A stretch of DNA of 64,000 nt. It comes from Cinnamomum chago (lineage: Eukaryota > Streptophyta > Magnoliopsida > Laurales > Lauraceae). The number at the start of each line of letters is the position of its first letter. Positions within the stretch are counted from its first letter, which is position 1. The stretch lies in NCBI GenBank assembly GCA_038049695.1, contig CP142452.1, positions 52,906,501 through 52,970,500 on the forward strand, read 5' to 3'. Positions 1 to 64,000 of the stretch are shown piece after piece. The notes under the pieces are model-generated. The model did not search any database, had not been told where the DNA came from, and saw only the letters and a list, made by a program, of their open reading frames with translations. The position numbers were made by a program, and so were the translations under genes.

Positions 1-852
1 GCATCCTAGGGATCAAACTCCATTGAGACCGGATAAATAGGATGATAGGCTTATCCCAATATGCATACATAGATAAGGTACTAGTACGGCTTGCTATGCA
101 AGATTCCAAGAAGGGTATTACACCTTTCAGGCATGGAGTGCACCTTTCCTAGAATCAGTGTCCCAAGACACCTGAGGAAAAGGAGCAGATGAGGTCGATA
201 CCATACGCCCTGAGGAAAAGGAGCAGATGAGGTCGATACCATACGCTTCGGGTGTTGGTAGCCTCATGTATGCTATGCTATATACTATACCGGATATCTG
301 TCATGCATTGGGCTTAGTCAGCAAATATCAGTCTAACCAAGGTCCTAACCATTGGACTGCTGTAAGATGTGTTCTCAAATCCTTGAGAATGACTAGAGAT
401 TACATGTTGATTTATGGCAATAATGTTTTGATTCCAGTCGGTTACATATATTCTGACTTCATGTCAGATAAGGATTCCAAGATATAAACTTCTGGGTATG
501 TGTCTATGCTATAGCTGCTTGAGAAGCAACTAAAGAAGCAGATTGGCTCAAAAGATTCCTTATGGAACTTGGAGTGGTATTTTTGGCAAGACAGCCGCTC
601 ACAGTTTACTGTGATAACAGCAGGGCAGTCGATAAGTCCAAGGAACCCAGAAGCCAAAAACATGTACAGAGGTATTTACACATGGTCGGAAAGATTGTGC
701 AGAGAGGTGATACTGCTATCACCTAGATAAACTCTACAGTCAATCTGGGAGATCCCTTTACTAAGCTTTTGACCACCAAGGTTTTTGAGCAGCATGTAGA
801 CGGGATGTGCATGACATGCAACCCTGACTGGCATTGAGCCCAAGTGAGAGAT
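1..852 (+). pseudogene. Copia RT/RNase H remnant
   Basis: Translation of 227-487 gives the RT to RNase H linker and early RNase H of a Copia polyprotein: segments like IPYASGVGSLMYAML and SNQGPNHWTAV, then YSDFMSDKDS. The frame ends at a TAA after DSKI. The remaining RNase H (ITLYCDNS-like region near 590-650, then LHMVGKIVQRGDT) lies in other frames, so the gene is dead. It ends in the usual Copia C-terminus (TKVFEQHVDGM-like, about 775-810), followed by the polypurine tract just before 853. A 38-bp tandem duplication at 171-246 also disrupts it. Confidence 0.9.
171..246. repeat. 38-bp tandem duplication inside Copia copy 1
   Basis: 171-208 is repeated exactly at 209-246 (unit begins CCTGAGGAAAAGGAGC). 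The related minus-strand element has this unit once, so the duplication is private to this copy. Because 38 is not a multiple of three, it also shifts the RNase H frame. Confidence 0.95.
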
Positions 853-2611
853 TGTTAGATTTTATGGTCTCAATACCAGTATATGATGAATAGATTGATT
901 AATTTCTTTATTTATCAATATAATCTTGCTTTTCCTTTCATGAGATGAATGGTGTTTTATATACTTGCACATAACTAATACAAATGACATAATGGTTCAT
1001 GAGATGAACCGGAGTCCACAAGTATACTAGATGTAATGCATGTGTATGGATGAGATCCACATACAGGAGATATGTATTACATATCTTATACTTAAATTAT
1101 CTTCACAACCAGTGATGAGATTGGACATCTCATCTGACAAGGTTGCATTTTGATCACTATGAGATAGTGTGATTTATCTCGATCATCAGAATGTAAGATT
1201 CTGGATCATGATGCTGGTACAATGGATGTATTGAAGGACCATGAGAAGCACCTTATATACACTGTCTTTATTTTAAGGTCTGCTCTCATAATTCCCTAGC
1301 AATAGGCTCATAATCCTGAGACATTAATGAACTCAAGTTTCTATCTATCCATATGCTTTGAGTCACCAATGAGTGAGGCCAATTGTAGGTCAACACCTCG
1401 GTGATTTGGGTACATGGTAGTAGAGCTGTGGGAACATTTAATGGTCAAGATGGAATTTATCTCTAATATCCTCTTGTGCCAATTAATGGATTTATCATTG
1501 GTAAGTGCGCACCCATTCCGATTAAGAGTTAATTGGATCGGTACCATATGATCATTATAATTAATTGGGGCTCAAGGATAATAAGATATGGATCTAATTT
1601 GGTGGACAGGTCCATTTGATCCATGGATATAGATGGAGGGGCCTACTTATGGTAATTGGGAAGTTTAGGGTCTTCATTGTAATTTATTCCTAAGACTGGA
1701 GTGCAATTGCATTTATATAGTAGAGTTATTTGCAATTAACTGTGGGCCAGGATTGCACATGAGATGTGGGGTCGCGTGTCCGAGTTGGAACCAGCTTTCT
1801 AAGGAATCCCTAGTGGTCCCCACGCTAGCCCAATATATTAGAAAGATACTAATTCTACTTAAACTCTAAAAGGAATGTTATTATTTCTATTTGAAGTGAG
1901 ACTTCTAATAGTGGTAATGGTAAGCTACTAATTAATAATGGAAGTAGGACTTCTATTTTAATTAGAAAGGAGAAAGTTACTAATAGTTGTGGAAGTAAGA
2001 CTTCTATGGCAATTAGTAAGGGAGATGTTTACTAATTTGTAATGGGAGTTAAACTTCTATTTCAAATAGGAAAAGAGGATTTATGGAGGGCTATAAATAG
2101 AGGAATACTCCTCTCAAATTCGTGCATAATTAATAGAGCACTTTTCAGCCCCTTGTGCAAGAGTTGTACAAGTCATCTTCTACTCAAAGTTCCCCTCTCT
2201 TTCACCTTTGGTTCCTTAGAGTTATTAGTAGGGTTTTCTCTTGAGGATTCCACCATCTTCTTGAGAAAAGAGATCTAATACGGGACATAGCGTTGGAAGA
2301 TCAAAAGGAGTTGAAGATTCTGATTTGGATTCTGAAGTTGTTCATTACCAAAGTAAAGAAATCAAATCCTCCATTAGAGCACAACAAAGCTCCAAAGGTA
2401 TATCTACATCCTTGTATGTTGTGTATTTCGTGGAAGCATGTTTATGTTCTGTTTTCCATCTTTTAGATAGTAGTTATTGCTGTACATGGCCATGAGATTG
2501 AGGAAATTGCATCCTGAATTAGGTTTGTTGCATTCTAGACAATTGATCACTGCATTAAGTGGGTCAAAAGTGTTTTGAAACCTGTCTGGAAGGCCCACCT
2601 ATATTCCAACA
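853..2611 (+). repeat. Copia copy 1, 3' LTR (1759 bp)
   Basis: It begins TGTTAGATTTTATGG directly after a purine-rich tract and ends ...ATTCCAACA (TG...CA). It aligns along its whole length with the LTRs of the minus-strand copy (14323-16082 and 22364-23747). It contains the ~376-bp segment that is deleted from the right LTR of that copy. There are no long ORFs. The AT-rich middle (about 1850-2050) holds degenerate short repeats of the type CTTCTA..AATTAG. Confidence 0.95.
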
Positions 2612-3442
2612 GTGGTAACCCATTCTGCGCCAATCTTTCCCCCTTCTCTTCCCTTCCTCCCCATCCGTTGCTCATTCCTCAGCACACCCATGTATATGCT
2701 TCGTGCAACCATGGTCTCTTCACTTATATTAAGTAATTGTACCATCAGACATTGGTGTTGCCTCGAATTCCTTCCTGCTCGAGTTATCAGATATATTAAC
2801 TTTGAGGAATTTTTTGTATGGCCACTGAAATATTTTGTACAACCATATGCATATGTTGCAACTGTACAATGTATTTTGTAAATTGAAAATGTTGGCTGTA
2901 TATCGTACATCCATGGAGATATGATGTAATGAATCCCGAATTGTAGGTGGGCAAACAACCTTTTAGATGTTAACACATGATTTCCAAATTGTACAGAATA
3001 TGGATGTTTGTTCGGTAAATCACAAGAGTGTGACTGTATATCGCTGCATCCAAATAAAGAGCCACACATGGTACGCCCGAAAACTCTGTTTCACACATGT
3101 GCGTACATGCAACATATGTGTCAGACTTTCCATATGGTATGATGTCCATACGATTTACACAATTGATTTTTCCTAAACTGATGCAGATGCGTGTATATAC
3201 ATCTATTAGTTGTGTTTGCGAGTGTTACAGGAAACAGGCGGATGTGCGAGTGAGAGAAAAAATTGGACAAAATTACAATTTCGGTAAGGCGCTTGCGCGT
3301 GTTAGTTAAGTTAGTAAGGTGTGTATGCGCGTGTTACTCTATTCGATAATGCGCGTAAGCACAACTCATAGCCGACGTGCATGCGAGTGACTAATAGAAG
3401 TCAACACTTCCATTTCCATTTGCACACGCTGGGACATGACCT
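2612..3442. other. Flank between Copia copy 1 and CACTA 1
   Basis: I see no gene here. ORFs of up to 156 codons occur but show no recognisable domain and overlap each other on both strands. About 75 bp at 2618-2690 match, in inverted orientation, 12350-12428 on the other side of the CACTA element. Confidence 0.6.
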
Positions 3443-3765
3443 CACTACAAGAAAAATTCCACCAACCACCAACCACCAACCGCTATATGTACGAAAACTG
3501 CCGCTAATATCTTTTGCGGCGGAAAAATTTCCGCCGCAACTTTTGTCGTAGAAAATCCCATCGCTGATTGTATTTGCAGCAGAAATAAAGATTGCTGCAA
3601 AAAAATTATCAATAGCGACAGTTATAAACCGCCACTAATTATTACTGTAACTTATAGCAGCAGATATCAAAAACTGCTACTACAAGTTAGCAGCAGACAT
3701 TACAAACTGCTGCTGTATCTTGTAGCAGCACACATCACAAACTGCTGCTAAAAATGTGAGATGTT
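3443..3765. repeat. CACTA 1 left subterminal repeats
   Basis: There are multiple short direct and inverted motifs: CCGCCGC, TAGCAGCAG, ACTGCTGCTA. They alternate as sense and antisense pairs (for example TAGCAGCAGACAT...AAACTGCTGCT), each able to form a small hairpin. In CACTA elements such motifs are the usual binding sites for the element-encoded TnpA-like protein. That role is inferred here. Confidence 0.8.
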
Positions 3766-5314
3766 CCCCATTAATTCATCCTAACCATTGATTAAAAGGC
3801 CTCAAAGTTTGAACATATCTTTTTATCTTTGTTTCTTTAGAATTTGTATGGTGCAGAGCGTTTTGCCTTAATCCATTGATGTTGGGTCCATCATGGTTTT
3901 CCTAAAAACGCCTCTTCTTGTTTGATGATAACTATTGATCCTTCATGGGTTTAATAGTATGAACTTAGGGTGATTCAAACCAACAATATCTATTACTCAG
4001 ATCAAGATCAAATTTGGGCCAATACCAACATGTGGTAGTAGATGATAGCACCGTAGGTAACATCTATTAATGGCGCAACTTGGGCTGGGCCAAGACCCAA
4101 TTCTAGCTGGCATGATCAGGTTTGGGCCCAGCTACCTAAATTAGGTATATTGAGTTCATATAATATCTGTATATACACATCATAAATGTAATATATATAT
4201 ATATAGGCCAATCCCACCCTGTCCCCAACCAGACTGTACCCTCGACAAATAACATTCCCAAACAAATACAGTGTAGAAAAACTGCCAGGATGTTTCCAAG
4301 TCTGGGGTTTTACTCAGTTTCGTATCTATCAGGATAAGTACTAATGATAGTTGATGGTTCTTTCATGTCCCAAGAACATGGCTTAAGATTTGGTGCCCAT
4401 GAAATGGTCAATTTCTGGCTGGCAATATTCCATTACTGAGATATCTTCAAGATACACCACTCAAACAGGACATGTGAAATGATATAATGAAAATTGGCCT
4501 CACTAAACCGAATCAACTGTTCCAACAGTTGCTATTGTCCCTTGCTACTGTCCTTTAGGTAATCCCACTCCTTCTCATCATCTGTTCCAACAAATGAAGA
4601 GCATTAGAGACTAACAAAACCAATCAGGTACATACTTAAAAAACCAATCAACTACACAAAAATGAACAACAATAACGACAACAAGATGATGATATAGAAA
4701 TAAATTTATTGTAATCACATGACCCATTACCATATTCTTGTGAGCTCGATAGGGGAGAATGAGAAAGAAGAAGAACAGTCAGGACAGCACAGAAATAGAT
4801 ACTCAGCATGTTTATATTTTTTTATGCAGACAGATTGCAAAGGCAATGAACTAAATGGAGTTTGGTTTCTACCTATGGAGAAATGTTGGAGAGTAAAGAC
4901 AGCTTAAATAAGCCTCAAAGTTGACGACCCCATAAGTAAATCGTGTTGGAAATTACTTTTCAAAGATGGAATCTTTTCTGCGGTCGAGCACAGTATTCAC
5001 ACATCATGCCCAGGAAAGAAACAAACAGCAAGTAAAACAAAAGCACGACAGTAGATACAGGGTAATATTCCTACGTACGCATCTGCAGATAATGGGACAT
5101 GGGAGGTGGAAAGATACTTTCATGATGAACTCAAATATCAAAATTAGAATCAATCTCGGGTCTTTTAACTTCTTCATCCATGGCCAATAAATTTAGCTAT
5201 TTGGCACACCTGTAATTAGAAGAAGCCTTTATTCAAGCCTTTTTGGAACTAAAAATTTCTGTGAGGATATGCTTTGCTGTGTCTCTCTCTGTGAACCAGA
5301 GGCGATTTTGCGAG
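3766..5314. other. CACTA 1 interior without recognised gene
   Basis: AT-rich, with no convincing exon. The segment just below 5315 probably contains the 3' UTR and downstream region of the captured MYB gene, since that gene reads on minus and stops at 5315. A short TA repeat lies at about 4190-4205. Confidence 0.5.
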
Positions 5315-6882
5315 CTAAATATGTTCAAATGCAGCCGCAGTTCTTGGAAAATCCTTACCGTATATATGAGACGCTTGCAACTGCTGCTGTTGGGCTGGAT
5401 TCCATGCGCTTAGTGTACTGTGGATGGTGGCAAACTGGCTCTCTGATTTTATCTCACCATACTGATTTTGACTCTGACTTTGGATCCCACTGGTCATTAA
5501 GATGCGGTGAGGGAGGAATTCAGACCATTTGATGCCTTCTGGCTCACCTTCTAGATTGATTGGAGCTTCTTTATCTGATGTTAAGTCCGATGACTCGACC
5601 CGGCAATCCGTCAATCCCCAAGAGAAGATGCTGTTCTCAAAAATAGAGCTGTTACTTTGCAATTCAATGCTACTACTGTTTGCACTGCTGCTGCTGCTGC
5701 TGTTACTGGAAGTTCCAGCCTCCCAGTACTGGACTCCATTAATATCACTAACACAGGCAATGGAAGAGTTTTCAGGTGGTGGGAGACTAACGATAGGCTT
5801 GAAAGCCATTGAAGTTCGAAGGACCGAGCTTGGCAGGGATGGTATCGCTGATGGTATAGTTTTAGAATTGAACTCAGAATTTATTTCGAAAGGCCGGCAG
5901 TTCTGGTTAAACCAGAGAACTGAATTCGTATTAGCCGACAGCCCAACAGAGGGCATCTCATTACTGCAATAGTTCTGGTTTATGTGTGTTTGGGTCAATG
6001 CCTCTCTGCCTCAGCTTCTTTTTAATGCATGAATTCCACAGGTTCTTGATTTCTTGATTTCATTATCAGTTCTTCCAGGAAGCTGTGTAGCAATCTGAGA
6101 CCACCTGAGGAAGTTAAAACAAAGGAAAAAACCTCAGAAATTTGTAGAAATTCTAATACAAGAAAATCTTGTTGACTGCTTTCAGATCATGAGAAAAAGA
6201 ATTTTCTTTTTCTGAGAAGCAAATAGAAGGTTCATTGATCAAAACAAAAACATCGAAAATAGGAACAGTCAATCAAGTTAAGACCGCAACCTCAAACAAG
6301 TAGAGAACATGTTACAACTGTACTGTGTTTCCAAATTCCAATCACGGCACCTGATCTAGTCACTGCTGCTTTTGCAAAAGCATCAGCTTCTCATTCCATT
6401 CGCCGAGGGATACATTCAAGGAACAATGGAGACTTAATCTTCAGAAAATAACTTGTAAATATTTTTTTTTCTGGTCATGAGATAGGGAAACAAAGATTAC
6501 CTGTTGCCTAAGACTGCATGGAGTTCGATTATCAGGTTCTCTTCTTGTGGTGAAAATGTACCCCTTTTCAAATCAGGCCTCAAGTAGTTTATCCACCTTA
6601 GCCTGCAGCTCTTCCCACACCTCTGAAGACCTGCAATATCACCATAGAAGGAAGCTGTCATTTAACAAATCCCCCAAGTGACCATAACTCAATTGCTCTA
6701 TTCTGCGTTGTGCAATTTTGAATTGAGAGATGGTGGGCAGACAAGGCACCTGCTTGTTTAGGCACAGAGCTCCAACACCCATGACCATATTTATTAATAT
6801 GCCTCATAAGCTTCTCATCTTCCTCTGGGGACCAGAGTCCTTTCCTCAATTTCTGCTTGTAACAGCAAGAATGCCTGCCCAT
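5315..6882 (-). pseudogene. Captured R2R3-MYB transcription factor gene (MYB61/MYB50-like), broken
   Basis: Exon 1 (6882-6750) encodes MGRHSCCYKQKLRKGLWSPE and the rest of the first half of the R2 repeat, and ends in a GT donor. Exon 2 (6630-6501, 130 bp, the common size for this family) encodes the rest of R2 and the start of R3 ([15 protein letters not shown]). Exon 3 starts at 6104 with the end of R3 (WSQIATQLPGRTDNEIK), then a long C-terminal region with serine runs and glutamine runs, stopping at 5315. The motifs place it in the group of AtMYB61/50/55/86, nuclear regulators of secondary wall, mucilage or stomatal traits. It cannot be translated: an 8-bp tandem duplication at 6046-6061 shifts the frame inside R3, and a second frame change precedes the C-terminal ORF (5998-5315). 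Both introns are present. Confidence 0.93.
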
Positions 6883-8166
6883 TTGATGCAACCCGCCAAC
6901 ACAAGGAATGTTCAACAAAGGAAAGGCTGGATTTCACAGAATTGTCAGCAAAAACAGACGTTTTGAATGGATTTGGCGGAGCGAGCTGTGTTCTAAAGTA
7001 GTGGAAATGTGGGAAAGAGATGGTGGAGCGGCTTTGTATAATGAATTGGCAGATAAAGAAACGGAAGTGAATTAAGGAGAAGGGAGGGGAGAAGGGAGGG
7101 AAGCTCAAAACAGAGAGAAGTCACAGTCAACAGGTTGATTGGAGCTAATGGTTTTTTCCGAAGTTGATACGGGTTATATTAATCTAAAGTTTTCAGATGT
7201 CTTATCAAAGCTATGAGAATTAATGTCTGCTGCAGCAATGGTAGGGTAATTCCTCTTATATTTTATTAGAGAAGAAACAGCAGGATTTAAACCCATGCTT
7301 GCAAGTTGTGAAAGTAATACTGAACATCCAACAAATGGGGAAAATCTTTCAAATGTTGTGCAAAGATTGTGGGTTAAACCATCTCCATCTATCTACTTCT
7401 CTGCATAGTACAAATGGAGAATCAGGTCGGTCATCCATTCTCCTAGATCATAAGTAGCACATATGGAAGATATATGTCATCAGGTTAAAGCAGTCTGGGA
7501 TCATTTTGTAAATTAGACTAGTGTCTGCTCAAACTATAACTGGGTCTTATGATCAATTGAAGATTGAGAGGAATACGGGAGTACATGATCCAATATGAAA
7601 CCAAGCTTGCAATCATCATCAGACCAGCTCTCAGCTACAGAATGGTACCCAGAGTAAGCATTCTATGTGATCTTCCACTTCCAGGATTAAAAAAAAAAAA
7701 AAAAAAACCATCATCATCATCTAAGCATATTATCAATCTTGGGTAGGCAATATTAGGTCTTGGTGGAACAGATAAATACCCCACAAAGACGAGACAGACA
7801 TATCCATACACTGTCAAGTACCCATCTCTGTTCTGATAAAAGATCTGAAGATAAGCTTCATAATGGGATGATTCAACATGGGAGGGAAAATAATTTAAAC
7901 AACAGAATCTTATATAATATTTAAATATGTAGTTCTAGGAAAGTGTCCATAGATCATCACAGAGATTTTACCCACGGGAAACAGAAGCTGCAAAATCACA
8001 GACAAATATTGTTTCAAATGGATCCCTTGGGGCTAAAACACTGCAAAATATACTAAGCAAGTTTGCAGGATGTCTTTGTACTTTCTCATCTTTTTAATAT
8101 ATTTGGTTACGATTAAAAAGTAAAAAGAAAAAGGAGGGTGAATCATCAGCAAAACATCTAATTTAC
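6883..8166. other. CACTA 1: MYB upstream region and unassigned DNA
   Basis: 6883-7130 is probably the 5' UTR/promoter that came with the MYB gene; it is purine-rich on + (pyrimidine-rich on the coding strand). From 7130 to 8166 no exon is recognised. A 20-base A-run sits at about 7688-7707. Confidence 0.45.
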
Positions 8167-8324
8167 CTGGACCATAACAAAGACTATTAGCACCATGATT
8201 CCAGCAAATAAGAATGGCCCAAGGAAGTGAAAATCATGGCCCTGCCTAGCCGCCTAGAATGTGTAAAAGGTGAGGCTTACCACCACCACAGCTGTCAGGA
8301 TCACAGATTCTAATACAACCTTCC
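8167..8324 (-). pseudogene. Captured BI1-like (LIFEGUARD family) gene fragment, two exons
   Basis: Two exons in order on minus. 8324-8281 follows an AG acceptor, encodes KVVLESVILTAVVV and ends in GTAAGC. 8241-8167 follows a CAG acceptor, encodes HDFHFLGPFLFAGIMVLIVF and a few more residues, and ends in GTAAAT. These match transmembrane segments of plant BI1-like/LIFEGUARD proteins, membrane proteins of the Bax-inhibitor-1 family linked to cell-death control. Only about 40 codons are present, with no start or stop, so this is a fragment. The short ~39-bp gap between the exons suggests that the intron was shortened or deleted. Confidence 0.75.
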
Positions 8325-10302
8325 CTGTTTAGAATTGAAACAATGAAAACACAGAATCAGAAAAAGGTAAAATCGACTAGTATATAAAAACCGAACAAAA
8401 CAAGATTAAATATCATCAAAAACACAAGAACAGAGAGACTACCAGAAATCTGTCATAGATTCTACCAAACAAATTTCAAAAAGATGATTGAAATAGGGTT
8501 TTTTTTTTTTTTTTTTAAAACCTACAATGACTCCAGCAGCATTTAGCTTTGATCATTTTTAATACATTCTCGGCTTCAACCATTTCTAGTAAACTCAATG
8601 TGGATGGCTGAGATCAATAAAAGCAACTAATATAGACTGCAAAGCCAACCACAACTTAGCCGTGACAGAAGTATCAGATTCCTAAGGAAAACAGAGCCAA
8701 AACATGATTGGAATGAAATCCTAGAGAAATAAAAAAAGAACAGAAACCAAATTGTAGTTGATAGCACAAAAGCAGGAAGTGAAACCAGTGGAGAGGGAGA
8801 AGTGGAATATCTGTTATCAACAGTGAGTGGAAAAACAACTTGGATGTCCTTTACCACTAATTAATTAAGTAGTTTACTACGATAATGCTTATCCACAAAA
8901 AGAGAAAGCTAGAAAATGACCTGCTTTTCGTGACAATGACTACCTCCTTTGTCTGTAGTGTCGCTCCTTATCATGATTTTATACATAAAAAGAAGATTGT
9001 TATTGACATGAATAATCAACTCCATTTTAAGATTGAGTAGCTTTGATCTCCACAGCTGGTTTGGGTCCTAGTCATGAATTTTGATGCACATCAAAACTGG
9101 ACACATTTGGATAATGAAGGCCACATACAGGATTTTGGGGTTCTGACTTCTGAAAACTCCAATGCTCAAGTAAGACTAACATACTAATATATCTGCTATT
9201 ATTTAGCAAAAGTTACTGTTTATAAAAAAAAACGACTTCCATACATGGTCTTTATTGATATCATGGCTAGTAACACCCTAAAACAATTTAAAGACATAAT
9301 CCTTGGGTGTAAAAGATCTAACACCTTTCTCCTCGCCCCCACAAAATCACTGGTTAATTGTAAATATTATACAAAGAAACTCATAATTTCTAATCATGAA
9401 TACAAAAAAATAGTACTTGTATACATCTCATGAAATTCTTGAGGGTAAAAAGGCCATCCTGTAAACTATGGATACAAAAAAATACAAGATACAGCCAGCC
9501 ACTACAGTTTCAAGAGGCCAAAAATCAACATCACTTCACACCCCAACAACTGAGAATAATTTCTTATTACCTCGCATACCCTCCCCGGTTAGAAATGGAT
9601 GATAATGAGATGTTAGCATTTAGTGATGGTGGTCATAAGATAAGATCTACAGTTGTCAGTGTTGATACCTGTTTAAGTTTTCAGCAGTTGGTGAATTAGA
9701 TGCAGCAATATGAAAGAAAATGAGAATTTGTAAAATGGTGAATATTAAATGCACCAACTGATCGGTGCAGATACCTCTTAAACTTCACTTGTGAGGCAAT
9801 ATATGAACTAATAAGTTTTACTGGGAACAAAGAGATATCCTTTGTAAAGGAAAAGTAAAAACTATTCAGGCACAGCTAATCTCAACGCATAGAAGAGGGT
9901 CAAATGGGTCAGGTCTCAGGTGGCTACAAAAATTCAGCATTGCTTCACATTGCTGGGTGTCCTTGCTAAAGATACTGAGGACATTGAACATTGGGACAGG
10001 GAATGATTCAAAATCCCTTCTATGGCTAAACCAGTGAGGCTAAATTTTTATAAATGGCTAAACCAGGAACCCTCAGTTATATGGTAGGGTGCACTGGTCT
10101 CACTCTACGCCCTACATTTCCTTGCTAAAACCTTGGGTCCTTCCTATTAGGAATGCCCCATCCCTCTAATCTTGTCTTGTGTGATGAAATTTGCAGTATG
10201 TGTATGGCTAAGATTCAGTGGTTTTTATTGAGAACAACGGAAATTGGATGTTATCAGATGCAATGGCACTGCATGTCTTGATAGTGTTGAGGTCAAGCTT
10301 AC
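8325..10302. other. CACTA 1 interior, unassigned
   Basis: AT-rich sequence with scattered short ORFs (for example 8627-8857 on minus and 9430-9699 on +) that show no recognisable domain. It may contain introns or 3' sequence of the captured genes. I see no transposase motif. Confidence 0.45.
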
Positions 10303-10728
10303 TTTTGAATAACCATTGGGCATGTCTTGAACCACACAACCAGAAGGCAGTCTCCTGCAATTGGTGAACGAAGATGCAGTAGGGGTTTCTCTAATGCCAT
10401 CGATAGACACATCAACAACAGCCCAAATGCCTTCTGCATGCTGCTTGCAGAACCTCAGAAAGTTTACTTCTCGGATTGGGACTAATGGAGACAGAACCTG
10501 TAGTTCAGCACGCATCAGCATGAGCCATGTAGTGGAAGACATAGAGCAGTTAGATTCCATGAGTGTGGCTGGGAGGACCAAGAAAAATCCAAGTAACACA
10601 AAAACTCCAAGTTGCCAGTAACTTACAAGTTGGATGGTACCATTTCTAGTACCACCCATGCCGCTGGATATTACATCTGTGGTGGAGGCTCTAGCAATTA
10701 AGCAAGGGAACATTTTTGCCCAACTATT
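10303..10728 (-). pseudogene. Captured HD-ZIP IV gene fragment (START domain)
   Basis: Exon A (10728-10627) follows a good pyrimidine tract and CAG acceptor. It encodes [20 protein letters not shown] and [10 protein letters not shown], and ends in GTAAGT. Exon B (about 10515-10303) encodes [37 protein letters not shown] and [19 protein letters not shown], and ends in GTAAGC. This is the lipid-binding START domain of class IV homeodomain-leucine zipper factors (ANL2/HDG/ATML1 group), nuclear regulators of epidermal fate. The homeodomain, zipper and the downstream half of START are absent. The expected AG before exon B looks lost (TG in its place), so the fragment would not splice normally. The 591-base ORF in this region simply reads through the intron. 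Confidence 0.9.
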
Positions 10729-11130
10729 CTGGTAAAGAACAGGAAAAGGATAATCAACACTCTCGATTGCCATGGACAGCATAGGCGCTGCATATTTGAG
10801 GATAAAATCATCCAACTGTTCTCATCTACTAAATCTCAGAGAAATCACTAAAAGACTTTATTCAAAAATTGTTGACATCTATTCCTCATCACCTTACGCA
10901 TTCCAAATTGCATTTTTTACGTCACCTTGAAAATCTCAGGCATCAAACTAAAAACTCAAACATCTTATTCATACATAAACCTCAACCCTAGAGAAAGAAA
11001 CACAAAAAAAGGCACAAAAATGAACAGAACAAGCTCCATTTCCAAATCCCACACAAAAACCACTCAAACTCGAAGAAATGGAACTACCTACCAGAGATCA
11101 AGAACAAGAAAAACACGATTTTAAGCTCAC
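10729..11130. other. CACTA 1 spacer between captured fragments
   Basis: AT-rich sequence, probably intron-like, lying between the captured first exon (donor near 11130) and the HD-ZIP exons. No coding motif was recognised. Confidence 0.4.
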
Positions 11131-11474
11131 CTCCGGAATGTCGACCAAAGCTAGGGGTTGAGATCGAGATGCTTCATATGATGGGGAATCGATCGAGAAA
11201 TGCCGCGATTTCCATGGATTTGCAGAGATATAGACCGTGAAATCCGAATCCAGTGCTGAAAACTTCGAAAAGGAGAGAAACACGAACATCAGAAACCCTA
11301 GATTTTTTATCTTCTTCTGCTCTTCTTCTTCTTTTGCTCTTGCTCATCTTCTTCAACACAAATGATCGGAATCACTGCATGGCCGAGGGGATTCGTAGGC
11401 GCCGATGAAGGATGGGAAGGAGATGAAGACGACGAAGTCGAAGTCGAAGTCGATGCGATCGGATCGTCCGCCAT
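11131..11474 (-). pseudogene. Captured 5' exon with start codon; possible dynamin-related (DRP3-like) N-terminus
   Basis: An ATG at 11474 opens a 55-codon frame to a TAA at 11307: MADDPIASTSTSTSSSSSPS, then a Pro/Ser linker and PLGHAVIPI, then a basic tail. The Ser/Pro-rich start followed by PLG..VIPI resembles the N-terminus of plant DRP3-type dynamins, but similarity ends after VIPI, so the assignment is tentative. A second open stretch (11289-11131, SKFSALDSDFTVYISANPW) ends at GGAG|GTGAGC, a strong donor. The 5' UTR upstream has AAACCCTA-type motifs common in plant leaders. Confidence 0.5.
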
Positions 11475-11585
11475 TGATCTTCTTCGAAGATCTGCAATCG
11501 ATTTAGGGTTTGAAGAAGCAGAAGAATAAGAGGATCTAGGGTTTTGGAAACCCTAGCAGAGAGAGGTAGAGAGATATATGGAGGT
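11475..11585 (-). promoter_or_regulatory. Captured plant promoter/5' UTR
   Basis: On the minus strand a TATA-like CATATATCTC (11580-11571) is followed by a CT-rich leader (CTCTCTACCTCTCTC), two AAACCCTA/TAGGGTTT motifs, and the ATG at 11474, about 100 bp downstream. The spacing fits a normal plant core promoter. It points into the element, towards the HD-ZIP, BI1-like and MYB fragments. Confidence 0.55.
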
Positions 11586-11639
11586 TTGCATTTTGGGACG
11601 AAAAGAGGTTTTGGTTTTGGTTTTGTGGGGAAGAGAACA

Positions 11640-12233
11640 AGAGGGAACGTACAGCAGCGGAAATATACTTTCCGCTGCTATATGTAGCTGTATGTATTAT
11701 GTTTTATGTATTTTTATTTGATGTTTATAGTGGCATAATATATTTTTATGTTGGTATAGATAATATGTATAGTGGCATAAGACATTTTCTGCTGCTGTAT
11801 GTATTATGTATAGTGGCATATGACATTTTCTGCTGCTATACGTAATATGTATAGTGACATAATACACTTTCCGCTGCTATATGTATTATGTATTTCCTAT
11901 CCATATATTTCTATTGCTATATGTATGTATGAGTATTATGAAAATATATACTTAGATTTAGTGACGGACCATACTTTTCGCTGCTATACGTTAATATGTA
12001 TTATGTATTTCACATACTTAGATGTAAATGTGGTGACGGAATATACATTCCGCTGCTATACGTTAGCGTTTATAGTGGCATAATACATTTTCTGCTGCTA
12101 TATGTATGTATGAATACGTTAATAGCAGCAAAATACAATTTCGGCCGCTGTATGTATATTGATAGTTAGATGTAGTGACAGATACATAAACCGCCGTTAT
12201 AAACTGCCACTAATTGTCACTTTTCTTGTAGTG
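11640..12233. repeat. CACTA 1 right subterminal repeats
   Basis: At least seven imperfect repeats of a ~50-70-bp unit contain CTTTCCGCTGCTATATGTATTATGTA-like and TAGTGGCATAATACATTTTC-like segments. The core GCTGCTA is shared with the left end. The repeats end in AACTGCCACTAATT and the inverted terminus. Confidence 0.85.
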
Positions 12234-13459
12234 CCTTCCATAGTTCCATGCCACCATCTTCTAGAGAGCACTAGAGTCTTTAATTGACTCTTCGAAGCAA
12301 TAGGAGAATAAGAGAAAAGAAGTGGAATAGAAAATCCATCGATCAACATTGGTGCGCTGAGGACTGAGTAACGGATGGAGACGAAGGGAAGAGAAGGGGG
12401 GAAAGATAGGCGCGGAATGGGTTTCCAAAAGAGCGGAAAGCATGGAGAAAGAGGCACGTTTGCGCGTGACTGGTGATCTCTTTAAAAGTAAAAACTTGAT
12501 CTCTCTGTAAGTTTTTTTTTAAAAAGTACTTACAATAGAAAAAGTGTCCTTACCCAGCTGTCAAGTTACCTACCTGGTTTTCAGGACTATTTTGGGCCTT
12601 TGCGTGTTTCCAAGTCTAGTCTAGGTCTTCTTGGATATTTTAGGATTTTTATGGTAATTGCTCCTAAAAATAATAAAACAATGAAAAAGTAAACACTTTT
12701 TTTTAAAATATTGTCCATCCTTAAAACTAGTAAAAGAGACATAGCCTCACTTTCTTCTTTAGATTATAATAGTAAAATCACCCCTCCATCATCATCATCG
12801 TCGTCGTCGTCATCATCTTCTTCAAAAAGTACCTTTTAAGCCTCATGGAAGAAAAAAAGAAAAAAAGGGGGGGCCCATGAAAGATTGGAGAGGAGAGAAG
12901 TGTTGGAACGGGCCCGAAAATCGTGGTAGGCCCTTTGGGTGAGCTATGATGGAAGAAAGAGAAGTGGAGAAGGGTGGGAAAAAAAAAGGGGGGTGAACAG
13001 TGACGCAAAATATAGTGCCCCTTCAATAGTTTCTTCCCCTCCCTTGGGTTCTTTGTAATATTTTTTGGAACACTTGTCCAAGTTATAATGCGTTTAGAAA
13101 AGGTCTTTATCTAAGGCTCCAAGCTTGGGATGGTTTAGGAAAGTTTGGAAGACAAACAAGAGTTTGTAGGGATTTAGAAAGTCTTTCCTATTTGAGTCTC
13201 TTGTCGTGTAAGACTTTCTAAAATTGGTCCCACTTGTAGCTTCTTGGAAATTTCTCATCATGGACCACCACAAATCTGAAAAACTATCTCAAAAGGTAAA
13301 AACCTGATTTTTTCAAACATTGGAGGGCCCCACATGAGGTGTGCACATAGCTGGTGGGACCCATTGGACTCCCACACATGGCTTAGGAAGCTTCCTTCTT
13401 GCGATTTCTTCTACTTTCTTGCTATCCAATTCTTTCCAAAATTGAAATCCTCAATTCAA
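12234..13459. other. Flank right of CACTA 1, no gene
   Basis: Contains the TSD CCT (12234-12236) and the inverted ~75-bp match to 2618-2690 (at 12350-12428). A CATCATCGTCGTCGT simple repeat lies near 12790-12820. The remainder is AT-rich with purine/pyrimidine runs. No supported coding sequence. Confidence 0.55.
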
Positions 13460-13681
13460 ATTTGAATTTCAAATTCTCCACAAAAATAGAAGATCTCTTG
13501 TAACACTTGGAGAAGTAGAACCCACCTTGGCCACCCCATACATGGGGATTCACACCCATGAGATGGTTGGTCCCATGGGAACTTCATCTCTTCAATTTTC
13601 CTTCACTTTCTCTTATTGAATTTCTCCTGAAATTATCTCATTCAAATTCTCTAAATGTGGGCCCCAAATTTTAAAATTTCC
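13460..13681 (+). repeat. Direct repeat unit, left of solo LTR A
   Basis: This ~221-bp segment (TTTGAATTTCAAATTCTCC... to ...TTTTAAAATTTCC) recurs in the same orientation at 26320-26541, on the other side of the long LTR. I count about 11 differences, all or nearly all transitions, with A/T in this copy where the other has G/C. Confidence 0.95.
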
Positions 13682-14322
13682 TAATTCAATTTTTGTAAGA
13701 CCCCTACCCGAGTGACCTCGATTAGTATTGATTAAGTCGTATTTTAGTTTTAAGCGTGATTAGTGAATGCTGGTTAAGTTGGGATTAGAATAAATCTTTT
13801 ATAGCTTTGGGGAATTTTGAGTGCCTTTATACTTAGTGGGACCCTTTGGGGGTTCCTTTTGTGACTTTGTGTTTGCTTGGGGGATTTTCTGAGATTCCTG
13901 TGATTTGTATCTTAATCCTGTTTTACTTATCTCGCTAATCTCTTCAACTTTTATGTTGATCCCGTTCCCGTCTGGAACCCCGAAACCCGACTTTCCTAGC
14001 ATTGAGGGCAAAACCATCCTTTTTACACTAAATTTGTACCCAAAATTAGATATTCCCGAAACCCTTGAAATATATACTTTTTGGAAACTAGAAATTTCGA
14101 CGATTGTTTTTTTCTTCTTCGTCGAACTCATATGAGGTCCTAAAAGCCGTGATTTTAGCCCCATAAGAATTTCAAGTGGTGGAGCACATCTCATTTGCTA
14201 TAAAAAGAGATCCTTCTTCCTCTTTTCCCTTTTTCCAGCTCAAACCAAACCCCAAGCTAGGGTTTCACTTTCCTCTTCTTTCCCTTGCTCTTCCATCTCC
14301 ATATCCCCACCAAACTTGCACC

Positions 14323-16082
14323 TGTTGGAAGTAGGTAGGCCTTTCGGATAGGTTTCAAAAACTTTTGACCCACCTAATGTAGGGATCATCTATGTAGAAG
14401 GTAATAAAACCCAATTCAGGATGCAATCTCTCAAACTCATAAATCATGTACAGCAATATAACATATCTAGAAGATGGAAAACAACACCTAAACATGCAAC
14501 CACGAAATCTACAACATACAAGGATGTAGATTATACATTTGGAGCTTGGTAGTGCTCTAATGGAGAAGTTATGACTTTCTTTGATGATGAAACACTTTCA
14601 CTAATCAAATCAGAATCTCCAACACCTTTTGATCTTCCACGCTATGACCCGTATCAGATTCTCTTTTCTCAAGAAGATGGTGGAATCTCTAAGAGAAAAC
14701 CCTAAAGGAAACTAGAATTGAACTAGAAGAGGGAGAGTAAGAGAAGTGTGCAACACGTGCACAATCCTAGGCTTGGGCATGAATCTCAATAGTGGAATTG
14801 TGCATAGGGACGTCCAAGGCACTCCTCCTCTAATTTATAGCTCTTAAGCAACCTCCTCCTACTAATTGAAATAGAAGTCTTACTTCCACAATAATTAGTA
14901 ACATACTAAATCACAATTAGAAGTCTCACTTCAAATATGATTAGTAACTTTATCCTTTTCTAATTAAAATAGAAGTCTCACTTCCATTAATAATTAGTAA
15001 CTTACTATTACCACTATTAGAAGTTTCACTTCAAATAGAAATAGTAACTTTCTATTTCCTTTTAGAGTTCTACTAGAATTAGTATCTTTCTAATAACTTG
15101 GGCTAGCGTGAGGACCACTAGGGGTTCCTTAGAAAGCTGACTCCAACTGGGACACGCGACCCCACATCTCATGTGCAATCCGGGCCCATAGTTAATTGCA
15201 AATAACTCCACTATATAAATGCAATTGAACTCCAGTCTTAGGAATAAATTACAATGAAGACCCTAAACTTCCCAATTACCACAAGTAGGCCCCTCCATCT
15301 ATATCCATAGATCAATTGGACATGTCCACCAAATTAGATCCATACCTTATTATCCTTGAGCCCCAATTGATTATAATGATCATTTGGTACCAATCCAATT
15401 AACTCTTAATTGGAATGGGTGCGCATTACCAATGATAAATCCATTAATTGGCACAAGGGGATATTAAAGATAGATTCCATCTTGATCATTGAATGTTCTC
15501 ACAGCTCTACTACCACGTACCCAAATCACCGAGGTGTTGACCTACAATTGGCCTTACTCATTGGTGACTCAAAGCAAATGAATAGATAGAAACTTGAGTT
15601 CATTAATGTCTCGGGATTATGAGCCTATTGCTAGGGAATTATGAAAGCAGACCTTAAAGTAAAGACAATGTACATAAGGTGATTCTCATGGTCCTTCAAT
15701 ACATCCAATATACCAGTACCATGATCCAGAATCTTACATTCTGATGATCGAGACAAATCACACTATCTCATAGTGATCAAAGTGCTACAATCTTGTCAAA
15801 TGAAATGCCCAATCTCATTACTGGTTGTTAAGATATTTAAATATAAGATTTGCAATACATATCTCCTCTATGTGGATCTCATTCATGCACATGTATTCCA
15901 TCTAGTATACTTGTGGACTCCGGTTCATCCCATGAACCATCATGTCATTCGTATTGGTTCTGTGCAAGTATATAATTAAACACTATTCATCTCATGAAAG
16001 GAAAGCATGATTGTATTGATAAATAAAGAAACTAATCAATTTATTACATCATATACTTGATATTGAGACCATAAAACTAACA
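14323..16082 (-). repeat. Copia copy 2, 3' LTR (1760 bp)
   Basis: On minus it begins TGTTAG (16082) directly after the polypurine tract and ends CTTCCAACA (14323). It keeps the ~376-bp segment lost from the 5' LTR and matches copy 1 (853-2611) over its full length. Confidence 0.96.
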
Positions 16083-16100
16083 ATCTCCCACTTGGGCTCA
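16083..16100 (-). other. Copia copy 2 polypurine tract
   Basis: On minus the sequence is GCCCAAGTGGGAGAT, immediately before the TGTTAG of the 3' LTR. This is the plus-strand primer site typical of plant Copia elements. Confidence 0.85.
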
Positions 16101-16397
16101 ATGTCAGTCAAGATTGTATCTCATGCCCATCCCGTCTACATGCTGCTCAAAGACTTTGGTGGTCAAAGGCTTAGTAAAGGGATCTGCCAGATTGTCCGCA
16201 AAAGCTATCTTGGTGATTGCAATGTCACCTCTCTGCACAATCTCTCTAACCAAGTGATACTTCCTCTATACGTGCTTTTGGCTTTTATGGCTCCTGGGTT
16301 CCTTGGACTGAGCGACTGTCCCGCTGCTGTCACAGTAAACTGTGAGCGGCTGCCGCACCAAAGGTACAACTCCAAGTTTCAAAAGGAATCTTTTGAG

Positions 16398-17982
16398 TCA
16401 TACTGCTTCCTTAGCTGTTTCACAAGCCGCTACATATTCAGCCTCAGAAGTGGAATCAGCGGTACATTCCTGTTTAATACTCCTCCAGTTGATAGCTCTT
16501 CCGCCAAGCATAAACACATAACCAAAGGTGGATTTCCTGGAATCCTTGTCTGACATAAAGTCAGAATCTGTGTATCCCACTGGAATCAGTTCATCACTGT
16601 CGTAAATCAATATGTAATCTCTAGTCTTTCTCAAGTACTTGAGGATACATTTTACAGCAGTCCAATGGTTAGGACCTGGGTTAGACTGATATCTGCTGAC
16701 TAAGCCTACTGTGGTCAGTACTATGCTATGTATTAGCAGTACATAGCATAGCATAGCATAGCATACATGCTATGTACTATGTTATGAACTAGACCTGGGT
16801 TAGACAGATAGATATCCGGTCTAGTACATAGCATAGCATACATGAGGCTACCAACAGCTGAAGCGTATGGAATTGCTCTCATCTGCTCCTTTTCCTCCGG
16901 GGTCTTGGGACACTGGTCCCTGGAAAGGTGCACTCCATGCCTAAAAGGTGTGATACCCTTCTTGGAGTCCTGCATAGCAAATCGTACCAGTACCTTAATT
17001 ATGTAAGCAGCCTGAGACAAGCCAATCATCCTATTTTCCTGTCTCGATGGAGTTTGATCCCTAGGATGTAACTAGCTTCTCCCAAGTCCTTCATATCAAA
17101 AGTCTTTGCTAACCAAACTTTTACTATTGACAACATTCCTATATCTTTCCCAAGGAGAAGGATGTCGTCGACATATAAAACCAGAAAAACTACCCTGTCA
17201 CCTTCATTTTTCATGTACACACATGACTCATCCGAATTTTGACTAAGACCAAATGATTTGATTGCCCGGTCAAAACGGATGTTCTAGCTTCGGGATGCCT
17301 GCTTCAGTCCATAAATAGACTTCTACAGCTTGCAAACTTTTTGCTTTTGGTTACTAGCTATAAAACCGTCTGGCTGCATCATATAGATGTCTTCTTCAAG
17401 ATGGCCATTGAGAAACGCCGTCTTGACATCCATTTGCCAAATCTCATAATCAAGGTGAGCCGCTATAGATAAGAGTATCCGGATGGACTTGTGCATGGCT
17501 ACCGGCGAGAAGGTTTCCTCATAATCGATACCCTCTTTCTGAGTATACCCTTTCGCAATAAGCCTAGCCTTAAAGGTCTCAACTCTTCCATCTGATCCTC
17601 TCTTTCTCTTGTAGACCCACTTGCACCCAATAGGTTTGATATTGGCAGGCAAGTCCACAAGTGTCCAGACCTGATTAGAGTACATAGACTCCATCTCAAC
17701 TTTCATAGCATCATGCCAACGTCCCGAATCTATGTCATTAATTGCTTCATCATAGTTACAGGGATCCTGTTCCAATTCTTTTGGGATTGCCTCGTAAGAC
17801 TCTCCCAAGAACGAGAACCTGTCAAGGGTCCTGACTATCCTCCCAGTACGACGATGCACTGGTGTAACTACTGGGTCTGGTAAGGGCGGTTCTTCCTCAA
17901 GTTCAGTCATACTTGGATTTGGAATTGATTGCTCTTGAATCTCTTCCAAGATCACCTTTTCTAGAGATTTTCGGTCCATCAT
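16398..17982 (-). pseudogene. Copia reverse transcriptase-RNase H, broken
   Basis: The 17982-17323 frame holds the start of RT (VWTLVDLP, GCKWVYKRKR, ARLIAKGYTQ, QMDVKTAFLNGHLEEDIYM) and ends at a TAG where a Gln is usual. The 17220-17026 frame has the catalytic YVDDILL box. 17029-16733 carries the C-terminal RT/RNase H linker (DSKKGITPFRHGVH, SLMYAMLCTRPDI). 16754-16398 carries RNase H (GYTDSDF, KSTFGYVF, EAEYVAA). Breaks are in-frame TAGs at 17323-17325 and 17284-17286, a frameshift near 17026, and a rearranged CATAG-rich insertion at about 16700-16830. Confidence 0.95.
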
Positions 17983-18169
17983 TTAATCTTCCTCCAGAAA
18001 AACCGCATTGGTGTTCACCAGCACTTTTTGCTCTCTGGGATTATAGAATAACCAACCTTTAGTTCCTTTAGGATATCCTACAAACGTGCATACTTCATAC
18101 TTCGTTTCCAACTTATCCGTCTTAACCTTTAGCACGTGTACCGGACAACCCCAAATGTGTAAATTTGTA

Positions 18170-18907
18170 GACTAGGCTTTCGCCCAAACCACAACTCCCG
18201 GGGAGTCTTAGGTACAGACTTAGATGGTACGAGGTTTAGTATATACATCACAGTATCCAAGGCATATCCCTAAAAGGATATAGGTAATCCTGAGAAACTC
18301 AACATAGACCTAATCATATCTAAAAGAGTCTGGATCCTTCTTTCCGCTACTCCATTTTGTTGAGGCATACCAGGAGCAGACAACTGGGATAGAATCCATT
18401 TTCTGATAAGTGTCCCATAAAATCTATAGAGAGATATTTCCCTCCTCGATCTGATCAAAGAGTCTTGATACTTATACCTAATTGCTTTTCTACTTCCGCT
18501 CGAAACTCTTTAAACTTTTCAAACGCCTCGGACTTGCGGTGCATAAGGTATATGTATCCATATCTTGAATAATCATCTGTGAACGTGATGAAATACTCAT
18601 ATCCTCCTCTGGCCCTGACATTAATGGGTCCACACACATCAGTATGCACTAATTCCAATAAATTTTTGGCCCTATTGCCCTTAGATGAAAATGGTCTTTT
18701 GGTCATTTTGCCTTCTAGACAGGACTCACAGACAGGCATTGGTTCTACCACAAATGAAGGTAAGATACCATCTTTCACTATCCTGTCAATTCTGTTTAGG
18801 TTTATATGGCCTAGCCTCAAGTGCCAAAGTTTTGTTGGATTAGATGAAGGTGACTTCCTCTTCAATGATGGTCTATTAATTGTTTCAGTATCATGTATCT
18901 CATACAT
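18170..18907 (-). pseudogene. Copia integrase (GAG-pre-integrase and core), broken
   Basis: The 18907-18455 frame has the zinc-binding HHCC module (LWHLRLGH...CESCLEGKM) and the first catalytic part of the DDE core (LVHTDVCGPINV, FTDDYSRYGYIY). After a frameshift near 18455 the core continues in 18458-18270 (SAPGMPQQNGVAERRIQTL). A further frame break lies near 18170. Confidence 0.94.
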
Positions 18908-18928
18908 TGTGGGAGTTAATAAATAAAG

Positions 18929-19260
18929 CTAATTGGTTACCTTGCCAGAACATACAAAAGTACCATTCCTCTTTATGACAACTTCAGTACCAAAAGTAAT
19001 GGAATAACTTTTATTCACCAAACTAGAAACTAAAATTAAATTCCGCCGTAAAGACGGTACATATAATGTGTCTGACAAAACCAATTTATTATTTAAGAAA
19101 CATAAAGTGATGACTCCCACTGAAACAACCTCCGCCTTAGCATCAGATCCTAGGTTGACAATGATTTCACCGTCACTAAGCCTCCCGATTTTCCGGAACC
19201 ACTACAACGAATTACATATGTGATTAGTTGCACCGGAGTCAACACACCAGGATTATGAAG
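18929..19260 (-). pseudogene. Copia aspartic protease, broken
   Basis: The active-site motif CVDSGATNHIC is intact (DSG at 19240-19232), but a TAA just upstream and a TAG just downstream interrupt the frame. The C-terminal half is open at 19120-18929 (LSDTLYVPSLRRNLI). The protease cuts the Gag-Pol polyprotein. Confidence 0.85.
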
Positions 19261-19309
19261 TACCAGTTGCAAAACTAACTTCAGAAACAAGTGACTCAAT
19301 CATACCTGA

Positions 19310-20142
19310 GGTCTTCTTCTTAGACAGAAAATCGGGGCAATTTCTTTTCCAATGTCCTGTCATACCACAATGGAAACACTTTCCTTTTGTCCCCGACCCC
19401 TAAGCCTTGCCAACACCACCATTAGGACCATTCTCCACCTTAGGACCCTTAGGAACTGATTTCTTCTTGCCTTTCCGCCTTTGCCTTTCAGTTTGGACTT
19501 GACAAATGACTTTTCTGTCATCAGGGCAGTTGGCTTCTTCTACATAATCCCTTCAGTCACCACCAGCTGGCTAGAAAGCTCAGCTAGAGTCAAATTCATG
19601 TTATTCATATTATAATTGACCGTGATATTGTTGAATGACTCTGGTAGTGACTCAAGGATTATGTCAATTTGCGATTCTGCATCAATCGCAGCCCCCAATA
19701 CATCTAACTCATTCAATTAGTCCATCATTTTCAACATGTGGTCCTATACTGGTGTGCCTTCAGCCATCTTGGTGCTTATAAGCACCCTCATAGCAGCCTA
19801 TCCAGTAGGCCTGCCCTATTCCGCAAACATCTCCTTTAAGTTTGATATAATATCATATGCAGTCTTATAGGATTGATGTTGGTGTTGCAAAACACTAGAC
19901 ATGGATGCCTGTATGTAACATCTGGCCATCTCATCGTCATTAGCCCACTTGGTGTAAAGTTCCTTCTATTCTTGTGATGCTTCCGGCACTGGCTCATCAA
20001 GGGGTGGTTTGGTAAGGACATATTTATACCCTGAAGCTGTCAGGACTATATCCAAGTTCCGTTTCCAGTCTACATAGTTGGATCCCACCAACTTATTCTA
20101 GTTGAGGATGGTCGCAAGTGGATTGAAAATATTTGAATTCAT
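19310..20142 (-). pseudogene. Copia gag with multiple stop codons
   Basis: The start ATG is at 20142 (MNSNIFNPLATIL). The frame runs about 200 codons without indels but has seven stops: TAG at codons 15, 59, 109, 115, 133 and 201, and TAA at 142. A frameshift and a further TAG follow. The zinc knuckle CFHCGMTGHWKRNC (CX2CX4HX4C) is intact at about 19380-19336. Gag is the capsid/RNA-binding protein of the element. Confidence 0.93.
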
Positions 20143-20706
20143 GCTTGAAATACTGTAGCACATAACCATATATTCAGTTAATGAATTTAAATGACATTAG
20201 GGTTTAGTATTCTACAAATTTATATGGAATCCTCGTAACTACTAAATTCAGAATACATCGGAATCCCAATCCTCGGGGTATGCCTCCTTGGGGAGTGTAA
20301 ATACCACCTAGATTGGTGCGGATCAAAGTTGGTCAAAATTGGAATTAAGACTAACTATCAATGATCCCCATCATTCATTATTATCTAGGTATCTCATACC
20401 AAATAATGTATGACTCCCGATTTGCTTTGGTTTCTAAAATACATGAGGCAAATCCTTGGTTCCAAGTTAAGTTATTTTAAGGAAAGTTCAGTTTCTTAAA
20501 TTAGTGTTACCAATGTGTTCATCTAATGGGTCATCAACACTAATTAGAACTCTTTCCAAAAATTAATTTGATTTGACCAATTATAGTAACTTGCTATGTT
20601 TGGATCATATTTGGAAATATTCTAAAATTAAGCATTCATCCATAAATAGAAAGTGCTAAAAATAGAAACTAGTCATCTCCTCCACATGGCCCTAGTGGAA
20701 TAGACT

Positions 20707-21514
20707 CAGTGGCAGATCCAGGATTCAAAATCACCGGGGGCACGATTAAGTAGTAAGGGGTTGCCCCCGAAAAAAAATTTTGGGTTATTTATATGATTGC
20801 AAATGATTTTTTCTTCTTTTTTTCTTCATGCTTGAGAAAAAATAATACACAAAAAAAGTAGTGAACCTTTTACATACACTATCAGTAACTAATACACAGA
20901 AAAGTGCATTCAAAGACAGATAGTTTGTAGATTCCCACTGCATTGCAAATCATGCCTAGCAAGGACAAATAGTGTGTAGATTTACCCCAAACCTTTTATA
21001 TGGAACAAATATAATATAATAATTTCAAGCAATAAAACAAGACATATTTATTTATCACAATTGTTTTCTACGAGTTTTCATTGGGGGGCCTGGTTCAATG
21101 TCACTGGGGGCCTAATTGATTTGGGCCTAACTTAGTATACATAATTTTTTTTTCCCAAAAAGTCACTGGGGGCCCAGCCCCCCAGTGACTATGAACTACA
21201 TCCGCCTCTGCATACTAATTTATCTTAACTGTTTTCAGCGATGACTGCTGTTAATTTTCCTTGGCATTAGCTCTTGCAGGAGACTGAGAACACGGTGATG
21301 CTACAAGAAAGTGATTAAAACAATCAAAATTAGGGAGGACAAGAATATGAAATACCTAAAGTTAATATTGGGCTACAAAAATCCATTGGGGGCCCAAAAA
21401 ATTCACTAGGGGCCTTATGGAAAAAATTAGTGGGCCCCACCAAAATTTGAATTGAAACTTAGAAATCCACTGGGGGCCTGGGCCCCCAGTGGTTACATAC
21501 TCCATCGGCCTCTG
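20707..21514. mobile_element. Non-autonomous hAT-like element (808 bp)
   Basis: Flanked by a perfect 8-bp duplication AATAGACT (20699-20706 and 21515-21522). Short inverted termini: CAGTGGCAGATCCAG on the left, CAGAGGCCGATGGAG when the right end is read on the other strand. It contains several GGGGGCC/GGCCCCC blocks near both ends and no ORF. An internal copy of the right end (CAGTGACTATGAACTACATC...GCCTCTG, ending 21211) suggests a duplicated end or a nested relative. It lies in the 5' leader of Copia copy 2. Confidence 0.9.
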
Positions 21515-22009
21515 AATAGACTTCTTAAACTTCTAGACTTTCCAAAACTTTGGAATTCCTCAAACTCTTTTGGCAACTCCAAAACACATTCGGTAATCTT
21601 CAAGCACTTTAATTAGGAGTCCTACATCGTTTTCCTTCTTCATCTCAGACATCGCCAAAATTTACAAATTTAGAAAAATCACATAAATTCCTATGCCTCG
21701 ATTATGAGACTTACATGGTGATCTAAACATGGAAATAAAATGGCTATAAGGAAATTCATCATGCCTTGCCCTTTCACCGGAAACCAAGGAAACCATGACG
21801 CCCTTTACATTTAGCCTTAAATAAACCAATAACCATAAATAGAAAGCAAAAGACTTGTGGGCCATTTGGAGAGGACATGATCATCTGCAAGTTAGTATCT
21901 CATACAACCATACAAATCACAAAAATAGGCTGCCAAATAATGCTGGAAAAATAGGATGTAAGAGAAGACCCGAAACTGAAAAATCAAATTTCTGCAACCT
22001 GTTGTGCAG

Positions 22010-22105
22010 TGTCCTCGGTCGACCGGCCAAAGGGTTCGGTCGACCGACCTGCAAGTGTTCGGTCAACCGAGCACGGGTTTCGGTCGACCGAACTGACGGA
22101 AACCT
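22010..22105. repeat. Palindrome cluster (GGTCGACC core) in Copia leader
   Basis: Four copies of CGGTCGACCG or a one-base variant (CGGTCAACCG) occur within ~95 bp. Several carry the flanks TTCGGTCGACCGAA. It lies between PBS and gag. An equivalent cluster lies in the unrelated solo LTR at 59350-59500. Confidence 0.9.
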
Positions 22106-22350
22106 GCAACTTGGGTTTCTGCAGTTCGTGTCCAATCTTCACCAAAACACTTCTAAAGTGTTCCAATAGCTTCCTACCATCCTTCCAATATTATTAAACC
22201 CTTTTATGACTATCCAAACATGAATCTACTAGTAAACCAAGCAAATTCATCAAAATTGATCCTTACATAACCCTTGCTCTATCTTCTTCACATCTCATGC
22301 AAAGATTAGAACAAGCTTACTGATCTAACATGATTAGAGATGATGTATGA

Positions 22351-22361
22351 CTCTGATACCA
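22351..22361 (-). other. Copia copy 2 primer binding site
   Basis: On minus, TGGTATCAGAG starts 2 bases after the 5' LTR end. It is complementary to the 3' end of plant initiator tRNA-Met, the usual Copia primer. Confidence 0.93.
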
Positions 22362-22363
22362 AT

Positions 22364-23747
22364 TGTTGGAAGTAGGTAGGCCTTTCGGATAGGTTTAAAA
22401 AACTTTTGACCCACTTAATGTAGGGATTATCTATCTAGAAGGCAACAAAACCCAATCCAGGATGCAATCCCTCAAACTCATAAATCATATACAACAATAT
22501 AACCTATCTAGAAGATGGAAAACAACACCTAAACAAGCAACCACGAAATCTACAACATACAAGGATGTAGATTATACCTTTGGAACTTGGTAGTGCTCTA
22601 ATGGAGAAGTTGTGACTTTCTTTGATGATGAAACACTTTCACTAATCAAATCAGAATCTCCAACACCTTTTGATCTTCCACGCTATGACCCGTATCAGAT
22701 TCTCTTTTCTCAAGAAGATGGTGGAATCTCTAAGAGAAAACCCTAAAGGAAACTAGAATTGAACTAGAAGAGGGAGAGTAAGAGAAGTGTGCAACACGTG
22801 CACAATCCTAGGCTTGGGCATGAATCTCAATAGTGGAATTGTGCATAGGGACGTCCAAGGCACTCCTCCTCTAATTTATAGCTCTTAAGCAACCTCCTCC
22901 TACTAATTGAAATAGAAGTCTTACTTCCACAATAATTAGTAACATACTAAATCACAATTAGAAGTCTCACTTCAAATATGATTAGTAACTTTATCCTTTT
23001 CTAATTAAAATAGAATTCTCACTTCCATTAATAATTAGTAACTTACTATTACCACTATTAGAAGTTTCACTTCAAATAGAAATAGTAACTTTCTATTTCC
23101 TTTTAGAGTTCTACTAGAATTAGTATCTTTCTAATAACTTGGGCTAGCGTGAGGACCACTAGGGGTTCCTTAGAAAGCTGACTCCAACTGGGACACGCGA
23201 CCCCACATCTCATGTGCAATCCGGGCCCATAGTTAATTGCAAATAACTCCACTATATAAATGCAATTGAACTCCAGTCTTAGAAATAAATTACAATGAAG
23301 ACCCTAAACTTCCCAATTACCACAAGTAGGCCCCTCCATCTATATCCATGGATCAATTGGACATGTCCACCAAATTAGATCCATATCTTATTATCCTTGA
23401 GCCCCAATTAATTATAATGATCATTTGGTACCGATCCAATTAACTCTTAATTGGAATGGGTACGCACTTACCAATGATATCTTCACTAGTTGTGAAGATA
23501 TTTAAGTATAAGATTTGCAATACATATCTCCTGTATGTGGATCTCATCCATGCACATGTATTACATCTAGTATACTTGTGGACTCCAGTTCATCTCATGA
23601 ACCATCATGTCATTCGTATTGGTTATGTGCAAGTATATAATTAAACATCATTCATCTCATGATAGGAAAGCATGATTGTATTGATAAATAAAGAAATTAA
23701 TCAATTTATTACATCATATACTTGGTATTGAGACCATAAAACTAACA
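22364..23747 (-). repeat. Copia copy 2, 5' LTR (1384 bp, internally deleted)
   Basis: Same ends as the 3' LTR (TGTTAG...CCAACA) but 376 bp shorter. The sequence jumps near 23475-23490 from the segment matching ~15437 to that matching ~15826. Outside the deletion most of the LTR is nearly identical to its partner. The terminal ~185 bp at 22364-22550 carry about a dozen differences. Confidence 0.95.
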
Positions 23748-24464
23748 GCACCAATATTAGAGTGGGGATCATCATCTTCTTCCTCACTACTAAAGCTCTC
23801 CATTAATACTATTTGTGTAGGAAACCTTCCATCTCAAGACCTTCCTTGAGCTAATCTTGTGTCTGTGAAGAACTCTCATGTAAGTAATCCTTCCCATCTT
23901 TTGATATTGTGTTTTCCTAGCCTATAGGAGTCCCCATTTTCATTATTGAAGCCTCTCCTTCCCCATTCATTGTTTTAACCCTTTTAGGGTTTGTTTTGGG
24001 GGTTTTCTTGTAGCTTTGAATCTTGGACTTGGAAGAGTGATTAGAGGCTTGTTCTGGCTAAGCTTGGACCTAAGGCAAGTGGATGAATGGATAGTTTGAG
24101 CATTAAATGGTTTTATGAGAAATGTGGTTGTTTTGTTGTTTCCATTCATATTTATTTATTTGCATCGATTTGAAATAAATGCTCATGAAAGAGTTTTATT
24201 AGTGCATTTAATGTCTTGGTAATATGTTAGTTTATAGTCTTCATTTATCTCTTGTTTATAGCTCAAATGTATTCTTGTGTATGGTGGTTTCCCTTCTTTC
24301 TCTCTTTATGATTGAATGTGAAATGAATGGAGGTGGTTAGGATGGATGTTGTAGAAGATTTGATGGTGGTTTGAGCTCCTTATTTGGTGTAGAAATGGGG
24401 TTCAAAAAGGGGGTTGTAAAAGGATGAGAAATGGGTGAACAGAACTGTCCCCGGAACCAATTTT

Positions 24465-24740
24465 GGATGGTTCGCTCGAGCGAACTTGACAAGTCGCTCT
24501 AATGAACCCTTCCAGTGGACAGTCCGTTCGAGCGAACCATGGCTCGCTCAAGGGAACTCTCCCAGAACTCATTCCAGAGAATGGTTAGCTTGAGCGAAGT
24601 GAAATTTCGCTCGTGCAAACCTGAACTGGATGAGTTCGCTCAAGAGAACTCAACTTCGCTCGAGCAAACCCACCCAGAAAATCATTCCAGAGAGCTCACC
24701 GCTCGAGCGAACTCTAGGTCCGTTGGAGCAATGGGTTCTG
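24465..24740. repeat. Palindrome cluster (GTTCGCTCGAGCGAAC type) in solo LTR A
   Basis: About nine perfect or degraded copies of GTTCGCTCGAGCGAAC are separated by 10-50 bp of non-palindromic spacer. The spacers repeat CCAGAA/TTCCAGAG. The cluster lies ~170 bp before the conserved AAGGAGCCCGGAATGTC block. Confidence 0.9.
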
Positions 24741-26319
24741 CTCACCTGGGGCTATCTTGGGAGTAAAAATGAAATGCTTAGATGATTGGGAGAGGTTTGT
24801 TGAGAGCCCTAATGAAATGGAGGTATGAAGAAACGATGCATGAAGCCGTTTGAGAAAGAAAGTACTTCACAAAGATCCATTGTAGTTTTGAAATTCACCA
24901 AGGTGTATAAGGAGCCCGGAATGTCCCTAAACTTGAGGAGTACCAAGTTCATACCAACTCAACATACGGGACCCCTATTCACCTTGAATTAGTTTTGAAC
25001 TCCAGTACTTGTCTTAAAATTTCGAAAGTTCATTAGTAGTTAATTGTTCCCGAATTTCAAATGCGCTCCCGAAAAGATTGAAATTGTAATTGTAGCATTT
25101 TGCTAGCCCCGATGTGCATCCCCAAATTGAAGTGATAATTATGCCTTTGAGCACTCCCGTCCTGCCCGTTTATATACCCGTACTTGATGTATTTTGTACA
25201 TGTCTTGATTTTGTTATTTGACTTATGAGTCGGCACCACTAAACTTGGATGAGCATGTCGGTCTGATCCACCGACTTGGAGATCCCCCTCTTGTCCCGCC
25301 AGCTGCAGTTTGGATCCCACTACCTGGTTTATTAGCGTGGTCTTGTCCCGATACCCCAACTTGCTACCGTGGTTCCTGATGCCCGGCTCGCTACCGTGGT
25401 CATGTCCCATATTTTTATCTGTATATGTATATTTCGTTGAATCTCCTCACCTTGCATGACTGAGATCAACGCCTTGATATACTCTTGTCACTTCGGTGAT
25501 AGAGGACTTAGCTTTGTGTGGTTGCCATCTTGCTTGTTTCTCGATTCCTTAGTTACCTTTACTTGTTTTACACTGCATATATGTTTTTGAATAAATGAAT
25601 TATTTCTTCCATGGAATTTATTGTTTAAACAGGTTTAAATGTTTTCCAAAGTAAATTCAATTAATGTTATATTGTTATATCCTTTCACCCACCTGCCAGA
25701 CCGTCATGTCTGATCCATTTCTTTGGTATTCAGGTCCAGACATTGTCTATCCTGAAACGAAGCTTGAAGAGGCGGTCGGTGAACCGCAACGTTTAGTCGA
25801 GTGGCATGCCGACGATGTTGTTTAGACATTCGGTTGCCTCGAGTTACGTCACATTTTGAGGATAGCGATTAACCATTCTTTTGGGTTATTGTTTTGAGAC
25901 ATATTGGCCTTTGTTGGCCTTTATTCTTTTGGGGAGTGAAAAACCAATTGATCTTTTGTATAAACTTTAACGGTACTTTTGGGGATAGTACTAATGATCG
26001 TTGCTTACTCTGATATTTTGTTATATAAATGTGTTATCAGTCTTGCTATTTTGGATACGAATGTGTGAATTATATTTGTTACACGCTTCCGCACTTAATA
26101 AAAAAAAAATATTTTGATGTGATATCCTCACCGTGGAAACCTGTGGGAAATCGTGTGTATGGGTAGTATCTCATTCTTCAATGACCCATGTACGTAGAGG
26201 CCAAAATAAATACACTTATGTTATATGCACAATGGCAATCCATCATTCATCATCTTATTCTTCTTAATCAGTCCCGATCCCGGATTAGGCCCGCAGGCCC
26301 AGTCCGGGGTCGCGACATA

Positions 26320-26541
26320 TTTGAATTTCAAATTCTCCACAAAAATAGAAGATCTCTTGTAATACTTGGAGAAGTGGAACCCACCTTGGCCACCCCATGC
26401 ATGGGGATTCACGCCCATGGGATGGTTGGTCCCATGGGAGCTTCATCTCTTCAATTTTCCTTCACTTCCTCTTATTGAGTTTCTCCTAAAATCATCTCAT
26501 TCAAATTCTCTGAATGTGGGCCCCAAATTTTAAAATTTCCT
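26320..26541 (+). repeat. Direct repeat unit, right of solo LTR A
   Basis: Second copy of the 13460-13681 segment, about 95% identical by eye. It begins 2-3 bases after the LTR end. Beyond it the two flanks differ (TAATTCAATT versus TGCACAAAGA). Confidence 0.95.
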
Positions 26542-27860
26542 GCACAAAGAATAAAATAAATTCAGCAATAATTATTTTATGTAGAAAAAAAAAACAATGC
26601 AATGCATGGGGCTCAGTTCAACACAATTGAATGCGTATGAATATACTACGTTGATCGTTTTGCATGTCCTACACAGTGGTGCAAAGAAAATACATGAGTT
26701 TATGTGTGAGTTGAAAGATAAGAATGTCAATAGTCAGATAATGCAAAAGAACAATTCCATGAAAATAATCTAGTTTTCTGAGTTTTGGCTAATTTAAAAA
26801 ACAAAAAAAAAACTTTGAAAGCTCAAATCCATGAAATTATGTAACTCAATACAATTAAACTAAATAAGTCTATAAGTCTACCTGAAATAATGAAATTAAA
26901 GTGCAATCTCATGGACTTGTCAAGAACCTCAGTGGGAGGACTGTGGATTGATAGATGAACTGGTTATGACTACATATCGGTATTGAGTTATAATTGTTCC
27001 AGGCTAAGCCTCGATAAATCGATTGTTCTAGGTTAAAACTTGATGTATTGTCCCAGACTAACTATCTGATATATTTTCATGGATTAAGCCTCGATGTATT
27101 GTTCTGGGCATGGGCAGCGCTTCATTAATGACTGGGCATGGGCAGCGCTACATTAATGACCCCACTGAGATCTAAAAGACTTTTTTTTTTCTTTCATGAA
27201 TTGAACTTATGGGAAGCTTTTGACGCCACTCATTGCCTAAGTTAATGGGCCATCTGTCTACCAAAACTAAACAAAACAGAATTATGAGCCCAACTTTTTT
27301 TAAAAAGAAAATTCCCTTTTTTAGACATTCTGTTGGTAACTCTTCATTTATCCTAACTTAACCTTTAAATACCTTCCGTGTTTAGACATTTCTGTTTATT
27401 TTTGTTTAAGAATTCAATGTTATCTTTGTCGAATTGTCGGAAATAAATTATTTGATAATTTTATATTATATTTGTTTATCGAAAGTAGATGACAAATGTT
27501 GATAAAGGGGAAAATAAATTTATTCGATTTGTGAAAAATAAGTCTTTTGTTGACCCCACTTACTCGAATTCCTGGAGCCGCCACTGGTTCTGGGTTAACC
27601 GCTCGATGTGTATATTGATTGGATGGGTTGTTCTTCCATTGGATATATTCTATTACACTCGGTTCAAGAACGGGAGGGTAGCGAGAATATCCTATGGTGT
27701 ATTACCCTATGTGGACCACCTATATTGTTACCGTATTGTGATAGGACATTGTCTTTCATTGGCCACTGTATATTCCTATTCAGCCTTGTGCTTAGATTCC
27801 TATCATTGTACTTCACATGATCACGTTGTGTTTACATCGTTTTGATATGTATATCTATAT
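26542..27860. other. Unassigned AT-rich DNA with short repeats
   Basis: No supported gene. At about 26985-27100 there are degenerate repeats of ATTGTTC(C/T)AGG...CTCGATGTATTG. A 28-bp unit (CTGGGCATGGGCAGCGC...) is tandemly duplicated at 27104-27131/27132-27159. The ORF at 27489-27845 has no recognisable domain and may be part of an old LTR. Confidence 0.5.
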
Positions 27861-28376
27861 ATTTTTGTGTATGTCTATCTCCCTGCCGGCTATTCGTAGT
27901 CTCATGATACTAAGCTTTGTGCATAGGTACCGAGCCCCTCTTTATCAAGGAGGGGATGGATGGGGCGATTCAGACGGATTAGCCTGATGACCATGAGTGG
28001 TGTGCTGACGACATTGTCTAAGTCGTCGTGACCAGAACATGAGTGCCTTCATATATTTTGGGATAGTAGTTGTTTATTCTTTTAATGGCCCAGGTTTTTG
28101 TAGTGGCTGTGTAATTAAACTACTTTTTATATCTTTTGCTAAACTTTAAATATAGTAATGAATGATGTGCTTACTTTGAAATGTATAATTTGTACCATCT
28201 GTTTATCTTGAAGCTTCCATTATGTTTACGGTTAATCGAGGAAGAGTTTATATCTCACAGTGGACTTTGATCCCGTGGTACCATGATTGGGGTCTCTTCA
28301 TGTGGTTTAGTAAGAAAGGTTTTAATTGGGCCCAATCTCACACATAATCCCTATGCTCGTCAGCGGGGCGTGACAT
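27860..28376 (+). repeat. 3' end fragment of a long LTR related to A/C/E
   Basis: Ends in GCGGGGCGTGACA like the other LTRs. It holds the same late modules: an AGGTACCGAG...GAGGGG block, CTGACGACATTGTCTAAG (compare CGACGATGTCATCTAGAC in LTR E), and a GGCC-rich drop to a weak terminator-like region. The 5' boundary is not clear. Confidence 0.6.
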
Positions 28377-29005
28377 AACCTGACTAGCTAGGATTGTTTG
28401 ATTGACTGAGTCTGGTGCAAACCGCAGTTTGGAAAAAAAAAAAAAAAAACAACTTTATCAAAGAAGTCACCAGCCAAAGTAACTTATGCAAGTCTGGCTG
28501 AGTACTTAGACATTCAATTAACCAGAAACTGCAACAAAGGAAAGCCAAGGGTGAGTCAGAATGAGTTTTAAACCATGGTCAAGACCTGATATCCAGGTTT
28601 GAAATTACTAGTTACAGAAGATAAAAACACATGAAGCATATTGCTTCTTTCCCCATGTGGATGTATGCAAATCACTTGGGTAAGGAAGAATGGGATGTCT
28701 CCTTATGCATTACCAAATGGAAGTCAAATGGTCATGATCTGGTAATTTTAACCATTTGTTTAGGGCCCCAAAGCCAAATGAGTGCACTTATAAAGCTATT
28801 AAATTTTGTATCCATTTTTCAAATGGTTGTTACAGATCATGCTCATGTGGGACCCATTTGCTAATCTATATCAAGATCTTCTAATCTGTTTGCCCCAATG
28901 AGTTGCAAGAATCCAAGCAGGCATCGCCCTCATATCCTAATGCTCTCAATTCTTAACAGCTGCCAAGCAATTGTAGCCAAGTAGTAGTTGGGTGGGGGGG
29001 GCAAT
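28377..29005. other. Spacer before the Gypsy element
   Basis: No gene seen. There is an 18-base A-run near 28433-28450, and a 34-bp segment (28967-29000, GCAATTGTAGCCAAGTAG...) that is repeated directly from 29001, followed by a long G-run. Confidence 0.5.
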
Positions 29006-29025
29006 TGTAGCCAAGTAGTAGTTGG

Positions 29026-29496
29026 GGGGGGGGGGGGGGGGGGAGGGGGAGTTTAAATCTATTAGGAGAGGGCCCGAGCCAGGCCAGATCCAACTTGCTG
29101 GAAAGACCAAGTCAAGCAAGGCCCATAAGAGCGGGAGTGGGGATTGGACACCCCCAGAATGTGGGCCATGATCTTCTCACATGCCCTAATGGGGAAGGTG
29201 CCAAGGATCGTGGGAAGAATGTAGGAGAAATCTGAGGCAATGAGAAACAAAAGAGAGAAAAAGATGAAGGAAGAAGGTACGTAAAAAATCATATCCACAA
29301 TTAGTCATTACACCATCTCATTTGTTGACTTAAGCATCGGAGGGAACTCGATCGGACCCACTGATCGAGACTTCTTTGTTTGGATTTGATAGGGCCCACC
29401 CAGAGAATCTCATTCGAACCAGAAAGGAGTATCTATTGAAGTTAATAGGTCAAATCTCTAGTCCATCTGGAACTTATCTGAAAAATTGACTCTACA
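29026..29496 (+). repeat. Gypsy 5' LTR
   Basis: From GGGGGAGTTTAAATC it aligns with the 3' LTR at 63771 onward (shared TATTAGGAG..GGGC..GAGC.AGGCC, AAGTCAAGCAAGGCC, ACACCCCCAGAATGTGGGCC). It ends ...TGACTCTACA at 29496. The exact start is blurred by a ~25-base G-run and could be as early as the TG at 29006. Confidence 0.85.
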
Positions 29497-29498
29497 AT

Positions 29499-29516
29499 TG
29501 GCGCTGTCTGTGGGAA
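29499..29516 (+). other. Gypsy primer binding site
   Basis: TGGCGCTGTCTGTGGGA follows the LTR after two bases. This type of site is usual in Tat-group Gypsy elements; the canonical form has GCC where this copy has GCT. Confidence 0.85.
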
Positions 29517-29560
29517 GCGAAGAGGGAAAACCCCATTAACGCTTCTTCTTGCTAAGAAAA

Positions 29561-30511
29561 ATGACAGATCAAGAGCCGAATCCAAGATCGTAGCCCCAGA
29601 CTGGACGACCTCCATCTCAGGTGGAGGAAGCCCAGATTAGGGGGCGATGAGAACAGTTGGAAAAGACCCTTTAACCAACCACTTCGATGGGGGCAGATTT
29701 CGATTATGTCCCATGCATAGAAAGTGACCGGACCGTCCCTTTTGCAGACAGGAAAGGACAGGTCTGATCAGAAGTTTACCGTGCGGGCCCTAGTCGCACA
29801 ATAATTTCACCTTTCGTGGATAAATTGCAAGGGGAAACACACCAAAGGCAGAGCCATGGCCTCCTGAGACGCGTCCTGCATGGGACACATGCCCGACTCG
29901 AACAGAACTGGAGAGATGGTGTTTGAGATCTGGCCGAGGGAGTTAAGCGACAACAGGAAAAAAAATCAACTGTCCGTTGTTAGAACTGGAGGTCGTAAAA
30001 GGAGAGCATGGACATTCCCCAAGCCAGGAAAATGCTCATGAGACGCGAATGATGGAGTACTGAGGAAGCACAACTGGACGAGAGCCTATGAGCCACCACT
30101 CCAAATCAAAAGCTTGGCGGAGCCAAGCTAAAGCTAGAACAGGTGACGAAGGAAGCAGGACTTCGAGTTCCCGACCCCGGAGGGAAGGGGAAGCCGAAGT
30201 CCGAGCATGATACATTAAGGATGGTGGAGCCCTGAGGAGGAAAGCACCCCCACGAGCACTTGCTAAGGGAGATGCACAAGCCCTTATAGAAAAGGCGGTG
30301 GCAAATCAGAAGCCCTCTCAAGGGAATTCGACCCAAGCAAGGTACCTCAGAAACGCTCAAAATCTTGAATCTTCATTCTTAAAGGGGATAGGAAAAGTGA
30401 ACCCACTTCAAGAGTTCTCAATCCCCAAGTTAAGAGTCTATAATGGAACCTCCGATCCCGCCTACCATGTCTAGCATTACTAGCATTCCATGGCGTTGTG
30501 GATAGGGAATG
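29561..30511 (+). pseudogene. Gypsy gag, N-terminal part, broken
   Basis: The ATG at 29561 opens MTDQEPNPRS, then stops: TAG after PRS, TGA after RGR, TAA after KTL, TGA after KGQV. All are one C-to-T step from CAG, CGA or CAA. Near the 3' end the frame reads NPLQEFSIPKLRVYNGTSDP, then HSMALW, with two more TAGs between. This is a typical gag core before the insertion. The frame is then cut at codon GGN by the LTR element at 30512. Confidence 0.85.
30507..30511 (+). other. Target site duplication GAATG (left)
   Basis: GAATG precedes TGTGAGACC at 30512. The same five bases follow the element's right end at 58042-58046. Joining the host sequence across the insertion restores an open Gypsy gag reading. 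Confidence 0.95.
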
Positions 30512-31006
30512 TGTGAGACCCCGACCCCTAACTTCCTGGATTAGCGTTGTTTTATTTGTGGATTAGTTTTTTTAAGTGGGATTAGTGTTTGTTTGGTTGA
30601 GTTTGTGAGCTAGAATGGTTTTTCACTAGTTTTGGGGAGTTTTAAGAGCCAGTGAACCTAGACAGTGACCGTAGGGTCCTACTTGTTTTGCATGATCAGC
30701 TTGGAGAGGTTCTTCGTGATTCCCAAAAATTCCCATTTTGACCCGTTTGACTTATCTCGTTAATCTCTACAACTTTTGTGTTGATCCCATCCCCGTTCGA
30801 GACCTCGAAACTAGACTTTTCCGACTTCGAGGGCAAAACAGTATTTTTACACCAAATCTGGACCCGAATTTCGAGATCTCACAACCATGCCAAATTATAC
30901 TTTTTGAAAACTAGATTTTATGAGAAACATTTTTCTCTTCTTCACCGATCGCATCTGAGGCCCAGAAATTGATGTTTTAATCCCGACAAGTTTAAGTGAT
31001 GGTGGG

Positions 31007-34000
31007 TGTGAGAACCCGACTCCTAATCTCTTGGATTAGTGTTGTTTTATTTGTGGATTAGTTTCTTTTAGTGGGATTAGTATTTGTTGGGTTGAGTTTG
31101 TGAGCTAGAATGGTTTTTCTTCTAGTTTTGGGCTTTTGAGTGCTTTGATAGCTTGTGGGGCCCTTTGGGGGTTCCCTTTTCGGCTTTGCATTTATTTGTG
31201 AGATTTTCCCGATTTGTTTCGTATTGTATTTTTGGCCCGTTGCATTCATCTTGAGGAATCCTACAACTTTCATGTTGATCCCGTATCCATTTGAGAACCC
31301 GAAACCCGATTTATTGGCCTTGAGGGCAAAACAGTCATTGCACACCAAATCTGTACCCAAAACTTGATATTCCCGAAACCCACGAAACATATACTTTTTG
31401 GAAACTAGATATTTCGACGATCATTTCTTCCTTCTTCGTCGAATCCATCCGAGGTCCCGAATTAGATGATTTCAGCCAAACTAGTCCCTTAAGTTGTGGG
31501 ACCCAACCTCCTTTGTTAACATAAGAGAACCCACCCCCTTCATTGCATCCCATTCTCCATTTTTCCAGCACAGCCAGCTGAACCTAGGGTTCCTTGTGCT
31601 TCTCTTCTTCTTCTTGCTTCTCCATCTCCAAGCCACACCAAGAGTTCATCAATCAAGAAATGGAGATCACCAACCTCTTCCTCATCTTGCAAGCTTTCCA
31701 TTGATACCATTTGTGAAGAGAACCCTCCATCACAAGACTTCCTTTGAGCTTACCTTGTTCATTAGAGGACCTTGCAAGTAAGTGTTCTTCTTCATCTTCT
31801 AGATTTGTAATCTTCTAGCCTTAGAGAAGCTCCACCTTGATTATTGAAAGGTTTCCTTGTCATTTCATTGTTTTACCCATTTTAGGGTTTGTTTTGGGGG
31901 TTTTTGTAGAGATTGTGGATCTTGAGCTTGAGAGGTGATTAGGAGCTTGATTTGCTTGATTAGAGTCAAAGGCAAGTGGATGATTGGATCGTTTTGATTA
32001 TTAACATGTTTTGTGAGAAAAAGCTTGTTTCATTAAGGGTTTTGGTGATTTTAGTAGTTGTCTTTTCTATGATTAATATTGATTTCGAAATGTGCTTATT
32101 GATGAGTTTATTTACCTCTTGTTTATGCTTGGAAAATGTATGCATTATATTGTCAAGGTTTCAAATGGTTTTACATGAATGAGTTTTCTCCACCTTGAGA
32201 TTTGTTGTGAATGGAAAGAATGGAAAGGGAGAAACTTGAAATGAGGAGCTCTTTAGCTCATATTATTGTCTTGGAAACATGTATTTTAGTCCTCTTGTTT
32301 ATAGTTCTATGTGATTGTTTAAGTGTTGGAAAGGAAAGGAAAAGGAAGGAAAAATCAAGTGTTCCCGGACCTGCACGCCCAGGCCCGATCGATCGGAGGT
32401 TTGGTATTGTTTTTTTTGGAAACCTTTGGGCTTTCTATGAGTCCTAAGGGTATATACCTTAGGGTTGAGACTAATTATGCCCTAATCTAAGGTCTTCAAG
32501 ACTAGGGCACTAAAAGAAAGAATGGTGATGATCTAGGCACTAATTCTCGGTTTTAGGTGGGACCCTGGCTACCCTTTTTGGACTGTTTGGACCATGTGTG
32601 AGGATGTCTTGAGCCGACACGCCTCACGGTTGGTTCGGTGACATCGAAGTTCAATCCATTTCAATCTTGAACGGGATGGAACGACACGATATCTTCTTTA
32701 TATCTAAACACAAGTCTTTCCCTTGGTTATCGCAAATTCTATTCCTTTCGGTGACTGAATAGGTTGCTCGATGTTTCCGGATTAATGTCATGCCTAGGAT
32801 GGACCGTTTATAATCTTGATTTTTGCTATTGTAACATCTAGTACTACCCATAAGCTCATTTTAAGTTTTGAAAATAGTAAAAGTGCATAAGGAGCCCGGA
32901 ATGTCTTCAAACTCAAGGAGTACCAAGTAAATTATTATAATCGACATACGGGACCCCTATTCACTTAAATAGATCTTGAAATCAATATTCTTCCCGAAAT
33001 GGTATAGTGCATTGCTTCACCTCATTTCCAGGATTTGCATCACATGACTTGTTTTCCCGAAAGCATTGAAGTTACATTAGTAACAGTTATTTATCCCGAG
33101 ATGTATTGCCCGATATGAAGTGACAGTGTGCCCTTGAGCATCCCCGTTTTACCCGTTTATTTACTGTACTTGATTTACTTGCATATGTCCCGATTTGTTA
33201 TTTGACCTATGAGTCGGCATCACTAAGCTTGGATAACCTTGTCAGTCTGATCCATTGACTTGGAGATCCCCTCCCGTCCCGCCAGCTGCAGTTTGGATCC
33301 CGATACCCGGTTATTGCCGTGGTCCCGTCCCGATACCCGATTCGCTACCGTGGTCCCGTTCCCGTATATTTATATTGTATATATGATTTGCGTTGAGTCT
33401 CCTCACCTTGTGTGACTGAGACCAACGTCCCGTTATACTCTTGTCACTTCGGTGATAGAGGACTTAGCTTCTTGTGATTGCCATCTTGCCAGTTCCCGAT
33501 TCCTTGGATACCCGACATGTTTTATATTGCTTACTTGCTTTCCGATAAATGATTCGTTTCCTTTATGAAAGTTGTTATTTAAACAAGTGCTAATATTCTC
33601 CAATGTAAATTCAGTTATTATTATATGGTCTTACCCGCACATGTTTTAAATGATTACTCGATTCGTTAAATACCCATGCTTTTACATATGTTTCAAACGA
33701 TCAATGATTTTGCTAGATTTATATGATTACACATGTTTTAAAGGAATACCCGAATTGTTAAATATCCGAGCTTGCTTTAGAGGACATTTGGTTTGTCAGA
33801 TATCTATGTTTATACCTGTTTTTAAATGATACCCGATTTGTTAAGTATCCATGCTTTGAAATATGTTTCAAATGACACTTGTTTACCAGATTCCTATGTT
33901 TATACCTGTTTTAAATGATTACCCGATTCGTTAAATATCCATGCTTTGAAATATGTTTCAAATGACACTTGTTTGCCAGATCCCTACGTTTATACCTGTT

Positions 34001-34910
34001 TTAAACGATATCCGGTTTGTTAAATATCCGCATTTCTACATAGGTTTCAAATGAACATTGGTTTTGCTAGACTGCTATGAATACCTGGTTTGTTGTATAC
34101 TTATGTTTTTACTTAAGTTTCAAATGAACGTTGTTTTGCCATACCACTATATTTATACATGTTTTAGACGAACACCCGATTGTCAAATATCTATGATTAT
34201 AGTTGATGTAAACGAACACATGTTTTATTAGATAGTCATGTTTTACCCATGCTTGAAATGAATACAGGTTTTCCCCGAGATTCCCAACTTTGCACCCGTT
34301 TAATTATATGCAGCATTTGATCGAATAGCATGATTTATCTTATGTTTTATTCTTCAGTATATTTGTTATCTCTTCATCCACCTGCCAGACCGTCGTGTCT
34401 GACCCACTACTTTTGGTACTCAGGTTTAGATTTCTTCGTCCCGAGATGAGTGCTTTTGTTGGCTGTGGAGCCATGTTTTGCAGGTTGTTTTGTCGGCTAT
34501 GTCAAGTAGACATTGAGCTTGACATCGGAGCTACGTCATATTTGGGGTAGTGTTTATAGCTTATTGTTGTATGGCTTTTATTAGCCTTTTTCTTGGGATT
34601 CATAATTAATGTACATTGATAATTGTAACTTGAACATATTTGGGAATGTAATATCCTGTTACTGTCAGCTCTGTATTTTGTTGTGATGGTTTACTCCAGT
34701 CTGATATGATTCTTGATATGATAGCTATATGCTAAAGGTTGAGTGCGATGCGGAATCCGATGGCCACGGACTCCGGGTCGCAACGCCACGAAAGCTTCCG
34801 CAAAATATTCAGAATGTGTTGTCTTCACACACGCGGATCCTGGGAGAAGTAAAATACATTTATGCTTAATCCCATTCCCGCCCCCGAGGTTCTGGTTCGG
34901 GGGCGTGACA
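31007..34910 (+). mobile_element. Solo long LTR 'C' (3904 bp)
   Basis: TGTGAGAACCCG...GGGGGCGTGACA with a perfect 5-bp TSD GTGGG (31002-31006 and 34911-34915). LTR F at about 54934-54950 shows the empty site GATGGTGGGGCCCACACC, which confirms both edges. At 33600-34300 it holds degenerate tandem repeats of ~90-110 bp (CCCGATTTGTTAAATATCC..ATGTTTCAAATGA..). No partner LTR or interior. Confidence 0.95.
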
Positions 34911-35104
34911 GTGGGGCCCACACCCACCCTTTTATAAAAGGGATCAGCCCCTCTCTTCCTCTTCCATTCGTTCCAGCACACTTGAGGGGGGAGGAGCTTC
35001 AGCTCCTTAGGGCTTTTGCACTTTTCTTCTTCTTCTTGATTCCTCTCATAAAATCCACCTCCAAACCTTACAAAAATGGAGATTGAACCTCAACTTCTTC
35101 TCCA

Positions 35105-38081
35105 GACCAATTCGATTAGTGTGCGATTAGTATGTGTTTAGTCCTAAGTGGATTTAGTTATTGTTGGGTTAGAAGTGATTAGTTTTAGTCTTGGACATAG
35201 CTTTGAGAATTTTGAGAACGTTTAGTATTAGTTAGACACACTCAGGAAGGCCTGAGTGCACGTGTGAGCTTGGAAAGATCGTATCGATTTCCGTGTGATT
35301 GTGATTTTGATTTCATTCGAATGATTTTTCTATGAGTTACAACTTTCGTTTTAAGGCCATTCATGTTTGAAGCCCAAAAAACCCATGTTTTGGCCCAAAG
35401 AGGGTAAAATTGTCTTTTATGCACAAATCTGGACACAATTTTCGAGATCTCAAAACCATGTCAAAAATATACTTTTTGGAAACTAGATATTTCGACGATC
35501 GTTTTATCCTTCTTCGTCGAAGTCATCCGAGGCCCACAAGATCGTGTTTTGGTCACTTCATGATTCAGCTAGTTAGGGCCCATTAACCTCACTAAAGTCC
35601 CATCTCCCTCTCTTTTCATTCATTTCCCCAATCTCTGCAACCTCTTGACCTAGGGCAAGGAAAGCTCTTTTTCTCTTCCATCTTCCTCACCTTGCATGAT
35701 CTAGCTAGAGGACTCCAAAGAAAATTCTAAGAATACCATCTTCTTCCTCTCCTTGCAAGCTTTCCATTGATACAAGTTTCTTGGAGCTTCTTGTGGAACA
35801 AACTCTACATTGTCTTCATTCCTTCTTGTGTGGCCATTTCTAGGTAAGAGTTTCTACTCATATCTTTCATGGAGTTATTTTGGTTCCTTAAGATCATGTT
35901 TTTCATGTTTACAAACCCTTTTGTTAAAATGGGTTCCTTGGTTCCATTTTTTGAGTAAGTTGTGTGGTTTTCTCTTGGGTTTTCTTGTAGTGTTGGCTTC
36001 GCTTTTGAGTGAAGTGCTTGGAGAGGATTGTTAGCATTTGGGCAAGGCAAGTAATCTCTATAGGACCATTGTGCATGTGTATTTTAAGCTACATTGTTGT
36101 TTTGGAAATTTTGCATATGAATATGTTTACAAGCTTCATGATCATGTTCTCTTCGGATTGAATGTTTAAGATTTGGAAAAATATGTGTTTTGTCCCTTGG
36201 AGAGCATGTAGGCTTAGAGAGTGCAAGTGGAATGAGAACAAGAAGAAGGGAAGAAGAAATGTGCAAAAATCTGCACTGGACTGCATTTCCCGTGCAGTTC
36301 GGTCAGCCGTCGGTCGGCTGGCGGCTAACCGAAATCCCCATTTCGGTTAACCGCTAGCTGACCGAGCTCGGCGGTTCCCTTTCCAGAAGCTGACATTTCG
36401 CCAGGAAGTTGCGGTCAGCGAGCGGCTAGCCGCCATACCCCATCTCGGCTAACCGCTGACCAACCGTGCATTGTCGGTTTCTTTTCCCGAGAGCTCCATT
36501 TCAAACTGGATTTCCCGCGGTCAGCCCTACGGTCAGCTTACGGCTAACTGTAAGCCAACCACAGTCATTTCGGTTTCTTTTCCAGAGGGCTGTGTTGGAC
36601 CTGGGTTTCCAGCGGTCAACTTGTCGGTCAGCTGGCGGCTAGCCGCTAGACCTTATTTCGGCTAGCCGACACCTGACCGCGAGGTGACCGAAATTGCCAA
36701 ATTTCCTGTTTTGAAGAGATTTTTGCAAGAATGAAAATTAGAACATGTTAAGTGGCCTTTAGCCTGATATTATGCACTCAAAACCCGAGATGTCCTTGAA
36801 CTTCTGGGGCACTAATTCCGTTTTATTCCAACATCTGGGCTTCGGCTGCACAACGATCAACCAAAGGTTCTTGCATGAACTTGATAGGCTTTGTATTCGT
36901 ACTTTGGTTTTTGATATGATGAATATCATCGTGTACTCGTTTTGAAGTTAAGTACAAGCTAGTTTTGAAGATGTGTTTCAAGAAAAAGGGGATCACTTCC
37001 TAAGCGTGTTATGCATATTAATTATGCTCTTGCTAGCCGTGTTCATCGTGTTTTGATAAGTGATTTCCTCCTTTTTATCTCGACAAGTTTTGTTAATATC
37101 TCGCGTGTTTTGTGCATTCATGAATTAAGTAAACACCACTGAGCTTAGACTGCCCTTTCAGTTTGATCCACTGCCTGGGGGTCTTTAAACATGTGGACTG
37201 TCTGCAGACTGGTCGTGTATTTATTACACATCGTGCGTGTCCGGTTTCGCGGCCGGAATTCCCGTCTTTGTGGGAAATCGTGTCGTGCTTATATTATGTA
37301 TATCGTGCTTGTCGTGCGTGCTTGCTCTTTTCATTATATAAATGATAGAGAAAGGATGGGCTCTTTGTGTATTGAAACTATTCATGATATATTATGTACT
37401 CATGCTAGTTTGTTTTAGTATCTCAGCTCAGTTATCTATTTCTACAAATGTACCTCAGTCATGATAGTATTTCAAATCAAGTATTGCTTATATGTTTTCT
37501 TAAACATTATTGTTCATGCTTGCTCCTAAATTGATTACCTGCCAAACCGTTGGGTTTGACCCTTGTTTGTTGGTGCCCAGGTGCATGAGACGTTACCTTT
37601 GAGGAGGAGCTTCAGGAGGAGGCTTGTGAGCCAACCCCTGTGAGAGAGTGGTAGCTCGACGATGTCATCTAGACGTCGGGTGGGTTCTTGAGTCTCGTCA
37701 TCTTTTGTGGGGGTTTCTTTTGATTATTTTGGAGGATTGTATTGGCCTCTGTTGGCCTCTTATGGGTTGTAACCAAACTTGAAGTGCTTTTGAATTAGTC
37801 TCATAACTTGAATATTAATGGGAATGCCATGTTAGCTTCTTTCTTTGATACTATATCTTGTTATTATTTGTCATGGCACTTAAATATTTTATTGATGCTC
37901 ATGGTGATGTGTTTTGCTACACGCTTCCGCAAACTTGATCGTGTGAGTCAGATTCCGCGTGTCTTTGGGAATCCTCACCGCGGGAACCTGTGGGAAAGTA
38001 TATCTCCAAAAAGAATAAAAAATCCAATGTACAATTCAAAAATGCGTCGCGGGCCCGGGGCTCTGTTCCGGGGTCGCGACA
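35105..38081 (+). mobile_element. Solo long LTR 'E' (2977 bp, 5' end trimmed)
   Basis: Ends CCGGGGTCGCGACA at 38081, followed by CCTGTATTCTG, which in LTR F (56037) is preceded by AGTAA. The left edge starts GACCAATTCGATTAG, lacking the first few bases (TGTGA) of the terminus. The same junction lacks ~0.9 kb of LTR D. One deletion can explain both. It shares the block order of LTRs A and C. Confidence 0.85.
36296..36700. repeat. Palindrome cluster (CGGTCAGC/CGGCTAGCCG type) in LTR E
   Basis: Four groups of nested palindromes and inverted pairs built from CGGTCAGC, GCGGCTAGCCGC, CGGTTAACCG and GCTGACCG. They are separated by ~50-bp spacers containing TTTCCAGA/TTCCCGAGAG. It occupies the same relative place as the cluster in LTR A, but with a different core. 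Confidence 0.9.
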
Positions 38082-38092
38082 CCTGTATTCTG

Positions 38093-38150
38093 TCAGACCA
38101 ACCGCGGTCAGCTAGCGGCTAACCGCCAGTTGACCGCCAGGTGACCGAAA
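38093..38150. repeat. Palindrome cluster remnant in LTR D
   Basis: GCGGTCAGCTAGCGGCTAACCGCCAGTTGACCGCC-type sequence: inverted pairs of CGGTCAGC and CTGACCG around CGGCTAACCGCC. It is the partner of 56058-56105 in LTR F. The rest of the D cluster was lost in the deletion next to LTR E. Confidence 0.8.
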
Positions 38151-38499
38151 TCGCCCAGAAATGTCAAATGAAGAGAAATGAAGAGGATTTCCGTCCCAAT
38201 CATTTGTGCACCCTTTTAGAGAATGACGGGGACTGTTCACTTGGAGATATGTTTGGAGCCCGTTCGAGAAAGAAACCATATCACAATGACTCATTTGAAG
38301 TTTCAAAAATCCCAAAGTGTATAAGGACCCCGAAATGTCCCCAAACTCAAAGAGTACCAAGTCTTTATTAATATTGACATACGGGATCCCTATTCACCTT
38401 GAACTAGTCTTGAATCCTAATACTTGTCCTGAGATTTCAAAAGTTCTATAGTATTTCATTGTTCCCGAATTTATACTTCAAGACTTATTATTCCACTAC

Positions 38500-39320
38500 A
38501 ACAAACTGCACTTTTTCCGACGTTTTTTAGCGACGCTTTTATAAATTCATCGGTAAATAATACTTTTTACCGACGTATATAATTTCGTCGGTAAAGATAT
38601 GACTTTTACTGACGTTTTATAAAAAAAAGGTCCCTAAAAGTCTACTCTTTACCGACGTTTTCCAAAAAAACGTCGGTAAAAGTTCAATTTTATCGTTAGC
38701 TTATTTTTAAGGGAAAATAAAAATCACAGACTTTTACCGATGAAATAAAAATGTCGGTAAAAGTATTTTTATAATTTTTTTATTTTTATTTATCCTTTTG
38801 CAGACTAAAAAAAACGTCGGTAAAAGTATTATATTTATTTATTTATTTATTATTTTACCGACGAAAACCACCGTTGGTAAATGTATTTTTATCTTTTTTT
38901 TATTTTATTTCTTACTTTGCCGACGAAAAAAACGTCGGTAAAAGTATTTTTATACTTTATATTTATTTTTCTTTCTTCTTTTACCGAAAAAAAAAAAACG
39001 TCGGTAAAAGTATTATATTTATTTATTTTTATTTTACCGACGAAAAAACAACGTCCGTAACTGTATTTTTATATTTTTATTTTATTTCTTATTTTGCAGA
39101 CGAAAAAAAACGTCGGTAAAAATACTTTTATATTTTACATTTATTTTTCTTACTTCTTTTGCCGACGAAACAAAACGTCGGTAAAAGTATTTTTTAATGT
39201 TTTTAGATCTTATTTTTTTTTGGCCGACGAAAAAAAACGTCGGTAAAAGTATTTTATGATTTTTATTTTTATTTCTACTTTTGCCGACGAAAAAAAACGT
39301 CGGTAAAAGTTTTTTATTTT
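38500..39320 (+). repeat. CACTA 2 left hairpin-unit array
   Basis: About 11-12 units of ~60-70 bp, each a short inverted pair CCGACGAAAAAAAACGTCGG separated by TAAAAGTATTTTTATTTATT-like AT spacer. The mirror array is at 49850-50725. A related, more decayed stretch lies at 41325-41740. Confidence 0.92.
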
Positions 39321-39559
39321 CTTTAAAAATGCTATATTTGTTTTTTCAATATAATTTTTCTGTAAACTTGTTTATACACCTGTATCAAAAAATAAACCTG
39401 TATTCAATATAAAAAATGCATGCAAACAAAAGTTACTAAATAAACAAACAACCATCACCATTTTTCATCAAATCATTCACCTCATTAAACCAATATTACA
39501 TTCAATAATGATACAATCACATATAAATGTCCAATATACATATACAAATAAACTAAATA

Positions 39560-39700
39560 GAATAAAACAGCCTCAGAAATCTACAACCGACCCCAAATCG
39601 CTCATCAATATGCAATGACAAAAACAACAATAGAAGCTTTTCAATGAATTAAATTATAAATGAAAGATAAACATGTATATATATAAATCTTTTCTTAAGT
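39560..39700 (+). repeat. CACTA 2 left arm, mirror of 49495-49610
   Basis: TGCAATGACAAAAACAACA.. and ..AAGATAAACATGTATATATA read here are found inverted at 49495-49610. This shows that the terminal inverted repeat reaches beyond the hairpin units. Confidence 0.85.
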
Positions 39701-41043
39701 TTTTCGGCGGCCTGTTTTCAGCCTAAGTATTGAGAATTAGGTGGTTTTTGCGTTTAATTCGTTAACCAGAAGTCCGATTCACTAACTGTCAATTCCTACA
39801 AGTTACTTTGGCCTTAAACAAGGTACCCGTGTCGGTTTCCGATTTTGCCGGGGGCCGTTTCTCGTTCCGAACCCCCGGCGGGCCATTTTCGAGCCTAAGT
39901 GTTGGAAAATCCGATGTTTTCGCTTCTAGTTCTCTAACTGAAAGTCCTATTTGCGAACCATCAGTTCCTATAAGTTACTCTAGCCTCGAGTGAAGTGCTC
40001 ATGCCGGTTTCCGATTTTTCCGGGGGCTGTTTCCCGTTTTGGACCCTCGGCGAGCCGTTTTCGAGCCTAGGTGTTGAAAAATCCGATGTTTTTGCTTCTA
40101 AATCTCTAATCGGGATTCCTATTTGCGATCCGTCCGGTCCTACAAGTTACTTTAACCTCGAGTGAAGTGCTCGTACTGGTTTTCGATTTTTCCAAGGGCC
40201 GTTTCCCGTTCCAGACCCTCGGCGGGCCGTTTTCGAGCCTAAGTGTGGGAAAATATGATATTTCTGCTTCTAATTCTCTAACCGGGAGTTCTATTTGCGA
40301 ACAGTCAATTCCTACAAGTTACTCTACCCTCGAGTGAAGTACTCGTGCCAATTTCCGATTTTTTCGGGGGCCGTTTCCTGTTCCGGACCCCCGGCGGGCC
40401 GTTTTCGAGCCTAAGTGTTGAAAAATCCGATGTTTTCGCTTCTAAATCTCTAACCGGGAGTCCTATTTGCGAATCGTTAGTTCCTAAAAGTTACTCTACC
40501 CTCGAGCGAAGTGCTCGTGCCAGTTTCTGATTTTTCCGGAGGCCGTTTCCCGTTATGGACCCCCGGCGGGCCGTTTTTCGAGCTTAAGTGTTGGAAAATC
40601 CGATGTTTTCGCTTCTAAATCTCTAACCGAGAGTCCAATTTGCGAACTGTCAGTTCCTACAAGTTACTCTAGCCTCGAGTGAAGTGCTCGTGCCGGTTTC
40701 TAATTTTTTCGGGGGCCATTTCTCGTTCCGGACCCCTGGTGGGCCGTTTTCGAGCCAAAGTGTTGGAAAATCTGATTTTTTCGCTTCTAATTCTCTAACC
40801 AGGAGTCCTATTTGCGAACCGTCGGTTCCTACAAGTTACTATACCCTCGAGTGAAGTGTTCTTGCGGGTTTTCGATTTTTTCACAGGCCGTTTCCCATTC
40901 CAAACCCCCGGCGGGCTGTTTTCGAGCCTAAGTGTTGGAAAATCCGATGTTTTCGCTTCTAATTCTCTAACCGGGAGTCCTATTTGCGAACCGTCAGTTC
41001 ATACAAGTTACTCTACCTTCGAGCGAAGTGCTCGTGCCGGCTT
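39700..41043 (+). repeat. ~172-bp tandem array, left arm of CACTA 2
   Basis: Eight units, with GAGCCTAAGTGTTGG-type landmarks near 39717, 39891, 40062, 40235, 40408, 40580, 40753 and 40924 (spacing 171-174). Other landmarks per unit: CCCGGCGGGCCGTTTTC, TCTCTAACCGGGAGTCC, TACAAGTTACTCTA, CTCGAGTGAAGTGCTCGTGC. Units differ by ~10%. Short ORFs run through single units because 171 is a multiple of three. They do not look like genes. Confidence 0.95.
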
Positions 41044-41750
41044 CCTTTACAATTCTAATTTGAAATTCAAATTTGTATTATCAATTGGAACACATGATGG
41101 GCCCCACTTCTGTGTGCAATGCTTGAAATTCCCTTACCTTGGATGTCCTTTATATGGTTGGATTTTCTTTTGCATTTTTTTTCTTCTTTGTTTGGCTTGA
41201 ATTGAATATTCCAACCAGGTTAATGTGGACCCCATGTAGAGCTTCAATAGCTTGGTTTTCTTTTTTTAATTCTTCTCTTGATTTATCACTTTCGTGGGTC
41301 CCAAGAAATTGACTTTACCTAAAAAAATACCGACGAATTACAAAACGTCGGTAAAATCGTCTTTTAGCGACGTTTCCGTGGAAACCGTCGGTAAAGTTCA
41401 ATTTTATTATTAACTCCATTTTAGGGAAAATAAGCATTCCTAAAAATAAAATTAAACATTATCGACGAATTTTATGACGTCAGTCAAATGAAAATTTAGC
41501 GACGTTTTTTGTAAAATGTGGGAAATGTAAACTTTATTTTTATGAAAATTAAAAATCAGAGTTCTTTACCGACGAAAATTAGCGTCAGAAAATTTATTAC
41601 CAACGTTTAATATAAAATGTGGATAAAAGTTGATAGACTTTTTTACTTATTTTTAAATAATAAGAATAAAATAATTTTTACTGACGAAAATCCTTTTTTT
41701 GCGACGAAATATAAACGCGGGTAAAGTCCACTTCTTTTTTTCCCTCTCCC
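41044..41750. other. CACTA 2: between array and captured leader
   Basis: No gene. 41325-41740 carries degraded CCGACG/CGTCGG hairpin units resembling those at the left terminus (including a GTTCAATTTTAT.GTTA block also seen near 38680), so part of the terminal region is duplicated inside. Confidence 0.6.
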
Positions 41751-41978
41751 GCCTCCAATAACCCCTTTTCGCTCCCAATCACTCTCTCCCTCCAAAAGCC
41801 CTCCTCTCATTCTCGCTCTCTTTGCATCACTCTCGCTCTCTGCTCCTCTCTCACTCTCTGCTCCTCTCTCTCTCTCTCTCTCTCTCGATCTCGATCTCGA
41901 TCTCTCTGCTCTCTCTCTCTCGATCTCTCTGCTCTCTGTCTCTCTCGCTCACTCTCGCTCTCTCTCTCTCTGCTCTGC

Positions 41979-42043
<65 letters not shown>

Positions 42044-43210
42044 GCTCTCTCAACCGGTCCTCTCTTTCCCTCTCCCGCCATCGCGCCCTTCTCTCCGGTA
42101 TGCTCTCTCTACTTCTCATTTTTTTTTAGTTTGGGCAAAAGAAAAGAAAAGAAAAAAAAACAGGTATGCCTGGGCCCAAATTCTATAATTTTGGTCCTTC
42201 TTTTACTTCTACACCCACTTGTTCGATTATCATTACTTGATCGAGATAGGCAGAAACGCTTTCCCAAAAATGCCATTCCCATTTCCGGCATACCCCAAAT
42301 TTCATCTGGGTTTTATGTTCTGATGGAGATGCTCGAAACCCCATTTGGGAGTTTTGAGTTTCTTCGGTTGGGACCTCTGGATTGATTTGAGATCTGGTCA
42401 TTGCGTGTTGGTCGGAAATAGACATTTCCGCAGCTGCCCAAGTTTCAGAATCTCATTTGAGTTTCATCTCCCTTTTCAGTTTGATTTCCCATATTGTTCC
42501 CCTTTTAAAAAGGGCCCAATATGTTATGGGCAAATTTAATGAGTTTGCAAGCACCCCATTGCTTGAAATCTTCCAAACTTTACCTGGATTTTTATGTTTT
42601 AGCTCTTATTTTCAGTTTAATTCCATGCAGGTTGCTTGATTCTTTGTTGGCTGTTTCATTTGAAGTTAGACGTTTCTTACTTGTTTTCAGTTTAATTCCA
42701 TGTGGGTTACTTTATTTCTCATTATTTTACTCGAAGTTAAGACATTTTTCAGAACCTAATCGTCTCTTGGGATTTCATTTTCATGTGGATGTCGTATTCA
42801 TGTTCATGTATTTTAGTTTAAGATCGCAATTTTGCTCCTTCAGTTGAATATTGGTCAATACTAGTGTACTAAAGTTTGAAATCTCGCCTTCAAAGTTTTT
42901 CTACAAGTTTTTTCTATTATTATTATTTTTTCAGCTTAAATTCCGTTATGGAATCCTTTTGTTGGTTACTCTTAGATTAATAGAAAAACTGGTAAGGAAC
43001 TTTGATTGCAATCAAAGCTTTCCTTTAGCCAACAAGAGCTTAGTTGAAGCTAATTTTGGCTGTATGTCATGCATCACAGATAAAAAGTTGCGGTTCCTCA
43101 TCTCTATTCTTGCCTTTCTTTTCATTTTTCATTTTTTCTCTCCCTAAGGTTTGCAATCCTCTCTCTGCTCGGTCTTTGCTCACGATTTCTGCAACCATCC
43201 AAGGTATGAT
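41750..43210 (+). other. CACTA 2: CT-rich leader-like region and microsatellite
   Basis: 41815-42045 is a (CT)n microsatellite broken by CTCGAT and CTGC. It looks like the pyrimidine-rich 5' UTR of a plant gene, with possible donors near 42099 (CCGGTATGC) and 43203 (AAGGTATGA). I cannot tell which captured gene it belongs to. The long ORFs here are repeat artefacts. Confidence 0.45.
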
Positions 43211-45027
43211 TTTTTTTTTTTAAATTTATGTAAATGTAGATTGTAAATGTGTTTTCATGGTTTCAGTTTTTTTAGTTTTTATTTTCTGTGTGTTATGTCT
43301 GTTGTGATGGTGGTGGTGTGACAGTGGCAATGGACAGATGGATGGGTTTTTTGCATTTTTTTTTTTTTTAGGTTGTAGATGTTTTTTTTTTTTTAGGAAG
43401 ATCTAATGGTCTGCATCAAATGGTCGACTTGAATATTCTGACGAGGCTGTTAGACCTACACCCTTTCTCTCTGTTTGTTCAATTTTGGATTATCTTCTTA
43501 GTCCTTTTATGTTCTTGTGCCCAGCATGACAAAACTGGCCTAAACACTCATATTACTCTCGAACCCAAAAACTAATAAAGTGGTCATTGCCAAGGAAATA
43601 CTTTCATGAATACTGCTGGCTGGATCTAGCCCTAAAATTAGGTCCAACATCTTATTTACACACAACCATTAGCATTTCTAGCTGAAATAATGTTAGAAAA
43701 CTGATATTTGAAAAAGATAGCCCACAAAACTTTGACAATGAAATGGACTGAGCTGTGAAAGTGCAAGTTCTATTACTCCCATAACAATTTTGAACCTGAG
43801 GGGAAAGTGCAAGTTCTATTAGTCCCATAACAATTCAGAAAACGAAAAAAAAAAAAAAAAAGCAGGACAAAATTTGATATTCCACTTGGACATCGATCAA
43901 AATATGCATGAACAAACATTTTTCCTCCGAAAGTGGCAACTGTTTTTAAGACTTCTATAAAATGGACGCATAAATGGCCAGAGGTAGACTGTCTAAAATT
44001 AAATGAATACCTGCTACAGAACAATAGTGGCTAATGCAATTGCTATTTTCAAGTTGTATGTTCCACTTTGGCTGATTCTGTCGATTTTGAATTTTATCTT
44101 CCATGTTGTTCCTTTGTATGTCTTGTTTTCTTTCTTCCTGCAATCCAATAATGATCGTGGATATATGAACCAACATTACCTTTAGCAAGATTAAAAAGCA
44201 TGTAAGTAAATTCAAATTTGTGAGGGTGTAACAAGCACTGAAATAGGTCAGGTAACTCTTAGAGCGATGGTTTCTGGAAGGTTAAGTTAATTGCATCTGT
44301 TTTATGGTAAGTGTGTTCAGATTTTATTTTGGTCATGTTCGAATTTGAGTCCACTCATCTGCAACCCGAGTTAAGTTGCTAGAGTTGCACCTCGCTGCAC
44401 ACCACAAGGAAAAAGAAAAGATAATGATTGAGAAGGGGTATGGTATTTTATTTAACTTCAGAATGGTAAAGGATCAACACTGGTGCTCATGGGCACAGCC
44501 TGTGTTGATCCTTCACTCATGAACCCAGGGCCCATTTGCTCATGGGTCTTGATTTAGGCTATGATTTTAGGCCCGTGAGTGAATCTGGTCCGAATTATGT
44601 TGACCTGATAACAAATGGGCCCTGGGTTAATTTACACATCCTAAAATGCCTGACATATTTAGCACAAAGGCTTACATATATTTTCCAAATTGGCTATACC
44701 TAGGTCTAACTTTTGTGCCCATTGGCTACACTCCCATCCTACATCTTAACAATAAGAGTAGATTAATGTCTGTCTTAAAATATGAAATTAATGAATATAT
44801 AAAGCGGGGAATTTGAAACTCGAGCTTTGTAACTCTTGAAAGAGTCCTAGTCAACTCAACCTTTGAATGGAGTTAAAAATCTTGTCCAGGGCAATAGGAC
44901 ATCTCTCTCTCTCTCTCCTGAACCCGCAAACACTCTCTCTCTTGAACCCGCAAACACTCTCTCTTTCATAGTTGCTCATTTCGTGTTATATTTACTTGTA
45001 CTTTTAATGTTCTCCTTGATATTCTAG
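43211..45027. other. CACTA 2 interior, unassigned
   Basis: No exon recognised. At 44465-44632 two inverted pairs occur: AAGGATCAACAC/GTGTTGATCCTT, and AACCCAGGGCCCATTTG/CAAATGGGCCCTGGGTT. Confidence 0.5.
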
Positions 45028-45151
45028 ATTGGCGATCAAGTATGTGAGAAGAGATTTGTTGCAGAACCAAGATATGCTTGGGGCGGTGAGACACACCACA
45101 GTGTAGGCACCATAAGTGAGATAGAAAGTGATGGTCTACTTATAATTGAAG
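45028..45151 (+). pseudogene. Captured exon of KEG (E3 ubiquitin ligase KEEP ON GOING)
   Basis: A 124-bp exon between an AG acceptor (TTGATATTCTAG) and a GT donor (GAAG|GTAATA). It encodes IGDQVCEKRFVAEPRYAWGG, ETHHSVGTISEIESDGLLII. This is one of the repeated C-terminal domains of KEG, a RING/kinase/ankyrin E3 ligase that targets ABI5 in ABA signalling at the trans-Golgi/early endosome. RING, kinase and ankyrin parts are absent. The exon itself is open. Confidence 0.88.
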
Positions 45152-46588
45152 GTAATATCATACAATGTAGTTTTACTTCTTATCTTAAGTAACTTTTATT
45201 ATGTCATATCTTAAATTAATTTATTATAGCCTGTTTAGCTAGTATTTTGAGAAAAATCATGTAATGAGACCCCCTATTCGTGGAATCTGAGTGGCTTAAA
45301 TTGATTGAACAACCTTTCTCTCATTTCTCTTCTGCCTCTTAAACTTTGATGGAAACATGCAATTCGTCAACAATCTTTGCTCAAGCTCATCATCTGCTCA
45401 GAGTATGTCATGTGTGACTTCCGGACTGAGTAGAGAAAGTGACTTAAGATTCCCATCATTCCATTAGAATTTGGAGTATCCGGTGGCAACTTTACAATCA
45501 AATGGGACATTTAGTGGGATTAATCTTCTGGATAATGCTGGGATGTTTTGTGGTACGTCTACAGGGCCCTAATTCTATGAATGGGTCTCATGATCATTCA
45601 AGCACGATAGGTCTTTAAGTTTTAGTTTTTAAAATGAGATGATTCACTTGTTTGAAACTATAGGCAAATCTTTGTAATTGTAGGAGGAAAAAAAAAAAAA
45701 GAAATCCCATTGGGTGGTGTCTTAATCTGGAATTGTCAAAGAGCGAAGGGTGTTGATGCAAATGACATATAAAGAAAGTTGTGTAGTTAGAGAGGTGTCT
45801 TTGTAATTAAAATAGAGTACAAGGGTGTGTTTTTAGATTTTTGATAGAGAAGAATAAATTCAATACTCACCAGTCTGACACATCTATATATCTCAAAAGC
45901 CAAATGCATTTAGTGGTAACTATCCTTTCCCATTCATCCAATATCTCCTTTTCCGTCTAATAACCCATGCCTTCTGCTGTAACATGATTGAAAATAGGTG
46001 ACCATATTTTTTCACCATTTTAGAGAGTTGATGTAACCTTATTAGATAGCTGCTGCATTGATTCCAATCTTATTTGAAATATCTTTTGATGGTGAGTTTG
46101 TTTGCATGGAATGTAACTCCTAAAAATTAATTGTAGAGTTAGTGGCAACAAAGAGAGTTGAGGGGTGAACGATACAAGGAGGATTTGTAGATGGAGCCCT
46201 GAGTTTTTTTTACCTGTACATGGGAGGAATGGTAAACTGTCCTGGTACTAAATTACCTTAGTCTTAATCTGGCGATCATCCCTAGGGTGTTTCATTTCAG
46301 TGCTCTGCTAGAGGACCTCTATCTATGTTCAGCTAGTGTACACCCGCTGTTATACTCTGCGGCACAGGAAACTCCACCTTCGTGCTCTACCAGTGCTAGG
46401 GATCAATCCCCGACACTGGTTGTGAGATGAGACACCCTTACCATTAGATGATTTATTTCTCTTTGTGGGTGGGCATCACTTGTTCCATTATGATTGAACA
46501 AGTACTGCTGTTTCTCTGGGTCAAGCATTACATAATATCTCTTAGAATGCTTTAGTGACTCCTTTGCCTTCTTCTTTTCTTTTTGCAG
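45152..46588. other. CACTA 2 interior between captured exons
   Basis: Intron-like AT-rich DNA with no recognised exon. Confidence 0.45.
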
Positions 46589-46909
46589 TCTTAATGTTAC
46601 AGACCGTGAAATACAAACCACGCCGTGGGCGGAAATTCTAGAAAAGGTTGTTCAGATACAAAGTTCACAACAGTTGTGCGTTGTGAAGGATCTCTCTGCA
46701 CATGATGTGGTAATGCGAATAATGCGCAAAGAGAACTACTTGATTGGGATGCTCAACAAAGGAGTGCTGGCTTTGCCAATCCCACGATGGCTACCTGGAG
46801 CTGGTCCTGCCGTCAACTCAAGAGTGAATGGAAGGAAACACCATTTGTACCTGACAAAAACTCTCGAATGGACATTAAATTGGTGCATACAACAGAGCAT
46901 GTTTGACAG
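46589..46909 (+). pseudogene. Captured exon of ATG9 (autophagy membrane protein)
   Basis: After a strong acceptor (CTTTTCTTTTTGCAG) an open 107-codon exon encodes PWAEILEKVVQIQSSQQLCV, VKDLSAHDVVMRIMRKENYL, IGMLNKGVLALPIPRWLPGA and LEWTLNWCIQQSMFD. It ends in CAG|GTATTA. These motifs are characteristic of ATG9, the multi-spanning lipid scramblase of autophagosome formation. Only this exon is seen; the rest of the gene is absent. A short duplicate of the exon end (CATGTTTGACAG) lies at about 46967-46979. Confidence 0.9.
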
Positions 46910-48204
46910 GTATTATAGATATATTTTTTCCTTCTCTGCAACATTGGGGACTCTTACTCACACATCCATGTTTGACAGTTATTATTCACGTAATGGTATT
47001 AACTCAAAAAACCCCAATTGGAACTCTTTGACAATGGATCTAGAGTGTCCTATTACTAGACACTAGGGTGTTTTACTTCCTCACCCTCCCCTTATTTCTC
47101 AGAAAGTACACAAAATTTAAGAGAAATGATTCATGAAAGTCTATAAATTGAGTTGTTTCTAACAGCCCTTATTTGTTTTAGATTTATCCTTCCATGAGGT
47201 GTCTTCTTTGTTGTCTGCTCATATTCATATCAATTAACTTCCAATGCATTTGCCAACAGTGTAGGTACAGGATTAATAGTGTTTACCAAATTGTAGACAA
47301 TGCATGATGAACCCGACCTCTTTCAGTTAACTTTAGTAATTGTTTGACATGATTTAGATTGCTGTAATTTGACATTATTTAATAGCAGTAGAAATTGGCC
47401 CTTTTCATGAAACTATGGAAGATGTTCTTTTACAAGTTACAATTCAGTCAAAACATCTAGTGCTTACTATGGTGTGCACGGTTGGGTTATAACTTATAAC
47501 AGTAGGGAAAAAATGTTCTCTCACGTGATGGGGCAGATCTGATTGCCAATTCTATTTAGAACCATGATTCATTGAATTGGTGCTCTTACATGGATTACAC
47601 CAATTAGCGGCTGAATTTAAATTGTTTAAGGCATAACTATGGCTACATATGATTGTATTTTTATTGGTATTTGTATGATCTTTTATTTTCATATGACTAG
47701 AATCAACAATGAATATACCTTTATCTCAGCGCCCAAGAATGCTAGTTTGTTTTGATCATGGTTGTTAAAATCTTATAATTCAGTATTTGAATTGTATGGA
47801 TCAATCCCCAGATCATATAGATTTTGATTCTAATTTCAAATTGCAGTATATTAAATGATAAATTGTAAGTAAAAGCTTGCATATCATGCTAGTTTACTAA
47901 ATCATAAGATTCGAAATGAGCGTCATTTTTTAAAGCTTTGCTTGTAGCCCTTGCATACGAGATTTTTTTTTTTTGCTTCTTTTCTTACTTAGAGGCAGTT
48001 AGCCTTCTAAAAATGGTTTTAAGAATCTCCTTGCACACATCCCTCTCAGATTTCTCCATTGTTATTACTTTAATTGAAATGGAAACTAAATTGTCGAGAA
48101 TATCATAAACTGTATCTTAGGAGATATAATACGCTAATTGCTTTGATATGGTGACTTAACTCATAATTACTTTTGCAAGGACTTGCACAAATGCATTCAA
48201 GAAA
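46910..48204. other. CACTA 2 interior right of ATG9 exon
   Basis: AT-rich, with no exon recognised. Probably downstream intron sequence of the captured gene plus unassigned DNA. Confidence 0.45.
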
Positions 48205-49495
48205 ATATCCAACACTTAGGCTTGAAAATGGCCTGAAAATTTTCAAGAATTAGAAGCAAAAAAATATGATTTTTCCAATAGTTAGGCTCGAAAACGGCCC
48301 GCCTTGGGTCCGGAACCGGGAAACGGCCTCCAGAAAAATCGAAGACCGGCACGAGCACTTCTCTCGAGGGTAGAGTAACTTGTGGGAACTGACGGTTTGT
48401 AAATAGGACTCCCGATTAGAGAATTAGAAGCGAAAACATCGGATTTCCTAACACTTAGGCTCGAAAACGGCATGCCGGGGGTCCGGAACGGGAAATAGCC
48501 CCAGAAAAATTGAATACCGGCACGAGCACTTCGATGGAGGGTAGAGTAACTTGTGGGAACTGACGGTTCACAAATAGGACTCCTGGTTTGAGAATTAAAA
48601 GTGAAAATATTGGATTTCCCAACACTTAGGCTCGAAAAACGGCCCGCCGGGGGCCCGGAACAGGAAACGACCCCCGAAAAATTGAAAATCGGCAGGAGCA
48701 CTTCGCTGGTGGGTTGAGTAACTTGTGGGAATTGACGGTTCGCAAATAGGACTCCCGATTAGAGAATTAGAAGCGAAAACATTGGATTTCCCAATACTTA
48801 GGCTCGAAAACGGCCCGTCGGGGGTTCGGAACAGGAAACGGCCTTTAGAAAAATCGAAAATCGGCATGAGTACTTCGCTCGAGGGTAGAGTAATTTGTGG
48901 GAACTGACGGTTCGCAAATAGGACTCCCGATTAGAGAATTAAAAGTGAAAACATATGATTTTCCAACGCTTATGCTTGAAAATAGATTGCCGGGGGTCCG
49001 AAACGGGAAACAACCCCCGGAAAAATCGGAAACCGGCCCGAGCACTTCACTGGAGGATAGAGTAACTTGTGGGAACTGATGGTTTGCAAATAGGACTCTC
49101 GGTTTGAGAATTAAAAGTGAAAATATAGGATTTTCCAACACTTAAGTTCGAAAACAGACCACCGGGGGTCTGGAACGGGAAACGGCCTCTGGAAAAATCG
49201 GAAACCGGCACGAGCACCTCGCTCGAGTCGAAATTAACTTGCAGGAATTGACGGCTCGTAAATCGGACTCCCGGTTAATGAATTAGACCTAAAAATGTTG
49301 GATTCTTAACACTTAGTCTTGAAAATAGGCCGTTGGAGGTCGAAAACGGGAAACGCCCATCGGACAGCCCAGAAACCAGCACGGGTACCTTGTTCAAGGC
49401 CAAAGTAACTTGTAGGAATTTAAGGTTAGTGAATCGGACTTTGGGTTAGTGAATTATACACAAAAACCGCCTAATTCTCAACACTTAGGCTTATA
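48205..49495 (-). repeat. ~172-bp tandem array, right arm of CACTA 2 (inverted)
   Basis: About eight units inverted relative to 39700-41043. ACTTAGGCTCGAAAACGG landmarks lie near 48282, 48451, 48624, 48796, 48967, 49139, 49310 and 49479. Confidence 0.95.
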
Positions 49496-49849
49496 TATAT
49501 ACATGTTTATCTTTCATTTATATTTTAGTTCATTGAAAAGTTTCTAATGTTGTTTTTGTCATTGCAGATTGATTGACGCTTTGGGGTCGGATGCGGACTT
49601 TATTCTTTTTTGTTTATTTGTATATGTATAATGGACATTTATATGGGACTGTATCATTAATGATTATAATATTTGGTTAATGAGATGGATGATTTGATGA
49701 AAAATGGTGATGGCGGTTGTTTGTTTATTTAACAAATTTTGTTTGTATGCATTTTTTAAATTGAATACAGGTATATTGTATAAGCAGGTTTACAGGAAAA
49801 TTATATTGAAAAGAAAATATAATATTTAAAAAAAATAAAAAATCTTTAC

Positions 49850-50725
49850 TGACGAAAATAATCATTAGTAAAAGATGTTTTATTTTTTATTTTTTGGTTT
49901 TACCGGCAAAATAAACCGTCGGCAAAAATGTTTTTATCTTTTTATTTATTTTCTTTCTTTGCCGAAGAAAATAAAAACGTAAGTAAAAGTATTTTATTAT
50001 TTATTTATTTTTTGTTTTCTTTTACCGACGAAAAAAATGTCGGTAAACGTATTTATTTATTTTTTTGTTTCCTTTTACAGACGAAAAAAAAAAACGTCGG
50101 TAAAAGCATTTTTATTTTTTATTTATTTTTTGTTTCCTTTTACCGACGAAAAAAAATGTCGGTAAAAGTATTTTTATTATTTATTTATTTTTTTGTTTTC
50201 TTTTGCCGACGAAAAAAAATGTCGGTAAAAGTATTTTTATTTTTTATATATTTTTTGTTTTCTTTTGCCGACGAAAAAAACTTCGGTATAAGTATTTTTA
50301 TTTTTTATTTATTTTTTGTTTTCTTTCGCCGACGAAAAGAAACGTCGGTAAAAGTATTTTTATTATTTATTTATTTTTTTGTTTCCTTTTGCCGACGAAA
50401 AAAAACGTCGGTAAAAGTATGTTTATTTTTTATTTCTTTTTTTTTATTTTACCGACGAAAAAAAACGTCGGTAAATGTTATATATAAAATTTTTAGAAAA
50501 GTAAAATAATTTTACCGACGTTTTTGTTTGTCGGCAAAAGTCAAATAATCGTCGGTAAAAAGTATATTTTTGCCGACGGAAAAAAATATCGTCGGTAAAA
50601 TGTTTTGTCCACTATTTGTACTGACGTCTGGCCGACGAAAATATTTTCGTTGGTAAAGGTTTTTGCCGACGTTTTGGTGACTTTTAGCGACGAAAACATT
50701 CGTCGCTAAAAGTGCAGTTTGTTGT
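49850..50725 (-). repeat. CACTA 2 right hairpin-unit array
   Basis: Ten or more CCGACGAAAAAAAACGTCGG-type inverted pairs with TAAAAGTATTTTTATT spacers, mirroring the left end, then AGCGACG...CGTCGCTAAAAGTGC and the terminus. Confidence 0.92.
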
Positions 50726-51135
50726 AGTGTTTTCGAAAGTATTGAAAGTGCATTTGTAATAATTGCTAGTTTCGAAATGTATTGCACTACATGAAATGAC
50801 AGTTGTGCCTTTGAGCACCCCCATCCCGCCCGTTTATTTACTTGTACTTAATTTGTTTACATATGTCTTAATTTCTGATATTTGATCTATGAGTCGGCAC
50901 CACTAAGTTTGGATAACCTTGTTAGTCTGATCCACTGATTTGGAGATCCCCCACTTGTCCCGCCAGCTGCAGTTTGGATCCCGATGCCCAGTTTATTACT
51001 GTGGTCTCGTCTCGATACCCGACTCGCTCCCGTGGTTCCTGATATACGGTTCGCTACCGCGGTTCCCGATGCCCGGCTTGCAATCGTGGCCCCGTCCCGT
51101 ATTATTATTATTATTATATGTATATGTATATTTCT

Positions 51136-51903
51136 TTGGTTCTCCTCACTTTGGTGACTGAGTTCAACGCCTCGATATGCTCTTGTCACTTCGGTGATAG
51201 AGAACTTAACTTCGTGCGGTTGACATCTTGCTAGTTTCCGATTCCTTGGATACCTTATATGTTTTATATTGCTTATTTGTTTTCCAGTAAATGATTCATT
51301 TCTTTTATGAAAGTTATTGTTGAAACATGTTTTAATATTTTCCTAGGTAAATTCAGTTATTGTTATATTGTTTCCCGTTCCTTGGTACACTTATATGCTT
51401 TAAATGAATACCCGATTTGTCAAATATCCATGCGTTTACATATATTGCCAATGAACACTTGTTTTGCTAGATCTCTATGGTTACACACGCTTTAAATGAA
51501 TACCCGATTTGTCAAATATCCATGCTTTTACATATGTTTTAAATTAACACTTGTTTTGCCAGATCTCTATGTTTACACGTGTTTTAAAAGAACACCCGAC
51601 TGTCAAATATCTATGCTTTTATAGATGATATAAATGAAGATATGTTTTGTTAGATCTCCATGTTTAACTCATGCTTTAAATGAATACATATTTTGTCAGA
51701 GATCCATGATTTTCGACCCATTTTGATTATATGTAGCATTTGATTAAATAACATGAATTATCATATGTTTTATTTTTCAGCACATTTATTATCTTTTCAC
51801 CCACTTGCCAGACCGTCGTGTCTGATGCACTATTGTTAGTACTCAGGTCCAGACTTCTTCGTCCCGAGCTGAGTGCTTTTGTTGGCTGTGGAGCCATGAT
51901 TCG
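51136..51903 (+). repeat. Tract identical to LTR F (768 bp)
   Basis: Base-for-base identical to 56839-57606 (constant offset 5703, no indels), although sequence on both sides differs at roughly one base in ten to fifteen. It includes tandem ~85-95-bp units (ATACCCGATTTGTCAAATATCC..). Confidence 0.9.
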
Positions 51904-52347
51904 CAGGTTGTTTTGTCGGCTATGTCATGTAGACATTGAGTTTGACATCGGAGTTGCGTCACATATGAGTAGTGGTTATTAGCTTGTTTAGGTTGTTATT
52001 GTATGGCTTCTATTAGCCTTTTCTTGGGATTCTTAATTAATGCACATTGATATTTGTAACTTGAACATATATGGGAATGTAATATCCTGTTACTGTCAGC
52101 TTTGTACTTTGTTGTGATGGTTTACTCCAGTTTGATATGGTTCTTGATGTGATAGCCATTTGTTAGCAGTTGAGTGTGACACGGAATCCGATGGCCACGG
52201 ACTCCGGGTCGTAACGCCACGAAACTTCCGCAAAATATTTAGAGTGTATTGGAATGTGATGTCTTCACACACGCGGATCTTGAGAGAAAAATATAATTAT
52301 CCTTAATCTCATTCACGCCCCTGAGGTTTCGGTTTGGGGGCGTGATA

Positions 52348-54442
52348 GACTGGTATCGGAGCGGGCAGGTTTCTAGGAAATAAAATACTCTAGGAACCTT
52401 AAGACGTGTGGTGATGACTCGTTTTTTTTTTGTCTAGTTATTGTTTCTGTGAGTTCGGGTCTGTTTTCTTCTAGTAGCGGAGACTATCTTTGTCTCCTTT
52501 TCTTGTCTTTGTTGCTAGGGAATTTGGGGGACCAAATTCTTTTCTAGTGGGGGAGAATTTAATGTCTCTACACCCACATTTAGTACATTTTCCTTGTTTT
52601 CGCGCCAGAGAGTCGGAGTTTTGTGGACTTAGCATCTGTTTCTTGAAGGACTTTGGCGGAATTTTCAGCTTTTCGATGTCACAGATGGAGTTAGCGTGGG
52701 AATATGTGAGCAGTTGTTAGTTAGCAAGGAATATGAATATCATATCGAGATCCAATTACAATTGAATGTGGACTGTCAGAGGGTGTATTAGGCAAGTAAG
52801 TATAGATTTTTGGATAAACTTGGGACATTTTCCTAAGTCAGAAGACTCCATAAGCCGAATAAGTGGTGGACTTTATGAGGTTTGAGGTGATTTTCAGTGG
52901 TACAGCTCCAAGAAGATGTGAAAAGTTAGAAATTTCTCGGATATTGATGAACTTTTGTCAGATAAGTGTTAGATGATTTTCAATGATTGCAGAATGATGA
53001 TGAAGTCGACTCAGCAGGGTGTGTCAATGGATGGTTAAGAGCATTGAAAATTAGTTTTCAGTAGCAGTGTAGAGAGTTGTATGTGGAATTGATTGTTACC
53101 TGATCACATGATAGAGAAGATTTTGTGCATTTTACCGACTTGTAGAACATCAGTTTGGGCAGAGTACATATACGAGCAGGTGAATCATCACTTATGGACA
53201 ATGACAGTTGAAAGATTCAGAGAAGAATGAATTTGACAGAAGCACACCTCACAAAGTCGGACCACACCTCACGAAGTTGGACATGTGGAGTAGCATGACA
53301 GTTAAAGTGTTAGCAGGACTAGTCAGAGCTGGAAACCTACAGAGTTGTGAACCTTGTGTTTTCAATGAGCAGATAGAGATGGGTGAAGTGTTCAGAGGAC
53401 CGTTCAAACGTTGATTGAATCAACTTGGCATGTGAAGAAGTGATAGATTTCCAAGTCATTCACCTCGAAGATTGTGCATTGGCAGGAGACCTAATTTCAA
53501 CAACTTTGACAGAGATGACAGAAGAGTACCGATGATTGGACGACATTGCCTAAAGTAAGGGACATCTGGTAGTACTCAGCGTCACTAATTTTCCGAAGCC
53601 AAGGACAGATAGAAGGACAAGGCAATATTTCAAAAAAAAAAAAAAAACTTCAAGGAGATGTCAAGAGTTAGAGATTTCTAGAATTCGATGAGTTTTGTCA
53701 GATAGCTATCCGGGAATTTTCAACAAGTACATCCATGTGGTGTAGTAGACCCAGCAAGATATGAAGCATTGGAAGTCAGATTTCAGCAGTTGACTATAGA
53801 AATGATCTATACTTGAACGCCTGATAACGAAGATTTTGCGAATTTTATTGACATGAGAAATATCGGATTACAAAGTGCAGATACATGGAGCAGGAAGTCA
53901 ATTATTTTGGTTTTGTTGGGGGAAGCAGACTTAGCAGAACAGTTGCAAGAGTGTGTGAAGTGCTTCAAATGCTGAAGAATGACGAAAGGACAAGAATGAT
54001 AGTGTCAGGGACCGACTGTTGTGCAGTGGATTAAGAACAACGAACAGAAAGAGTTAGAGCTAGCAAGAGTTCACATTGAAGATTGTGTGTTTGATATGAG
54101 ACCCTAGCTTCGACAGTTTTGATGAAGTCGACAGAATTGTTCCAAGAATTTTATGTATCAGGGTGGCTAAAAGCAAGAGATTTGATGGAACTTAGAAGGA
54201 GTTAGAGATGGAAAATTTCTTGAGCCGTCAAGATGGCAGGGCAGTAACAGATTCGAGCCAGTGGAAGAATGTTTTACGACTGTTGATAGTTGACCGAAGA
54301 GTTCTATAACGAGGATGACCCAGCGAGTCCAGATGCTTCCGAGAGGACTGATTGGAGCAGTTGTTTGAGGTTTTGTTTTCGAAGTGTGGGATTAATGTCC
54401 CCACTTGTTTTTGGGTTTGTTTAGTTCATTTGGAGGACCAAA
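52348..54442 (+). other. Interior of the LARD-like element
   Basis: About 2.1 kb with no recognisable domain. Two diverged direct repeats, ~740 bp apart, start near 52905 and 53645 (both with AGAAATTTCT/AGATTTCTAG, GATGAACTTTTGTCAGATA/GATGAGTTTTGTCAGATA, GAAGATTTTG(T/C)G.ATTTTA). They may descend from a gag-like sequence, but no open frame remains. A GTGGGGGAG purine tract lies at about 52550. Confidence 0.6.
52351..52366 (+). other. PBS of the LARD-like element
   Basis: TGGTATCGGAGC begins 3 bases after the end of LTR D. It differs from the initiator tRNA-Met site (TGGTATCAGAGC) by one A-to-G change. Confidence 0.8.
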
Positions 54443-57400
54443 TGTTCTAGGTCCCCCCCCCCTAACTTCTTGGATTAGCGTTGTTTTATTTGTGGACTAG
54501 TTTATTTAAGTGGGAATAGTGTTTGTTTGGTTGAGTTTGTGAGCTAGAATGGTTTTTCACTAGTTTTGGGGAGTTTTGAGAGCCAGTGAACCTAGACAGG
54601 GACCATAGGGTCCAACTTGTTTTGCATGATCAGCTTTGAGAGGTTCTTCGTGATTCCCAAAAATTTCCATTTTGACCCGTTTGACTTATCTCATTAAATC
54701 TCTACAACTTTCGTGTTGATCCCGTCTCCGTTCGAGACCCCAAAACCTGACTTTTCCGACTTCGAGGACAAAACAATCTTTTTACACCAAATCTGGACCT
54801 GAATTTCGAGATCTCATAACCATGCCAAATTATACTTTTTGAAAACTCGATTTTATGAGAAACATTTTTCTCTTCTTTACCGATCGCATCCGAGGCCCAG
54901 AAATTGATGTTTTAATCCCGACAAGTTTAAGTGATGGTGGGGCCCACACCCGCCCTTTTATAAAAGGGATCAGCCCATCTCTTCCTCTTCCATTCGTTCC
55001 AGTACACTTGAGGGCGGAGGAGCTTCAGCTCCTTAGGGCTTTTGCCCTTTTCTTCTTCTTCTTCTTGCTTCCTTTCACAAAATCCACCTCCAAACCTTGC
55101 AAAATTGGAGATTGGAGCTCAACTTCTTCTTCTCCATCCTTCTAGCTTTCCATGGACAACATTATTGTACAAATCTCAGTTGGGCAACCCCTATTTCAAG
55201 CTCGTTCTTGTTGATTAATGGCCCTAGAGGTAAGGACTTCTTTCCATCTTCTATTGTTGAGTATTGCTTTCCCTTAGGTTCTATTTCCTAGTTTGGTTTG
55301 GTCCCATTCCTTGCTTTTCTTGATTTGCCATTTTAGAGTTTGTAATGGTTTATTTTGGGGGTTTTGTAGAGATTGTTGATCTTGAGCTTGAGAGAGTGAT
55401 TAGAAGCTTGATTTGCTAGCTTGGATTCAAGGCAAGTGGATTAATGAATTGTTTTCAACATTTACATGTTTTATGGAGAAATCTTGATTTTTTACTAATG
55501 ATTCTTAATGTGCTTTATTTATTCTTTTTGCAATGGTTTCTATTGCTCTTAAAAATGTATATTGATGAGTTTATTTCTCTCTTGTTCATATCTTGGAAAT
55601 GCATGTATTATGTTGTCAAAGTTGCAAATGGTTTTTTCATATAAATGGATTTTTCCCTACCTTGTGATTGAATGTGAATGGAAAGGAAGTGAAGGGAGAA
55701 ATGTGAAATGATGAGAATGGTAGTGTTGAATGATGTATTGGAGGAGCTTTTGAGCGCATTTATATTGCAGGAAATGAATGGGAAGTAGGGAGAATGGTTT
55801 TGAGGAGGAAAATGACTTAAATCTGAACACAACGAGAGTTTCTCGCACCTGGTGATCAGCTGGCGGGCACCTGTCGGTTAGCCGCCTGGTGACTGGCGGC
55901 TAACCACCAGCTAACCGAACCGTCGCGGTTACAATTCCAGAGAGAATTCTTTTCTTCCTTAAGACGCGATCAGCCTCACGGTTAGCAGGCGGCTAACCGC
56001 CAGCCAACCGAACCATTTCTATTACTTTTTTAGTAACCTGTATTCTGTCAGACCAACCGCGGTCAGCCAGCGGCGGCTAACCACTAGCTGACCGCCAGGT
56101 GACCGAAATCGCCCAGAAATGTCAAATGAAGAGGATTTCCGTCCCAATCATTTGTGCACCATTTTAGAGAATGACGGGGACTGTTCACTTGGCGATATGT
56201 TTGGAGCCCGTTCGAGAAAGAAACCATATCACAAAGACTCATTTGAAGTTTCAAAAATCCTAAAGTGTATAAGGACCCCAAAATGTCCCCAAACTCAAAG
56301 AGTACCAAGTCTTTATTAATATTGACATACGGGATCCCTATTCACCTTGAACTAGTCTTGAATCCCAATACTTGTCCTGAGATTTCAGAAGTTCTATAGT
56401 AATTCATTGTTCCCGAATTTATACTTTATGAGTTATTATTCCCGAAAGTATTGAAAGTGTATTTATAATAATTACTAGCCCCGAAATGTATTGCCCGACA
56501 TGAAATGACAGTTTTGCCTTTGAGCACCCCCATCCCGCCCGTTTATTTACTTGTACTTGATTTGTTTACATATGTCTTGATTTCTGATATTTGATCTATG
56601 AGTCGACACCACTAAGCTTGGATAACCTTGTTAGTCTAATCCACTGACTTGAAGATCCCCCACTTGTCCCGTAAGCTGTAGTTTGGATCCCGATACCCAG
56701 TTTATTACCGTGGTCCCGTCCCGATACCCGACTCGCTCCCGTGGTTCCCGATACCCGGTTCGCTACTGCGGTTCTTGATGCCCGGCTTGCCACCGTGGCC
56801 CCGTCCCGTATTATTATTATATGTATATGTATATTTCGTTGGTTCTCCTCACTTTGGTGACTGAGTTCAACGCCTCGATATGCTCTTGTCACTTCGGTGA
56901 TAGAGAACTTAACTTCGTGCGGTTGACATCTTGCTAGTTTCCGATTCCTTGGATACCTTATATGTTTTATATTGCTTATTTGTTTTCCAGTAAATGATTC
57001 ATTTCTTTTATGAAAGTTATTGTTGAAACATGTTTTAATATTTTCCTAGGTAAATTCAGTTATTGTTATATTGTTTCCCGTTCCTTGGTACACTTATATG
57101 CTTTAAATGAATACCCGATTTGTCAAATATCCATGCGTTTACATATATTGCCAATGAACACTTGTTTTGCTAGATCTCTATGGTTACACACGCTTTAAAT
57201 GAATACCCGATTTGTCAAATATCCATGCTTTTACATATGTTTTAAATTAACACTTGTTTTGCCAGATCTCTATGTTTACACGTGTTTTAAAAGAACACCC
57301 GACTGTCAAATATCTATGCTTTTATAGATGATATAAATGAAGATATGTTTTGTTAGATCTCCATGTTTAACTCATGCTTTAAATGAATACATATTTTGTC

Positions 57401-58041
57401 AGAGATCCATGATTTTCGACCCATTTTGATTATATGTAGCATTTGATTAAATAACATGAATTATCATATGTTTTATTTTTCAGCACATTTATTATCTTTT
57501 CACCCACTTGCCAGACCGTCGTGTCTGATGCACTATTGTTAGTACTCAGGTCCAGACTTCTTCGTCCCGAGCTGAGTGCTTTTGTTGGCTGTGGAGCCAT
57601 GATTCGTAGGTTGTTTTGTCGGCTATGTCATGTAGACACGAGCTTGACATCGGAGTTGCGTCACATATGGGTAGTGATTATTAGCTTGTTATTGTATGGC
57701 TTCTATTAGCATTTTCTTGGGAATCTTAATTAATACACATTGATATTTGTAACTTGAATATATATGGAAAGTAATATCCTGTTACTGTCAGCTCTGTACT
57801 TTATTGTGATGGTTTACTCTAGCCTGATATGGTTTTTGATATGATAGCTATATGCTAGTGGTTGAGTGTGACATGGAATCCGATGGCCACGTACACCGGG
57901 TCGCAATTCTACGAAAGCTTCTCCAAAATATTTAGAGTGTATTGGAATGTGATGTCTTCACACACGCGAATCTTGGGAGAAAAATATAATTATCCTTAAT
58001 CTCATTCGCGCCCCCGAGGTTCCGGTTTGGGGTCATGACGG
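54443..58041 (+). repeat. 3' LTR 'F' of the LARD-like element
   Basis: Starts TGTTCTAGGTCCCCCCCCCC (decayed from TGTGAGACCCCGACCCC by comparison with 30512) and ends GGTCATGACG (terminal CA to CG), followed by TSD GAATG. It is the uninterrupted reference copy, so it shows the empty sites for LTR C (about 54940), LTR E (about 56036) and CACTA 2 (about 56432). Confidence 0.92.
55850..56110. repeat. Palindrome cluster (CGGTTAGCCG/CGGCTAACCG type) in LTR F
   Basis: Repeated inverted motifs CGGTTAGCCGCC, GGCGGCTAACC, CAGCTAACCG, CGGTCAGCC and CTGACCG occur in three groups separated by spacers with TTCCAGAGAG. The conserved GTATAAGGACCCC..AATGTCCCC block follows ~160 bp later. Confidence 0.88.
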
Positions 58042-58046
58042 AATGA

Positions 58047-58845
58047 GCCACTGATGTGTAAGGTTTTTCCCTCGAGTTTGGGAGACCTGGCCTTGAAGTG
58101 GTTCCCCCCCTAAAGCCGAGATCGATCTGCAGCTTTCGGGAGCTCGTAGGATCTTTTGTTACCCGTTTTGTAACAAATTCCAAGCAGCCAAAGGACATCA
58201 GGGCATTGCTGTCTCTCAAGAAGCAGAGCTCGAAGAGCTTGAAGGAGTTCAACGCTCATTATTGGCGCCTCTTTAATGAGGTGGAAGGGAGTAACAAGCA
58301 GGTAGCTATGGCAACCTTTAAGCTCGGGTTGCCGAAGGAGAGTTAGCTTTGCCAATTATTGACAAAGAAATCCTTGACCACACAAGGAGAGTTGATGGAG
58401 TGGATTGAGGAGTTGATAAAATTGGAAGAAGATATGGGTGCACCTGAGCCAAGGTGGGCTAGCCCGACAGAAGAAGGGTCCAGGAGGAAGAGAAGAAGGG
58501 AATTCGGGGAAGGCTTGGATTAAAGAGCTGGTCGTACCGAACCCACAACAGTAGCCTTTGAAGGGGTGTTCACGATCTTTAAGGACCTAATCTACAGGAT
58601 CCTGACTCAGAACAAGGACAAGCCTTACTTCAAAAGGCCTTCAAAGATGGTGAGCGACCCTGGACGCCAGAATCCCAACCTCTGGTGCTCTTACCACCGG
58701 GAGAACGGCCATTTAATAGAGAATTATCGGATGCTTAAAAAGCATTTGGAAGACCTGGTGAAGGAAGGACACCTGAAGGAATATATGGAGGATACGCCCG
58801 CCAAAAAGGGCCAGGGGAGCTCGGATCAGAAGATGGCAAAAGATG
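58047..58845 (+). pseudogene. Gypsy gag, C-terminal part, broken
   Basis: Continues the gag after the insertion: PLMCKVFPSSLGDLALKW, then after a frameshift at a C-run (about 58103) SFRELVGSFVTRFVTNSKQP, SLKEFNAHYWRLFNEVEG. A stop follows KES at 58346. The later frame 58566-58845 has KPYFKRPSKM and a degraded zinc-finger-like WCSYHRENGHLIENYRMLK (last Cys replaced by Tyr), then LKEYMED. It stops where the solo LTR is inserted. Confidence 0.9.
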
Positions 58846-59349
58846 TGTTAGGAATTTTGTATTTGCAATTTGATGGATGCATTTTCACTTTAGCATCATT
58901 TGAATTTTCACACTTGCATTGTTTTAGGAAACCTTGAAATCTGGTTTTATACATGCATTGCTTTTAAGATTTGTAAAAGTATTGTTTTATGCATGTTTTT
59001 TTTTATACTTGGATGCATTGGTTTTAGAATCCAAACTCTTTTGAAAACCTAATTCTTTGTGCATTACTTTTGTGAAATCATATTGAGAATTTAGGTTTGT
59101 GCCTTGCATGCATTCATCACTTTCAGAATCATCTTTGTATGCATTTTTATGAGAAAAGAGTTTTATCAAATCAAGCTAGCCTTTGGTTTTAAAGTTTCAA
59201 ATCATTTTAGGCTTTGTGTGTTTCATGTTTTTTAAACATCTTCGTTTGATTTAAAACATGTTACCAAGCTTGGTTTAGTGGCCCAAAAATCCCCTCTAAG
59301 AGAAACCTTCAAATTATGCAAAATTGGGATTTTTTGTCCCAAGGGGGTG

Positions 59350-59500
59350 GTCCGGCAGTGTCGCCGGTCGACTGGCCCAGAGGTCCCGGTCGACTGGGAA
59401 CACTGCAGGCCAAAAGGGCCCCTGGAGCCCCAACGGTAAAAAATGTGACCGTTGTGTGATCCCGGTCGACCGAGACCTGTTTGCAGGTCGACCGAGGACT
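59350..59500. repeat. Palindrome cluster (GGTCGACC core) in solo LTR
   Basis: Four GGTCGACTGG/GGTCGACCGAG motifs in two groups, with AACACTGCA and TTTGCAGGTCG spacers. The core is the same as in the Copia copy 2 leader. Confidence 0.85.
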
Positions 59501-60109
59501 AGCCGTTGGACTATTTTTCACTATAAAGTCCATTCATTTCCAACCTTTTTCAAGGCTTGAACCATGAACTTTTGAGACCATATTGGAGCCAAAGAAAGGG
59601 GAAGAAGTTGGAAAGGCTAGAGGGCTATTTGGAAATCAAATACTTGAGTTTTAAAAAGGTACACTTTACTTGTATTTTGATTTCCATTAAAATGAAATCC
59701 ATGCATGCTTAAATCTTTGTATTTTCACTTATGCATGATTTCTAGAGTTGTGTTGCAAACTCAATATCATCTTTGGTAAATTAGTTTGGTTTGCAAACTC
59801 TCTTATTCTAATCACATGTGTTCTTAGACTTTAACATTCATACAACTTGTTTGTTTCATTTCTTCAAAGTTGTTTGAATCTTTTATGTGATTAGTTTTCT
59901 CTTCAATCGTCATTTTATAAGCTTTGGTTTTAAAATGCATCATGCATTCATTTAAGAGCTTCATTGTTGAAATTGATTGAAGAAAAGCATTCATACACTT
60001 GTGCACACACTTTAGCTCATTTAGTGTATGTTTGTAATTTGAATTACACTTTCATATTAGCCTATGTAGAGGCAATTCAATTGTGCTTAAATTGTATCTC
60101 TTAAAGTGA

Positions 60110-60318
60110 TCTTTTGTGAAGACACTTTCTTAGAGAATTCTTTATTTGTAAAGGTTATTGCTTAGCCTAAGAAAAGTATCTTGTAAGGTTATTGCTTAGC
60201 CTAAGAAAAGCATTTTGTAAAGGTTATTGCTTAGCCTAGAAAAGCACATTGAGAGGTTGTTGTTTAGCCTAGAAAAATAACTTTGTAAGGGTTATTGCTT
60301 AGCCTAGTAAAAAGCATA
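60110..60318 (+). repeat. ~40-bp tandem repeats in solo LTR
   Basis: Five units of AAGGTTATTGCTTAGCCTA(A)GAAAAGCA-type sequence with small length changes. Confidence 0.9.
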
Positions 60319-60573
60319 AATAGTGAAAATCCGGTGGGGTGATTGGATCACAAGCCGGTAGTGGACGTAGGCATTGAGGCTGAACCACTATAAACATTTG
60401 TGTTGTGGTGTTGCTTTTTGTGGTGATTGTTTATTTTAGCTTCCGCATATTGTATGGTTAATCATCACATGTGACTAGTTTTTGTTAAGATATTAAAATT
60501 GATTAAAATTGGTCATAGTTGTAGCACACCCTATTCACCCCCCCCTCTAGGGTTAGGATCTCCAGGACTTTCA

Positions 60574-61310
60574 AGATGTTGTCGAAGAGGGGGGACATGT
60601 TGGTGTGATAGACGTGGTACATGCATGGGGCGATAAACCCAGCGGATATGAAGACCCAATTTGTCAGAACCTAGAGAAAGATGGCCGCACACTTGAAAGA
60701 GGTGTATCAGATGAGCGCCGAGCCGAGCATAGTAAACAAATCTGGGCGAGGGAAAGCAGAGATCTCGTTATCAGATAAGATTTGTGAGATGTGGTCCAGC
60801 CCTATTACTAACTTTATGAGTACAGGGGTATGATGTACAGAGAATGCTCATAGATCCAAGAAGCTCATCGGAAATAATGTTTGTCGGGCTGTTTGATAAG
60901 TTCGGCCTAAAGCACTCTGATTTAAGGTCAACCTCGATACCCATGTTTGGGTTCAGTGGCCAAGTTGTGCACCCAATGGGCGTGATAACCGTGCAGGTCG
61001 GTACAGGTCTCATCCGCCTAGACTTGGAATTCCTAGTGGTTGATGTGCCATCTCCCTACAACGTCATTATGGGGTGGACATAGATTCATTGCACGAGGGC
61101 AATGCCATCAACCTATCACCAAAGGATACACTTCCCGACACTGAAAGGAACCATGGAGATCAGACGAGATCAGGCATCATCCAGAAGCTGTCTGATCGCG
61201 GCAATCAAAGGAAAGGCAAAAAGGGCGGACAATGAAGGCTTATGTCCAGGAAAGAATGCCGACCAAAAACAACAATCACAGTCAGGTCGGTCAGAAGCAG
61301 GAGAGTAAGG
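60574..61310 (+). pseudogene. Gypsy aspartic protease region, broken
   Basis: The 60844-61083 frame reads IDPRSSSEIMFVGLFDKFGL, then PMFGFSGQVVHPMGVITVQV and FLVVDVPSPYNVIMG, the usual retropepsin-like layout of Tat elements. The active-site triad position has Pro-Arg where D-(T/S)-G is expected, so it is probably inactive. A TAG follows GWT. The linker continues in 61102-61308 (STYHQRIHFPT, GEVRGDQ-like MEIRRDQASSRSC). No RT follows. Confidence 0.88.
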
Positions 61311-61499
61311 TGCTGACTTGACCGACTCGGCTATGGAGGAGTTGAAAAGGATTGCAGTGCATGGAGGAGATCGGGAACGATACTGGATGAACGGAGCGTT
61401 GATGACCGAGGAAGAGCAAAAGAGCTTGGTTCGGTTCCTTAATCAAAGCTCTGACTGAGCAAGCGGCGACAGGGGCGGAGCCTTCTCGGACTGAGCTGC
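61311..61499. other. Deletion junction: RT/RNase H/integrase missing
   Basis: Sequence passes directly from the protease/linker region to the antisense ORF region. The several kilobases expected for reverse transcriptase, RNase H and integrase are absent. Confidence 0.7.
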
Positions 61500-63768
61500 G
61501 TATTTGGCCCAGAGATGGGAATCCTCCAGTACACCAGCGTCTCCAAGACCTACGTCATAACCTCACTTGAACACGAGGACCTTGATCTGCTTGACCTGCT
61601 TCAAGTAAAGCGCTTTGATTCCCTCAATTTGAGCATCCTTCTACCTCTATATAGTCTCTCTCATCTCCTCTTCTGTCTCGGCCTACCTAGAACGAAGAGC
61701 CTTAAGCTCCATCTCGGTTGCAGTAAGGTGGCTCTTAGCAGCGACCACCGAGCAGCCTTGGAGGAGGCATCGGCATTGGATTCCGTTAAACGCCGAGCAG
61801 CCTTGGAACCTGCAAGCTCCTTTTCTAGATCCTCCACCCGCTTCTAAAATTTCTCCAAGCGATCGGAGACAGTGAACCATTTTTAAAGCCCCTGAGAATA
61901 AGAAATAAAAAGTAGGGAGAAACATTGTTAGGAGGACTTCAAAGAGAAATGTCAAATAATCAGAAGCCGACCTACCAGAGGGCATTGCTGAACTCCAGTG
62001 GACACGAGCTCATGGCTAGACAAAGCATTATGCAGGTTCATATCAGAAGGGAGAAGGACGGACTTGCTCACAATTAGTGCCAAGGACGGGGACCCAGAAA
62101 TCCTCTCACCCAAAGATGGATTTGGATCCTGGAAGGATCCGAGCAAACTTTTCCGTCCCAAGGAAGAACTTGGCTGAGGGGGCAGGCAATCTTCCAACCA
62201 CATGGATAGGGAGTCAGCGTCGTCGGCAGGCTTGGCAGAGTGTTTGCCCTTCGCCTTTGGCATGCACGGATCATGATGGGGCTCTAGGATAGGCCGTTTG
62301 CCAAGTGTAGACGAAGGGCAAGAAGGGCGAGGGTTGCCAACTCCAGAGGTTGGAAGGTCACCAAGGCTGTCAAAGATATTCTTTATTTTGCGCCGAGACA
62401 TGGCAAAGGAAGGTTTTCTGGTGTCCGAAGAGGAGGAACCGTCCGAGATGTTCAAGACTAGAGTTCGCTCTAAGTCGGCGGAAGAAGAAGCACTGGAAGG
62501 AGTGATAAGTCGTGATGATCTCTTAGCGCCAGAGGACTGTTTCCGAGCAGGGGCAGTTTGTTTGGTAGGTTGAGATGGAGCAGAGGAGTGTCAAAAAGCA
62601 GAAGATTGGGCACTAAAAGTATTACCTGGCTTAGAGGACCTAGGAACTTTTACAGCAGGGACTTTCTCTATTAAAAAGAGGATCAGATTCCAGGGGCTCG
62701 TGCCAAGCTGGGATTGCCAGGAAACTGTCATAGGAATGATTGTATCCAAGCAATAGGTGAGCAACTTGGACCCAACCCTTGAGCACGGGAGGCCCCTGAA
62801 ACTCGAGCACCCGCTTTAGTTCTTCTATTCGGAGAAAAGGCCGAGGAACCCGATTGATCGTTGCATCTAAAAAAAAAAGAGAAAATAGTTAGTAAATGAA
62901 AGAAAGAGGACGGAAAAGGAGGAAGGCGCCTGAAAAAAAGGGGGTTGACTTGGGAAGCCTGGGGTTTGAGGAACTTTTCGACTAATCCCACCCCAGATGG
63001 TAGGTGTTTCCCAGTTGCCGCCCACAATAATAAAATCCCCTTTACTGGGTTTGTTTGAATCTGGGAGATAATGAACAAGGAGCTTGCTGGGATCCCTAGA
63101 TTTCAAATAGTAAACTGATTTTCTGTTGTTCAGAGGGATCAAGTAATAACAAGATAGGATGTCGAAGACCCCGAGGCTTGTACCAAGCAACTTGTTTAGC
63201 GCGGCAACCCCCATGATGATACGGAACAAGTTGGGGGCACACTGAAGGGGGAAGAGGTTTGCTAAGGAAAGGAAATGGATGAGGAGAGGCTCTAATGGAA
63301 ACCTAACACCACCTTCTACAATGGCTATGGTAGGGAAAGGCATCCCATTTTGGGACCCCACTTCAAGGGACTTGTCAGGCCATGGAACACGGACCTGAAC
63401 GTTTGGAGGGATATTATACCTATCCCTGAAATTGGGGAGCCTTTCCGGAGTGCTAAGATGATCTTTTAGGTTGCCCATCTAAAAAGAATGAAAAGAGGGA
63501 AGAACAGGACTTACAGCAGAAGAGATGGAGGACGAGAAGTTGAAGGCGGAAGATCGAATTCTAAGAGGGAGGATTTAAGGAAAGAAGGCGATGGTTCAGA
63601 CGAAGAAGTTGAAGGGGTTCGAGTGGTGGATTTATGAAAGAAGGGGATGTGACGGATGATAGCTAGAAGACGAGAGGATGAACGGGGGCTGGCCGCGTGT
63701 CTCGAAAATATCTTAAGCCCCCCTTTTTCCTCAGAAAACGAAGAGGAAAAGGATGGCTTGGGGGGCAA
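61500..63768 (-). pseudogene. Antisense ORF of Tat-type Gypsy (plant transposase_28-like domain)
   Basis: On minus: an N-terminal Ser/Pro-rich part (63768-63511); then 63478-62867 with GVRFPLEPLLIHFLSLANLF, CAPNLFRIIMGVAALNKLLG, FIIVGGNWETPTIWGG, matching the domain known as 'putative plant transposon/gypsy-type transposase' (PF04195-like); then an intron ending TTTTCTCTTTTTTTTTTAG at about 62870; then VPRPFLRIEELKRVLEFQGP, VAHLLLGYNHSYDSFLAIPA; then a basic/Ser-rich part (62455-61952) and a short coiled-coil-like stretch near 61860-61740. An ORF antisense to gag-pol, next to the 3' LTR, is a known feature of Tat-group elements; its function is unknown. Frame breaks suggest a decayed copy. 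Confidence 0.75.
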
Positions 63769-64000
63769 TTGTGGGGGAAAAGTCTCAATCGATTAGGAGT
63801 GGGCTCGAGCTAGGCCGGATCCGACCTGCAAAACGAATCTGAACTCGCAGAGGGCCTTATCCCAGAAAATTGTATCGTTCGATGGAAATACCAAGTCAAG
63901 CAAGGCCAATACAGATGGCAGAAATTGGAGGAGGAAGAGAGGGTGTGGGGATGGGACACCCCCAGAATGTGGGCCATGATCTTCTCCCATGCCTTAATGG
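63750..64000 (+). repeat. Polypurine tract and start of Gypsy 3' LTR
   Basis: GAAGAGGAAAAGGATGGCTTGGGGGGCAAT precedes TGTGGGGGAAAAGTC (LTR start near 63770). The LTR matches the 5' LTR (29026-29496) and has a ~60-bp extra stretch (CAAAACGAATCTG... about 63828-63885) absent there. It runs off the window end. Confidence 0.85.

Follow-up and report, generated by a model that had tools for sequence, protein, structure and literature searches.

Between positions 3443 and 12233 of the 64,000-nt stretch of Cinnamomum chago contig CP142452.1 analysed here (the window) lie parts of several gene-like sequences, all reading in one direction and bounded by CACTA termini, which raises the question of how these sequences came together and whether they function jointly as a gene. 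Regarding the boundaries, this interval is a non-autonomous CACTA element of the Pack-CACTA kind, and both the clean ends and the CCT duplication described in a first-pass annotation were confirmed. The terminal inverted repeat (TIR) is 13 bp long, starts with CACTA and is present as exact inverted copies at 3443-3455 (plus) and 12221-12233 (minus), flanked on both sides by a 3-bp target site duplication (TSD) and accompanied by direct and inverted subterminal repeat arrays, as is characteristic of the CACTA superfamily. A scan of the window for this TIR allowing up to two mismatches gave 14 matches, three of them exact, namely the two element ends and a lone copy at 35980. Using the flanks joined without the element as a query, an empty paralogous site was detected at C1:116537385-116537793 (77% identity), where the match runs unbroken over the join (query 78-506).

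The element belongs to a family with multiple copies. The numbers of further ends given in Table 1 were obtained by scoring the best 40 of 261 left-end candidates and the best 40 of 197 right-end candidates; because such searches of the genome evaluate only top-ranking candidates, copy numbers are minimum values. Among the 32 left and 39 right places listed, at least seven left-right pairs, including that of the window, are less than 20 kb apart. No transposase domain was detected in the element (Pfam, both strands); host coding DNA thus lies between TIRs without a transposase domain and parental copies are present elsewhere in the genome, as in Pack-TYPE elements.

Table 1. Features of the composite CACTA element and its target site (window positions).
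Feature	Position	Strand	Source or evidence
TSD CCT, left copy	3440..3442		Sequence and empty-site alignment
Left TIR CACTACAAGAAAA and CACTA-family subterminal repeats	3443..3849		Exact TIR, repeats, at least 31 further left-end places besides the window
Amino-acid transporter gene region (intron or upstream DNA)	3839..4395	-	L003 = C3:12256556-12257147, 92%
Carbonic anhydrase gene part, ends inside exon	4530..5197	-	L002 = C1:9985292-9985966, 95%
Near-whole R2R3-MYB gene and flanks	5197..7323	-	Donor L033 = C10:73633510-73635942
Segment, no gene name assigned	7317..7949		C1:124040824-124041444, 96%
Block from BI1/LFG-like gene	7946..9749	-	Coding part recognised = exon 8167-8324
Two START-domain exons and intron	9753..10767	-	Donor C3:118386072-118387086, 98%
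Two segments (10766-11011 and 11004-11368), no gene name assigned	10766..11368		Each at many loci
Dynamin-family gene, upstream DNA and start of first exon	11364..11588	-	C1:106689469-106689692, 92%
Right subterminal repeats and right TIR	11589..12233		Exact TIR, repeats, at least 38 further right-end places besides the window
TSD CCT, right copy	12234..12236		Sequence and empty-site alignment

Six host-gene pieces are identifiable in the element (amino-acid transporter, carbonic anhydrase, R2R3-MYB, BI1/LFG, START and dynamin). Matching sources were found on contigs C1, C3 and C10 (C10:73.63 Mb, C3:118.39 Mb, C3:12.26 Mb, C1:9.99 Mb, C1:106.69 Mb and C1:124.04 Mb), including parent loci for the MYB, START, dynamin, carbonic anhydrase and transporter pieces. 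Similarity to each source stops at the junctions, at several of which the match ends overlap by 1-11 nt, and for the 134 nt at 4396..4529 none of the matches listed was to a place other than the window itself. The captured host genes recognised by the first-pass annotation are real, with adjustments: the R2R3-MYB, BI1-like and START domains match on the minus strand, and a six-frame Pfam control on the plus strand of the element gave no family, but the MYB piece is a near-whole gene rather than a small fragment; the assumed captured promoter and first exon are the 5' end of a dynamin-family gene with upstream DNA; and the carbonic anhydrase and transporter pieces are added here. Introns have been kept, as proposed, the two of the MYB piece (119 and 396 nt) both having GT/AG borders.

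Regarding the individual pieces, no exon was recognised in the transporter piece, the identity of which is based on an Aa_trans exon on the same strand of the source locus (L003:2996-3592), and the Carb_anhydrase exon of the carbonic anhydrase source (L002:2102-2377) spans the capture edge at L002:2175. The BI1-like piece comprises a single minus-strand exon with a Bax1-I score of 33.8 bits, just below the curated cut-off of 34.1, and contains an in-frame TAG at 8254-8256, a nonsense codon common to six other copies; BI1-related exons occur at many genomic loci, and of the candidate sources of the block (C7:47846792-47847768 and C2:18040397-18042966) neither is settled as the donor. Comparison of this exon with solved structures returned Psb34 (E 0.024), which was not taken as meaningful, and the same applies to the one match of the START piece (E 0.61). 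The START piece is presumably derived from an HD-ZIP IV gene, going by its motifs, while the profile search gives START alone; its donor locus has a further START exon at C3:118388637, and the splice acceptor at 10516-10518 has changed from CAG to CTG in the element. The dynamin piece has its ATG at 11474 and is cut after 'NPLGHAVIPI', the donor on C1 continuing into Dynamin_N.

The MYB piece, with its ATG at 6882, a frame end near 5318 and roughly 440 bp in front of the start codon, is 98.6% and 97.3% identical to its donor over two blocks. The donor is intact (456-codon ORF), and its flanks outside the captured part align with those of a MYB paralogue (L047). In the element, a deletion of about 330 bp at 5970/5977 has shortened exon 3, and an 8-bp tandem duplication in this exon, beginning at 6060 on the minus strand, causes a frameshift. 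Pieces of the captured MYB, introns and flanks included, are present at at least 15 further loci; a CACTA TIR was found in the examined stretch at at least seven of 15 (L029, L035/36, L037, L040, L041, L043 and L045), while L030 and L032 gave no sign of a CACTA element. Among 16 copies, private substitutions (69 nonsynonymous and 21 synonymous, at 1078 and 290 sites) do not deviate from neutrality (p 0.61).

Five sister composites (C11:10137284, C8:61577131, C7:1.10 Mb, C2:35.12 Mb and C12:55872536-55877009) hold overlapping subsets of the pieces, which argues for the stepwise capture that had been raised as a possibility in the first-pass annotation. In three sisters the left end is joined straight to the MYB 3' flank, the transporter and carbonic anhydrase pieces being missing, and two sisters have a Clp_N exon that is absent from the window element. 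The left end of the window element diverges from those of its sisters by 3.8-9.5%, which would suggest that recombination had exchanged the complete left arm; this reading was not adopted because the sisters also diverge from each other at the left end (1.9-4.6%, mainly transitions, against 0.8-1.5% inside). The transporter and carbonic anhydrase pieces differ from their sources by 2.5% and 3.75% substitutions, respectively, more than the MYB piece (1.2-1.4%), an excess that is unexpected for a simple late capture unless L002 and L003 are indirect donors.

Regarding mobilisation, the genome has 1658 candidates for Transposase_21, of which the best 150 were scored and all match. The 32 left and 39 right ends were inspected by eye against the listed places of two domains, 150 for Transposase_21 and 150 for Transpos_assoc. 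Two listed Transposase_21 places are less than 20 kb from a right end on its inner side (6 and 13 kb; ends 74% and 72% like that of the window), namely C3:116679593 (minus) for the right end at C3:116686256 (plus) and C10:32186423 (plus) for that at C10:32173184 (minus), and both run from the right end inward, as the captured genes do. Under an even spread about 0.11 chance pairs are expected, a rough figure because CACTA elements cluster. None of the 150 listed Transposase_21 places is within 20 kb of a left end and none of the 150 listed Transpos_assoc matches within 20 kb of any listed end; an autonomous element with both family ends was not found among the ends and transposases listed.

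Our preferred reading, to which we assign a probability of roughly 0.88, is that the window element is a non-autonomous Pack-CACTA moved in trans, a stepwise collector of host DNA with mostly neutral cargo. Transposases of autonomous CACTA elements would have moved it, and at each step a genomic stretch including introns, untranslated and some upstream DNA would have been copied from an unlinked gene, most probably through template switching between short homologies while an excision gap or a broken element was being repaired. The composite would then have transposed as a whole, giving rise to sister copies that in turn gained or lost pieces. The gene pieces would be mostly neutral passengers without a host function; transcription may read through them, starting at the right CACTA end or in the 5' end of the dynamin gene, without their encoding a working chimeric protein.

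The co-orientation of the captured genes extends beyond the window element, since the captured genes that could be identified in the stretches covered, 11 in total, are all sense from the right TIR inward. This count covers the window element, L037, L034:1-5000, L035:5215-9113, L040:8430-9460, L045:5401-10000 and L043:5500-10000, the last of which had no family on either strand; in the other stretches, Pfam was run on one strand at L031:6000-8200 and longer frames were inspected by eye in all. In the window, strand was assigned by domain for MYB, START and BI1 and by the strand of the donor gene for the transporter, carbonic anhydrase and dynamin pieces. A PRA1 piece (L031:7131-7598) has the same direction and was left out because its position inside an element is not established, as was a minus ORF of L034 (3092-3580) without any family. 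Other captured pieces are of Clp_N and bZIP genes and of Nudix, 2OG-oxygenase and raffinose synthase genes, and for the last three the donors are not settled, the L037 segments having many copies.

We tentatively suggest that members of this CACTA family acquire or keep host genes one way only, from the right TIR toward the left TIR and parallel to the transposases in related elements. The cause would be either a directional capture step, e.g., template switching tied to element replication or transcription, or a silencing filter removing elements with a transcript antisense to living host genes. That no directional rule exists, and that the pattern arose by chance or through a sample that is small and made up of related elements, is possible too, if somewhat doubtful: the elements were picked via their common MYB, so that captures may be non-independent, countable pieces are limited to those detectable by Pfam or with readable donors, and in grapevine the CACTA element Cactavine-5 has a PPR piece that runs against its transposase (PMC2528002), whereas finding all 11 distinct genes on a single strand has a probability of 2 x 0.5^11 = 0.001 if captures are independent (0.03 for the six in the window element).

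Small RNAs made from the element might act on its donors (the MYB, dynamin and START genes), with or without benefit to the host, but this is unlikely. The high identity to the MYB and START donors and the many copies make cross-talk possible, and small RNAs have been proposed for transposon-borne gene fragments in maize, as far as the cited portion describes (PMC2773423). As the pieces are mutually sense, however, a single transcript read leftward would be sense, rather than antisense, to the donors, and double-stranded RNA would presumably need rightward transcription or RDR activity.

Very improbable is a functional chimeric gene starting in the dynamin 5' end and running leftward via START, BI1 and MYB, with a spliced product under selection. 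The single direction of the coding pieces, the intact GT/AG borders of the MYB introns and the dynamin start codon at the right end would suit such a gene, and the portion of the soybean report used here describes captured pieces of Tgm-Express1 spliced as exons of its transcripts, implying co-orientation (PMC1947982). Against this, the dynamin frame meets a stop shortly past the junction, and the reading frame and splice sites are not conserved throughout: given the MYB frameshift and deletion, the BI1 nonsense codon and the lost START acceptor, the element is broken as a chimeric gene. The broken frames also lead us to reject a functional MYB cargo, although the substitutions common to at least two copies (18 nonsynonymous and 14 synonymous, 18/32) are less often nonsynonymous than under neutrality (p 0.004), a counter-point to neutral cargo that may partly reflect changes of the constrained donor lineage. 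Selection for a coding read-through transcript, one of the explanations first offered for the co-orientation, is thus not borne out by the broken frames and splice site and the neutral private MYB substitutions, with the shared 18/14 pointing the other way. That two CACTA ends enclosed neighbouring genes of one syntenic host locus would fit a co-oriented row of genes but has a negligible probability and is refuted for the Cinnamomum chago genome, since the donors are unlinked, on C1, C3 and C10, and similarity to each ends at the junctions.

The composite is of a known kind. In the portions of the published accounts used here, the soybean CACTA element Tgm-Express1 (wp allele) likewise has CACTA ends around intron and exon pieces of five unrelated host genes (PMC1947982); it differs in genes and host, and the element described here has a near-whole MYB, documented sisters and some broken frames and splice signals. 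The Pack-CACTA elements of Arabidopsis and maize, also considered in part, are likewise non-autonomous with CACTA TIRs, a TSD and coding DNA from several loci, the parts used giving no strand rule for captured genes, whereas here 11 of 11 are on one strand. Helitron captures show a strand bias. Maize Helitrons, of another superfamily and mechanism, likewise gained gene pieces over successive transpositions, as seen from related copies in the part of the study used (PMC3288121). For the wheat 3B CACTA families Vincent and TAT, the excerpted account gives 145 captured genes, with one gene in two families; 13% are reportedly expressed with dN/dS <0.4, unlike the MYB copies described here with their seemingly neutral private substitutions (PMC4290129).

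We make no claim that strand bias is new to the literature. The locus provides a series for CACTA gene acquisition, comprising an intact donor, many captured copies, sister composites and an empty site, and through it an anecdotal co-orientation becomes, for one family, a rule open to testing. It also carries a warning for annotation, as the MYB pieces, with a CACTA TIR at at least seven of the 15 or more further loci, look like genes with introns and flanks. If the rule is true, it becomes possible to ask which of the two, the capture step or selection through silencing, gives rise to the strand bias, and the element would be a natural record of strand choice by transposons in gene theft.

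The window element (a non-autonomous CACTA element, 3443-12233) has the TIR CACTACAAGAAAA exactly at window 3443 (+) and 12221-12233 (-), CCT on both sides and subterminal repeats at about 3.5-3.8 kb and 11.66-12.2 kb of the window. In a search of the 1.06-Gb genome (a plant's, to judge from its genes; 14 contigs, the window being G000:C2:52906501-52970500) with the element's flanks joined and one CCT taken out (join at query 260-262), the flanks matched C1:116537385-116537793 in a single stretch spanning the join (query 78-506, 77%), with a second piece (query 3-138, 88%) beside it. Judged by its sequence, this locus is a paralogous site without the window element, and together with the exact TIRs and the CCT on both sides it bears out the CACTA element claimed in the first-pass annotation. 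The Pack-CACTA is real and well preserved, but the gene list of that annotation was too short. Whole-genome DNA searches divided the richer interior into blocks.

Blocks of the window element interior and their genomic matches
Block	Window position	Strand	Match
Transporter region	3839-4395	-	C3:12256556, 92%
Between transporter and carbonic anhydrase	4396-4529		
Carbonic anhydrase	4530-5197	-	C1:9985292, 95%
MYB	5197-7323	-	C10:73633510-73635942 (L033)
Between MYB and BI1/LFG	7317-7949		C1:124040824, 96%
BI1/LFG (one exon recognised)	7946-9749	-	Candidate sources C7:47846792-47847768 and C2:18040397-18042966
START	9753-10767	-	C3:118386072-118387086, 98%
Between START and dynamin	10766-11368		Many loci
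Dynamin	11364-11588	-	C1:106689469-106689692, 92%

Regarding the sources, the gene matching the transporter region carries an Aa_trans exon, which lies downstream and on the strand equal to window minus, and the capture edge at the carbonic anhydrase source falls within the Carb_anhydrase exon. The intact MYB of L033 (456 codons) is taken as the native donor because the flanks outside the captured stretch align with those of the MYB paralogue L047 and neither TIR pattern turned up in the 10 kb of L033. At the START source another START exon lies 2.1 kb on (C3:118388637), beyond the captured stretch, while START match 88-166 lacks such a partner exon at seven other loci, the window among them. 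The dynamin source gene continues into the Dynamin_N domain.

All six genes of the window element (transporter, carbonic anhydrase, MYB, BI1, START and dynamin) lie on minus, and a six-frame scan detected Pfam families on that strand only, with none on plus. Among stretches around further loci with the same MYB, Pfam scans detected Nudix_hydro, 2OG-FeII_Oxy, Raffinose_syn and Myb in L037, Raffinose_syn and Myb in L034:1-5000 and Clp_N in L040:8430-9460, all on minus with none on plus; Nudix_hydro in L035:5215-9113 and Raffinose_syn with bZIP_1 in L045:5401-10000 were confined to the strand equivalent to window minus. The bZIP stretch of L045 is also present in L046, a different locus, and L043:5500-10000 had no family on either strand. 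Where ends of the scanned elements are in view (for L034 and L045 not the left one), they align with those of the window element and point the same way. The co-orientation noted earlier is thus upheld, with one strand for all 11 distinct captured genes in the stretches scanned (two-sided 0.001 if independent, and 0.03 for the six genes of the window element alone), although this independence is not assured because the elements were found through one shared MYB. A PRA1-family exon at L031:7131-7598 runs in the same direction as the MYB captured at that locus and may lie outside the element.

Places matching Transposase_21 (150 listed of 1658 candidates) were compared by eye with the listed CACTA ends. 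Two of the 150 lie inward of a listed right end and less than 20 kb from it, about 0.11 such pairs being expected by chance: C3:116679593 (-) with the right end C3:116686256 (+), and C10:32186423 (+) with the right end C10:32173184 (-). None of the 150 is within 20 kb of any listed left end, and none of 150 listed Transpos_assoc places, likewise compared by eye, comes that close to any listed end, left or right. The two right ends are 74% and 72% like that of the window element, and both transposases read from the right end inward, as do the captured genes. These two cases hint that the right TIR may be the promoter end, with captures parallel to the transposase.

MYB pieces of at least 0.5 kb (93-99% identity) were found at at least 15 further loci among the best 40 of 77 candidates, the donor not counted, and a CACTA TIR is visible at seven of the 15 within the stretches examined. 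MYB and LFG are common to the sisters, related composite elements, at C11:10137284, C8:61577131, C7:1.10 Mb and C2:35.12 Mb, the first three of which also have START, and C12:55872536-55877009 matches window 7750-12233 at 96-99%. The left CACTA end directly abuts MYB 3' flanking DNA in C8, C11 and C2:35.12; compared with these, only the window element has transporter and carbonic anhydrase pieces at its left side, and among the matches listed in the genome DNA search no locus besides the donors has either piece. In C11 a Clp_N exon, absent from the window element, sits between START and the right block, and C8 aligns to this region at 98%. The same MYB (93-96%) is present in L034, L035/36, L037-L039 and L043-L046, with other genes beside it in the scanned members of this group except L043. 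Since the sisters differ in gene pieces (left-end join, Clp_N, other genes), host-gene capture was, on sequence comparison, stepwise. Substitutions relative to source amount to 2.5% for the transporter, 3.75% for carbonic anhydrase and 1.2-1.4% for MYB, and the greater divergence of the first two counts against a simple capture order.

In the sister at C2:35.12 Mb (L041/L042) a stretch with long polyprotein frames, which we take to be copia-like, interrupts MYB exon 3. Transversions equal or exceed transitions in six of six pairs of captured copies (window 7950-9690, L029, L040 and L041/42), while at the left CACTA ends of these four copies transitions predominate.

A functional chimeric gene, one of two readings first proposed for the co-orientation, is not supported: in the window copy MYB exon 3 is frame-shifted by an 8-bp tandem duplication and about 330 bp of the MYB are lost, the BI1 exon contains a TAG (common to six other close copies, absent from three at 91-94%), the START acceptor is CTG (CAG in L029, L031 and L040) and the dynamin frame meets a stop shortly past the junction. 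Across 16 MYB copies compared with L033 (1078 nonsynonymous and 290 synonymous sites), private substitutions number 69 nonsynonymous and 21 synonymous (p 0.61 versus neutral), which fits neutrality against dN/dS of about 0.39 and 0.24 for two native paralogues by the same crude count; the copies therefore look near neutral since parting, with a reservation from the shared substitutions (18 nonsynonymous, 14 synonymous; p 0.004, nonsynonymous rarer than neutral), which may partly be changes of the constrained donor lineage.

Elsewhere in the window, a second, distinct CACTA-like element (38494-50729, TIR CACTACAACAAACTGCACTTTT) contains 172-bp tandem arrays in inverted orientation (39705-41045 and 48271-49325), and its empty site is seen at 56036-58038, where a 93-94% copy has the two flanks (38081-38494 and 50734-52345) adjoining. 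An inverted repeat of ~2.1 kb (512-2612 versus 14322-16432, 84%) flanks the window element at a distance, part of it recurring at 22364-23492 (97.5% to 14323-15450). Besides the window element's own two, the only exact TIR copy in the window is a solitary right TIR at 35980-35992.

The window element agrees with CACTA and Pack-CACTA elements in its TIRs, 3-bp target site duplication and subterminal repeats, in having host coding DNA and no recognised transposase domain between the TIRs, and in its identifiable parental loci and multiple copies. Among the published descriptions consulted, Tgm-Express1 comes closest. These descriptions also report that capture from multiple loci is common in maize Pack-CACTAs and that the piece carried by grapevine Cactavine-5 runs opposite to its transposase, so that, on that account, CACTAs as a whole cannot follow a one-strand rule. 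The window element is a well-preserved Pack-CACTA of known kind, and its value lies in the one-strand pattern and the clear record of stepwise capture.
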